From positions 124,001 to 188,000 of the forward strand of contig WHUX01000056.1 in assembly GCA_015179025.1 (NCBI GenBank): 64,000 nucleotides of DNA. The letters run 5' to 3'. Under the pieces are notes generated by a model. That model did no database searches. It worked only from the letters and a program-made list of their open reading frames with translations, and had not been told where the DNA came from. Position numbers and translations under genes: made by a program. Source of the stretch: Terfezia claveryi. Taxonomy: Eukaryota > Ascomycota > Pezizomycetes > Pezizales > Pezizaceae. How positions within the stretch are numbered: the stretch's first letter is position 1; the number at the start of each line of letters is the position of its first letter. Below, in pieces: positions 1-64,000 of this stretch.

Positions 1-275
1 TCGTCTGAAAGGTGAATGGTGCGAGGGTCAAAGCCATACAAACTTCGGTAAGGGGAGTACTTATGGGTAGAGTGGGCGGCAGTATTATAAGCAAACTCGG
101 CTAGGGGTAGCCATTGTTTCCAATGAGCTTACCTATCATGACAGTAGATGCGGAGGTACTTCTTAAGTGTTTGGACTGCTCGTTCAGCAAGTCCATCAGT
201 TTGAGGATGATAGGCAGTGGAGAGGCGGAGGGATATGTTAAGCTTTTGGTTGAGCTCCTTGAGGAATCTAGAGGC
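1..275 (-). pseudogene. gypsy-1 integrase, C-terminal half of the core
   Basis: The minus strand from 275 to 1 encodes the end of a Ty3/gypsy integrase catalytic core. FLKELNQKL leads into TAYHPQTDGLAERAVQTLKK, the usual block around the catalytic glutamate, then WLPLAEFAYNTAAHSTHKYS and SPYRSLYGFDPRT. There is one in-frame TAA (after YCHDR), at the position where such elements usually have a charged residue before the WLP block. The frame stays open to the window edge. The first part of the same integrase lies at 5677-6350, beyond the copia insertion, so this is an exon-like half of one disrupted gene rather than a separate element. Confidence 0.9.
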
Positions 276-784
276 TATTAAAGTGGATAAAATAGGTAGC
301 GGGACAGCGTAAGAAGTAGCATGGTAACCAGCGGAGATTATGGAGGGATAGCGAGGATTACAGGAGAAGCGAGTATGATATATGGATGAGTGCGAGTGCA
401 GTATGAATTGCTTAATTAACTATCTAGGGAAGCGGGTAAACACCAGCCTTAAATACATGAATATAGAGTATAAACTAAACATATAGTAACCTAACTTAAA
501 GAGGAAGTAATGAAGAGCTATCCATAAGTAGAAAGGTTATATGCATATAATATTCAGGTAAGATAGTGTGGAAATAACGAGCATGGATATATAAGCATGT
601 GAGTGTGACAGTACAGAGTAAGCTGCATGTAAGACATGATATAGATACTCGTAATAGAACTAGATAGAAATAAGTAGAAGAAGATATCGTAATAGAGAAT
701 AAACATATGACGATATAGTAGTAAATATATGCCGTAGCAGGAAAGAATAATGACATGAGAGGGCACAGAATATATGCTATAACA
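276..784 (-). repeat. copia 3' LTR
   Basis: 509 bp, nearly identical to 5163-5671. Its outer edge abuts the target duplication GAGGC (271-275) and its inner edge follows the polypurine tract. Small ORFs inside it are only translations of the LTR; the same ORFs recur in the other LTR. Confidence 0.95.
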
Positions 785-797
785 CTCTCTCTCAATC
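785..797 (-). other. copia polypurine tract
   Basis: On the minus strand GATTGAGAGAGAG lies directly before the 3' LTR start (TGTTATAGC). This is the position and composition expected for the plus-strand primer of an LTR retrotransposon. Confidence 0.8.
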
Positions 798-2806
798 TGT
801 AAGCCCGAGACTATTAGTATGATAGTGATGGAGTACAGGAAGGAGACCTTTAGTCATAAGGTCAGTGTGGTTTTCATTAGTCGAGAAATGACTGAGAGTA
901 AAAGTCTTGAGGATAAGTTGTTCTCTTGTGAAGTGATATGCAACATCAATGTGCTTCGTTCGAGGATTGTTGACTAGGGTTTCTGCAACGTTGATAGAGG
1001 TAGTACTGTCTGCATGAAGATGAACTGGTATTGAGTGTCCAAGTTGAGAAAAAGCGTGAATGTACCAGAGTGCCTGACGAGTGGTTGTTGAAAGTGCCAT
1101 ATATTCGGATTCAGTTGTAGAGGCAGAGACAGAGTTCTGCTTCTTTGACAACCAAGATATAGCACAACCATTAAGGAGATAGACATAACCAGTAACAGAC
1201 CGACGAGTATCACGACAAGCAGCATAATCAGCATCAGAATAACCAACAAGCAATAGAGGAGATGAAGAAGGGGAACATTGATATGAAAGAGAAAGATTAT
1301 GAGTTCCAACAAGATAACAAAAAACCCTTTTAATAGCTGTATGATGACACTTAAGAGGATGAGAAGAGAAGCGTAAAAGGAATAAAACAGAGAAGCAAGA
1401 TCAGGACGTGTACAACTAACGAGATACATAAGAGAACTAATCATCTGTTGATATAAAGTACGTTCATGAGGAGGTTCTGAACCATCAGCCTTAACCAATT
1501 GTACTTTGGGATCGATAGGAGTAAGTACTGATCGACAGTTGTTAAGTCCAAAGCGTTCAAGGATATTGGTAATGTATTGACGTTGAGAGAGTTGTAGTCC
1601 TTTCTCTGTTGATATGACTTCGATTCCGAGTATGTATTTGAGACCGCCTTTGATAGTAACTGTAAAGTAGGACTTAAGATGTTCGATAACAATCTTGATT
1701 TAGTGAGTTTTGCCTACTGCAGTAATGTCATCAACATAAACAACAAGTATTACCTTGAGTTCCATATTAATAAATATACATGGATCGAAGGGAAGAGAGA
1801 TGAAGCCGAGTTCAGCAAGTGCAGAGGAGAGTCTTTCGAACCACTGGAGAGGTGCTTGCTTTAATCCATACAGGGCTTTGTTAAGTCGAAGAATCTTGCC
1901 ATCTAGACCAATACCAGATGGAGGTAATATCCAGATTTCTTCGATAAGATCACCATTCAAAAAAGCTGATTTAATATCGAGTTGATCCATGTCTAAAGAG
2001 AGGTGATTTGCTAGGGCAATGATGAGTCGTAAGGAGTCATACCATGTCACTGGTGCAAATGTTTCATCATAATCAAGGCCTTCTTGATTAGAATAGCCCT
2101 TAGCAACAATTGTTGCTTTGTGATGTTCAATAGATCCATCTGCATTATGCTTGACCTTAAATACCCACCTAGAGCCAACAGGTTGTCGACCTGAGGGTAA
2201 TTCTGATATATCATGGATCGTCCATGTATGAGCATCGATAATTGACTGGTGTTCCTCAAGCATAGCTCGTTGCTATGCATCTGCATCAAGGGAGGCCATA
2301 GCTTCTTTATAGCTATTAGGTTCTGCTACAAGTCGAGCCCAACCAGAGTCAGTATAACGATCAGGTTGTTTCCTAGAATGTTTAGGGTATGACTTGTAAT
2401 CGAGCTTAGGAGTTTCTGGAGGTTCGGTGAACTCTTTAGAACGACTTGACTTTGGTGTAGCAGGTATAGTGGCTCTTGTTCGTTGAGGAGCAGTTGAGGG
2501 ACCAGCAACTGGAGATTCGGTAACTCTCTCTGACTTAGAATCCTCATCAGAGTATTGGTCGTACTCTTGTAGATTTGATGGAGGAGGAGGTAGAGGAATA
2601 GACGGGATTATAGTATCAGGAGTGGTAGTGGAAGATGTTGGAGTAGAAGGTCGAAGGGGTACAGGTGGTATTGATGGAGTATCAGCTGTAGTAGGAGGTA
2701 GAGGAGGAAAGTGAACATCGACAGAGGTATAAAATGATGACGGTTCAAACTTGACTTGTCGATAAGTGTCTACCTTACGTTGAGATGGGATATAGATACG
2801 AAACAT
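798..2806 (-). pseudogene. copia pol: linker, reverse transcriptase and RNase H
   Basis: The order on the minus strand is a proline/serine-rich linker (2806-2273), the RT (2263-about 1300) and RNase H (1253-800). The RT shows VGSRWVFKVKHNADGSIEHHK, the copia hallmark DQLDIKSAFLNGDL, ALYGLKQAPLQWF and the catalytic VVYVDDI (at about 1715-1735). The RNase H has YSDADYAACRDTRRS, the TESEYMAL block and NPRTKHIDVAYHF. The frame breaks between RT and RNase H, near 1260-1500 and 1690, and a stop separates linker from RT (2267). This is a decayed but full-length copia RT-RH module. Confidence 0.92.
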
Positions 2807-2875
2807 ATGACCTGATTCCGTATAACCAATAAGATGTCCTTCAAGTGCTCTGGCTTCGAGTTTTGAACCAGCCAG

Positions 2876-4087
2876 TCATTTTTCTTCAGGAATATGGACG
2901 AAACACTTGGAGTAGAAAGGACAGAGGTGAGAGATTGTTGGTTTGATATTGAAGAGAGCCTCGAACGGGGTTTTTCCGTTTAGTGCAGAGTGAGGCAATC
3001 TATTTTTGATATAGGCAGCCCAGTTAAAGGCTTCAGCCCAAAGGAAGGGGGGTGCATCATCGAGAGAAGGTCGAACCATACTTGTGAGAGTTTGGTTATA
3101 GCGTTCTGCAATGCCATTGGATTCATGGGAATAGGCGGCGGTAGTCTGGTGCTTGATACCTTTTTCTTCAAAGTAAGCTTCCAGTTCCTTGTTGATATAC
3201 TCACTACCTTGGTCAGTTCTGAACGATCGAGGGTATTGTTCAGTTGTTGTGTTAACCTTTTCACAAAAGACTTTGATAAAGCGAGTAGTATCACTCTTTT
3301 TGTAGAGGAAGTTCACTTCAGAGTAGCGAGATGTATCTTCAATAAGAGTTAACATGTACTTGCGTTTCCCAAGAGATTCGACTTTAAAGGGGCCTATGAG
3401 ATCAGAATGAACCAAATCAAAGGGTTTTGTTCCTTTTGGTTTCTCGATTGATGTAGGTACTGACTACTTTGAGTTGTATTTGGCACATGATTCACAGAAG
3501 TATGAGGTTGGACGTTTGGGAAGGAGATTGCCATCTTCATAGATTTAACTGGCTTCTGACCAGAACTGAGTTGAAGAGTGACCAAGGGCACGATGCCAAT
3601 AGTCTGTGGCAGCCATATAGATCTTTCCATAGTGAACAATAGGATATACTTGGTAGGAACCGTGATCAAGTGAGGCAGAAATGACAACTGAATTATCCGA
3701 TTTTCTCTTAACTTCCAAAATTCCATCTTCACCCAATAAACGAAAGCGTCCCAATTCATCAATCTTCCTCCAAGAAATCAAATATGCCTCATTCCAATCC
3801 GGTACATACAAAACATCAGAGAGGGTAACACAGATCACACTTCCAGCAACTTCAATATTCAACGAAACTTTCCCTTGATGTGTAGCCCACATCACTCTTC
3901 CTCCACCAACAGTTAGGCCTGTTCGGTACTGTGTGAGTTCTAGAAGATGAGAGAAATCAGTGGTGATATGATAAAAAGCACCTGTGTCAAGGATCCATAC
4001 CTCATATGTAGTATAGTTAGTCGGTACACCAGAGTGTTTGGAGGAGGGAGAGATCTGAAGAGAAGATGGGGCAACTTTGACCATCAT
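2876..4087 (-). pseudogene. copia pol: aspartic protease and integrase
   Basis: The protease active site WILDTGA lies at about 3990-4010, followed by YHITTD. The GAG-pre-integrase segment contains YWHRALGHSS (about 3570-3600). The integrase follows at 3415-2876, with HSDLIGPF, FRTDQGSEY, TAAYSHESNGIAERYNQTL (catalytic E of the D,D-35-E triad) and FLWAEAFNWAAYIKNRLPH. The stretch between the pre-integrase box and integrase (about 3400-3550) has stops and a frame change. Order PR-IN-RT-RH is what separates copia from gypsy. Confidence 0.92.
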
Positions 4088-5059
4088 GGCAACGCCATTG
4101 TCTGAATCATCAAATAGTTGTTGAGCTGTTGCTGCCCAATATGGAACTATCTCCTTACCAGAAGGAGGAGGGTTTTGGGTGCCGAGTTTGGAGGAGTTGT
4201 GTTCTTTGAGAGCTTGACAGGTCTTGAAGGTATAACCTTGGTAAGGTTTGCCTTTTGAATGATACCAACTGCAGTTGTTTCCTGTGACAGGAGCCGATTT
4301 ACCCTATCGGGGAGGGTTTGGCTTCTTGTTGACCTTATTGTTATTGTTGTTGTTGTCCCGTTTTGTGAAGAGAGCTTTGTTTGAGACAGGAACAGCAGAA
4401 GAGGAGGCTAACTCGAGAAGATAGGTGCGAACGTCGAGATATGTAAGGCCTATCTTGGATTGGAGATTGTCAACAACATTTTCGTAAGAGTCAGGGAGTG
4501 TCATGAGGAGATGATGAGCCTTGATGGTATCATTTGACAGATAGGCAGAGAGATGATGATAGGGAGAAGTTGCAGCTGTTTCATTTAGCTTAGCAATGAG
4601 TTGACGGATTTCCGAGTCAAAGCTATTGACATGCTGAATGATACTATCTCCTTCTTTCATCTCAATTCGAAGAGCCTTGCGAGTGTTCTTTAAGAGATTG
4701 TAGTCTGTTCAATGATCAAATTGTTCCTGTAGACATATCCAGGCTTGGTATGCTGTTTCTTGTTCCACTATGAGTGCTGTGAGGGATTGTTCAACAACCG
4801 ACATAAGAAGGATTTTAGCTCTTGCAGTTCTCTTGTTCCAAATCTTAAGCTATGCGTCATCAGTAGGAGGAGTAGTGGATGGTTGGAATAAGTCTTCATA
4901 ATCATGGGACATAATGAATAAAAGTACCTGGAAGGACCAGGCATGATATCCATGACTATCATCTGATAGATGTTTGATATTATCAAGCTTATAGGAGAAG
5001 GTAGAGAGTGGGGCAGAGGAGGAGGAGGAGGAGCCTAAGGCATCATGAGTATCTGACAT
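4088..5059 (-). pseudogene. copia gag (UBN2-like) with degenerate zinc knuckle
   Basis: The first ATG in frame is at 5059 (MSDTHDALG, followed by a serine run). The protein continues with LDNIKHLSDDSHGYHAW, which resembles the copia gag start where a conserved W follows 'N-Y-W'. A gag polyprotein block with MKEGDSIIQHVNSF and HHLLMTLPDSYENVV lies at 4660-4304. An asparagine run and KPNPPR precede a degenerate knuckle (NNCSWYHSKGK, about 4260-4290). Stops occur near 4850, 4708 and 4303. It is continuous with the protease frame downstream, so gag and pol were probably one ORF, as usual in copia. Confidence 0.85.
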
Positions 5060-5148
5060 GTTAAATGGTAGTTGTGCAAGGTAGAAATCCACGGTGGATA
5101 ATTGAGTAAAGATATAGACTCGATTATGGGAATAAAGAGGCTAGAGCT

Positions 5149-5162
5149 CCGGGCTCATAATC
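5149..5162 (-). other. copia primer-binding site matching the initiator tRNA-Met anticodon loop
   Basis: Directly inside the 5' LTR the minus strand reads GATTATGAGCCCGG. Its complement GGGCTCATAA is the anticodon-loop sequence of eukaryotic initiator tRNA-Met (CAT anticodon). Drosophila copia and several fungal copia elements prime from such an internal cut tRNA half rather than the 3' CCA end. The match and position are seen; the priming mode is inferred. Confidence 0.7.
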
Positions 5163-5671
5163 TATTAAAGTAGATAAAATAGGTAGCGGGACAGCGTAAG
5201 AAGTAGCGTGGTAACTAGCGGAGATTATGGAGGGATAGCAAGGATCACAGGAGAAGCGAGTATGATATATGGATGAGTGCGAGTGCAGTGTGAATTGCTT
5301 GATTAACTATCTAGGGAAGCGGGTAAACACCAGCCTTAAATACATGAATATAGAGTATAAACTAAACATATAGTAACCTAATTTAAAGAGGAAGTAACGA
5401 AAAGATATCCATAAGTAGAAAGGTTATATGTATGTAATATTCAGGTAAGACAGTGTGGAAATAATGAGCATGGATATATAAGCATATGAGTGTGACAGTA
5501 CAGAGTAAGCTGCATGTAAGACATGATATAGATACTCGTAATAGAACTAGATAGAAATAAGTAGAAGAAGATATCGTAATAGAGAATAAACATATGACGA
5601 TATAGTAGTAAATATATGCCGTAGCAGGAAAGAATAACGACATGAGAGGGCACAGAATGTATGCCACCACA
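5163..5671 (-). repeat. copia 5' LTR
   Basis: 509 bp, the partner of 276-784. The outer edge abuts the second GAGGC target copy at 5672-5676; the inner edge abuts the primer-binding site. Confidence 0.95.
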
Positions 5672-5676
5672 GAGGC

Positions 5677-7276
5677 GAATTATGGACCATAGTTGGAGGT
5701 GATATGTCTAGGAAGGCTATAAAGTCTCCATATTTCGATAATATAGGTATCAGCAATATCAGATGCTGTCCATATAGTCTTTGCCGGAATATAGTGTTGT
5801 ACTTTCGTAAACTGGTCTGTAATAATGAGTATTGCATTGAAACCTTCTGACTCTGGTAGCTCACCAACGAAGTCCATAGCTATTTCCTCAAATTGTCGTT
5901 CTCCAATTGGCATCGATACCAACTTTGTTTGCCTACTATACCTATCTGCCTTTACTTTCTGACACTTAGTACATCCTGCCACATAATTCGCAATATCTTA
6001 TTACCATTTATCCTATGTAAAATTCCTTGGCACTAGCTCTTGAGTACAATGTCTTCCCCAATGTCCTGCCACTTAACTATCATGGTGCTGTTTTAGCACT
6101 TCCAACTTAAACTCGGAGGGTACCACCCATAGTCCATCCTTCTTTTGCCATCCGGCCACATCTATTCCTTCCACTTCAACATCTTCGGCTTCCTCTTTAT
6201 CCTCTTCCCTTAGTACTATTACTTGTCTATCTTCGAAAAATCTAGCATCCATGCTTGATTTCTCTTCCCCTGAACATCCAGACAGGCCATCTGGCTTACC
6301 CATCTTCGAACCGGGTCTGTAGTGAATATTGTAGATGAATTCAGACATGCAGAGGTACCAGGTAGCTTGACGGGAGTTGAGCTTTTGTTTGATGTTGAAA
6401 TATCGTAACCCTTAGTGGTCTGTATAGACGTTCACTGGAACACCAACCAACCAATGTTGCCACTTCCGGAAGCAATCCATGATTGCAAACAACTCTTTAT
6501 CATGGATAGGCCAGTTGCGTTGAGCTGTGGAGAGGGTTTTGGCATGGTATTCAACGGGGTGAAGCTGCTTTCCTCCATTGACAACATGGTATTGAGAGAG
6601 GATACCAGCAATAGCTTGGTTACTAGTATCAGTCTCTATAATTGTATCGAGTTGTCTGTCAAACTATGTAAGGATGGGGGCGGTGAAGAATCGTTCTCGG
6701 AGGTCATTAAAGGGTTGCTGTTGTTCGTGTCCCCAACTGAAAGAAACATCCTTTGTCAAGTTGATTAAGGGGCGTGCTTTTGCACTATAGTTGGCAATGA
6801 ATCGATGGTAGTAATTAGCGAAGCCTAGGAATGCTTGAACCTCTTTCTTCTTGGTAGAAATAGGCCATTTGGACATGGTTTCGAGCTTGGAGGCGTCCAT
6901 TTGGACGTGTTGACCATTGATAATGTGACTAAGGAATAAGGTCTCCTGGATATGGAATTCGGACTTCCTGAGGTTAACAGCTAACCCATGTTGGATGCAT
7001 TGCTGAAGAACTTTTTCGACTATTTGTTGATGTTCTTCCTCTGTCTCACCTCCATAGATGAGTATGTCATCCAAGTACCAGATACATCCTTTCATATTCT
7101 TGAAAATCATATCCATCATCTCTTTAAATGTAGCGGAGCCATTGGTCAACCCAAATGGCATTACGGTATACTCGAACAGTCCCTTCATTGTCCTGAATGC
7201 TGTCTTCCATTCATTTTCTAGTACAATCCTAATGAGGTTATACTCATTCTTAAGGTCCAATCGAGTGAACCATTTA
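5677..7276 (-). pseudogene. gypsy-1 pol: RT C-terminal part, RNase H, integrase N-terminal part
   Basis: From 7276 downward the RT continues with WFTRLDLKNEYNLIRI, FRTMKGLFEYTVMPFGLTN, the catalytic GCIWYLDDILIYG (about 7050-7090) and FLGFANYYHRFI. RNase H follows (about 6660-6420) with ETDTSNQAIAGILSQY and DKELFAIMDCFRKWQHWL. Next come the tether YNIHYRPGSKMGKPDGLSG, the integrase zinc finger and the core start. The core shows MDFVGELPESEGFNAILIIT (first catalytic D) and SNYGP, where the family usually has D-x-G-P. The second catalytic D is therefore N here (GAC to AAC), a typical G-to-A lesion. A TAA follows GP. The remaining core is at 1-275. Confidence 0.92.
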
Positions 7277-7948
7277 TGTAAAGTAAGGCGGCATGCTTCA
7301 TAACCAATTCTCTACTGCCGGGCGGCAGTACTAGAGTTTACTTCAGCAAACTATAGGTGCATAGAAACTATAGCTTCTATTTAAGTATATCTTGCTGTAT
7401 ATATTCTATTATTGCTCTAGTTGTAGAAGATAGGCCTGACTGGCCTATAACTTATTATTGGAACATAGAGGGAGATGGGCCCAAATAGGCCCAGAATATA
7501 ATAGCTCAATACTTTATTATTGGTAGATATCTACTACTCTATTTCTGTCTCTATCTCTAGCTTAAACTGACTTGAACTGACTTAAACTGACTTGAACGCT
7601 CCTCCAACTGAGGGGAATTCAGGGGACTATATACTACCCGGAGTGGAGCAGTGCTGGGGCAGTATTGGGGCAGTGTTGAGGCAGTGCGCCATTATCTGAC
7701 CCATTACATGATTTGAAATCAACATGATAGAAACTTCCAGAAACTACTAGGAAATAGAACTATAAGTATCACATGACCCTTCCAATGGTCACGCTCATTA
7801 CTATAATGAAATACATAAGTTACTATACCTTTATTATCATCTGCCGGCCGAAGGCTAGTGGCCTAATAATATCTTATTCCATTAGGTTAAAAGTTGGTAT
7901 GTAACGGGAGTTACATTTCATTAGGAAATGGAATGTGACTTCCTTACA
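7277..7948 (+). repeat. Left LTR of the TRIM/LARD element
   Basis: 672 bp. It contains the palindromic CTGCCGGGCGGCAG near its start and short CTTGAACTGA repeats. Aligned with 8456-9909 it lacks only the MITE. Confidence 0.9.
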
Positions 7949-8455
7949 TGGCTCCCTCAAAAAAGAGAGTCCTACTCTTAAATATTAAAGTTTTACCTTG
8001 TCGCAAGGTGTTGTTTTTAAATATATGTTATTATACTGATAAGATTTGTTGATACCACATAATAAATAACTATTCGGTCAGGCCTCTAACCTTTCCAACA
8101 CAAGTTATTAAGTTTGTCGCACATTACCAGAAAATGTGGGACCTTACAATTGAGTAACCAATTCAATTGTACTGACTTTGGTAAAGAGGAACCAAGTTTG
8201 ACTTTGGCAAGGAAAAACCAAGTCTTTAAATATGTATCTAAATCTTGAAGTATAAGTTGTATACTTCATAACTTCCTATTGACAAGTACTTTTTATTGTA
8301 ACCTTTAGCTATTATAATAAACTCTTTGTCTCGAGTTTAGTTATAACACTTCATACTATTGTAATAGAGGTAGATACATCTATTACTTTTCATAGAAGCT
8401 TGCTATTGTTACCACTTGAGACTTAAATAATAAAGTACTATGTCCTATTAAAAAA
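7949..8455 (+). other. TRIM/LARD interior, non-coding
   Basis: 507 bp, AT-rich, no ORF of note and no recognisable gag or pol. It holds the putative primer site at its left edge and an A-rich tract at its right edge. Confidence 0.75.
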
Positions 8456-8589
8456 TGTAAAGTAAGGCGGCGTGCTTCATAACCAACTCTCTACTGCCGG
8501 GCGGCAGTACTAGAGTTTACTACAGCAAACTATAGGTGCACGGAACCTATAGCTTCTGTTTAAGTATATCTTGCTGTATATATTCTATT

Positions 8590-9365
8590 TAGTGTGCGCA
8601 TCGGCCCGAGTCGAGGCGAGTTTGCCAACTATTTTTCCTACTCGACGCCGACTCGCGCCGATGGCAATCCATGAGAAGCCAGCTCGCGCCGACTCGCCGG
8701 CTACTCGCGAGTACTCGCCAAGCCCTTTTGTTACGGGGAACAGGCTAGCATCCTAGCTTCGCCGGCCATATATACATGAAATTCGTGCATTCGCGGCTTA
8801 TATATATACATGGAATTCGTGCATTCGCGGCTTATATATATACATGAAATTCGTGCATTCGCGGCTTATATATATACATGGAAATCATGCATTCGCGGCT
8901 TATATATATACATGGAAGTCATACATTCGTGGCTTATATATATGCATGAAAATCAAGCATTTGCGGCTTATATATATACATGGAGTTCGTGCATTCGCGG
9001 CTAGTATGTATCGAATTCATGTATATATATACAGGCCGCGAATGCATGATTTCCATGTATTTATATGAGCCGCGAATGCATGATTTCCAGGTATATATAT
9101 AAGCCGCGAATGTATGACTTCCATGTATATATATAAGCCGTGAATGCATGATTTCCATGTATGTATGGGCGGCGAAGGTAGGCTTCCAGCCTATTCCGCG
9201 TAACGAAAAGGCTTGGCGAGTAATCGTCGGCTACTCGGCGCTGGCCCGAGTATTCCAGAGAATCGTGTAGCCGACTCGCCGAGTTTGAGGGTTGGACGAA
9301 ACTCGGCCGTCGGCGCGAGTCTTGGCGAGTCGGCGCGGGGAAAACTCGACTCGGTGCGCACGCTA
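8590..9365. mobile_element. hAT-type foldback MITE, 776 bp
   Basis: The termini are TAGTGTGCGCATCGG and, on the other strand, TAGCGTGCGCACCGA. They are flanked by the 8-bp duplication ATTCTATT (8582-8589, 9366-9373), the hAT signature length. The left end matches the left end of hAT copy C and the right end matches C's right end, including the following GC-rich GAGTCG-type subterminal sequence. The MITE is therefore an internally deleted or satellite form of the same family. No coding capacity. Its middle is a large inverted array of 34-bp repeats (separate entry). Confidence 0.9.
8775..9170. repeat. 34-bp tandem repeats arranged as a long hairpin inside the MITE
   Basis: A 34-bp unit starting CATGAAATTCGTGCATTCG and ending in a TA run occurs about seven times in direct order (starts at 8775, 8809, 8843, 8877, 8911, 8945, 8979). 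About four to five copies then follow in inverted order from about 9012 to 9170. The two arms can fold into one long hairpin. Short ORFs here are only translations of the repeat. Confidence 0.9.
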
Positions 9366-9909
9366 ATTCTATTATCGCTCTAGTTGTAGAAGAGTGGCCC
9401 GACCGGCCTATAACTTGTTATTGGAACATAGAGGGAGATGGGCCCAAACGGGCCCAGAATATAATAGCTCAATACTTTATTATTGGTAGATATCTACTAC
9501 TCTGTTTCTGTCTCTATCTCTGGCTTGAACTGACTTGAACTGACTTGAATTGACTTAAATGCTCCTCCAACTGAGGGGAATTCAGGGGACTATATACTGT
9601 CCGGAGTGGGGCAGTGCTGGGGCAGTGTTGGGGCAGTGTTGAGGCAGTGCGCTATCATCTGACCTATTACATGATTTGAAATCAACATGATAGAAACTTC
9701 CAGAAACTACTAGGAAATAGAACTACAAGTATCGCGTGACCCTTCCAATGGTCACGCTTATTACTATAATGAAATACATGAGTTACTATACCTGTATTAT
9801 CATCTGCCGGCCGACGCTGGCGGCCTGATAATATCTTATTCTACTAGGTTAAAAGTTGGTATGTAATGGGAGTTACATTTCATTAGTAATGGAATATGAC
9901 TTTCTTACA

Positions 9910-10436
9910 ATTTACCTCTACGAGTTCTATCAAGTAACTATGAGATAAGAGGGAGTGGGTATTTGTTTGGGACTGTAAGGCTGTTGAGGGCTTAGTAATC
10001 AACACATAGCCTTAAGGATCCGTCTTTCTTTTGAACAAATAGGATAGGAGCACCAGCGGAGGAGCATGAAGTCGGATATTGGTAGTAGGAAGGTTCTCAT
10101 CAAGGTACTTCTGGAGTCCTTCGTCTTCCTCCCATGTGGTCTTGTAGATAGCCCTGAATGGTATCTTTGCGGTTGGGTCTTGGAGGGGGATTTCGTGGTC
10201 CTATGGCTTGTGTTTAGGGAGTCTAGCTGCCTGTTCTGCAGTAAAGCAATATGCCTAATGAGAGTATCGTTCACTTGCGTCAATAATAAGCACAATCTCG
10301 CCATCCTCTAGTGACTCTTCAACTTCCAGAATGGAAACAGTAGGAATCTATCTAACAGAATTGGAATAATCAAACCTGTAGAGACCTGTCTCAGGCACCT
10401 GTCCTGAGTATCCACCGAAAATCTATTTTCTGTTAA
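9910..10436 (-). pseudogene. gypsy-1 pol: RT N-terminal part
   Basis: The minus strand encodes [20 protein letters not shown], then ALNSLTVPNKYPLPLIS and LLDRTRRGK, the classic fingers/palm start of a Ty3/gypsy RT. TAA and TAG occur after VDY and LIS, where the family has R and a polar residue such as Q. The frame joins the rest of RT at 7276 once the TRIM insertion is removed. The upstream part, about 10060-10436, holds the RT/protease spacer and is broken. Confidence 0.9.
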
Positions 10437-10720
10437 CTAAGATAAACCCAAAATAATATCCTTCTTCCCAATATTCAAAACTTCGGCATCCATCTTAAAC
10501 TTACCCCAAAAATGAGAAGAGGAATCCAACATATCAAACCTAGTATTAACTACATATTTCCCTCCAGAAATTCGAGATCCATCTCCCTGCCTAACCCTAA
10601 CTTCCCTAGCTCTTTTCCAAATTCCCAACTTAACTGCCAATCTTTTTCCAACAACTGGAGCACTAGCTCCACAGTCTACCACTACTTCAACTTCTTCCCC
10701 AGCGATGAGAATTCAGACTG
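10437..10720 (-). pseudogene. gypsy-1 aspartic protease
   Basis: The strand shows EVVVDCGASAPVVGKRLA (active site D-C-G-A, a common variant of D-S-G in fungal gypsy elements) and, at the end, GKKDIILGLS, matching the conserved I-L-G flap/helix motif. Length is right for a retroviral-type protease (about 90 aa). A TAA follows GLS where pol usually continues with W. Confidence 0.85.
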
Positions 10721-12523
10721 TCAAAAGAGGAGAGTGTTTAGGAGTACATCCTACGGTAGGTGATGTACTCCTTACTTATTTCCCCACTGGTTTTCTTCTT
10801 CAGAGCCCAGCTCTGTATTTCTTAATTGTCCCTTATCCATTCGTACTTTCTTATTGGCAGGTACTAGTGCCTGACTAGTAGTACGAGTAGTAGAGGCATT
10901 AAATGGAGGGGGGGTTTTAGCGGTTCTTTGGCTTCTACACTCGTAATATTTATGAGTGCTTCTTCCACAGTTAGTGCACCTCCCTTCTTTTTATCATTTA
11001 TTAAAGATGGGGCTTGGGAGGTGTTCTGTTCTTGATGAACCAGTAGTAGTTGTAGTAGAGTTTCTTCCTGGAAACTGTACTCGATTGTTAAATGTTCATT
11101 TCTTTGATGCTGGTTGAGATGGAGCAGTATGGCAGCTACAACTCTGGAACTCAGTATTGATGATATCCATTTCGACGAGTTTTTGTTTCTATTGGTGAGG
11201 AAAGGTGCGGAGGTTTTCATAATGGGCCATTGATTTGCGGAGGTCATGGGAGAGGTTGGAGATGATAATATTAATGATTTGAATCTCAGATAATTTGGCA
11301 TAATTGTTGAGCTTATCTACCTCCATTAGGTAGTCTAAAACAGAACCAGTTTTTTTTAGTCTTACTAAGTCATGGTATGCTCGGTCTGCCTAGTAGAGAT
11401 CCCCACAATATAGTTCCATAGCTTCCTTAACTTTCTTCCAAGTATGATACTTAACCCGGTTAGCCTTCCACCAATCTAATGCCTTTCCATCCATTGACAA
11501 CCCAATATATGCTAGCTTCTGGTCTTCATTTCGAGTGAGGGTAATAAGAAAATAATCATCCATTTGAAGGATCCAGCCTTCGAGATGCATTCGGTCTCCC
11601 TTGAATTTATTCGTGGGTGGTGCTTTGCCTGCTATCTGCTTATCATCAAAGATTCCTAGTCCTACTGGAGGTGGAAGTGGAGGAGTAAGATCTCTGGGTC
11701 GTCTTTGTTTGACTGGTGGTAGAGGGGGTGGTGGTATACCTCCTACTACTTGCTCGAGTCTTTGTGCTATATTCGCTGGAGGGTGTATAGGCTAAGGAGC
11801 CTGTACCCAATGTTCTACCCTTTCAAGTCGGTCTTGAAAGTTAGTGAATTGTCCTTTCATACTACTGATTTGTCCTTCAATACTAGCAAACCGTTGCTGG
11901 TATTGATCATTGTAGAAGTCGGCTTGTCCCTTAAGATATTGGAGGTTGTGGTAGATTGTCTGGAATTCTTTTGTCTGGTTTGTTTGTCCTGAAATAATAA
12001 GATTCTGGATTTGTGTAAGTGCACTTTGCATATCATTCGATAGTTGTGCATGTTTGTTGGCAGTAGCATTAGCTGTATTCTGGATATCTGCTGCACTTCG
12101 CTGAATGAACTCGGTATGTGCTGTCTGTATCTGTTGTAGCTGTTGTACCTGTGCGAGTGCAGCTTGCTTTTCTGCCTCTAAATGCTGAACTTGTGCCTTC
12201 ATAGCGGCGTATCCAGAATCAACGGGAGTCTAGTGGCGAGCTGCTAGTCGCTTGCCCTTAGTGGAGGGTCCTGGATTATTAGATAGAGCTACTGATGGGG
12301 CAACTGATTGTATGATGGGTTTAGGAGAGGAGGAGGATATTAATCTGAGTTCTATTTGTTGACGGGGGGTGCCTCAGCATTTCTGAAATTATGGAATCTG
12401 AGAAGAGGGAGCATAGTATTGCTCGATGAATTGTTCAGCTCGTTGCGGTGCCTGGACAACACTATTATTGTCAGTGTCAGCCATAGGCTTATCAAAGGCT
12501 TCACCAAGTAATCCTCTCAACAT
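10721..12523 (-). pseudogene. gypsy-1 gag
   Basis: The ATG at 12523 (MLRGLLGEAFDKPMADTDNN) opens a long gag. A glutamine-rich coiled coil lies at 12202-11792 (VQHLEAEKQAALAQVQQLQQ). The capsid-type retrotrans_gag block is at 11590-11390 (LAYIGLSMDGKALDWW and TWKKVKEAMELY). A CCHC knuckle C-TN-C-GRST-H-KYYE-C is at 10978-10937. Stops and frame changes occur at about 12389, 12376, 12230, 11791 and 11389. Structural role: virus-like particle formation and RNA packaging. Confidence 0.85.
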
Positions 12524-12583
12524 CGATATAGTTGTAGGGGATTGTAGGGTATTGGTGTCTATAGAGGTGTATAGACAAGCGGT

Positions 12584-13190
12584 GTAATGTTACAGGCGGG
12601 CTGTAACTACGAATATATAAGCCGGCGAAAGAGGTTATCAGTTTTAAGTACAAGTATAAATGCAGTAACAACTCGGGTGTAGAGCAGACTCGATAAGAGT
12701 AAAGCTATATGAGACTTAGAATACCGCTTGGGTCTTAATGTATTAACTATGTAAAAGCGGTGGGTTATATAGAAGCTTAGATCTGATAACAAGTAATCAG
12801 ATCTGGACGATGCTTCCTATAACAGCTTAGCAACATTGACGTCAGGTTGTTACCCAAATAGGAAGATGCTTCCCAATTTAGAAACATTGCAGTCTGACTT
12901 ACATTGATTAGGAAGCCCGAACTACAATGCTTTGCAGTCAGGCTAACAAACAGGAAATAACTTGAATACATCCAATAACGATACATGAATGACATACAAT
13001 AGAATATAATGTAAACAAGAAGAGAAATACATGCATGAGATCTGATGTCAGAAGCTACACACTTCAATACGCTAATCTCTTTATCCTCACTACCCTATCT
13101 ACATGGTTGATCAGGCCATATCAGTTAGCATTGTAGTAGAGTATTGGTATTAGCCCTCGAAGAGGTAAGTCTCTTACCTGAGCCTTAACA
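12584..13190 (-). repeat. Putative 5' LTR of gypsy-1
   Basis: About 607 bp between the gag leader and the next element, with ends TGTAATG...CCTTAACA on the plus strand. That is the same style as the LTR of gypsy-3 (TGTAATAG...CCTTACA). The partner LTR is outside the window, so the outer boundary is inferred, not proven. Confidence 0.55.
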
Positions 13191-13783
13191 CCTCATGTTT
13201 GTGCCAAGAATGAGTGATTGATTTAGAACAAAGATAAATTAAATTATAAGTATCAAAAGAGCAATTGTTAGAAAGAGGAACTTAGAAATATGATTTATCA
13301 TATTAAAAACTTCAGAAGGAGAATTGTAGGAAGGGAAACTTAGGAACATGATGTATTGGATTGAAAACATTATAAAAACAATAGGGAGAAGTTCAAGCCA
13401 GGAAGATGTAGGATAGAAAGTATAACTTTAAGAAGCAGATTGTGTGCATATCAAGTTGGGACCATGAGATATATGAGTGACAACAGGAAAAGGAGGCAAA
13501 TAGGTTGGGCAAATATAGGAGAATACAAAGGGTGAACACATGCTTGCAAAGTCATGAGACAGGGGTAGGAGTAGAAGAGAAGTGAGGCTGAAGTAGAATG
13601 TAGGGAATGCACAACATTGGATTAGAAACATAGCAAAGCAGATAATGCTGAGATGTTATAGGGAAAGTGGTATGTATAAATACCATGGTAGAAACAGTAT
13701 ACAGGTAATATAGTAGTTCAGAGAGTTGGAAGTAGTAGAGGTATACTAGGAAGAAAACCCAAAACACTAGTATGTCATAAGGC
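13191..13783. other. 593 bp without a recognised gene (left flank of hAT copy A)
   Basis: AT-rich sequence between the gypsy-1 LTR and the end of copy A's H3-like pseudogene. In copies B and C the matching interval holds the terminal inverted repeat and GC-rich subterminal DNA; here neither is visible. Copy A's end is probably lost or disguised by mutation. Nothing else recognised. Confidence 0.5.
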
Positions 13784-14686
13784 TTAGTTCGGCAATAGAG
13801 CACTAGGTGCACCTAGTACACCTAGCACAAATAAACTCATTGCTAATGCAACTGATGCCAGCAAAGGAGGAGTTGCAAGAGATAGTAGGGCACCAACTGA
13901 TGCCAGTGATTTAGTCGATAGCAAAACTGATGGTGATACTGAAAATAATGATTCTGATAATGATAATAATTAGGGTGATGATAGTAATAATGGTGATGAT
14001 AAGAAGGATAATAAAGAGGATGATAAGGGCGATAGTAGTACTAGTGGTACTTATGGTGTAGGATAGTAGGTTACATTACCTCTAGATAGCTAATTGGCTT
14101 CTACCTAATACTACAACACTACATCTTATCATAGAATTGTTTTATGTAGTAGGTTTTGGTCTCCGTTCTGTATTATATACAGGTTGATTGCTATTTTATA
14201 TACCTGGTTAGTTTCACCTTGACCTTCTCATGATATATGCTTTTTTACCTGTCAAAACTTTAGGGAAGTATGCCTCTATAGCCTCTTGGAGGGCATTTGT
14301 TGCTATGATACCAATTCTTTCTATATTTGTCTGCCTACTAAGTATCATAGGATAACTGTTGTATTCAATATTAATATTCTATATGATTTCTCAATATAAC
14401 TGTTGGAATGCAGTCTTTAGAATGATTAATTGACTGCTGGCCTGTTGTCTCCAAATTTGTCTAATAATTGCTACTGACAGTAAACTTAGTATTTCAAGTT
14501 CAAATTGAACAAGGGGGAGTTCTTATACCAATCTACCCTTCTCTTTCATAGAATTACCCTTTTCTTTTTGGAGAGTACCTTTTTCTTTTTAGGGAGTACC
14601 TCTCTCTTTTTTAGGACTACTATAGGTACTCTCATAAAGAGTACTATCTTCTTAATATTCCTAGCTTATTATTTCATTCCAGCCAT
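13784..14686 (-). pseudogene. H3-like gene of hAT copy A (decayed)
   Basis: Aligns with the H3-like genes at 41482-42321 and 52897-53599. Exon 2 still reads VAIIRQI-RQQASSQLIIL, then ERIGIIATNALQEAIEAYF, which are the H3 alpha-N/alpha-1 and alpha-2 regions. The histone block REI-QD is damaged (TGA and TAG for R and Q). Like copy B, it has a long serine/alanine-rich tail after the fold, ending at a TAA at 13784-13786. ATG at 14684-14686 matches the copy B start. Strong evidence for descent from the same gene; no longer coding. Confidence 0.8.
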
Positions 14687-15341
14687 TATATCTATGTATT
14701 TAGGAGTACAAAAGAGTAAGTGTAATATCTATACTGACTAAAGGTTATAAATCAAAGGATCTGAGGTTTGGGACAGTAAGTTTACTTGTATATATATGTT
14801 TCTAAGGGCATGAAGTAGACAAAAGATAGACTAATCTTAAGTAATAAGCTCAATAATAAAGTATAATTTATTATCTGCATCCCTATCTATTAGCTTACTT
14901 ATATAAAGAGAGTAATAAAAAAATATTACTTTAGTATTACGCTACATTAGCCTGTTTATATTAAAAAAAACACATAAGGAAAATACCCTATAGAGAAATA
15001 CATAATTCTAAAACAAATACCTCCTAGTATGCTCAATTGACATCAAAAAATACATAAAGAAAATATCTCTTACATACGCTATAGCCATCCAAAAACAATA
15101 CAAAAATGAAATACCCCTTGCTTCAGACTATAGTTATCTAACAAACATATAAACAAAGATACAATAAAATACACAATGAAATACAAAAGTAGTAGATACA
15201 ATTAAATCTTAGAAAATAGATAACAAATAACTATTCATGGTATCCATAACAAGTTCTCCATTCATGACAAGTTTTCTATCTGTGACATGTTTTCCATCCA
15301 TAATACTAAAAAGAAATCTAAATTAGTTCCTATTCTCCTCA

Positions 15342-16903
15342 CTAGTTTACTTCTTCCCTATCCTCACTATAATTGTCATCTTCATCATTATACTCACCTA
15401 TATTCTCATCTGCTAGCTCATCTTTCCCCCTATTATTACCTACAACTTACTTTTTGCATTTGTCTTCTTTATTGTTGTTACTTGTTTTCATTATAGCATC
15501 TTGATGTAAAATCCACTAATATACTTATTTATTGACTTTATAATTGTTCTCCTCAATAGAATCCCTATAGTCCTCATCTTCGGTGTCACTTAAGAGCAAT
15601 TTGGTAGGTCTATCTCTGCTAGGTACTGACAACCCTTTTTCCCATTTGCTGGAGCTAGATTCAGTTGATTGAGCTTCTTCTTCTAAAGAACCCTCTGAAG
15701 CTACCCATCAGCCCTATAGTTCTGTATCTTTATCATTATCTTGCTTGTTGGGTTTGTCATTAAGGTTCTATCTACTTGTGAGCAAAGTTCTCAGATTTAG
15801 ATCAAGCATGAGGAAGCACCTACCTCTTTAATATCTGTCCTAATGTCTATATCACTTAAGCAATCGTCAGTACCTCCCTCAGCTAACTCCTCTTGTATAG
15901 TCTATATCCTGCTATCAATTGCTAGTATTGTGTTGGGCCCTGTATCACTAGTTCTATGCCCAAACCCTGTGTCACATTCGGTTGGCTCATTAAATTAGGC
16001 ATAGACTCAGCAGTTGATTGGTACAACACTAATGACTACTGAAAATTACTGTACTGGCTTTACTCTTATTACTTCTAACTTAGTATAAGGAATTTTGAAT
16101 TCAGGAAGTTCTTCTTGCTCCTGTAATTCCAAATGGACTCGCTTCTGCTTATCAGATAGCTGATACTACTGGTACAAAATATATGCCTTTTTGCAGATAA
16201 ACATTAGGTCACAAGTCCTTTGAATCAGTTATTCACAGTTGCCTTATTCCACATCAGTTAACAAGACCCTTCAAGTGCCTATTGCCCTTCTAGTAGTAGT
16301 GGTGTATTCGGCCTCCTTAATTCTTGCTTTGAGCACCCTATTTACCTTTTGCCTTTTCCAGTCCTTAGCCTGCTTATATGACAGTAGGAGTCTAAGTAGT
16401 TTCTTGTGTATTTCTCAAATTCTTTTCATATGGGGATTAGTAAAGATGCCTCATGCCTTCCTCCCTCTACTAAATTCTATGTCTGGATTAAACTCTCAAG
16501 AGCCCCATAGGAAGTTGGCATATTTGGTATAAAGATTCTTTGGAATATTCTTAGCAAGTTTGGCTCTTGACATACTTCTTGTTGAAATATTTACAATTGA
16601 GGGTAGGTAAAAGGCTTGTTCAGCTCTTGTCCTTCTCCTTATTGTTACATCCTTAACTAGGGGTAGAATAAGGGCTAGTTTGGCTTTTGTCCTTCTTCTT
16701 AGAATATCCTCAATTAGGTAAGCTAATTCTACTCTTATCTTCCATTTTTTGAGAATATGCTCTATACGAGTTGTTAGCATCTTTGCAATCGGGCTGGTTG
16801 GCGCTCTTAGAGTTGTCTTTCTTTTTTTCTACATGGGAGGTTCTAGTGCTGGACTAGTTGCCACTTTACCAGTTGTCTTTTTCTTCTTAGAATAGTTTAG
16901 CAT
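15342..16903 (-). pseudogene. Gene 4 of hAT copy A (RAELA-repeat / acidic-tail protein, decayed)
   Basis: Collinear with 54564-56125. The start codon at 16901-16903 is kept. The arginine/lysine-rich repeats ending RAELA or RAKLA, spaced by PP(V/I)-rich linkers, are still legible between 16500 and 16780 (RRRTKAKLALILPL, RRRTRAEQAF). Downstream stops are frequent. The acidic C-terminal exon is at about 15342-15700. Confidence 0.75.
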
Positions 16904-17423
16904 TATAAATACTTAAACATAAACTTCATTAGTAGTCTTTCAACTTTGGGCTCAACCTCATTCCTTTGACCCGACCTTCATAACACCTCTATAACAACCT
17001 CTATGACACAATTTTGTAAAACATACATCTTAGTTCTGCTAGTTATTTAGATGGGAATACCTATGATTGAGATAAATAATAGTTAGTAAATAAGCTAACT
17101 ATTATTTAACTTCTCTATAATATCCTTTGTGATGGCCTCCATAATATAGCTTTGGAACACATACCCCTTTATTATCTTCACTGCAGATTATATAGATAGA
17201 AATCACTATTGAAGTACTAACAATTCCTTAGAATTTGTAGATAAATGAAAGATAACTACCAAAAACCTCTATTTGTGTAAATAAAGGAATTTATTCTTTG
17301 TTTATAAGCAAACCTGGATGCTATTAACCGAACATAGGTATATGACTAGCATCATTACGATGCGTGTACCCCTCATTGTAAACTTTACCTGTAGTCAAGT
17401 CTATGCATGAATATATTAGTAGT

Positions 17424-17847
17424 TTAATTTTGGTTAACATGTAATAATATCAAGCCAAAATGAAAATTAGAAGAGCCTGGCCTAATGTCAATAGTAAGAC
17501 TTCCCTCTATAGTGACCTCCTCTATGGCTCCTGCTTCTTGCTGCCTTTGCCATTGCTTTTGTTTATGAATATAGTATTACTAGGATGACTACTCTTAAGA
17601 CCACCTTGCCCTTTTTGAGTTAATAATAGGGGGGAGTCAAATGATGAGAAAGGTTGTTTAGGTTGGGAATGTTCAAATAGTAAGTATAGAGATTGCCTGG
17701 GACTTGGACTAACAAAGAGAGGCTTCTTATTCTCTTTGTTTACAACCTCTGGCTTAGGATTGTCCTCCTATATCACTACCACTAGTTCCTACAAAACCTC
17801 CCTCTTATTATCTCCTTTAGTTTTGACTTTACTAAACCTCTACTATT
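17424..17847 (-). pseudogene. Gene 3 of hAT copy A (decayed)
   Basis: Collinear with 56724-57156. The ATG is changed to ATA at the position matching copy B's start. The C-terminal block that in copies B and C reads LTIDIG..SS.FHF is still legible as translated sequence near 17424-17500. The run of G (C6 on the coding strand) near 17629 is retained. Confidence 0.65.
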
Positions 17848-19367
17848 AGACAATATAACTGATTTTACACTTAGTATCAGGTTTGATAATCACTAGAAGT
17901 TTGGGTGAAAAGGAATTAGCTACTAGCCAGTAATACTATGTTAAATCAAGTGTAAGTTACTACATAATACTATTATATATCCTTTTTCTGTTCCTTACTA
18001 CAGATCAGTTTCTAGTAGAAGGAACCACATGACCTTGCAGCATGTATGTTTTCCATATGCTTCAAATATGACCTGCTTAAGGTAATAGGAATGTAATAAT
18101 TATTGTTATGTGTTTAATGGAACTGTAAAAAATAGGACAAGCCCATATAGCTATTGCACATACTCAAATAATATAAGACATATATATAATATCATATAGG
18201 GCAAGTAAAAAAGTATGGAAGTCATACCTTGACCCTGGAATTTCATCTCTTTACCTAATAGTCAAATTAGCTGGTATACTTTCTTGTAGTATAGTAATAA
18301 AAGATAGGAGGTAGCTTGATATGGAATGATAAAAAGCTAGGGTGATACAGATAATAGAGAATAGAAGTTAATTGAGTAGTAGGAGGTGAGGACATGTAGA
18401 ATTTATCTGGCTCCAGCAGACTCTGGCCTAAGCTACTGCTCCAAAACATCTCTAGTTACTCCTTAAGACATCTCTAAATATATGTTACCTGTTTCGGAAC
18501 TAACTTGGCTTGACTCGGACTCCTTTTTCCATTGTACTTTATAAGGAGGCTTATACAAGTAGACTACCTATACCTCTGCAAGTAATAAATAACATTATTG
18601 CTAGTAGAGCAATTGATGGGTCAATAGTATATAAATGAGAAGACTATATCAGGATTATTGATACTTTTAAGAAGATGCATTGACTATTATCACATGAGAC
18701 AGATAGAATGCTTTACCTGCCAGCCTACCTTTTACTGGCTAAACTAACTCTTATAGTATATAACAAAGTATATCAGTATATACCTTAACCTCAACTATAT
18801 AGGTTGACAATAACTAGTGTATCCTATTGACTAGTCAATTACTGTAGATTATACTATTGACCTATCACTTTCATAGATATAGTACTATTATGGATAAAGG
18901 TGGCAGTTCTATACCAAGTTAGAGTGGTTCAGGATAGTAGTTCCATTTAGGTGGGGTAGCTAGTACTAAACTTATGTAGTTATAGATATTTTTTCTTGTT
19001 ATGGATATTTTATGTTATTATGGATAGCTTATTTTGTTATAGATGTCTTGTCATGGATATGTTGTCATGGATCTTTTGCTATATCTCAGGTAGGTCATGC
19101 AAGTCTTTCCTACAACTAATATAAGCTAGGTTCTTTGGATACAATTAGTATTACCTATAGAGTATGGTAGTCTACTTTTATCTACTAATTCTAAGGCAAA
19201 ATCAGATGTAACTAGACAACCTACCAAAAGAGGACATTATTATTTAGGGATTCTTTCTAGAACTATTATCTGGAGTTTTACTTATATATAGTTCATTAGG
19301 ATTAGAATTCTCACTGATCATATTAGCTTTATAATGGACATTATGCCAACCAGACTACTATACAAAT
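17848..19367. other. Central non-coding region of hAT copy A
   Basis: 1.5 kb between the divergent start sites of gene 3 (minus) and gene 2 (plus). It is collinear with 57157-58666. No ORF of note. It should have held the two divergent promoters; decayed versions of the TGTCATGGAT-type motif are at about 19040-19080. Confidence 0.6.
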
Positions 19368-20259
19368 ATAGCAGTATACTACAATCTAGAAGCTGAACTT
19401 GGTTTCAAAGAGTTTTAGAAGTAGTGGAGAGATACTGCTAGGCTACAATGGTTCCTTAGTCTATATGAAATAGAAATAGTAATATACTAGTCTAGATAGT
19501 TGGTTATAGACCAATTTGACCCCAATAAGATTGTATCTCGAGTAGTACCCATAGAGCTTCTAAAGAGGATTTGGATTGATCAGTATAATTCACTGCTCCC
19601 TTTAGATATCTACAGGAGTTCAAAAATGATTTGGGATCTCTTCTATCTAGATGACCTTACTATATATGATTTGTTGTAGATTACCCTTTTCTACTATTAC
19701 TTGACTGGTGAGGGAGAGGCATAGGGTTTATGTGAAGATTGTTGATACCTATTGGTAAGTTAGTTGTTGCATTAAAACATTGGAGTGCTAATATACCTAT
19801 TATAGATACTCTCCCAGACCTACCGGATTCCTGACAGCAGAATTATTTAGCATCCTGTCTATATACTAGTACAATGGCATCCCCTACCTAGAATAATAGT
19901 ATTATATTGTAGGCAAGAGGTCTAGCTTTGGCCTTCAAGAAGGTATCTTACTAATTCTTACACATAGATAGTATGGCAAGCTAATTATATCTAGACCTCT
20001 CAAGATTTTGCAACTCACAGACAGCCCCGATTGGCTATTGAGATCCAATATACTCCATCTAGATTTGACCAATATCCCTAACAATATATCAGAGCCAGAT
20101 GGATACTTTGAGCCTAGAAGTGAGATCTTACCATACAGCTCAAAGGACTCAGATGATATTTATGAGAACATTATGGATCTATTTTGGAATGAATGGCAGA
20201 TTGTATACTTGGATTGGAATCGGGTTTAGCATGCTGTTGATATGCTATAGTATAATTAA
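19368..20259 (+). pseudogene. Gene 2 of hAT copy A (decayed)
   Basis: Collinear with 58667-59558 and with the three-exon gene 2 of copy C. The start ATG has become ATA (19368-19370). The final exon still encodes ILQLTDSPDWLLRSNILHLD, matching copy C's LQLTESPDWPLRCIILQLD, followed by LTNI..NISEPDG. Stops are numerous upstream. Confidence 0.75.
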
Positions 20260-20496
20260 TAGATGTATTTTATGTATAGATAGGTTTGGAATATTAAGGA
20301 ATGTACTATAAGTACCTTGTGAATGTCTCCTATAGAATTCATAATAAGTACATATTATCTATGACAAGTATACATTATTTGTAACATACTCCAAATACTC
20401 TCAAAATGTGAATAAATAGGCCTCTCTTCCCTACTACTCTTCCAAATCTATTATTGCCAACTCTCAGGAATATAATAGCCAAACAAACTTGCACTA

Positions 20497-21358
20497 CATT
20501 AGCAAAAAAAATATTCGCGTCATATGTCTTCCTGTACGTCGGACGCACAGGACGCATGGGACAGGAACTTACAATCAGGACACCAACCGTTCGGTGGGCT
20601 AGCGTCGTGACGTACTCGGATGGTGGTCCTATGCCTGGGATGCTGAACTTACCCTTGGCAGGCACGCCTGCGCCCTGGATGCAAGGCTTATCTTTGGTGG
20701 ATGCCCCTTGCATCTTGGATGTAAGGCTAATACAACGTTCCTCCAGATGCATTTAGTCTGTGGACTCACGTCCTTGAAGTATTTGTCGATTGTACATGCA
20801 TCACCAACGGCATTCTAAATTGGAGCAGTGTCTATGACGCTGTCGCACTCACTACTTTCGTCCCCAACGAAGTAAGTTTATTGACTACTCTTCCTCAACG
20901 TTTGCGTAAATGGGTGCTCTTCCTTAACTCTAGCCTGCTCCGATCTGACGTCTACAACGCGGGCTCCCCGACATTATACATCGGCAATACAAGCGGGTGA
21001 ACCCTAGATCTATTTTACTTGAAATTGGAATTATTTTATATTTGAATTCTAGCTTGCTAATCCATGCCTAAAAAAAATCATATTTATCGAAAAAAAAAAT
21101 TCACCAAATAAAAAAATATAGCAAAAAAAAAATAGCAAAAGACATAATAAGCCCCAGCACTGCTACCTCATAACTTCCATTATATTCTTCCACTTATCTG
21201 TCAAGGTTATCTATCTTCATCGTCGGGCTCGTAATCATCGTCGCATTCTTGAGCTTCCCTATTCAAGATAGTTAGCTTTGTCTGAATGGTTATAAGCATA
21301 GAAAGACATAAAACTTACCAACGGAGGTAGTTTTATCTTCAACCACATTATTTTTGTG
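20497..21358. other. Left terminal region of the Plavaka element, non-coding
   Basis: Holds the terminal inverted repeat, GC-rich subterminal sequence with CGGACGCACAGGACGCA repeats (20540-20560; the same string recurs near the right end at 38270-38290) and an AT-rich run near 21060-21150. ORFs in both strands around 20400-20750 overlap each other and look accidental. Confidence 0.6.
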
Positions 21359-22789
21359 CTAAAGTACATCGGAAATCCGTTGTCGGCTGAAGTGTTTTGA
21401 TTTTGCAAGCTCGGCAAGTTCTTGAACAAGCTCAGCTTCAAAGACCGAGGTATTGCTAATTCGCAGGGATTGGTCTGATTCCAGTGAACCATTTTGCTGT
21501 GTGGCAGCCAAACGTGCGCCTATATCTGCCTTGATTGTAGCCAAGAGGAGCACACATACTTTCCGGGGGTGGGCATTCCAGGTGGCTATAAACTGTTTGT
21601 AGGTTGCTATATATATCAGAAAGTGTGCTCCCTTTGTCGGGTGAGAAATACTTACTGATGGTTGTATCGTATCTGAAATTCGCTGTACTTGGGGGTTCAA
21701 CATACACCCCGGTTGTCCATGCCTTCAGGCAATGACGCATGGCAGAGGTGACTAGGCAGATGAACACTTCATTGATCGAATCAAAGAAGGTATCATCCGA
21801 GTTCCCGCGCATTTTCATATTTGAGAAATATTTACGGAAGATGATCTCCGTGATTTCGTTAGCATGGAAATGCCTCTGGTGGGCCTGTATAAGTGTTAGT
21901 CATGTCAGACCTCCGACGCCAGAAGGAAGACTTACCTCCCGGCCATCTTCTCTGCAAATGAACCGATCCTGAAATAACAGGTTCTTTACCCGCTCAGCTA
22001 TCTCGTGTTGAGGTAGGTAGTTCAAGGCGAAAAGCTTGACAATACTATGTGTACATTCGTAAATAAGTTGTGCTCGAGTTCGCAAATATATGCTATGCAG
22101 CTGTGATAGTTTAGAATAGCATCTGACGTCGCAGACAGGGAAGAGTACATACATAGGCATTTGCTGTTTTCATGCGTTTCAGTTTTTCTCTAGTTTCCTC
22201 CTGAGCTTTGAGCCAGGCTACTGATAACAATTGTTGGATTTCCTCCGCATTTAGCATTGGATTTCCGAATAAAGTATAAAAGCGCACATGCTTGGCTGCT
22301 CGCGAGGTGAGTTCCTTGTACTCATTTGGGATAGCGAAAAATGACCTGGATTGCGGCCCGACTCGAGAGGGCTTGTTGACTATCAGGTCCATCTATTGTT
22401 CCTGAGGTGTCTCAGAGTCAAAGTTAAACCTATCACTGGGTAGATTACTCACACTGGACTCAGTGTGAGTATGAAGCCACCTTCTGCTAGCAGAGGGTGC
22501 CGGTGGAGAGGACTATGTACATTGGAGTTAGCTGGACTCATGGATCTAGATGTGAGGTGGTACTTACTTGTAGCCTAGAACTCGAAGTCTTTGAAGGAGT
22601 GTATTAGATACACAGTTTCCTTGTGGGGCATGTCCCATCCGACGCTGCACGACGTTTTGAGGACAGTGCTATATGAGGAGGCTGAAGAACAGTCTCCTCA
22701 TCTTCGTCCTCTTCGTCCTCCACGTTATATAAAGGAATTGTTTGCTGTCATGTAACACCCTGTGAACTTTCGCCTGGGCGTCGTAACAT
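21359..22789 (-). pseudogene. DUF6532-domain protein of the Plavaka element
   Basis: From the ATG at 22789 (MLRRPGESSQGV) the gene runs through an acidic EDEEDEDEE segment. Its first intron starts GTAAGTACC. The family block follows: RTRAQLIYECTHSIVKLFAL, QDRFICREDGRE, FFDSINEVFICLVTSAMRHC and LKAWTTGVY. The last two resemble the DUF6532 signature, in which a 'LVATAL..AL.EW.TG' segment precedes a Y-rich helix. About five exons with introns of 40-55 bp can be fitted in one frame to the TAG at 21359. In-frame stops at about 22748, 22606 and 22391 all look like C-to-T changes. DUF6532 function is unknown; I recall it mainly from mushroom-forming fungi. Confidence 0.7.
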
Positions 22790-23380
22790 TATGGAAAGTT
22801 GATGTGAATAGGGATGGGGTTGTGCAGAGTGAACAGAAATGTGCAGAGGGATGGGAATGTGCAGAGGGATGGGAATGTGTAGAGGGATGGGTTGATGACA
22901 AGTGGGGGGATATTGAGGGTGAGGAGAGGACGTGAAGAGTTAGAAATTTGGGCTACAGGGGATAATGAGAGCGGATCCAAATGGTACTTATTAACTTCCG
23001 AGTTTGCTTTGCTATCTTGAAAACAGTTCCATCTATCTAGAAAAACTCCCGACTCTACCAGAATAAAACCCGACTAACCCCAAAAGAGCCCGACTACCTA
23101 TAAAAATCCCGAGTAACTCTAAAAATCTCGAAAACGCTAGAAAATCCATGCCAACCAGACTAGAAAACCCCAACTAACACCCAACTAAACAGAATGATAC
23201 CGACGTTCCCAAACTGTCTACCTACGTCCAACGTCATGTAAAAAGATCCTCTTAGGCATTTATCGTCTCCCAATGGTATTGGGCTGTGTTCAACCCGCGA
23301 ACTTTGCTCACTACCAGTTAAATACCCAAGAGTCGGTTCAATCAAGTAGCTCGATGCCCTACGGCTACCACCTGACGTGC
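22790..23380. other. Spacer between DUF6532 gene and gene X
   Basis: No gene recognised. A short direct repeat GAGGGATGGGAATGTGCA occurs two to three times at 22836-22885, and short repeats of the form ..CCCGACTA.. occur at 23046-23125. Confidence 0.5.
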
Positions 23381-24235
23381 CTAGACAAGTTGCGGATCAG
23401 AGGTAATTTTTGGCTGTTTGAGGTATTGAATGTAGCAGTAATCCTCATCATTGGAATCGATGATGCCTGCATTTGGGAAGAGGCACTTGTACTCCTTCTT
23501 GATATCGCTCAGGATTTCCTGCTAGTAGTCCACTCTTCCACGGAGTTCATACTTGCATTGTTCGAAAGTATGGTCTTTTGTAGGCATCTGATGCTGACGG
23601 ACCCCAGCGACATTGCGTACGTTCGCATCAGAATCCTCGGCAAAATCTTCATATTCGTTTCGGGGGATAAACTTCTCAAATTCGAAATAAGGATGGGCTC
23701 GGGGGGGGGTATTGGCTCTTAGGGGTACAGAATGGAGTAACACCATTAGGGGTACTGGGTCACTTTTAGACATTCGGAAAAATGCCTTCACCTCCGCATC
23801 AGAATGGAGACCAGTATAGTCGGCAGGAAAGCTGAGGTTAGGAGGGTTTGGGTCCTTGAGTGCGCCCAAAATTTCTCGAACCTTTCTATCGGCAGGAACA
23901 TGAGCTTTGACAATGTCCCAAATCCTGTCTAGAGTCTTTGTCTGAATAACCACTAAATTCCTCCTATCCCGTTCATCCCAGATCTACCCGTTGATATCCC
24001 TATGCTCTCCTATCTCAGGATCACCCACCCAGAATGCCACCGTGGTCCCTGCAGCTTCGCCGGCGTCGGAGATGTCTTCTTTTTCGTTGGAGTTCTCGTG
24101 AGTATGTACCCTCTTTCGAGCACGCTTGATAGCCAGGTTTTTTGATATCTCAGAACGTTTCTTTAGGCAATCTTGTAGCAGTGCCTCCAGTGCCTTTTGG
24201 TGGGACTTGGACCCACCAGCCAGTCGATTCCTCAT

Positions 24236-24877
24236 TGTAAGGAAGTGGCTTACTCATACCCTATGACTGTTGAACCCTCTCCCTCATAAATGTATTTCTT
24301 ATGTATTTTCTTACTAAGCAAGCATCTCAAAACACACAACATTCTGTGTACTGTCTGCCTTGCTTAAATTTCACATGCTTTCACATGTTATCACATGCTT
24401 TCACATGCTTTCACATGCTTTCACATGTATAAGTCTAAGTTAAGACTTAACCTATTTTGTACTAGATAGTATTTGGAAGTACTATCTAGAAGATCAGATA
24501 ATGCTGATCTTTATCACAGGTAAGGGTTAGATGATGGTGTACTGCCTCAGCACTACCCCAGCACTGCCCCGTTAGAAACATATATAGTCCCCTGAATTTC
24601 CCTTCAGTTGGACAGAGAGTTAGAACTCAGAACATAGTTAGAGTACAATCAATATAGAAGTTCCACTAGTTAATTTCTAAGTGCCTTTGGCACTCCTATA
24701 CTACTTTACCTATTACAGTAATCTTATGCTACTGGTAATAACTTTAATAGTAAGACTCAATAATGCACTATTAGTAATCTACTTAGTAGTATACATTACT
24801 AGCCTGAGATTATCTAATTAGATAAGATCCTTATCTTATCTAATCTGATCTTTCAGTCCTCCATACAACACTTTACA
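24236..24877 (+). repeat. gypsy-2 5' LTR
   Basis: 642 bp, partner of 33206-33843. It contains a 10-bp tandem array (TTTCACATGC-type, about six units at 24368-24429) that is also present in the 3' LTR. Confidence 0.95.
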
Positions 24878-25638
24878 TTTTTTTAACCTAAGAACTTGAT
24901 TCTTACCTAACTAGGAAGGCCTGATCAACCTTACCTAATCAACAAAGTTTCTACCAACAAGAGTAGAAACTAAAGCCAGTTTAAGCCTACAGCACAAAGC
25001 ATAGTAGCACCAAAGTCTGACAGTCAGCAGTAAGACTATCCTCCAAATAGCAACAGTAAGACTATTCAACAAATAGCAACAAGTAAAAGCCTACAAATAG
25101 TAGCAAACAATATAAAAGGGCAGCAATAATTGTATTTAACTGGCAAATACAAAAGAAAACAACAAATTACCTAATCTGGTAACTCTGAGACCTAGAAACT
25201 GCCTCAGAAGTCCAATAAGGGTGTAGATTATAGGAACTAGTCCTATCAACATCCAAACTCCAGAGAGTATCCTCTCTCTACCTAGCCTAAAGAAAAATTG
25301 GAAATTCTCCTAGTAAGCAGAACTAGGAAAGTTTCTGTACCTTTCCCTCCAAAAAGAATACAAGTACCTAGCAGTCCAACCCCTATCCTTCCACTCAACC
25401 TTCTTCCCAGCATTTAAAAGAAACCCTGCTCCCACAACAATCTCATCAACAAAAGTAACCTTTTTCCCATCAACCTCCTCTCCCCCTTACCATAATCAAC
25501 CTTGGTATCAAAAGCAATAGAAAGAGGATAAGAAGGAAGTTGAAACTAGTAGATCCTTCCTCATCAGGATCCACCTTAAAGAAAGCAGGAATAGAAGAAA
25601 CAGAGTCCAAGGAATCAGTGGTATAATATCTAATAGAC
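24878..25638 (+). other. gypsy-2 leader, non-coding
   Basis: 761 bp between 5' LTR and gag start. AT-rich; short repeats such as AGTAAGACTAT and AAATAGCAACA at 25028-25080. No gene. Confidence 0.7.
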
Positions 25639-27500
25639 ATGGAGACTCCTAAACAAAAAAGTACTAGTGTAATGGAAGGAGAAGGTAGAGCTAGAAAAGG
25701 CAGGAGAAAGGCAATGACAAGTGAGGAGCTAGAAGTACTCAAGGCCAAGTTAGTCAATACCCCTAAAAAGAAAGTTCCAACTGGGAAAGATATCCCAGAA
25801 AAAGAAGTGGAAACAAGGGAAATAGTCATTGGGCCTAATTCATCAATGCCTGAAGTAAGGATTATAACACCTCCTGCAACAAAAGCCTTTTGGGACAAAA
25901 ATGAGTCATCATGGTATCAAAGGATATCACAGGTGTTTATATACCTAACTATAAACAACATGTTATCAAAAAGGAAAAAGGAACTATTAGCTGAAGCAGC
26001 AGAAAAGTTCATGATTTTCCAACAGAAAGACCAATTTGACAAGTCAGTTCAAATGGACTTTCAACTCTCATCTACCTCAAAGGCAGTATGGCCTTACCCA
26101 ACCTATAATCCATATAAAGGAGTTCCATGGCTAGCATTAAACTGGCCTTTCCTGACATAGTACATGCTTATGTGTAACCTGTATGATTTGAAAACTCCAG
26201 AAATAGTGCCTCTAATAACAGAACCTGTGGAAACCTTTGAGGAAATAGGGAAAAAACTGTTTGGAGCTAAAAGTAAGGGTAAGGAGAAAAGTGTGTAGTA
26301 TGAAGAAGAGGATGATGGAGATTATGAAACAGATATAGAAGAAATATTTGAAAAAGACATGCCACCCCCACCTAAAGATAGAAAAAAGCTATCACATACC
26401 AAAAAGAGTAAGACTCCTAATAAGAAGTCTAGTAGGAGCTCTAGTGGTGTGGCTGGAGATGGCAGTGAGGACCCAGGATCTGGATCTGAAGGTGATGAGT
26501 CAGACAATGGCTCTGATGATGAGAGGAAGAAAAGGTCAACTAGGGAGCCTAGCCCTCACCACTTGGAATGGTCTAAACAGACTGGTCAAAAGATACCAAT
26601 ACAATAGGTTAGCAAATCCCTTGTCAAGAAGGCAAACAAACTTGCAAAAATTCCCAATCCCCTAATGATTAATAGACTATCAGAAAAATGGAGGGATCAA
26701 ACTACCTTTGACAATTATGTGCAACAGCTGCAGAAGTGGGTAGAATATTAAGGGATGGATATAGCAAGTTGAGAAAGTCTAGATAGAGCAAGCTTTATGT
26801 TTGAGAAGAGTGCTCAGACTTGGTATAACCAGTACTGCTCTGAAAAAGAAGATGTTGAGGACAGGAATTTCCATGAATTTATGTTAAAACTGAGAGGTAA
26901 ACTTATCTCTACAGTAGCACCTGAGGTTCTATGGAAACAGTACCTATCACACCATCAGAGGCCAGATGTTACTGTCATACAGTATGCACAGAACCTGGAA
27001 GAGTTCAAAATTATGTGCAAGGATTTAAATAGGAAAGACATGATAAGTGATCATGCACTAAAAATGAAACTAGTAGATGGACTAGTACCCCTGCTTAGGG
27101 CTAAAGTCAAAGGACTGATATCATATGAGTCAACCTTTGAGGAAATATTGAATAAAATTGCAGTCCAGGAGGATGTACTAAAACAAGAAACTAAATCCTT
27201 GCAGCAGCACCAAAAGAAGGCTGATAAGCAATGTCGTCCTGGTAAACCTATAGAATGGACTAAGTCTAAATTCAAATTGCCTGAAAAAGTGGCCAGGAAT
27301 GCAGCTAAAGTTGCTGGTAAGAAGGATGGATCAGGAGGTCTCTATGGCAACTTCCCTAATGCCAGAAAGGATAAAACTAAGTATACACCTTATGCAGAAT
27401 AAGTAAAGAAAAGGGAAGAAGCTGCAAAGACAGGGTCCTGTTATCACTATGAGAAAATAGATCACAGTGCCAGAGACTGCCCTAATAGGAATGTATCTTC
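25639..27500 (+). pseudogene. gypsy-2 gag
   Basis: The ATG at 25639 opens a lysine-rich N-terminal region (METPKQKSTSVMEGEG). A serine/acidic hinge follows near 26420-26520. The capsid-like part from 26797 reads FEKSAQTWYNQYCSEKED then FHEFMLKLRGKLIS, and has QYAQNLEEF and LKMKLVDGLVP. The nucleocapsid knuckle at about 27436-27480 reads C-YH-Y-EKID-H-SARD-C. Its second cysteine is Y, a TGT-to-TAT change that would destroy the zinc site. Stops at 26158, 26298, 26606 and 27400 among others. Role: particle assembly. Confidence 0.85.
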
Positions 27501-27651
27501 AGCTTACCAATATATGGGATCTAGACCAGGAGTCAGAAGATTTTCACCTTACTAGCCCTTTAGGCCTAATCCTACATGGCCCCCCCACAAGGTGAAAACA
27601 GCCTATCAGGAGATTGATGTTAAACAATAAGAGTCAGCTGCTCTCCAGGTT

Positions 27652-28236
27652 ATGAGAAACCCAAATGATACAAGGAAGTTCTTAGTGCCAGAAAGCCATA
27701 GAACCTCTAATGCAGCTGAAATTAAAATTAATGGACATATTGCTTATGTACTATTTGATCCATGTATATTAGGTGGAGACCTGATATCAGCAAATTACTG
27801 CCAGTTGTTTAATATACCCTTGAAAGAGATCAGCAAGAAACTCCTAGAAACTGCAATTAAAAGTAGCAGATCTCAAATGATAAATACAGCAACAGTTACA
27901 GTAAATCTACAAGGATACCAAGAACTTAGGACATTCTATGTGGCTAACTTGAAGGACTAGGATGTTATATTTGGAGAACCTGCACTGAGAGATTATAAAG
28001 CAATTATGAATGTCAAAGATAATGCAATCACTATACAACCTACAGGTAGGACAAGGATTGATATTAATATGCTCAAAACCAAGGATACACTTGGAAGAGT
28101 CACAACTGCAGCAATGAATATAGGAAGGACAGAACATGACTGGGATGATAATGAAGACCCACATACTATATTGACTGAAGTTGGAGGTAGATTACTATAT
28201 CACCTTAAGCCAACTCCAGCAATTCCATGGATATAG
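27652..28236 (+). pseudogene. gypsy-2 protease region
   Basis: KINGHIAYVLFDPCILGGDL has the shape of a retropepsin active-site loop (hydrophobic-hydrophobic-F-D-x-x), with DPC in place of D-S/T-G. After a TAG at 27958 comes DVIFGEPALRDYKA, the downstream flap/helix with I-x-G instead of I-L-G. The active-site call is therefore by position and pattern, not by a canonical triad. Confidence 0.65.
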
Positions 28237-28370
28237 CATGATCTGGTGGATGACAAGAAGAAGACCAGGAATGGTCACAAGAGTGGTTTGACTCATCAGA
28301 TTCAAGTTGGTTAGAACTAGAAGATAATAGAAGCTCTCCAGTCATTACAAATGTAGTTAATCTGGAAGAA

Positions 28371-29780
28371 GTGGAGTTTAATATATTTGAAGAATTCCCT
28401 GAATTATTCCCAGAAGATAAGCCAACTGCATTACTACCAATCAGAGAACCTTATGATATCATGCAACATAAAATTAGAGTTCCTGATGGTGCAACCTGGG
28501 AACCTGCATACTATACAAACTATACAAAGTTTCTGGATCAAGTAACTGAGAAAATGAGGACAGAGCTAGAATCTAGAAGAATAGTACCATCTAGCTCACT
28601 CAACAGTATCCTTATGTTTACACAGTCAAAAAGGGATTTAAATAAGAATGGCAAACAACAGGCCAGATTCTTATTGCACTGTGTACCTAGAAACAAGCTA
28701 GTACAAAAGGATAAAACACCTATGCCAAATATCAAAGCAATACTGGACTGGATAGCTAGCAAGGAATATATTTCAACAGCTGATCTGGCAGATGGTTATC
28801 ACAATATTAGGCATGCACATGAATCAGTTAAACATAGCACCTTTACAAATCACCTAGGGAAATTTGACTCATTGGTCATGTAGCAGGGTGATTGCAATGC
28901 ACCTGCAACTATGATAAGGGCTATGAACTGGTTATTAAGAGACTATATTAGAAAGACTGTCATGGTTTATTTAGATAACATTCTGATTGGCACAGATACC
29001 CTGGTGGAACACAAGGAAGTGTTGAGAGGGATCTGTAAGATATTGGCTAGGGAAAAGTTTTTCTTTAACAAAAAGAAATGCCAAATCCATGCCCCAAGGC
29101 TGAAAGTACTGGGATTCATTGTCACCAAACAAGGGCTAGAAATGGATCCAGAAAAAATTAACTCAATAGCTAATTACCCAATCCTTGACTCAAAAAAGAA
29201 ATTGCAAAAGTTTCTAGGGATAGTTAATTACTTAAGAAGGTTTTGTCCAGAATTAGGAGCTGTAGCCAAACCACTATCAGAATTGCAAGGGTCAACAAAG
29301 AAGCACATATAGACTCCCTTGCATAATGAGTCATTTATGAGAGTTAAAGAGCTAATAATGAGTAATAAGGTGCTCAAGCCAATTAATCATGACTCAGGCC
29401 TTCCAATCTATTTAATTACTGATGCCAGTAATACAGAGATCTCAGGATGGATTGGCCAAATGGAGAATGGTGTTATTAGGCCAGCAGAATTTCACTTAGG
29501 AAATTAAATGATGGACAAATGAATTATACAACAACTGATAAGGAATTATTAGTAATTGTTGACTCACTGAGGTATTTCAGGCCTGAACTACAGGGTCACA
29601 AAGTGATCATCCAAACAGATCACAAACCCTTAGTCACATTTATGGATAGTATCCCTAAAAGTTAGATGAAGAGAAGGTGGCAAGAGACTATGAGTCAGTT
29701 TGACCTAACCCTAGAATACATTTAGGGCAAGGACAACCACATAGCAGATGTACTGTTCAGAGGAGTATATAGTCCCTCTG
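28371..29780 (+). pseudogene. gypsy-2 reverse transcriptase and RNase H
   Basis: RT: PYDIMQHKIRVPDGA, ISTADLADGYHNIRHA, and the catalytic motif VYLDNILIG at about 28965-28990, where the second aspartate of YLDD is N (GAT to AAT). Then LKVLGFIVTKQGLEMDPEKI and LGIVNYLRRFCPELG. RNase H: LPIYLITDASNTEISGWIGQ, then after a frame change near 29505 TTTDKELLVIVDSLRYF and QTDHKPL. TAG codons at 28881 and 29310 stand for family Q or W codons. Mutated catalytic residue plus stops: inactive. Confidence 0.9.
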
Positions 29781-31250
29781 GATTCCCCTCTACTGGATAG
29801 TCTTCTCACCACACAACTGCCTTACTACAACATCCAGTAGTAACCAACCACCTCTCTGTTCCCATACAAACTTTCATAAAGACACCTCCCCCACATTCTC
29901 TACCAGCCACCATGCCTTCCCCAAATCAGCTCAGGATTAGAGGAGCCACTGGGAAACCAGTCTCCCACCAATTCTTGAGAGACAATCTCCCAACACCATC
30001 CAAAGGAGAAGGAGACTCCCTCCTCTCCAAATCACCACCACCAACCTTCCACCAAGACAGGTACAGGAGGTTGATCCTACCAGGCCTGTCTGGCATGACA
30101 GAGAAGGCCTGAATGCAGTCTTTGAGGCTGAAAGGTACCAACCAACAGTTGAAGATGACCCTGAACCTGATGAATCTAATACACCACAAAGAAATTTCAG
30201 GCTCAGAAGGCTCCAGCAGGAGCCAGCAGCAGTCCAAACTACTGCCACTACTACTAGGGCCCAGGCCCAACAGCAACAACAAGAGAATGAAGAGAGAGGA
30301 AGGTCAGTAACAAGAAAACCCAAGTTTCAAGTAGTCATTAACAAAGTACCTAGTACCTCTTCTCCCTCTACTCTTGCTGCCCCTGAGGCAGAGGACCCAC
30401 AGGAATAGACCCTTGTAGATGAGTTCTCTGACTCAGATGAACTTGAGGAATGGAAAAGAGCCAGGGAACCCATAACTACAGAATAGATAGAACAGTCCTT
30501 GAGAAGGGCTGACAGGGGTTCTGTGGTTGTGGGAAACCTTCAAGAGTAGAACCCCACTCTTGAAGGTACCTTGAAGAGAAGGGCTGTCTCACCTAAGTGC
30601 AAGGATGAGGCAGACAACAAGAAGGTGCACTTCCAGCCTCCTCCTCCTCCAGGAGCCTCACCTGCATCCTCTGTCAGCACCCTTCCTAACATCTTCCCTG
30701 AGGATCCAATCCTCCCATCCTCCTCTGACAAAACTCATGACAAAGAGTTTTGTTCCCAATGTGGTAAAGTGGGCCACAAAACCTCCCAATGCAACACTAA
30801 AGATCCTGCTATTAATCTTTGTGAAAAATGTTGGGCTATGAGACACTTTAAGGAGGATTGCTCCAAAGGGGTAAATTTCCTCTTCCCAGATGCACCAATT
30901 GCATGGAGACCACTCACCTCAGCAACAAATGCCCCCTTGACAACAAATTCTATCCACTGCAACATCCACTCCCAGCAGAAACCATCAAGAGATGCATTAT
31001 ATGCAACCAAGATGGTCACTGGTCCCACCTATGCCCAAATCTTCTAAAAGTTACTACCACAGGAGGAAAACTGATACCAAGATGCAAGTATTGTCTTGGC
31101 TACCATAACCTGAACAAAAACTTTGTCAGCTCCTATGACACTAGGAAAAACAACTTGAAGGCCCTCAATAAGCCCTTCCACAACAGTGACTACCTAAAAA
31201 GATACTAGGAGTTCAGGGAGAAGATGAAAAGAGCATGGAACCAGATTTGG
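29781..31250 (+). pseudogene. gypsy-2 spacer with five CCHC zinc knuckles between RNase H and integrase
   Basis: After RNase H comes a proline/glutamine/serine-rich stretch (29860-30700) and then a cysteine-rich part. Knuckles seen: CSQCGKVGHKTSQC (about 30751), CEKCWAMRHFKEDC (about 30820), CTNCMETTHLSNKC, CIICNQDGHWSHLC and a partial CKYCLGYHN (30880-31120). The first two and the last three are in different frames, so an indel lies near 30860. This segment is not part of the usual PR-RT-RH-IN layout, where CCHC motifs sit in gag. It could be a captured or duplicated nucleocapsid, or a gag-like insertion. Confidence 0.75.
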
Positions 31251-31279
31251 TAATTGCTAAGTGAATAAGAGATCATGAG

Positions 31280-32764
31280 TTGGAATGGCATTATGGAGAA
31301 GAGCTGGAAAAAGATACAGTGTTTGGACCACTGTACTTAAGAGTAAAAAAAGGAGAGCAGGTACCTACAGTAAAGGTACAGGATGGGTTTATTTACCTCT
31401 TGAAGAATTTTGCTTGGAGGATGGTCATCCCCAAGGGACTACAAGTTAAAGGTAACCCTGCCTCTGAAGCCCTTATACAACAAGCACATGTCACCACTGG
31501 ACATGGAGGCCTTGCAAAAATAGCAGAAGAGCTTACCAATAAGTATATCTTTCAGGATTTTTATAAGCAGGTTGAACAATTTGTGAAGAGTTGTGAAACC
31601 TGTCAGATCACCAAAGGATCCATACAGAAACCCCCTAGATTCCTTACTCCTCTGAATGTACCTACTAGGCCATAGGGTAGTATGGCTATGGATTTTCTTA
31701 GTATGGAGCCTGTTATGATTTCATGTACTGAATTTACTCTTGATTACAGAATTCCTAAAAATGATAAGCCTCATATACTGTTATTTCATAAGTTATTAGT
31801 CATGACTGACAGGCATTCTGATTTTACATTCTTGTTACCTATTGCAGACAATGTTGATACATTAGGGGTTATTGATATCTTTGAAAGATTCATTAAGCCT
31901 AATATGGGATTCCCTTATGAAATTGTTTCTGACCAAGACCCCTTGTTTATGTCTACTACATTTCAAGATTGAATGCAGAATAATGGAATTATACATAAAG
32001 TATCTTCCACATATCACCCTCAAACTGATGGGACAAGTGAAAGAAAGAATAGGACAATTATTCCTATGTTTGCAGCTAAGAAGCTGGAACAGGGAATGAA
32101 TTAGGTACAAGCCACACCTTCTGTTCAAACAGAGTTGAATGCAAGAGTTAGTACTACAAGAGGACTTTCTCCCTTTTTTACCAAGCTAGGATACCAGCCT
32201 AATTTGTCACCACCTATCCTGCCTCACCCAATTCCTACCTATTCAAACCCTACAACCAGATTTTACCAGGTTGCTGAAAACCTTACTAAAGCAAAAAAGA
32301 ACCAAATTCAGCAAGCCAACAAACATAGAAGAGCCTCCCCTGATTACCAAGTCAATGATCTGGTGATGCTATCAACAAAGAACCTCCCAGCAAGGTACCA
32401 CTCCTCCAAACTATCCCCTAAATGGATAGGCCCCTTCACTATTACCAAATATTCACCATGGAGTCAAAATGCTAAACTTAACTTCACTGACTTCCCTGAC
32501 CTCAATAATATCAACAACTCCTTCCATACCTCACTTCTGAAACCCTTCTTCCCTAATCCAATACAACTGTTCCCTTCCAGGACTCTGGAACAACCAGGAC
32601 CAGTTAAGGAAGATAGGTATGAGGTAGAAAGAGTGTTGGAATTTAGGTCACAACCTAGAACAGGTAAGCTACAGTATAAGGTGAAATGGAAGGGATGGCC
32701 TCATAAATTTGATGAGTGGGTATATGCTGATGGTGTTGATAAGTCATTGAAAAAACAATTCTAG
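31280..32764 (+). pseudogene. gypsy-2 integrase and chromodomain
   Basis: The HHCC finger reads HVTTGHGG then CETCQITKG. Core: SMAMDFLSMEP (first D), VSDQDPLF (second D), STYHPQTDGTSERKNR (E). The C-terminal part carries KLSPKWIGPFTI, the GPF/Y-type module. The chromodomain at about 32610-32750 reads EDRYEVERVLEFRSQ, LQYKVKWKGWPHKFDEW, with the aromatic residues Y, W and W of a methyl-lysine cage. In-frame stops at 31673, 31970 and 32102. The chromodomain suggests targeting to H3K9-methylated chromatin, as known for chromoviruses. Confidence 0.92.
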
Positions 32765-33142
32765 TTGACTGGTAGTAAGCAAGCAACTTACAAAAAGAGA
32801 AAGGTTGGTGAAAATAAACTTGGCAAAAATAAGACAAGGAAAGAGACGTTGCAAATGATTGATGATGAAAGAAAGAAAGTCCTTGCCACCCCTGTTTCAT
32901 CTAATGCAGTCAAGATTGACAAAGGCAAAGGTAAAGAGGTGGACTTACCCCAATTGATGCTCAGACATTTCTTTAAAGAAAGACAACCACAAGAGGTAAT
33001 TAGGCAGTATTTTGATGACATTACTATTAATAAGGATTTCAAGGAAGGGTATAACAATATCAGGTATGATACTAGAGCAGAAGGTAGTAGTTCCTATAAG
33101 AATAGGAACAATAGGTATTATGGGTTGAATGTTAACTACTAA
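32765..33142 (+). pseudogene. gypsy-2 basic C-terminal extension after the chromodomain
   Basis: The integrase frame ends in TAG at 32762-32764 but remains open for a further 125 codons (TGSKQATYKKRKVGENKLGK ... YYGLNVNY), ending 64 bp before the 3' LTR. The TAG may be a mutated CAG. The product would be lysine-rich with a short DFKEGYNNIRYD segment. Not recognised. Confidence 0.5.
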
Positions 33143-33205
33143 TGTACATAACCCATCTCCCCTGTTTATTTCTTAGGATGGAGTTTTTGTCTAAACAGGG
33201 AGGCA

Positions 33206-33843
33206 TGTAAGGAAGTGGCTTACTCATACCCTATAACAAACCCTCTCCCTTACAAATGTATTTCTTATGTATTTTCTTACTAAGCAAGCATCTCAAAACA
33301 CACAACATTCTGTGTGCTGTCTGCCTTGCTAATATTTCACATACTTTCACATGTTATCACATGCTTTCACATGCTTTCACATGCTTTCACATTTATAAGT
33401 CTATGTTAAGACTTAACCTATTTTGTACTAGATAGTATTTGAAAGTACTATCTAGAGGATCAGATGATGCTGATCTTTATCACATGTAAGGATCAGATGA
33501 TGGTGCACTGCCTCAGCACTGCCCCAGCACTGCCCTGTTAGAAACATATATAGTCCCCTGAATTTTCCTTCAGTTGGACAGAGAGTTAGAACTCAGAACA
33601 TAGTTAGAGTACAATCAATATAGAAGTTCCACTGGTTAATTTCTAAGTGCCTTTGGCACTCCTATACTACTTTACCTATTACAGTAATCTTATGCTACTG
33701 GTAATAACTTTAATAGTAAGACTCAATAATATACTATTAGTAATCTACTTGGTAGTATACATTACTAGCCTGAGATTATCTGATTAGATAAGATCCTTAT
33801 CTTATCTAATCTGATCTTCCATTCCCCCATACAACACTTTACA
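33206..33843 (+). repeat. gypsy-2 3' LTR
   Basis: 638 bp. Preceded by the purine-rich AACAGGGAGGCA and followed by the second CTCAT target copy. Confidence 0.95.
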
Positions 33844-34049
33844 CTCATAGAAGTCCTAAATCCAGTTAGGCTGCGAGCAGCAATGATAAGAGCATCTTTC
33901 TCATTTTGGCTTGCTGAGGCCCAACTTCGGATTGAATGTTGGGCACAATAGTCCTTGACAGCATTGTGCCATGATATGTAGTTGGCATCTCATGTGTCCT
34001 ACCCCAAGTTAGTCTTTGAGTTCTGAATTAGGTTCTTAGGAGTAACCAT

Positions 34050-34828
34050 TTTGGTGTTGAATATGGATCGTGTTAGTCTAGTCTGGGTTAGTCGGGTTGT
34101 CTTCCTTATGCATTGGGTGTGAGTTTGGGTAAATAGAGGATCACCTTATAGGGAAATGTACCTAAATAAGTAATATCTTGGTGTTTGCGGTCAATGCAAA
34201 GGTCAGTGTAGTCTAGTTAGGTAGCTGAGTTTCTGTAGATACTGTACGTAGGAATGATGGGACTACAATACAGGCTATGTCGGGTCTTTTTATACTACAT
34301 CGGTGATGACCTTCATTTGAAATTGACGGTTAGTGGTCAAACTTCAAAATGTAGACAAAGTAATGCAAGTACCAGGTCATGTCCAAACCCGACGGCACTA
34401 GGCCAACCCAGGATGTGTGTGGCCTACAAAACTACAAATGCACCTACTCTAGATGGCAATATACATAATACAAACAACTTTGCTTCGAATACTAAATTAA
34501 TGCAGTAGCGTCCTATATAGGAATTATCATATAAGAGGTTATATATTATGGGTTGTGGTATAGTGGTTTAGGTTTCAATTTGTATTATATTTTTTCGGGT
34601 GGTAATTCCTAATGCACAGGTTCGATCCTTACTCTGTTTTTTACTTTTTATTTTATATTCGCCAAGGAACCATAACTTAGTTATTCTTAGTTGGTGTCCA
34701 AACCCGACGGCATAAGGCGAATCCCTGACGAGCTTGATATCAAATGCACTATCTCACACAAATTCGAAACTCACCTCGACACCACTCACCACTAATCAAA
34801 GACAACGTGAAACTACATAACCTCAAAA
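34050..34828. other. Divergent intergenic region of the Plavaka element with a tRNA-like segment
   Basis: 779 bp between gene X (minus) and the transposase (plus). TGTCCAAACCCGACGGCA occurs twice (about 34378 and 34694), perhaps a regulatory repeat. Around 34550-34640 a TGGTATAGTGG and a GGTTCGATCC, about 70 bp apart and followed by a T run, resemble the A and B boxes of a tRNA gene. The T-stem does not pair well, so it would be a decayed tRNA or SINE-type relic. Confidence 0.4.
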
Positions 34829-37800
34829 ATGAACCCCCCCAAAACACATTGTCCCTGGTGCAAGCATATGTATGCCAGTTGGGGAGCATATGCTAACCAC
34901 ATAGAGAACAAACATCCAGACAAACACTAGACATTCACCCCTGTTGCACGTCGGGAAACTGACATTCCCCAGAATACTGACACCTACCTGGAACAATCAG
35001 GTGAACAATCAGGTGGAGGATTGACCTACGAAGGTAAGGCTTCTTGCCGAGGTATTGCAGATATTGATTTGGCTAACTCTTGTAGGTGAAGGGTCTTATG
35101 GAGGCATTCCTGAATATGATCAGGACCTTGACGAAGATTTCCAGCTGGTGGAGTAAGATGACGTCCAAGAACCTGGGCTTGAGGTGGAGCAGGATAAGGT
35201 CGAAGAACCTGGGAATGACTCCGATGCAGAACCTATTCCCAAAACCACTGCTACCCCCCCCGCCAACGGACATCCATATACCACCGACGTTACTAGGCGG
35301 CTTCCCGACAGATATCAGGCTGGACAGCCTGTACGTGACTATCCATTTGTCAATCAGTACTCGGCCCAATTCAATTACCTCTATCTGTTTTTAAATGCGC
35401 AGGATTATATGCTTGCCTGGATTTTCACCCTCAGCAAGGTCCCAAAAATGAGGATTAATAATTTCTTTCAGGACAATATTTTGATGAGCTCACCCGCCGA
35501 CAGTCCGACGTCAAGGGTCGCATTCAAATCGGGGTACACATTGTGGAAGCAAATGGACAAAATGATTGCGGATTATGAGTGGAGCACAGGATCTGTTCAA
35601 TATGCGCTGAGACCAAAGTCAGATTTCTACTACCACAATATAGTAGATTGTATCAAATACCTATTGCGGCAGAGAACATTTGTAACTCATGTAGTCTGGG
35701 AACCAGTCAAGTTATTCAATGTGAATAATGAGTGAATATATTCGGAGATGAATACCGCATCCTGATGGTGGGATCAACAAGTATGTACCCTAATTATCCT
35801 ACTATGCCTCCTTGCTTACATGTAAGTCTTACAGCGGCTCATTCCCGTCAGCACTACACTGGTCCCCGTCCTTTTGGCATTAGACCAGACATATCTGACC
35901 AACTTCTCCGGGGACAAGAAATTATAGCCTCTATACATGAGTATAGGGAATATAAAGTCCAGTGTACAAAACAAACTGATGATGAATGCTTGGATCCCGA
36001 TTGCATTATTTCCCACCCCCCCTAAACGCCTTGCTAAAGTTCCTGGAAACCCTATGGAGGCTCAGGAATTGGATGTCCTCCAGGTTACGTATGAGATACT
36101 GAGCTCCATACTCAGTCCCTTAGCTGACGCCCAAAGTCAGCAAGGGATTGACATGGTATATTGTGATGAGAAGGTACACAAATGCGTACCTAGGCTCTCT
36201 ATCTGGTTGGCAGACCATATAGAGAATGTCATAATTCATGGCATTCTCACCAATCGATACCCAGTCTGCATTGCCCCCTCAAACGAATTTGGAGACCTCC
36301 CAGACACACCTTACAATACCCGGAAACACTCCCGGTATGCTACTACATACCACAAGTCCAACCTGACAGTGCTCGAAATTGATAGAGTTAAGGGGATCAA
36401 CAATGCCCTTTGGCATATCCCCGACTGTGAACCTCTTACTCTGGTTCAGGGAGATACTCTACACACACTACATCTCGGGATGCTGTCCCACATGATGAAA
36501 TGGGTCCAGGACTTTCTGGGGCATGTCGGATGCCTGACTATATTCGATCATATATGGTCGCGATTGCCCCCTTTCCCGGGGTTTACTAGGCCAAATAAGG
36601 CATACCGTGCAGTGACACAATAGCAAGGGAAAGAGATGAGGAATTTGCTACGGGTACTGCTGGCTGTCTTCACGGCTGCACTAAGTCGGAGAACTGACAC
36701 CCCTGCAATTGCTACTCGACACAAGGTATCTTGCCACAAGGCAATCCTGTATGTTAGATATTTAACGGACTTCATCCTCATTGCACAATATACGGTACAC
36801 ACCCTCAGAACAATACAATCTATGAGGGACTACCTCCAGGACTTTCACAAACACAAAGAGGTGTTCCTCCGGTTTCGAGCATCAAAGTTTACGAAGGCCT
36901 CAGCCAAGGTAGCATCTAAAGACTTCTATGCAGAACATCACTGACAACTGGCATCGGATGAATCCCAACTGGCAACCTCCTCCAAACGACGCAAACTCCA
37001 AGACGATTAGGCACAAGAAAATGAAGATTTGGTGAATGACATGCTGACTAGTGGGGCACACTACAATTTTCCGAAAATGCATTTGATTTCGTATTTTGCG
37101 GATCAAATAGCCAAATATGGATCACTTCCACAATATTCGACTGAGATCTGTGAGGTCTCCCATAAGCCCCTGAAAGACGTATACCGGTGGACCAATCATA
37201 TCAATGCCGTGCTCTAAATCATTCACGCTTACACATGGGCACACAGTTTCACCATGCGCGAAAGGAATATTGAGCAATGGATTTGTGATAACCCAAACAT
37301 GCCCGACAAAATACGTACCATTGTTACTCCCCCCGTCGGAGTTTACATCTGCCCGGCGATGCTGACCCAGAGCTCATGAGAACTAAGTTGCAAGGACGGC
37401 TACCTGTAAAAGTTATACATGATCTTAAGACTTTGCAGACACACTACAATCTACCTGACCTATTAATGCTTACAGCTAGGTATCTTGCCCGGTACCCGTA
37501 CTGGCAATCATCCGACACTGAAACAGATATAGCCTGTCTCATGGATGCACCCCTCGAAGCATTTATTACACTTCAAGTTGCTGTTCCGACCTTCAACGGC
37601 GATGGACATATAATACACCATGGACGCTGCATGGGGGGTAAGTTATTCTGCAAGCAAGAGAAAAGGCATGACTGGGTATTTGTTCGACGTCACAAGTCTA
37701 TACAGGGGAAAGTTTCTGGTGGTCTTGACTGCAGGGTTCCTGCCAGACTAAATGCTTTGTTCAAACTGCGAGATATAGTAGCCAAAGATATGTACCGCCT

Positions 37801-38014
37801 TGCACATGTTTCACTAATGACAATAGTCGGATCATCAACGCCAGATGGCCCAGAGGGCATGGTGCGCATTGGATTGCCATCAACCAATCATGTGATAAGA
37901 ATTGCGGACATAGAGGGTATGGCACATCTAATCCCGATCCATGATGAAGAGCTATATATTGTAAATAACTGTATTGATCTACATACATGGAATGATATTC
38001 ATGATGGAAACTAG
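34829..38014 (+). pseudogene. Plavaka transposase
   Basis: Starts MNPPKTH with a C2H2-type finger (CPWCKHMYASWGAYANH then ENKHPDKH), as in other Plavaka proteins. Then an acidic region, FQDNILMSSPADSPTSR, SDFYYHNIVDCIKYLLRQ, a MNTASWWWDQQ block equivalent to the family's 'MHTG-WWW-TQ', GDTLHTLHLGMLSHMMKWVQ around the RNase H-fold core, and YSTEICEVSHKPLKDVYRWT near the C-terminus. About 1000 residues across several short introns. Breaks: TAG at 34927, frame changes near 35730 and 36020, TAG at 36620, TGA at 36942, TAA at 37214. Plavaka belongs to the EnSpm/CACTA group of DDE transposases. Family call from motif order, from memory. Confidence 0.82.
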
Positions 38015-38352
38015 AATACATATAGCTAGCAGAACAATAAATAAAGATATAGCTAGCAGAATGATCAAGAAGTTGATTAGGAACATGTGTGTCGTGAATT
38101 ACATACTACATAACGCCTAAGAAGTAATATTGACAGAGTTGGATCGTCCGGTGGTATACACCTAATGTACGTCCGACGGCACAGCAGTCACCAATAGCAT
38201 CGGAAGGGTATTGTGACGCAGCGCAGGGCCCTAGTTGCGTCTGGATTGTAATGCAACACCCCTATGCATCCGGACGCACAGGACGCATAGGACGCAAAAT
38301 TGCATCCGGACGCTTGGTAGTGCGTCCTGACGCCAATTTCTTTTTGCTGATG
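38015..38352. other. Right terminal region of the Plavaka element
   Basis: Subterminal repeats of GCATCCGGACGC / GGACGCACAGGACGCA and inverted versions (38170-38335), ending in TTTTTGCTGATG, the right terminal repeat. Likely transposase binding region. Confidence 0.65.
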
Positions 38353-38372
38353 TACTAGTCCTATACTCCAAT

Positions 38373-40529
38373 ATGTCTCTATCTCCAAGTATGCTTATAT
38401 GTTAATCAAGTCTAATGGTTTCCACTCTTATCAGAATATTAGGCGGGATACCTTTCTAGTGGGAAGTCGAACAATCTGCACTATTTAATGCATAGTGGGA
38501 AACGACTGAGTAGGCAGGCAAGCTTTGCAACAATCTGGCTAAAGATCTAAGAAGTAATAATATTAACCTACCCTAATAGGATTCTAAGCTCCGAACAGCA
38601 GCATACTAGGCCCAATTTGGACAAGGGGCTAAGATTCACAATAATGAGCCATTCATATTTTGCTTAGTTTGCAAAGGTACCTTGCAACACCTGAGTGCCT
38701 TTAATATGGGTACGATATATATAAGAACTCATCTCAGTTCAGGCAGGTACTATTTTGCTAGTGGGTGAAAAAATTAGGACATTTCAACCCTGTTTGGGAA
38801 GATTATTATATAATTCATACCTACTTGCAATAATTTGGCATAGGTTCACTTTACAAGTAGACAACACCTGCAGTTGTACAATCTTTTGAATTACAATTCA
38901 GTAATGATCACATCAAATATGAACTCATGAAAACTGTAATTAGTGCAAACTTACCTTTCCTAACTATTGAATATCCACAGTTCAAGTTTCTTCTAAAATT
39001 TCTTAGATCTGAGATTAATATCCCCTGTATGATAATACTTCACCTAAGCATATATCACTATACCATTGAAGTTTAACAGAAACTTCAAAAATGCCTCCCA
39101 GAAGATATATTCCTCTACCTCACTATAGACTATTAGACTTCTCCAAACAAGTTAGCATTTATGGGCACAATACTCTATTATATAGACTAGGATTAGCAGC
39201 TATGTCAACATATAATTGAATTCCAGTACCTAGGTGGGGAAGCTAATAATGCTATATACTTAGGTAATTAGGTAAGGAATTTAATTCGGGAATATGGCAT
39301 TTGGAACCAAGTCTTGGCTATTATTTTGGACAACATGAGTATCAATATGACATTGGCTAAGTATTTACAAGCCAATATATTCAGTACTAAATAGGACCCC
39401 CAATAATACTGACTTTCCTACCTCCCATATATGATTGCACTAGTAAGCAACTAGTTTATAAAAGAACTTAGGTTAAACCCAGATAATAATGATACTACCT
39501 TATCCACTCCTACTATTGTGTCTTCAATTAGAGCACTGCAGATTTATACTCTAGGTATATTTGCACAATCTATTTGCAAAGTAAGTTATCTTCTGAGCTG
39601 CTCAATAAAAGTGGATTATGAAAATACAAAGATATCATAGAATAGCAGACATGTTATAGAATGCCGGACATGTCATGGAATAGCAGACATGTCATAAAAA
39701 GCTAATATATGTTATAAAGTCCTATTACTAACATTTGTCTAGGTTTGAGAGCTCTGTAAGGCAATAGTAGCCAGCCCACAATACCTAATACAATTTAAAG
39801 AACTCCAAACTGATTCCCGTATGCCTATAGGGCTCATCTAGGATATCAAAACTTGCTGGAACCCAACTTTTGAAATGCTTACTTAAGCATTGAGGCTCTA
39901 GTACTACATTGAGTAATAGATCACTCTATCTATGACAGAGAGCAAGTACTTAGAGTTATGGTTGAGTCAAGAAGACTAGAACCAAGTTCAGGAGGCTACT
40001 ATTTTCCTGAAACTTTTATTACATTACACTCATGCTATCTCTACAGGGCAGCATATGACTATATAGAATATGTTCTTTATCTACAATAATATCTTCAACT
40101 ATATAGAAAAACAGTGGAAACATATACATAAACTTCTAGCTAATCCAATTTAGGCACTAGAGTTTCTCTCCATAACAAAAGCATGTTAGTAGATCTTTAA
40201 GAAGTATTATTCTAGGACTAAAAAACAATCTCTTATCTACAACTTTGTAACTATTCTTGATCCATCTAAGAAATTATTCTTGTATAATGACTAGAGAAAT
40301 CTCAATGTCTAAGATCTAAGTGGTATATAGCAGAATGGGGACTATATTTCATATATTTGAAGTATTACAAGTATATATGAATTCCATTAGCATATAACTA
40401 TTTTGGCCTATATGTTTTCTATGACACTATTTTCTGTGACACTATTTTCCATGATACCATTTTCCGTGATAGAAGACTATCTGTAATATACAGAAAAATA
40501 TTATTCTTACTAAATTTGCTTCTTAAGGT
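38373..40529 (+). pseudogene. hAT transposase of copy A, cut off by copy B
   Basis: Collinear with the copy B transposase from its ATG (38373-38375, MSLSPS) to the end of intron 3. It retains most of the zinc-finger exon and the stretch corresponding to HATDCWTSPN and SDN-SVN, but with dozens of TAA/TAG codons. At 40529 it is interrupted by the terminal repeat of copy B; the dimerisation exon is not in this window. Confidence 0.85.
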
Positions 40530-41481
40530 TAGTGTATGTACTGAGGTGATTTTTCCCCGCGCCACCTCACCAAAACTCACACCTACAGCCAAGTTTTGCC
40601 CAAGCCTCCAACTCGGCGAGTCAGCTATATGTCACTCTGAATTACTCGAGCCAGTGCCGAGTAGCCATCGACTACTCGGCAAGCCTTAGTGTCATTTACT
40701 GATGTATATTGCTCGACTGGAGGACCAGTTTCTCATATAATTCGGTTCAAATTTAACTGAATACAACACAGATTGCTTGGATTAAAGCGATTCGTTTTAT
40801 GAGAATCAGAGTATGCAGAAATTGATGAGGTATCAATGAATGTAATTGACATTAGCACGCAAAGCAGGGTAAGATTATACAGGAGAATGACGGGGGAATG
40901 GATGGAAGGTTAGCCACTAGTAGAACACAGTTGAGAAATGGCAGTAAGGATTGAGCAAGAAGGAAAAGTTTAAGTCCGTGCTAGAAAGAGGAATCCATGA
41001 CAGGCAAGGCAATTCGTAATAGGAGGACGGATCTGTAACAGGAGGACGGATCAGTGACAGGAGGATGGATCCATGACAGGAGAACGGATCCGTGGTTATG
41101 GAATCGTCACTATTTCTTACTCTCCCATAGTCGTCACGGAATTGCCTCCTGTTGTCATGGAATTGTCTATTCTGGCAAATTACATTTTACTCAGATTATG
41201 AGCTCTCCTAATATTCTATTTCCTACCATCACAACTTAATATAACCTAAAAAAAAAAATAAAAAAAAAAAAAAAACGGAGCTGATCGCAAGATATCTATC
41301 CCCCAAATACATAACACAACCCAAAAAAATAACCCTATAGAAAAAGTCAAATACCCTACTTCTGGCCTCTTCCTTCCATTCCCTATACATCATCAGAACG
41401 CGATGACAATGTAGGTAATGCCAGCAGTGTAAGTCATGCCGGTGGTGTAAGTGGTGCCGGTGAAGGAGGTATTGTAGGAGA
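40530..41481. other. 5' terminal region of hAT copy B
   Basis: Terminal repeat and GC-rich subterminal DNA (40530-40700). Then a stretch at 40781-about 41090 resembles the region downstream of the transposase (the first 54 bp recur at 63204-63257), with ACGGATCCGTGACAGGAGG-like repeats. Then DNA resembling copy C's right flank (GTCACGGAATTG repeats, 41125-41170) and an A-rich run (41249-41275). No gene. Confidence 0.65.
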
Positions 41482-42321
41482 TCATAGGGTACCAACTGAT
41501 ATCGGCGAAGGAGAAGTTGCAGGAGATGGCAGGGCACCAACTGATGCCAGTGATCTAGTCGACGGTGAAACTGATGGTGACAGTGAAGATGATGATTCTG
41601 ATGATGATAATGATGAGGGTGATGATGGTAATGACAGAGATGATGAAAAGGATGATGAAGAGGATGATGAGGAGGATGATGAGGGCGATGGTAGTACTGG
41701 TGGTGCTTGAGGTATGGGGCAGTAGGTTACATTACTCCCAGATAGCCGATTGGCTTCCACCTGACACTACAACACCATATCCCTTCATAGAATTGTTTAG
41801 CGTGGTGGGTTTTGGTCTCCGCTCTGTGTTGCATACAGGTTGATTGCTATTTCATACACCTAGTTAGTCTCATACTAACCTTCTCACAATATATGCTTTA
41901 TTACTTGTCGAAAATTCATGGAGGTATGCCTCCATAGCCTCTTGGAGGGCATTTGTTACTATGATGCCAATTCTCTCCACATTTGTCCACTCACTGAGTA
42001 TCATAGGATAACTGTTGTATTCAGTGTTAACATCCTGTACGATCTCTCGACATAACTATTGGGATGCAGTCCTCAGAATGATTAATTGACTACTAGCCTA
42101 TTATCTTTGAATTTGTCTAATAATTGCCACTGACAGCAAACTTAGCATTCCAAGTTCTAATTGAACTGGGGGGAGTTGTTACGCTGATCCACCTTTCTCT
42201 TTCCTGAGACTACCCTTTTCTTTTTGGGGAGTACCCCTCTCTTTTTTGGAACCACTGTAGGTACTCTCGCAGGGGGTACTATCGTCTTGACATTCCTAGC
42301 TCATTGTTTCATTCCAGCCAT
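41482..42321 (-). pseudogene. H3-like gene of hAT copy B
   Basis: Three exons: 42321-42183, 42129-41905 and 41846-41482 (729 bp, 242 aa). Introns of 53 and 58 bp sit at the same places as in copy C, and exon 2 is 225 bp in both. Exon 1 begins MAGMKQ-ARNVKT, echoing the H3 tail start. Exon 2 carries VAIIRQIQR, SSQLIIL, LCREIVQDVN and ERIGIIVTNALQEAMEAYLHEF; canonical H3 has REIAQD and ALQEA-EAYL at these places. Exon 3 ends the fold (NPPR-TIL-RD) and adds about 90 residues rich in serine and proline. Seven in-frame stops (TAG, TAA, TGA), explained by C-to-T at CAG, CAA, CGA or by damaged TGG. Indel-free, so the ancestor is easy to read. Confidence 0.88.
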
Positions 42322-42834
42322 TATATCTGTGTATTCGGGGGTACAAAAGAGTAAGTGTAATATCCACACTGACTAAAGGTTGCAAATCGAAGGATCTGAG
42401 GTTTGGGACAGTAAGTTTGCTTGTATATGTATGTTCCTGAGGGTACGAAGTAGACGAAAAATAGACTGATCTCAAGCATTGAGCTCTACAACAAAGTATA
42501 ATTTATTGTTTATCTGTATCCTCATCTGTTAGCTCATTCATAATAAAGGGAGTAACAAAAAAACGTTATCTTAGTATTACGCCACATTAGCCTATTTATA
42601 GCAAAAAAATCATACAAGGAAAATACTCCGTAGAGATACACATAATTCTAAAACAAATACCCCCTAGTGTGCTCAGTTGACATTAAAAAAATACACAAAG
42701 AAAATATCTCTCACATATGCTGTAGACATCCAAAAACAACACAAAAACGAAATACCTCTTGCTTCAGGCTGTAGTCATCTAACAAACATACAAGCAAAGA
42801 TGCAATAAAATACACAATCAAAAACAAAAGTAGT
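42322..42834. other. hAT copy B spacer upstream of the H3-like gene, up to the copy C insertion
   Basis: 513 bp, no ORF. Would hold the H3-like promoter. Contains the AAAGTAGT target (42827-42834) used by copy C. The spacer continues at 54390-54563. Confidence 0.65.
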
Positions 42835-43592
42835 TAGTGTGTGCGTCGGCCCGAGTCGACGCGAGTTTTCCTACTATTTTTCCTACTCGATACCGACTCG
42901 CGCCGAGGCCAAATCCTAGGAAGCCGACTCACGCCAACTCGCTGACTACTCGGTGATCGACCGAGTAGTCACCAAGCATTAGTCACCCATGTTTCATCCC
43001 GTGCTTTGTTTGAGCCATTTGTACTCCTTGTCACGGATTTGTCTTTTCTGTCACGGATTGCTCTTATCGTTGCTTCTTAAAGGGATTGCTCTGCCTGTCA
43101 CGGATTGCCCCACCTGTCACGGATTTCTCTTTCTGTCATCCACTTGTTCTTTGTTTTCTTTGGTTCACTTCTATAATCTTCACCGGTCGGGTTACTTATG
43201 TGACTTAGATTCATTCATATTGCATTCTCAATTTCTGCATACTCCTACTCCCTCTCAAGGAATCACCGTCTATCTCTATTGCATGTACATAAAAACCTAA
43301 ACTAACCGAGAAATTCCCAAGCAACATACCCCAACACCAATCCCTACCTTTGTATAAACCGTGACATCATATAATTCTCAACTCAGCCCTACACCGCTCT
43401 TTTGCAGCCCAAAACAGACAAAACTAATCCATTAAAACTTCTCCCCTCACATATATCACCCAAAACAAATGAAAACCTAAATGAAAATGTACTCCTACAC
43501 ACTCCACATTACCGAACCTGCAGGAATAATTACCCACCAGCATGCTCCACATGGACATACACATCAATCCCCACCAACCATTACCTACCCTC
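42835..43592. other. hAT copy C end beyond the transposase
   Basis: Terminal repeat, GC-rich subterminal repeats around CGAGTCGACGCGAG and ACCGAGTAGTC (42835-42980), then several copies of TGTCACGGATT at 43015-43140, then AT-rich DNA to the transposase stop. No gene recognised. Confidence 0.7.
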
Positions 43593-46500
43593 TCATACCT
43601 TGTAGTTCCTACGCTGAGTAGGTCGCAGTTTTTTCTGAAACCTGCTTGCCATTGATGGCGTCAGACTCACCGACTGTGATGCACGGCGCTTCCCGCTTCG
43701 ATATGGAGTTGATAGGGATGGTGTTTCTTCTTGCCCCCGCAATAGACTTCGATGGAACGAGTTCGACAAACCTGCTGTAGAATCTTCTGTGAAACTATGC
43801 GATGGGCTCGTATTGTCGAACGCTGAGTCTTCCAGGTCATTTTGGAGGTACTCCTCCATCACATTGTTCCCATCTGTGTCCATGTCACAATCTGTATCTG
43901 AATCCGTGTCCATCTGTCCCTGTACGGCATCTAGGGATTGTGGTAACATACGGCGGAGGAAGTCTGCGTCATAACTGAGAGCCTGTCTCTCCAGCAGTAC
44001 CTCACCTTCATCCAGATCAGCTATACCTTCTTCTACATGTGCTGGCGCAATTTGGGCCTCTGGGGTTCCGTATTTGGCGTGTATGGTATCCCAGGATTTG
44101 GTCAACATCAGCGCTGTTATCATCTGGTGACCCATTCTGTTGCGTCGGTACGGCAAAATATCCCGAGCACTGCTGAATATTCGCTCTACTGGCACAGATG
44201 TAAGTGGAATACTCAATATGTCCCTCGCCATTCGTGCCAGCGCGGGATATTCATTAGCATGGACTTTCCACCAGGAGAGGGGACATTTCCCATTCAGTGT
44301 TGTTACTGGCATGGATAGGTATCTTTTGATCTCTGGTACATCCTCCGAATGCACTGTTGTACGCTCTTGTAGTTGACGCATGATATAGGATTGTTCTCCA
44401 TCATTGACTTGTGTGTTATGAAGCTGGGGTTCCGGCGCGTACTTGGCGTAATTATGATCAAAATAATCTTCGAACTGAACTCTGATTACAGAATTTGGTA
44501 AGAATTGGTTTTCTGTTTGTCACGGAAAATCTCGTGTCACGGAAAAATCTCGTGTTACGGAAAAATCTCGTGTCACGGAAAAATCTCGTGTCACGGAAAA
44601 ATCTCATGTCACGGAAAATCTTGTGTCACGGAAAATCTCGTTCCACGGAAATCACATGGGTCAAAATAGGATACACAGATTGAATTCATACGTACTTGTA
44701 ATACTCCGCGTATGCAATAGTGTCCCTGTTCTGCTGCATCCCACTTGGATCTTGGACTGTGAGATTTCCCCAATCTATGTACAAGGATAATTTCTTCGAA
44801 GGATCAAGGATGGTCGCCAGGTTGTAGATGAGAGATTGTTTTTCCGTCTTAGAATAATACTTCTTGAAGATCTGCTGACACGCTTTGGTCGCGGAGAGAA
44901 ACCCTGGAGCCCAGGTAGGACTAGCCGGAAGTTTATGTATACGTTTCCGCTGTTTTTCAATGTGGTCGAAGATGTCATTGTAGATGAAGAACGCATTGTG
45001 TATGGTTGCATGGTGCCCTGTAGAGATAGCATGAGTGTAATCCGACAATGGTTTCAGGAAAATAGTAGCCTCCTGAACTTGGTTCCACTCTTCTTGACTC
45101 AACCACAACTCGGAGTACTTGCTCTCTGTTGTAGCTAGAGAGATTCATTGCTCAATGTAGCATTGGAGCCTCAATGCTCGGGTAAGCATTTCAAAGGTTG
45201 AGTTCCACCGGGTTTTCACATCCTGGATGAGGCCCATGGGTGATCGGGAATCAGTTTGGAGTTCCTTGAATTGTGCCAGGCGTTGTGGGCTGGCTACTAT
45301 AGCCTTACAGAGCTCTCGAACCTAGATAAACGTTAGCAATAGGATTCCGGGACGCGTCTTGGCCTTCCATGACATATCCGCCATTCCGTGACATGTTTGC
45401 CTTTTCATGATCCACCTTTATTGAGCAGCCCGGAAGATGACTTACTTTGCAGACAGATGGTGCGAATGTACCTGGAGCATAGTTCTGCAATGCTCTGATT
45501 GAAGACTCAATGGGAGGGGTGGACGAGGCAGTATCCTCATTATCTGGGTTTGACTTGAGTTCTTTCATAAACTGGTTGCTAACCAGAGCAATTACGTGTG
45601 CGAGGCAGGGAAGACGGTATTGCTGTGGGTCCCATTTAACACCGAATACAGTACTTTGTAAATGCTTAGCCAACGCCGTATTGACACTGGCATTGTCTGA
45701 AACAATAGCTAGGACTCGGTTCGTGATGCCATATTCCCGAATTAACTTCCCTAGCTGGTTACCCAAGTGAATGGCATTATGAGCTTCTCCCCCTAGGTAC
45801 TGGAATCCGATCGTATGTTGGCGCAACTGCCAGTCCTGGTCAATAAAATGGAGTGTTGTGCCCATGAACACTAACTTGTTTGGAGAAGTCCAACAGTCCG
45901 TAGCGAGGTGGAGGAATGTATCTTCCGGGAGGCTTTTTTGAAGCTTCTGTTGAACTTCGGCGGCATAATGGTGTATACTCCGGCGAAGTGTTGTTGCACA
46001 GGGTATATTGATTCCAGATCTAAGGAATTTCAGGAGATGCTCGAACTGCGGATGTTCGATAGTTCGGAAAGGTAAATTTGCGGCAATTACAGTTTTCATG
46101 AGTTCGTGTTTGAACCCATCATCACTATATTGCAACTGGGGGGATTGTGCAGCTGCAGGTATTGCCTACGTGTAACGTGAGCCTGTCTGCTCTATTAAGT
46201 AAGGCAGGGTACGGATTATATAATTACCTTCCCAAAAAGGGTTGAAATGTCCTGATCCTTGCGCCCACTAGCAGCCCGGCATTTCCCCGAGGTGAGATGA
46301 CATCTCATATGTGTGGTGCCCATATTGAATGCACTAGGGTGTTGTAACGTACCCTTGCAAGTTAAGCAAAATATGAAAGGCTCACCGCTGTGGATCTTAG
46401 CGCCTTGTCCAAAATGGGCCCAGTGCGCCGCCATTCACAGCTTAGAATCCCATCGGGGTGGGTTAATATTGTTACTCCGCGTTTCTTTAGCTAGATTGTC

Positions 46501-46614
46501 ACGGAGCTTGCCCGCCCACTCGGTAGTTTCCCACCATTCATCAAAGGGTGCAGATTTCTCTGCTTCCCACTGGAAAGCTGTTCCGCCTAGTATTCTGCTG
46601 AGAGTGGAATCCAT
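43593..46614 (-). pseudogene. hAT transposase of copy C (two TGA codons)
   Basis: Four exons: 46614-46228, 46135-45446, 45321-44692, 44474-43593 (862 codons). Introns of 92, 124 and 217 bp keep frame. Exon 1 has a BED-type finger, FCLTCKGTLQHPSAFNMG then HMRCHL. Exon 2 has FLHLATDCWTSPN and LAIVSDNASVN, the first two acidic positions of the hAT RNase H fold. Exon 4 carries the hAT dimerisation block: YPALARMARDILSIPLTSV then ERIFSSARD and KSWD. A D/E/S-rich tail ends RRNYKV. TGA at 46437-46435 (CGA in copy A) and 45147-45145 (probably TGG, as copies A and B have TAG) would stop translation. The ATG used in copy B is lost; the next is at 46614. Confidence 0.92.
44515..44655. repeat. TGTCACGGAAAAATC minisatellite inside transposase intron 3
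   Basis: Seven to eight near-identical units of about 18 bp built on TGTCACGGAAAAATCTCG fill most of the 217-bp intron of copy C. In copy B the same intron has fewer, decayed copies (TGTGACACCATTTT, 61835-61880). Confidence 0.85.
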
Positions 46615-46890
46615 TGGGGTCTCAAGAACTATGGGCACAATTGGAAATAGAGAGAAGTTCGAGTATAGGGCTACCACTGCAAGATGGTCTGTAGTAATAA
46701 CAGGTTTGGCAAGGCAATAGGGAAGAGACGCCTATTTATTCACATTCTGAGAGGTTAGGGGGATGTCACGGATAATGCATGCTTGTCACGGATTCGGTGG
46801 GGGACATTGGCTTGCGGTCCTCTAGATACCTGAGGATCTTTCCATGATAAGGCCAACCTATACATAGATCAAATACTTCATTAAGAACCG

Positions 46891-47954
46891 TCAATCATCC
46901 TGTAGCGCATCTAAAGCGCACCAAACCCAATCCCAATCCAAACGCGTGAACGCGCCATCATTCCAAAAAGGGTCCACAATCTCATCGTGGCCATCATCTG
47001 AGGTGTCATCATGGTTATCATCTGAGTCCTCTGAGGTGTTGGATGACCTCGAGAGCTCACTTGTAGAGATAAGGCTTTCACTACAGCAGGACGATAAATC
47101 GCTATACCCACAATCGGTAGGACTGCGGTCGGCATTGTCCTCGTCTTCAGAGTCATGCTCCACTTCGGCCTTAGGGCTATCAATGGGGCTGGGACTGTCG
47201 GCGATATCAAGTTCGGGTTGGTTAAACCTTCCATCTGGCTCTGATATATTGTCGGGGATATTTGTCAAATCCAGTTGGAGTATAATGCATCTCAATGGCC
47301 AATCAGGGCTCTCGGTGAGTTGCAAAATCTCTCGAGGTCTACATATGGTTAGCCTGCCGCTCTGTCTATATGCAAGAATTAGAAAGATACCTTCTTGAAG
47401 GCCGAAGCCAGACCTCTTGCCCACAACATAGTACTGTTATTCTAGGTGGGGGATGCCATTTTGCGGATATATACACAGGATGCCGGATGATTGCGCCATC
47501 AGGGATCCGGTGGGTCTGGGAGAGTATCTAGGATAAGGTAAGTCGGGACCCCAATGTTTCGGCGCAGTAGTTAACTTACTGACGGGAACCGCCAACCTTC
47601 GCATAAGCCCCATGATTCTTGGCTGCCAGACAGGTAATATTGAAAAAGGGTAACCCATAACAAATCATAGAGAGTATAGTCATCCAGGTAAAAGATTTGT
47701 GCACTGCTGTGCATGCTCATGGGGAATACCAGGTGACACCGATCGAACCAAATCCTCTCTAGAAGCTCCATGGCTACCGCTCGGGAGAGAATCTTAGTGG
47801 GGTCGAAACGGTCCACAACCAACTGTGTAGACTGGTATCTTACCAATTCCGTACCACGTAGACTAAGGAAGCATCGTAGCCCAAAGGCATCTCTCCACGG
47901 TTGCCGGAACTCTTCGAAAGCGAATTGATCTTCAGGATTGTGGTATTCCGCCAT
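46891..47954 (-). CDS. hAT cargo gene 2: 315-aa protein of unknown function
   Basis: Three exons, 47954-47580, 47515-47391 and 47338-46891 (948 bp, in frame, no stops). Introns of 64 and 52 bp have GTAAGT/CAG and GTATCT/TAG borders. Start MAEYHNPEDQFAFEEF, supported by the aligned ATG in copy B and its ATA remnant in copy A. Middle: VDRFDPTKILSRAV, IFYLDDYTLYDLLWVTLFQY, RIPDGAIIRHPVYI and VLCCGQEVWLRPSRR. The last exon has EILQLTESPDWPLR and LDLTNIPDNISEPDG, then a D/S/E-rich stretch and a W-rich end (DPFWNDGAFTRLDWDWVW). No family recognised and no signal peptide or membrane segment. It lies upstream of the transposase on the same strand. Conservation of this frame in three copies implies function for the transposon. 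Confidence 0.8.
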
Positions 47955-49563
47955 GTTGCAAAGTTGATATGACCGGTGACAATTACAATGCCGATCAACT
48001 ATATATAAGCAAATCTCCAAAAATCAGTTGTGGTGAGAAAGCCTAAATGGCAATGTCCTGTTTTGGTACTTTGGCAACCTCCTGCCCTTAGCGTTGGAAG
48101 ACCAAAATAGACTACTTCAGAAGGTAAGCTGGCTGGCTTTAGTCTCGGGAAAGACCGGCATAGCCCGTCTGGGTCAGGACAAGACATCTGTGAGAAAATT
48201 CATGACAACATCCGTGATAAGACATCCGTGACAAGACATCCGTGACAAGTCACATTAGGAAAAAAAAAAAAAAACATCCGTGACAAGACATCCGTGACAA
48301 GACATCCGTGACAAGTCACATTAGGAAAAAAAAAAAAAAAAAACATCCGTGACAAGATAACTCATATGTGACAAAATGAAATATCCGTGACAAGATAAAA
48401 TATCCGTGACAAGGTAAAATACCTGTGACAAGATAAATATCTATGACAACATAAGTATATCATAAGCTACCACCAAATGGAACTACCATCCTTCTCCACT
48501 CCAGCCAGGTGTACGTAGGACCTCCAACTTGGTCCATTATAGTACTGTCTATCCATGGGTCGATGGCATAATCTATCCCCATGTAATGGATGAGGTGACG
48601 AGGCGGATGGGGTTACGACGTGCTTTGACCTCAAGACACGGTAACGCGACAAAGCGATAATGGAAAGCTCATCTGACCAGTTGAATATTTACTAGTTGTT
48701 GAAAAGCACCGTTTACGTTGGCACAGTGCGTAGGTTCAAAGCACCACACAACCCCATCCACCTCACATTCCCATCTATTACGTTAAGAGTTAGTTTACCT
48801 AGCTAGTGCTGGGGACATCCCATCGACCTATTAATTATATGGCATTGATTCTCTACGAGGCTTGTGCCAACCAGACTAGGCATTGATCACTTCCTGAGGT
48901 ATAGGTCGAGGCAATGCAGGCAGGTTAGTGTCACAGTTCCGAAACATGTAGCACATGCCTATGTCCGAGGGACTGACCAGGGACATTGTTTGGGATTAGT
49001 TTGGGCTAGTGTCTGCTGGTGCCAGATAAATTCCGCATGTCCCCACCTCGTACTCACTGAATTTACTTCCTGTCCTCCATTATCTGCATCTCCTACTCCT
49101 GTCATTTCACAAGGTTTACTCACAGATATACTTTATTACTCCACCACACATTATGCGGAACAATTCGAGTAGTAGGCAAATGGCTGGATATTCAGCGAAT
49201 AGGTATGACTTTCTCATACTTTTTTGCTTGCCCCATATGAGGTTGCGTACATATCCCGCGTCATTTGAGTAGGTGCGATAGCCATGTGGGCTTGTCCATA
49301 CTGCGCGGTTCCAATGAACAGATGACAATGATCATATTTTCCTGTTACCTTGTAGCGGTTCACGTTTGAAGCGCCTGGCAACCACACTTGCTGGTGCTGG
49401 AAACAGATCTGCAGCGAGAAACGGGAAAGGGCGTAGCGGTATTGTGTGATAACTCACACGTGAATTGACATGGCCTTATTACGGCTTGCAGCTAACCTTT
49501 TTACATCCAAACTTTTAGTGATTATCAAACCCGATACGAGTGCGAAATCAACCACGATACCCG
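47955..49563. other. Central divergent region of hAT copy C
   Basis: 1.6 kb between the divergent starts of gene 2 (minus) and gene 3 (plus). The left part holds a CATCCGTGACAAGA minisatellite (48185-48450) with two A-runs. The rest has no convincing ORF and should contain the two promoters. Copies A and B have the same layout. Confidence 0.65.
48185..48450. repeat. CATCCGTGACAAGA minisatellite
   Basis: About 14 units of 13-16 bp with core TCCGTGACAAG, interrupted by two copies of TCACATTAGG plus an A-run. The core is the inverse complement of TGTCACGGA found elsewhere in the element. Confidence 0.85.
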
Positions 49564-50045
49564 ATGCTAGAGGTGCCAGCAACACCGAGCGAACCCTCAG
49601 AGGACGGAGAACAATTCAGAGATGGTAGGGTGGTTTTTGGCGTACTAAACATGGAGGTACAAGAGAGCAATACCGAGGCAGGGGTTAACAAAGAGAATGA
49701 GGAGCCTCTGTTTCATACCTCAAGGCAACCCCTATACCCGCCCTTTGAACAATCCCAAATTGAACAACTTCCCGCATCATTTGACACCCCCCTTCTCGGC
49801 AGCCAGAAAATTCCCCGTTGACTGTTTCTTTGCCTGCTGCTGGGACTATTATCGCAAGGACAACAGAGTCCAAAGAGCGGTCACGCCGGCGACGCAAGAT
49901 TCGCAAACAAAGGCGATGGCAAAGGCAGGTGCAGGAACGAGAGACGGAGGAGGTCGCTGGAGGGGGGGGGAATCTTACTATTGACATTGGGGCACGCTCT
50001 TCTCATTTTCATTTTAGCCCGATATCGTTCAATGTCACCAGTTAA
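49564..50045 (+). CDS. hAT cargo gene 3: small protein with KEN motif and basic C-terminus (one frame change)
   Basis: Starts MLEVPATPSEPSEDGEQF; copy B has MVEVPATPSEAETEG. Conserved pieces are NMEVQESNTEAGVNKENEE (a KEN motif, also in copy B), Y-PFEQSQ-E then SFD, and after the frame change SPLTVSLPAAGT, SKERSRRRRKIRKQRRWQRQ, NLTIDIG and SSHFHFSP. The N-part and the basic C-part are in different frames, with the change at a C-run (49787-49792); copy B needs the same shift at its own C-run. No known domain. The basic region could bind DNA or act as a nuclear signal. First gene of the H3-side cluster. Confidence 0.65.
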
Positions 50046-50719
50046 ACCATGGACTATTTTATCATACGTAGATTTGAGTGTAGTTGGATTTCATAAAACA
50101 AGTAAGAACTTATTAGTTTGGTTGAAATACCCCTCGCAAGAATTTAAGGTGCACGATCGTCGTAACGCTAGTCGCATGTCCGTGTTCGGTTAACCACATC
50201 AAGGTTTGCTTGTATACAAAGAATGTATTCTTTTATTTGCACGAACTCGGTATTGTTGGTCAACTTCCGTTTATCTTCAACTTTCACCGAATCGTCAGCA
50301 TTCCCACTGAGAATCGGACACATTTACATGTGTAGTACGATAAGCAACGGTATGCCTATCCAAGTCAGTCACGAGACTAGGCATGGAGGTCGTCACGGAG
50401 GCCGAATTGAAAAGCCTGGTGCAGAAAGTTAGCTCAATTCACTAACGAAGAATCACAGACACCTCCTTCTGCATAACAGGCTGTGAAGATTAACCAAGGC
50501 GTAAGTCGTTGTTCGTTGTCACAGAGGTCGTGTCGGGAAGCCTGAAGTGGCAAGAAAGCATTCACTAATGAATTCCATAACCCGCTATGAAGTTACATAA
50601 GAGGTATGTAGTCAAGGTCGTATGTCACGGAGCCTGTTAGGGAGGCTGTCACGGAGGTCGTTTCGGGGAGCGTGAAGTGGAACGACTGTTCACTAATGAA
50701 GATTCTTTAAGTATCCACA
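50046..50719. other. Spacer between gene 3 and gene 4 in hAT copy C
   Basis: 674 bp with several GTCACGGAGGTCGT / CACGGAGGC repeats (50375-50690). No gene. The matching spacer in copy B (56126-56723) has the same type of repeat in decayed form (CTCCATGACATC, 56385-56445). Confidence 0.65.
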
Positions 50720-52154
50720 ATGCCGTCAAAAAGAAAGACGCAAGCCGAATTAGCAATCAAGCGCAAACCCAGCTCGTCACCCGAACCTATTCCGAAAAAA
50801 GCCAAGCCAACAGGCACAGCGAAGACAAGAAAGACCAGAGCAGAATCACCAATCATCCCCCCACCCGCAAGGAATCCATATGCCATGTATGCTGACTTCA
50901 ACTGGGGGCCGTGGGAATTTAATCCGGACACGGAATTTAGTGGTGGGAGGAAGGCAACGGGGCTCTCTATACATCCACACACCAAGAAAATTCGGGAACA
51001 ACAGCAGAAATTGCTTGGACCCCCCTTGGCGTGGGAGCGAGCCAAGGATTGGAAGCGGCAAAAGGTCAACAGGGATCTCAAGGGCGGGATCCAAGATCCC
51101 CACCAGGCTACACACATTGGGAGGCCAATCGGTACCCTAAGATGCATGTTAAAGCATGAGGAATTCGGAAAATTACAAACACTTGTGCAAAGGACTTGGG
51201 AGGACACGTTCCAGCGCAAGAAGGCCTATATTCTATACCAATGGTATGAGCTGTCAGACGAGCAGAAGAGAAGGTATCTGGAATTGGAGGACCACAAAGA
51301 CCTTCCGAATTGGCAAATTCCTCGTCGAGATTTGCCTAAAACAGAGGTGCAGGGACCTAGGGTAGTGCCAACCAGACTAGCTAGGGTACAGCGCGTGCAG
51401 CAGTTCGCTGTGGTCATTAGCGTTGTACCCATAAACCGCCATGCGTATGCAAAATTTGAAGAACCAATCGAAGGTGACGCAGGACACAAGACTAGAGCGC
51501 ACGAAGGCGCATTACCTAAAACAGAGGTGCAGGGACCTAGGGTAGTGCCAACCAGACTAGCTAGGGTACAGCGCGTGCAGCAGTTCGCTGTGGTCATTAG
51601 CGTTGTACCCATAAACCGCCATGCGTATGCAAAATTTGAAGAACCAATCGAAGGTGATGCAGGACACAAGACTAGAGCGCAGGAAGGCGCATTATCAATA
51701 GCTGACCAGGAGGAATTAGCCGAAGGCGGTGCCGACGATTGCTTAAGTGATGAGGATGTTGGGACCAACATGGAAGAGGTAGGTGCATTCCTCGCAGGCT
51801 CGTGCCATTCCATCATCTAAATCCCAGAATTTCACCACTCGATAGGACTCCGATGACAAACCCAACAAGGAAGATGATGATGAGGATACAGGGCTATGGC
51901 GCAAATGGGAGGCTTTGGATGTTTCTTCGGAAGAAGAAGCTCAACTAACTGAGGCCGACTCGAACGAACGAAGACCGAAGAAGCCCGTCAAGGCCATATT
52001 AAATGAAGGACTTTTGTCAGGGAACACAGAAGATGAGGACTATCGGGACTCCAGCTCGGACGAGGAGGAGGACAAGGATAAGGACGAGGAGGAGGACGAG
52101 GATAAGGACGAGGAGGAGGACGAGGATGAGGATGGGGATGAGAATGAGGATTAG
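50720..52154 (+). CDS. hAT cargo gene 4: 455-aa protein, basic N-terminus and long acidic tail
   Basis: Exon 1 50720-51778, intron 51779-51845 (GTAGGT...ATAG), exon 2 51846-52154; the splice is confirmed by copy B. N-terminus: MPSKRKTQAELAIKRKPSS, then KAKPTGTAKTRKTRAES; copy B has four full RAELA repeats here. Middle: PYAMYADFNWGPWEF, KKAYILYQWYELSDEQKRRY, which faintly recalls the last helix of an HMG box. Next, a 60-residue module duplicated in tandem (51331-51690). Exon 2 is acidic (DDEDTGLWRKWEAL, DVSSEEEAQL, then a D/E/K run of about 35 residues). Acidic tails are typical of histone chaperones; with an H3-like gene next door, a chaperone or loading partner is a reasonable but unproven idea. 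Confidence 0.75.
51331..51690 (+). repeat. 180-bp tandem duplication inside gene 4
   Basis: 51331-51510 and 51511-51690 differ at only a few bases. Each encodes TEVQGPRVVPTRLARVQRV, then QQFAVVISVVPINRHAYAKF. Copy B has one copy only (QQFIVVINIVPINRRAYARF at about 55240-55290). Confidence 0.95.
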
Positions 52155-52896
52155 GGTGAGTTAGATGATCAGGGTGTGGATGAGGTTTAGGATGCGGGAA
52201 GAACGTAACTATTACACTGATGATGATGATGATGATGAAGCAGGCCAGGGCATGCACAATGGGGGAGTATTTCGTTTTCGTTTTATTGTCACGGATTCAG
52301 AGCTTGTCACGGATTCAGAACTTGTCACGGATCCCATTAATACTCATTCCTTAACCATTTCTTAAGCGTTTTTTGAGATTGAATTGTACCCACTATTTCT
52401 GTGTTTTTTAGTTTGTTTGTTTTTTGGAGTTTCTCTGTGTTTTGGATAACTAGTAGTCGATGCTAGTTCACAGTCTAATGATCGAGGCTGGGGGGTATTA
52501 CTTGAGTTCCGTTGGAAAACAAAGGTATGTTAGCTGGTTCCTCCTTTTGTTCACCGAGATGACTGATGACGGCAAATGCAGTTTATTGGGGATGGAGACG
52601 AACAATGAATTACACTTAGTTCTCGAGTTCTTTGTTTTGGAGATGGAGATGAACAAGGAATTACACTTTGTTCTTAAGTTGTTTCGTTGATTTTCAATGC
52701 ACTTCCGCCCCTCACGTGACCTAGAAGCAAATATGGATAGATACATATAGAGGCAAACTTCCACTCCCATTGCTCAGAATCTAAATACACAGGCAAACTT
52801 CCACTCCCATTGCTCAATCCTTTGAACCTCGTGCCTCTGCAACATTCTGACGGAGCGGAAATAACAGGTCCTATAAACCAGAGACAAATACACATA
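52155..52896. other. Spacer between gene 4 and the H3-like gene in hAT copy C
   Basis: 742 bp. TTGTCACGGATTCAGA occurs three times (52288-52330). A 29-bp direct repeat with AGGCAAACTTCCACTCCCA is at about 52751 and 52791, just upstream of the H3-like ATG. No gene. Confidence 0.65.
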
Positions 52897-53599
52897 ATGG
52901 CAACAACCAAAACAAAACCGAGAAACATTAAGACGATGGGGGGCCAGCAACGCAAGCCGAAAAACATAAAGACGATGGGGGGCCAGAAACTCACGCCCAA
53001 AAAGACGAAAGTACCCCCTGCTCAAGCCGCGCCCAAAAGAGGAAAGTGGCCCCTGTCCCAAAAACGCGGGCTATACGGGTGCAAAAGAAGCGAATGAAGA
53101 GGAAGGGGGGTAAGAACTCCGGAGTCCAATCCCACTTCCTTTGAACATGGAATACTAAGTCCCATGTCAGTGTCAATTGTGCAGCAGATCAAGAAACAAC
53201 AGTTCAGCGCACAACTAATCATACCGAAAACTTCCTTCCGACGGTTATGTCGGGAGATAGTACAGGATGTGAACCTTAAATTCAATAACATTCCTAACAT
53301 ACTGGGTAGACGTACAAATGTGGACAGAATTGGGATTATGGCCACCAATGCCCTACAAACGGCTACAGAAGCATACCTACATGAGTTTTTTACAGGTAAT
53401 AAGTCATACGTCGCAGGTAAAATTTTGTCGGGGTGATCCTAACATGGCCTATGGAACAGCAATCAACCTATTGGCAACCCAGAGTGGGAACACAAACCCT
53501 CCACGTCAGACAATCCTGCAAAGGGATGTGACGTTGTGGCGTCAAGTGGAAGCAAATCGCCTGTGCGGGGGTAATATGCCGATGAACCCTGCTGGCTAG
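52897..53599 (+). CDS. hAT cargo: divergent histone H3-like protein
   Basis: Exon 1 52897-53109, intron 53110-53170, exon 2 53171-53395, intron 53396-53459 (branch CCTAAC), exon 3 53460-53599. The start MATTKTKPRNIKT resembles the H3 tail start, with a repeated basic NIKTMGGQ. Fold: GVSIVQQIKKQQF (alpha-N), AQLIIPKTSFRRLCREIVQD (alpha-1), a loop longer than in H3, then NALQTATEAYLHEFF (alpha-2), PPRQTILQRDV-LWRQ (loop 2/alpha-3). Canonical H3 has LLIRKLPFQRLVREIAQD, ALQEA-EAYL and RVTI-PKDIQLARR there. The longer loop 1 recalls CENP-A. Exons 2-3 are open, but the tail exon changes frame once near 53040; otherwise translation would have to start at ATG 53094. It would act in chromatin. Fold assignment strong; role unknown. 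Confidence 0.88.
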
Positions 53600-54389
53600 A
53601 GGCTAGGCCTAGTTTTTTGGTGTTTTTTTTTTGGTTGTGTTATTCTTTGGTTGTGTTTTTTTTTGGTTGTGTTATTCTTTGGTTGTGTTTTTTTTGGGTT
53701 GTGTTTTTGTTTGGTTGTGTTTTTCTTTGGTTGTGTTTTATATTGAGGATATGGAGGCTAGGGTTATTATTTGGGTTATGTTATTCTTTGGTTGTATTTT
53801 ATGTGAGGGAATAGAGATGTTAGAATTGATTTGTGGGATTGGCAGCAAAGAGTAGTGGGGTTAGGTTCGTGAAGAAGGTTGTGATCGAGGATGGAGTAGC
53901 AAATAAAATAGAAGGGGACGTTGAGAGCATGAGGGGACGAGAAAACGTAACGATTTGCGAGAATTGGTGACAACATTTGACAATTCCGTGACAACTTAGA
54001 ATAGTTAAGTGACAACGCATCAGTAACAACGATTCCGTGACAACGATTCCGTGACAACGATTCCGTGACAACGATTCCGGGACAACGATTCCGTGACAAT
54101 GATTCCGTAACAACGAGCGATCTGTAATAAAGAATTGTTACAAATTGTAAGTATACTAAAGGGATTACGATGCGAATAGGCAGTATGGTGTCTAAAACAA
54201 GTGGGAAACAAATACCAGTCTGTGAAAAGGAGAGGCTTGGCGAGTACTCGTCGGCTACTCGGAGCGACCCGAGTTTTCCAGAAGAAGTAAAAAGCCGACT
54301 CGCCGGCACGGGGGGAGTAAAAAAAATCGGCCGTCGGCGCGAGTCTTGGTGACTCGGCGCGGAGGAAAATCGGCTCGCTGCGCACGCTA
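53600..54389. other. hAT copy C end beyond the H3-like gene
   Basis: Contains a GGTTGTGTTATTCTTT-type minisatellite (53618-53790), a 14-bp AACGATTCCGTGAC array (53990-54110), GC-rich subterminal repeats (GGCGAGTACTCGTCGGC) and the right terminal repeat. ORFs here are translations of the repeats. Confidence 0.75.
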
Positions 54390-54563
54390 AAAGTAGTAGA
54401 TACAATTAAACCTCAGAAAATTGTTAACGAAAGACCATTCACAGCATCCGTAACAAGTTCTCCATCAGTGACATTTTTTCCATCCATGACAAGTTTTCCA
54501 TCCGTAACATATTTTCCATCCATGACACTAAAAAGAAATCTAAATTAGTTCCCATTCTCCTCC
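54390..54563. other. hAT copy B spacer beyond the copy C insertion
   Basis: Begins with the second AAAGTAGT target copy, then decayed TCCATCCGTAACA / CATGACA repeats. Continues the spacer of 42322-42834. Confidence 0.7.
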
Positions 54564-56125
54564 CTAGTTTGCTTTTTCCCTATCCTCAATATAATTGTCA
54601 CCTTTATTATCATACTTACCCTCATCCTCATCTGCTGGCTCATCTTTCTCCCCATCATTGCCTGTGACTTGCTTCTCACCTTTGTCATCTTTATTGTTGT
54701 CGCTTGTTGTCATCGCAGCACCTTGGCGTAAAATCCACTGATATACTCGTTCATTAACTTCGCAATCATTCTCCTCGGTGGAATCCCTATAGTCCTCATT
54801 TTTGGTGTCACTTGGAAGCAATTCGGCAGGTCTATCTCCACTAGGCACTGACAACACCTTTCCCTATTTGCTGGAGTCGGATTCAGTTGATTGAGCTTCT
54901 TCTTCTGAAGAACCCTCTAAAGCTACCCATCGGCCCCATAGTCCTATATCTTCATCATCATCTTGCTTGTTGAGTTTGTCATCATAGTCCTATCTACTTG
55001 TAAGTAAAGTTCTCAGATTTAGATCAAGCACGAGGAAGCACCTACCTCTTCAATATCCGTCCCAATGTCCTCATCACTTAAGCAATCATCGGCACCCCCC
55101 TCAGCTAACTCCTCTTGTATAGTCTACATCCTGCTATCAATTGCTAGTGGTGTGTTGGGCCCTATATCACTAGTCCCATACCCAGACACTGTGTCACATT
55201 CGGTTGGCTCATTAAATCGGGCATATGCTCGGCGGTTGATTGGCACAATGTTAATGACTACTATGAATTGCTGTACTGCCTTTACTCCTATTGCTTCCAA
55301 CTCAGTATTGGGAATTTTGAATTCAGAGAGCTCTTCTTGCTCCTGTAATTCCAAATAGACTCGCTTCTGATTGTCAGATAGCTGATGCTACTAGTATAAA
55401 ATATATGCCTTTTTGCAGATAAATATCAGATCGCAATTCCTTTGAACTAGTTGTTCAAAGTTGCCTCATTCCACATCGGTTAATGAGGCCCTTTGGGTGC
55501 CTATTGCCCTTCCAGTAGTAGTGGCATGTTCAGCCTCCTTAATCCCTGCTTTGAGCACCCTGTTTACCTTTTGCCTTTTCCAGTCCTTGGCCCGCTCCTA
55601 TGATAGTGGGGGTCTAAGCAGTTTCTTGTGTGTATCTCGAATTTTTTTCATATGGGGATTAGTGAAGGTGCCCTATACCTTCCTCCCTCTACTAAATTCT
55701 ATGTCTGGATTAAACTCTCGATGGCCCTATGGAAAGTCGGCATATTTGGCATAAAGATTCTTTGGAACATCCTCGGCAAGTTCGGCTCTTGGTGTGCTTC
55801 TTGTTGGAACATCTGCAATTGGGGGTGGGTAGAAGGCTAGTTCAGCTCTTGTCCTTCTCTTTGTTAGAACATTCTCAACTGGGGGTGGGATGAGGGCTAG
55901 TTCGGCTCTTGTCCTTCTTCTTGGAACATCCTCAATTGGGTGAGCTAATTCTGCTCTTGTCTTCCTTTTTTTGGGAACATGCTCTATGCGAGTTGTCAGC
56001 ATCTTCACGACCGGGCTGCCTGGTGCTCCTAAGGTTGTCTTTCTTTTTTTCTGCATGGGAGGTTCTGGTACTGGGCTGGTTGGCGCTTTACCAGTTGTCT
56101 TTTTCTTCTCAAGATGGTTTGGCAT
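54564..56125 (-). pseudogene. Gene 4 of hAT copy B
   Basis: Start MPNHLEKKK at 56125. Basic repeats: KKRKTRAELAHPIEDVP, RRRTRAELALIPPPVENV, KRRTRAELAFYPPPIADVP, RSTPRAELAEDVPK; then NLYAKYADF, as copy C's YAMYADF. A single QQFIVVINIVPINRRAYARF module follows. The acidic exon is after the GTAGGT intron: LEGSSEEEAQ-TE-DS and DTKNEDYRDSTEEND, with a longer tail than copy C (VYQWILRQGA then K/D/E-rich). TAG, TGA and TAA codons throughout. The clean repeats make this copy the best guide to the N-terminal domain. Confidence 0.8.
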
Positions 56126-56723
56126 TGCGAATACTTAAACACAAACTTCGTCAGTAGTCTTTCCACTTTAGGCTCAACCTCGTTCCCTTGACACGACCTC
56201 CATGACACCTCTATAACAACCTCCATGACACGATTTTGTAAAACATACATCTTGGTTTTGCTAGTTATTTAGATAGGAATGTCTGTGATTGACATAAATG
56301 ATAGTCAGTGAATAAGCTAACTATCATTCAACTTCAAATTTCTGGACACGACCTCCGTCATAGCCTCTGTAATATCTTCCATGACAGCCTCCATGACATC
56401 CTCCATGACGGCCTTCATGACATCCTCTGTGACGGCCTCCATGACATGGCTTTGGAACACATACCCCGTCGTTATCTTCACTGCAGATTATATAAATAGA
56501 AATCACCATTGAAGTGCTGACGATTCCTTAGAATTTGCAGATAAATGGAAGATGACCACTAAAAACCTCTGTTCATACAAATAACGGAATTCATTCTTTG
56601 TTTACAAGCAAACCTGGATGCTATTAACCGAACACGGGAATGTGACTAGCATCACCATGATACATGTACCTATCATTGTGAATTTTACTTACAGTTAAAT
56701 CTACGCATGAATATATTAGTAGT
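56126..56723. other. Spacer between gene 4 and gene 3 in hAT copy B
   Basis: 598 bp with a repeat CTCCATGACATC / CTCTGTGACGGC (56355-56450) equivalent to the CACGGAGG repeats of copy C. No gene. Confidence 0.65.
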
Positions 56724-57156
56724 TTAATTTTGGTTAACATGGAACGATGTCGGGCCAAAATGAAAATCAGAAGAGCCTGGCCCAATGTCAATAGTAAGAC
56801 TTCCCTCCACAGTGACCTCCTCTATAGCTCCTACTTCCTGCTGCCTTTGAAATCGCTTTTGTTTGCGAACATAGCATCGCCGGGATGACCGCTCTTGAGA
56901 CCACCTTGCCCTTCTTGGGTTAATAATGAGGGGGGGTCAAATGACAGAGAAGGTCGTTCAGGTTGGGAATGTTCAAATAGCAAGTATGGGGATTGCCTGG
57001 GACTTGGACTAATAAAGAGAGGCTTTTCATTCTCTTTGTTTTCAACCCCTGACTCAGGATTGTCCTCCTGCATCTCCACTACTAGTTCCTGCAAAACCCC
57101 CCTCTTATTATCTCCTTCAGTTTCGGCTTCACTAGGGGTGGCTGGCACCTCTACCA
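56724..57156 (-). pseudogene. Gene 3 of hAT copy B
   Basis: Start MVEVPATPSEAETEG. ENKENEKPLF keeps the KEN motif; EHSQPERPSLSFDPP follows. The frame must change at the C7 run (56930-56936) to reach WSQERSSRR, VRKQKRFQRQQE and SLTIDIGPGSSDFHFGP, the parts conserved with copy C. Fewer stops than gene 4. Confidence 0.7.
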
Positions 57157-58666
57157 TTGGACAACGTGACTGATTTCGCACTCAGTATCGGGTTTGATAA
57201 TCACTAGAAGTTTGGGTGAAAAGGAATTAGCTGCAAGCCGGTAATGCCATGTCAAATCAAGTGTGAGTTACTATACAATACTGCTATATGTCCTTTTCCT
57301 GTTCCTCACCGCAGATCAGTTTCCAGCGGGAGAAACCACACACCTTGTGGCACGTGTGTTTTCTACGCACTTCAAATATGACCCGGTTAAGGTAACAGGA
57401 AAATAACGATTATCATCATCTGTTCAGTGGAACCATGCAAAATGGAACAAGCCTACATGGCTATCGCACTTACTCAAATAACATAGGACATGTACGCAAT
57501 ATCATATGGGGCAAGCAAAAAAGTATGGAAGTCATACCTTGACCCTGTAATTTCACCTCTTTGCTTGATAGTCGAATTAGCTGGTATACATTCTTGTAAT
57601 ATAGTAATAAAGGATAGGAGGTGACTTGATGTGGAATGACTAAAGGCTAGGGAGATGCAGATAATGGAGGATGGAAGTTAATCGAGTGGTAGGAGGTGGG
57701 GACACGCGGAATTTATCTGGCCCCAGCAGACCCTGGCCTAAGCTACTGCCCCAAAACATTTCTGGTTACTCCCTGAGACATCCCTAAGTATGTGTTACCT
57801 GTTTTGGAACTGGCTTGGCTTGACCCAGACCCCTTGACCTATTGTATCTCACAAGGAGGCTCATGCAAGCAGACTACCTATACCTCTGCAAGTGATGAAT
57901 GACATTATTGCTAGTAGAGCAATTGAAGGTCGATGGGATGTGAACAACTAGACTATATTAGGATTCATGATGCTTTTGAGAAGATGCATTGACCATTATC
58001 ATATGAGACAGATAGAATGCTTCACCCAGCCTACCTTCTACTGGCTAAACTAACTCTTATAGTATACAACAAAGTATATCAATGCGCACCTTGACCTCAA
58101 CTACATAGGTTGACAATAATCAGTCTATCCCATTAACTGGTCAATGCTGTAGATTATGCCATCGACCTATTGCTTTCGTAGATGCAGTACTATTATGGAC
58201 GAAGATAGTGGTTTACACCAGACTGGAGTATATCAGGATGGTAGTTCCATTTTGGCGGGGTAGCTTGTGCTAAACTTATATGGTCATAGATATTTTTTTT
58301 GTCATGATATTTTATATTGTTATGGATGGCTTATTTTGTCACGGATGTTTGTCACGGATGTGTTGTCATGGATCTTTTGCTGTGTCCCAGGTGGGTCACG
58401 CAGGTCTTTCCCATGACTAATGCGAGCCAGGTACTTCAGATACAATTAGTATTACCTGTGGAGTACGGTAGTCTACTTTTGTCCACTAATTCTAAGGCAG
58501 AATCAGACTAACTAGACAACCTACCAAAAGAGGACATTGCATTTAGGGATTCTTTCCAGAACTGTCATCTGGAGTTTTGCTTATATATAGTTCATCGGGG
58601 TTGTAATTCTCACTGACCATATAAGCTTTACAATGGGCATTGTGCCAACTAGATTTCTATACAAAT
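57157..58666. other. Central divergent region of hAT copy B
   Basis: 1.5 kb between gene 3 (minus) and gene 2 (plus) starts, closely matching 17848-19367. Contains TGTCACGGATGTTTGTCACG near 58335-58370. No gene recognised. Confidence 0.65.
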
Positions 58667-59558
58667 ATGGCAGTATAACACAATCCAGAAGATGAACTCA
58701 GTTTTGAAGAGTTCTGGGAGCAGTGGAGAGACACTGCTGGGCTATAACGGTTCCTTAGTCTACATAGAACAGAAATGGTAATACACTAGTCTAGACAGTT
58801 GGTTATAGACTGATTTGACCCCAATAATATTGTATCCCGAGTGGAAGTTATAGAGCTACTAGAGAGGATTTAGATTGATCGATATGATTTACTGCTCCTC
58901 TTGTGTATCCATAGGAGTCCAGAGATGACTTAGGATCCCTTTTACCTAGCTGACTATACTATGTATGATTTGTTGTAGATTACCCTTTTCCACCATTACC
59001 TGACTGGTGAGGGAGAGGCATGAGGTTTATGTGAAGATTATTGATACCCATTAGTAAGTTAATTATTGCATTAAAACATTGGAGTGCTAACATACCTATT
59101 GTAGATACTCTCCCAGACCTACCGGATCTCTGACAGCAGAATCATTCGGCATCCTGTCTATATACCGGTACAATGGTATCTCCCATCTAGGATAACTGTA
59201 TTATGTTGTGGGCAAGAGGTCTGGCTTCGGCCTTTAAGAAGGTATCTTACTAATCCTTGCATATAGATAGTACGGCAGGCTAATTATGTCTAGACCTCTC
59301 GAGATTTTGCAACTCACAGACAGCCCTGATTGGCTATTGAGATCCAGCATGCTCCAACTAGATTTAACCAATATCCTCGACAATATATTAGAGCAAGATG
59401 GATGCTTTGAGCCTAGAAGTTAGCTCTCACCATACAGCTCAGAGGACTCAGATGATGTCCACAATAACATTGTAAATCCATTTTGGAATGAATGGACGAT
59501 CGCATGCTTGGATTGGAATTGGGTTTGGCGCGCTGTTGATATGCTATGGCATGATTGA
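58667..59558 (+). pseudogene. Gene 2 of hAT copy B
   Basis: ATG at 58667 (MAV-HNPEDE, then SFEEFWEQWRDTAGL). Same three-exon plan as copy C: the GTAAGTTAA donor at about 59053, then RIIRHPVYIPVQWYLPSRIT, CCGQEVWLRPLRR, and LQLTDSPDWLLRS. Ends near DMLWHD with TGA at 59556. Several TAA, TAG and TGA codons. Confidence 0.8.
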
Positions 59559-59833
59559 TAGACTTATTTTATGTATAGATAGTTTTGGGTTATTAAGGAA
59601 AGCACCACAGGTACCTTGTGAATGTCTCCCATAGAATTCGTGACAAACACACGTTATCCGTGACAAGCACATGTTATCCGTGACAAGCACACGTTATCCA
59701 TTACATACTCCAAATGCTCTCAGAATATGTATAAATAGGCCTCTCTTCCCTACTACCCTTCCAAATCTATTATCGCCAACTCCCAGGAAAACAATAGCTA
59801 GACGAACTTGCACTACTAGCCCCATACTCCAAT
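59559..59833. other. Spacer between gene 2 and transposase in hAT copy B
   Basis: Three tandem units of ATCCGTGACAAGCACA (59640-59700). This is the transposase promoter region. In copy A the Plavaka element inserted here. Confidence 0.7.
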
Positions 59834-62800
59834 ATGTCTCTATCTCCAAGTGTGCCTGTATATCAATCAATCCCAATGGTTTTCACTCTCACTATAATAT
59901 TAGGCGAGACAGCTTTCCAGTGGGAAGCCGAACAATCTGTGCCATTTGATGCATGGTGGGAAACGACCGAGTGGGCAGGCAAGCTCCATGACAATCTGGC
60001 TAAAGATCTAAGAAGTAATAATATTAACCTACCCCAATGGGATTCTAAGCTTCAAACAGAAGTACACTGGGCCCAATTCGGACAAGGGGCTAAGATTCAC
60101 AGCGGTGAGCCATTCATATTTTGCTTAGCTTGCAAGGGTACCTTGCAACACCCTAGTGCCTTTAATATTGGTACGACACATATGAGAACTCATCTCAGCT
60201 CGGGCAGGTGCTGCTCTGCTTGTGGGCAAAAGAATCAGGACATTTCAACCCTATTTGGGAAGGTAATTATATAATTTGTACCTACCTGCAATAATTGGGC
60301 ATAGGCTCACGTTACAAGTAGACAACACCTGCAGTTGCACAATCCCCCGAATTGCAATTCAGTGATGATCGCTTCAAACATGAACTCATGAAAACTGTAA
60401 TTAGTACAAACTTACCTTTCCGAACCATCAAACATCCGCAGTTCTAGCATCTCCTAAAATATTTTAGATCTAGGATTAATATCTCCTGTGCGACAACACT
60501 TCACCAGAGCATACATCACTATACCACTGAAGTTCAACAGAAGCTTCAAAAAAGCCTTCTGGAAGATACATTCCTCCACCTCGCTACAGACTGTTGGACT
60601 TCTCCAAACAAGTTAACATTCATGGGCACAACACTCTATTATATAGACTAGGATTAGTAGCTATACCAACATACGATTGGATTCCAGTACCTAGATGGGG
60701 AAGCTCATAATACTATGCACTTAGGTAATCAGCTAGGGAATTTAATTCGGGAATATGGTATTTTGAACCGAGTCTTGGCCATTGTTTTAGACAATGCGAG
60801 TGTCAATGCGGTATTGGCTAAGCATTTACAAGCCAATGTATTCGGTGCTAAATGGGACCCCTAGCAATACCGACTTCCCTGCCTCGCACATGTGATTGTG
60901 CTAGTAAGCAAGCAGTTTATAAAAAAACTCAGGTTGAACCCAGATAATGATGATACTGCCTCGTCCACCCCTGCTATTGAGTCTTCAATCAGAGCACTGC
61001 AGATTTATGCTCCAGGTACATTTGCATGATCTGTTTGCAAAGTAAGTCATTTTCTGAGCTGCTCAATAAAGATGTCATAGAATGGCGGACATGTTACAGA
61101 ATGGCGGACATGTCACGAAAGGCTAATACGTATCACGGAATCCTATTGCTAACATTTGTCTAGGTTTGAGAGCTCTGTAAGGCTATAGTAGCCAGCCCAC
61201 TACGCTTGGCACAATTCAAGAAACTCCAAACTGATTCCCGTATGCCCATGGGGCTCATCCAGGACATCAAAACTCACTGGAACTCAACCTTTGAAATGCT
61301 TACTTGAGCATTGAGGCTCCAGTGCTACATTGAGTAATAGATCGCTCTATCTATGATAGAGAGCAAGTACTCAGAGTTATGGTTCAGTCAAGAAGAATGG
61401 AACCAAGTTCAGGAGGCTACTATTTTCCTGAAACCTTTATCAGATTATACTTATGCTATCTCTACAGGGTAGCATACAACTATACAGAATGCATTCTTTA
61501 TCTACAATGACATCTTCGACCACATAGAAAAACAGTGGAAACATATACACAAACTTCCAGCTAATCCTACCTGGGCTCCAGGGTTTCTCTCTGTGACAAA
61601 AGCATATCAACAGATCTTCAAGAAGTATTATTCTATGACTGAAAAACAATCTCTCATCTACAACCTTGCAACCATCCTTGATCTGTCTAAGAAATTATCC
61701 TTGTAAAAAACTGGGGAAATCTCAATGTCTAAGATCCAAGTGGTATATAGCAGAATGGGGACTATATTTTATACACGGAGTATTACAAGTATGTATGAAT
61801 TCCATCAGCATATGACTATTTTGGCCCATGTGTTTTCTGTGACACCATTTTCTGTGACACCATTTTTTGTGACACCATTTTCCATAATAGAAGATAATCC
61901 GTAATATACAGAAAAACATAATTCTTACCAAATTCACTTCTTAGGGTTCAGTTCAAAGATTATTTTGAACATAATTATGCCAAGTACATGCCGGAAGCCC
62001 AGGTTCATAACATACAAGTGGATGATGAAGAACAATCCTATATAATGCATCGACTACAAGAGTGTACCATAAGCCAATCGGAGGATATGCCAGAAATCAA
62101 GAGATACCTGGCGAATCTGGTAACAACACTAAATGACAAATGTCCTCTATCCTAGTGGAAGGTGCATACTAATGAATATCCCATACTGGTACGAATGGCG
62201 AGGGACATATAGAGCATTCCACTCATATCTGTCCCAGTAGAGTTAATATTCAGCAGTGCTCGAAATATTTTGATGTACCGACGCAACAGAATGGGTCACC
62301 AGATGATAACTGTGCTGATGTTGACTAAATCGTAGGATGCTGTACATGCTAAATACGGAACCCCAAAGGCACAAATTAGACCCGCACATGTACAAGAAGG
62401 CATAGCTGATTTGGATGAAGGTGAGGTAATGCTGGAGAAACAAGCCCTCAGCTATGATGCAGACTTCCTCTGCCGTATGGTAGCACAGTCCCTAGATACC
62501 GTTTAGGGACAGATGGACACAGATTCTGATACAGATTGTGACACGAAAGTAGCTGGAAGCTGGATAATAGACGAGTACCTCCTAAATGACCTGGCAGATT
62601 TAGCGTCTAAGAATACTAGCCTATCACATAGTTTCAGAGAAGATTCTACCTCAGACATGTCCAACTCGTTCCATCGAAGTCTATTATGCGGGGCAAGTAG
62701 CAACACCATCTCGTTTAACTCCGCATCGAAGCACTCGAAAGAACCGTTTATCACAGTCTGTGAGTCTGACACTGTCGATGGCAAGCAGGTTTCAGAAGAA

Positions 62801-62837
62801 ACTGCAATCTACGCAGTGTAGGAACTATAAAGTATGA
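59834..62837 (+). pseudogene. hAT transposase of copy B, full length
   Basis: ATG at 59834 (MSLSPSVPVYQSIPMVF), a longer start than copy C. The BED finger FCLACKGTLQHPSAFNIG, then HMRTHL is intact in the first exon (59834-60262), which joins an intron at GTAATTATA. TDCWTSPN lies near 60590, LDNASVN near 60790, the TKSWD-type dimerisation end near 62330, and the S/D-rich tail ends RNYKV at 62837. Stops such as CCC-TAG at about 60863 and TAA-TAG at about 61338 replace Q or W codons. Confidence 0.87.
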
Positions 62838-63257
62838 GTGGGTAGGGGTGTTGATGTCATGTGGGATATACTAGTAGGTAAGTATTAGTGCAGGTTCTAG
62901 GGAAAATTTCTTTTCTATGTTGGGAGTACTTTCTTCATTTAGGTATGCTATTTTAGTTGTTATATGGGACAGCTGGAGTTTTGAGAATTTCATGAGAAAC
63001 ATTTCTTTATCTATATCTATTGGTAGTTACTTTTTAATTCAGTTTACTTTCTTTTTGATAGTATATGGGAGGGCTGGTTTTATGTGAGAGGGCAGTATAA
63101 GTGGGATCGGAGAATTACTTTACCTCAATCTTGGGATATTGAGATTTGTTTAGACATAAGTATTAGGAATTTGTCAGTTAGTTTAGGTTTCTATGTTTGC
63201 AGAATTAAAGCGATTTGTTTAATGAGAATCAGAGTATGCAGAAATTGATGAGGTATC
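62838..63257. other. hAT copy B 3' flank, cut by gypsy-3
   Basis: AT-rich, similar to the inverse complement of 43150-43590 of copy C. The last 54 bp are repeated at 40781-40834. The terminal repeat is not reached. Confidence 0.65.
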
Positions 63258-63826
63258 TGTAATAGCATAAGTCGATGGCTGTAGCTATAACTAAAGACGT
63301 GACTACAAGGAGCACACGAAGACAAAACTATAACCGTAGATTGGAGTATCAGGACAAAAGGCAGAGTCTGTATTACCAAGGTTATAATACAAGACGTTGC
63401 GTAAGGAACAAGAACAAGAAACGACAACTAAGGCTTCCCATATACATGATTGCCATGGCCAAAGGAGTGGCGCCCGACTAATTTGACGTCACCTGAGATC
63501 GCAGGTGATACCTCGCGATCCACCTCTCTAATCCCTTCTAGTATTAAGACACTCGAACAAGCCTGCTGACACTCGAACAAGCCTGTTCGGGTGTCAAATA
63601 CCTCGCAAGTAAATTCAAATACCATGCTGACACTCGAACAAGCCTATTCGGGTATCCAATAGCTCGCAAGTAAATTCAAATACCGTGCTGACACTCGAAC
63701 AAGCCTGTTCGGGTGTCAAATAGCTCGCAAGTAAATTCAAATACCATGCTGACACTCGAACAAGCCTGTTTGGGTGTCAAATAGCTCGCAAGTAAATTAA
63801 CGCCGTGATAATATCCCCTCCTTACA
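63258..63826 (-). repeat. gypsy-3 3' LTR
   Basis: About 569 bp with ends TGTAATAG...CCTTACA. The inner border could be about 14 bp lower if GGAGGGGA is the polypurine tract. Contains the 61-bp repeats described separately. Confidence 0.7.
63546..63800. repeat. 61-bp tandem hairpin repeats in the gypsy-3 LTR
   Basis: Units start at 63568, 63629, 63690 and 63751, with a partial unit before. Each holds a near-perfect hairpin: TGACACTCGAACA pairs with TGTTCGGGTGTCA across an AGCC loop. The rest of the unit is AATAGCTCGCAAGTAAATTC. Confidence 0.95.
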
Positions 63827-63844
63827 GCCGAAGTCCCTTGAGGC

Positions 63845-64000
63845 TTAGTCTTCGTCTTCCGGCAATGGTCCTGGTTTGCTCGGATTTCGCCTGTAGAAGT
63901 CATTAATAGCCTTGAGTTTGTTGATGTTTGTTGCCAGTTCCCAGTCTGGTCTTTCAAACCCTACCCATTTCACTAAGTACTCTAATTTCTTCCTCCGAAG
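63845..64000 (-). CDS. gypsy-3 pol C-terminus: chromodomain (partial)
   Basis: The minus strand from the window edge reads LEYLVKWVGFERPDWELATN, then INKLKAIND, FYRRNPSKPGPLPEDED and TAA (63845). This is the C-terminal half of a chromodomain (YLVKW.G with aromatic residues), fused to the end of integrase in chromoviruses. No stops in the visible part, so this element may be young. Confidence 0.88.
   Translation of the reverse strand, partial: LRRKKLEYLVKWVGFERPDWELATNINKLKAINDFYRRNPSKPGPLPEDED

Follow-up and report, generated by a model that had tools for sequence, protein, structure and literature searches.

Transposons of the hAT superfamily that carry a histone H3-like gene are already known as a kind from two published reports. 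In Pyrenophora tritici-repentis, a 5.6-kb hAT was described that comprises a transposase, a central ORF and a gene named "H3L", the 26 very similar copies of which point to a recent expansion and have maybe drifted; open copies, tail insertions and ESTs were recorded, and the protein was judged to be neither H3 nor CENP-A (Manning et al. 2013, PMC3538342). In six Mycosphaerellaceae, including Pseudocercospora fijiensis, H3-carrying hATs of about 9.5 kb with DUF659 and 8-bp duplications bear one or two H3 genes per element, reported as intronless, and have left hundreds of H3-like copies marked by C-to-T decay, the extra copies all being dead through RIP (Dhillon et al. 2019, PMC6710886). Both groups of elements are interpreted as transduplications (PMC3538342, PMC6710886). 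The preliminary description of the present locus, which knew of no hAT with such cargo, was therefore wrong on this point. A looser parallel is provided by fungal DNA transposons of several lineages, hAT among them, that carry TET/JBP dioxygenases (PMC12730594): here too an epigenetic-mark gene is borne by a transposable element, but that cargo is an enzyme acting on DNA methylation, unlike H3L, which is a chromatin building block.

The locus considered here lies in a 64,000-nucleotide stretch of the Terfezia claveryi genome (the window). Like the Pyrenophora hAT, its element has an H3-like gene, a hAT transposase and another ORF between termini, and it shares 8-bp duplications, numerous H3-like copies and C-to-T decay with the Pseudocercospora elements. 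It differs from the former, in a comparison of descriptions, in its length of 11.6 kb, an additional conserved gene, and its membership of a family with about 100 places, at least six subtypes and measurable purifying selection; and from the latter in three-exon genes, in the 33 of 75 full-length exon-2 places that are open, and in selection between subtypes. A search of the open-licence PMC literature found neither multi-subtype diversification nor selection evidence for such elements, nor an ARTKQ-without-ARK tail or a conserved acidic companion.

Three hAT copies, A, B and C, and a short derivative are present in the window (Table 1). Comparison of the window with itself showed that copy B is interrupted by element C, which lies in the opposite orientation, and the exact boundary yields both an 8-bp duplication and the termini TAGTGTGTGC at 42835 and TAGCGTGCGC at 54389, which form imperfect inverted repeats; C is therefore an 11,555-bp insertion. 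The hAT superfamily is characterised by short inverted repeats at the termini, of the TAGNG kind, and element C combines such termini and the 8-bp duplication with a C-terminal dimerisation domain (PF05699 on 43593-44519, E 2.1e-21, 75.9 bits against a Pfam cut-off of 21.4). Matches of its transposase to DUF659 (E 0.00082, 19.5 bits) and to the hAT-like RNase-H (E 0.004, 17.8 bits) lie below the curated Pfam cut-offs of 34.7 and 27, respectively; the transposase ORFs are conserved in other subtypes. A second bounded element, that of L010 (C355:1412-12970), has both termini, and no matching target site duplication was found at its ends. The transposase part of copy A resumes at 38353-40530, beyond other insertions. 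Between the two parts of copy A lie an LTR retrotransposon (24236-33843; 0.64-kb repeats, 95% identical) and a Plavaka transposase region (35157-38014; PF18759, E 3e-30, on 35928-36623), which, like the gene structure, points to a fungal genome. Another LTR retrotransposon, copia-like by eye, occupies 275-5664 (repeats 96% identical), and an array of 34-bp repeats fills 8734-9193 within the short hAT derivative.

Table 1. Coordinates of the hAT copies in the window and of the genes of element C.
Feature	Position	Strand	Remarks
Short non-autonomous hAT derivative	8590-9365		776 bp, C-like termini, own 8-bp duplication ATTCTATT
Copy A, H3L end	13849-20497	-	decayed H3L at 14181-14504
Copy B, H3L end	41493-42834	-	decayed H3L at 41731-42170; separated from the remainder by element C
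Left 8-bp target site duplication of element C	42827-42834		AAAGTAGT, exact match to 54390-54397
hAT element C	42835-54389	+	11,555 bp, between termini and 8-bp duplication
hAT transposase gene region	43596-46731	-	ORFs 43596-44519, 44689-45144, 45148-45321, 45308-46165, 46219-46434, 46438-46731
Accessory gene	46894-48023	-	ORFs 46894-47436, 47369-47527, 47574-48023; conserved
Accessory gene with acidic C-terminal exon	50711-52154	+	ORF 50711-51820, acidic exon 51846-52154
H3L exon 1	52897-53109	+	basic tail, MATTKTKPRN...; one-base frameshift private to the window copy
H3L intron 1	53110-53170	+	GT-AG, GTAAGA..GTCAG
H3L exon 2	53171-53395	+	alpha-N, alpha-1, long loop 1, alpha-2
H3L intron 2	53396-53459	+	GT-AG, GTAATA..AACAG
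H3L exon 3	53460-53599	+	loop 2, alpha-3, C-terminus; aligned with H3 alpha-3, TILQRD / TIMPKD
Right 8-bp target site duplication of element C	54390-54397		AAAGTAGT
Copy B, remainder	54390-62982	-	transposase end rightward

The preliminary description had placed a three-exon H3-like gene at 52897-53599 inside copy C, with homologues at the same place and with identical intron positions in copies A and B. Its coordinates and layout agree with the exon boundaries and GT-AG introns, and the exact duplication on either side of the element confirms the location within copy C. H3-like remnants do lie at the matching place in A and B, both on the minus strand; both are decayed, with stops in exon 2, and the identity of intron positions holds for the aligned splice sites with the exception of donor 1 of A. 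The window gene itself is damaged: exon 1, at 213 nt, is out of phase with exon 2 through a frameshift that is absent from its four nearest relatives (L030-L033), which bear other damage, and because of this the copy in its present state is unlikely to be functional. Among 32 copies (L011 and L039 excluded), splice sites at aligned positions are kept at donor 1 in 21, at acceptor 1 in 29, at donor 2 in 30 and at acceptor 2 in 31, the first of these counts being affected by misplacement of donor 1 in L030-L033, where GTAAGA is actually present. In-silico splicing of 23 copies produced a model for nine, seven of which cover the whole fold (L010, L012, L017-L020, L024); the models of L023 and L027 stop early, those of L017, L024 and L027 take another donor, and those of L010, L017 and L018 are open up to the end of the stretch. 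The 14 copies that gave no splice model are winC, winB, winA, L009, L011, L013-L016, L021, L022, L025, L026 and L028.

Two accessory genes accompany the transposase and H3L. The one at 46894-48023 has matches in L010, L014, L018, L019, L020 and L027 and shorter, opposite-strand matches in L011; no match was found in the available stretch of L023, and none to Pfam above the cut-off. The other, at 50711-52154, has relatives of its main ORF in L010, L014, L018-L020, L023, L027 and L011. In the window and in all five loci inspected (L010, L014, L019, L023, L011), that ORF precedes an acidic stretch; the most acidic 40 residues hold 30 D/E against 4 K/R. This gene has no Pfam or PDB match above the cut-off, and an AlphaFold model of the acidic ORF (pLDDT 38) is uninformative. 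It also contains an in-frame 180-bp tandem duplication, 98% identical, at 51332-51691.

First, by its sequence H3L belongs to the histone fold, albeit in an altered form. The Pfam Histone search that the preliminary description had proposed matched almost the whole PF00125 model in the two spliced sister copies scanned, L019 (E 1.9e-11, 44.7 bits) and L012 (E 3.5e-11, 43.9 bits), against a cut-off of 26.4 bits, which the window exon 2 alone also exceeds, at 31.6 bits; a chance match to histones is ruled out by the whole-fold matches of L019 and L012. The L012 protein further matches PDB H3 chains (E 1e-10), and a protein database search with the L019 protein returned 11 candidates, none of them scored, and no hit. 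AlphaFold modelling of exon 2 alone gave three helices in H3 order at low confidence (pLDDT 64), and a Foldseek search of that exon-2 model against the PDB gave 0 matches, so the fold assignment draws on sequence. With canonical H3 and CENP-A, H3L has in common the histone fold and the motifs from alpha-N to alpha-3, and in some subtypes the ARTKQ start of H3; unlike them it has longer loops and no ARK site. Loop 1 is about 14 residues longer than in H3 and loop 2 four to five longer, and with an identity of 38-43% the protein departs from the near-invariant, standard-length fold of canonical H3. In an alignment read by eye (H3 numbering), both L012 and L019 retain R49, R52, K64, R69, R72, Q93, E97 and Y99, and only the first of these two retains R53; the window type has Q49, K52 and K53. 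The main subtypes have other residues in place of R63 of H3 and of H113, which belongs to the H3-H3 bundle, and given these replacements and the lengthened loops, normal octamers are not assured.

Second, the tail retains one regulatory context of H3 in several subtypes and lacks another throughout. Tail starts in 34 copies, collected with a script that sought a MARTKQ-like pattern specifically, read MARTKQ in 12, MVRTKQ in three, MAGTKQ in six and MATTKT in five, with a damaged or one-change form in three (L042-L044), MPGKQTGRKTIVGA in L011 and MPAKKK in L039; the pattern search gave none in three copies (winA, winB, L028). In all 34, the H3L stretches are devoid of ARK triplets in each of the three forward frames. 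At position 9, L010- and L023-type tails and four of five window-type tails have N, and K9 sits in PKKN in most L018-type tails. Of the contexts of K4, K9 and K27 in the canonical tail (ARTKQTARKS), then, that of K4 is present in several subtypes and ARK in none; since the window-type tail is MATTKT, and L011 and L039 are without ARTKQ, K4 is not universal either. In the host H3 (C153), K9 lies in ARKS, but the motif close to the K27 position is ARKV; as this protein lacks the usual K27 stretch itself, only the K9 contrast distinguishes H3L from this host. That gene, the only host-like H3 found (L002, C153; 1246-1875), has an unusual tail, ARTKQTARKSTGGKAPRKQ followed by IKQQFQQAAHKVARKVAHTSNSG, rather than the usual K18-K27 stretch (splicing by eye).

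A tail with ARTKQ and without ARK, of the K9 or K27 type, could permit an active mark and resist K9-type silencing. Our tentative proposal, to which we give somewhat less than an even chance, is that H3L is a resident, selected gene of this hAT lineage, encoding an H3 variant for nucleosomes that could be marked at K4 and would be poor targets for K9-type silencing. H3L would pair with host H4 and be built into nucleosomes, probably at or close to copies of the element, perhaps with the neighbouring acidic-tail protein as its chaperone, a role suggested by acidity alone. Such nucleosomes could carry the active K4 mark and resist K9-type silencing, which may keep the transposase gene expressed and the ends of the element accessible. 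What is directly observed is the setting of H3L between the termini beside the transposase and two conserved genes, the conservation of its introns, and purifying selection between the four subtypes tested; the selection shows a benefit to the element, not which benefit. It is also conceivable, if unlikely, that H3L works outside nucleosomes as a soluble decoy or histone mimic, its free tail competing with host H3 for writers, readers or chaperones and so weakening silencing. Retention of the ARTKQ tail in several subtypes while the fold drifts, together with the alteration of the fold at loops 1 and 2, would suit a decoy of this kind. However, the fold exon is itself under purifying selection (see below), R69, R72, Q93, E97 and Y99, needless for a tail decoy, are kept in the window protein as well as in L012 and L019, and ARTKQ is missing from three subtypes.

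Third, H3L is a genome-wide family linked to one kind of transposase, with about 100 places in the 72.6-Mb genome. A single exon-2 query gave 104 matches, and a divergent query from L011 added six places, C143 being common to both; the Pfam Histone model gave 40 genome matches, 33 of them at places also found by the H3L queries. Of 104 H3L places, a set compiled by hand from the exon-2 and L011 queries, 46 have an upstream transposase match on the other strand at a distance of 4-18 kb, where about 1% would be expected, and conversely 45 of 110 transposase places have H3L at the expected distance. The remainder (58 of 104 H3L places and 65 of 110 transposase places) have no partner there, for which contig ends and truncation may account in part. 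The preliminary description's alternative, a host gene hitch-hiking by chance, is contradicted by the number of places, the transposase linkage and purifying selection, the first two of which rule out a single hitch-hiking host gene; its idea of a mobile element encoding its own H3 variant gains from the recurrence of the arrangement, introns included, in other copies. Could H3L instead serve transposition itself, by joining H4 in a specialised complex that packages DNA for the transposase or targets it, at the ends of the element or at chosen chromatin? Its linkage to this transposase, the similar constraint on the two genes, and the result that none of the genome's ten distant hAT transposases (27-30% identical) has an H3L hit at the expected place are in keeping with such a cofactor, yet the linkage is equally expected under other readings, and we consider this one quite unlikely.

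Fourth, the family shows constraint between subtypes and decay within them. Related elements, located through H3L, fall into at least six subtypes: window C, L010-type, L023-type, L018-type, L011 (C27) and L039 (C143), the last of which is interrupted by a stop in exon 2. In the first four, each represented by one hand-picked open copy and compared by NG86, pN is below pS in H3L exon 2 in all six pairs (Fisher p 7e-13 to 7e-6), with dN/dS of 0.20, 0.09, 0.09 and 0.24 in four pairs and saturation at synonymous sites in the other two. The corresponding values are 0.14, 0.11 and 0.13 for the transposase and 0.17-0.23 for the acidic gene (in each case for the three of six pairs that are not saturated). 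Across the four subtypes tested, H3L is under purifying selection close to that of the transposase. Within subtypes, pN/pS ranges from 0 to 0.94 (13 pairs), and the changes are mostly transitions; relative to a single reference for each subtype, CpG and CpA are the commonest sites of C-to-T change. This decay is of the RIP or methylation type. Stops interrupt 42 of the 75 exon-2 matches with a coverage of 70 or more of the 76 residues; the other 33 are open. Constraint between subtypes together with decay within them means that H3L is a gene integral to the element, retained as lineages diverged and lost in dead copies. Against L010, element C is 90% identical in the transposase, 75% in H3L exon 2 and 65% in the acidic protein, its left half being near L010 and its right half distant. 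Strict co-descent of H3L and transposase fails here, which suggests that recombination between subtypes produced element C.

It is against this background that transduplication has to be judged, by which a host H3 transcript or gene would have been captured and amplified by chance as a functionless passenger. The decay of many copies, with stops at 42 of the 75 full-length places and changes mostly of the C-to-T kind at CpG and CpA, is what a passenger would undergo, as is a within-subtype pN/pS of up to 0.94, and the Pyrenophora and Mycosphaerellaceae cases are both read in this way (PMC3538342, PMC6710886). But purifying selection in six of six subtype pairs, close to that on the transposase, introns that are conserved and located, by eye, at places unlike those of host H3, and an identity of only 37-44% to canonical or host H3 and host CENP-A in the main subtypes, which makes the capture old, render this account highly improbable, and a simple passenger is contradicted by the between-subtype dN/dS.

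As to origin, the identity of main-subtype H3L is 38-44% with canonical or host H3 and 37-39% with host CENP-A (the host proteins spliced by eye), so that it is hardly nearer the one than the other, and L011 is 31-33% identical to canonical H3, host H3 and host CENP-A alike. A genome search with the host H3 core was strong only at C153 (H3, E 1e-48) and C773 (CENP-A-like, 2e-27), the next match being at 8e-5. The tree unites all H3L with a support of 95; it is unrooted and includes two H3s and one CENP-A, so the nearer parent cannot be told from it. We read H3L as an old branch of the H3 family, probably neither H3 nor CENP-A, which is also the published verdict on the Pyrenophora protein (PMC3538342). 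That H3L was captured from CENP-A and guides the element or its chromatin toward centromere-like domains is scarcely credible, since the ARTKQ tail is of the H3 type and identity to host CENP-A is no higher than to H3, even though TGRKTIVG occurs both at the start of the L011 tail and in the host CENP-A-like gene, KTIV is found again in the tails of L010 and L023, and loop 1 is long. The CENP-A-like gene itself (L001, C773; 1471-2090) has a doubled tail motif, TGRKTIVG / TGRKSTGG, partly common to the L011 protein.

Finally, these findings bear on the two published hAT cases, in which the H3 gene was interpreted as captured by accident and as recent or dead; here the constraint is about that on the transposase. 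A bolder and rather unlikely extension is that this hAT lineage has relied for a long time on an H3 variant of its own together with an acidic partner, forming silencing-resistant nucleosomes in which the K4 site was kept and the ARK sites were shed. If this is true, the published "transduplications" would be relatives or remains of an older chromatin system encoded by transposable elements, and not accidents. A transposable element that supplies its own selected nucleosome component would represent an anti-silencing route unlike that of mark-editing enzymes, and the family would offer a natural experiment on which residues of the H3 tail silencing requires.
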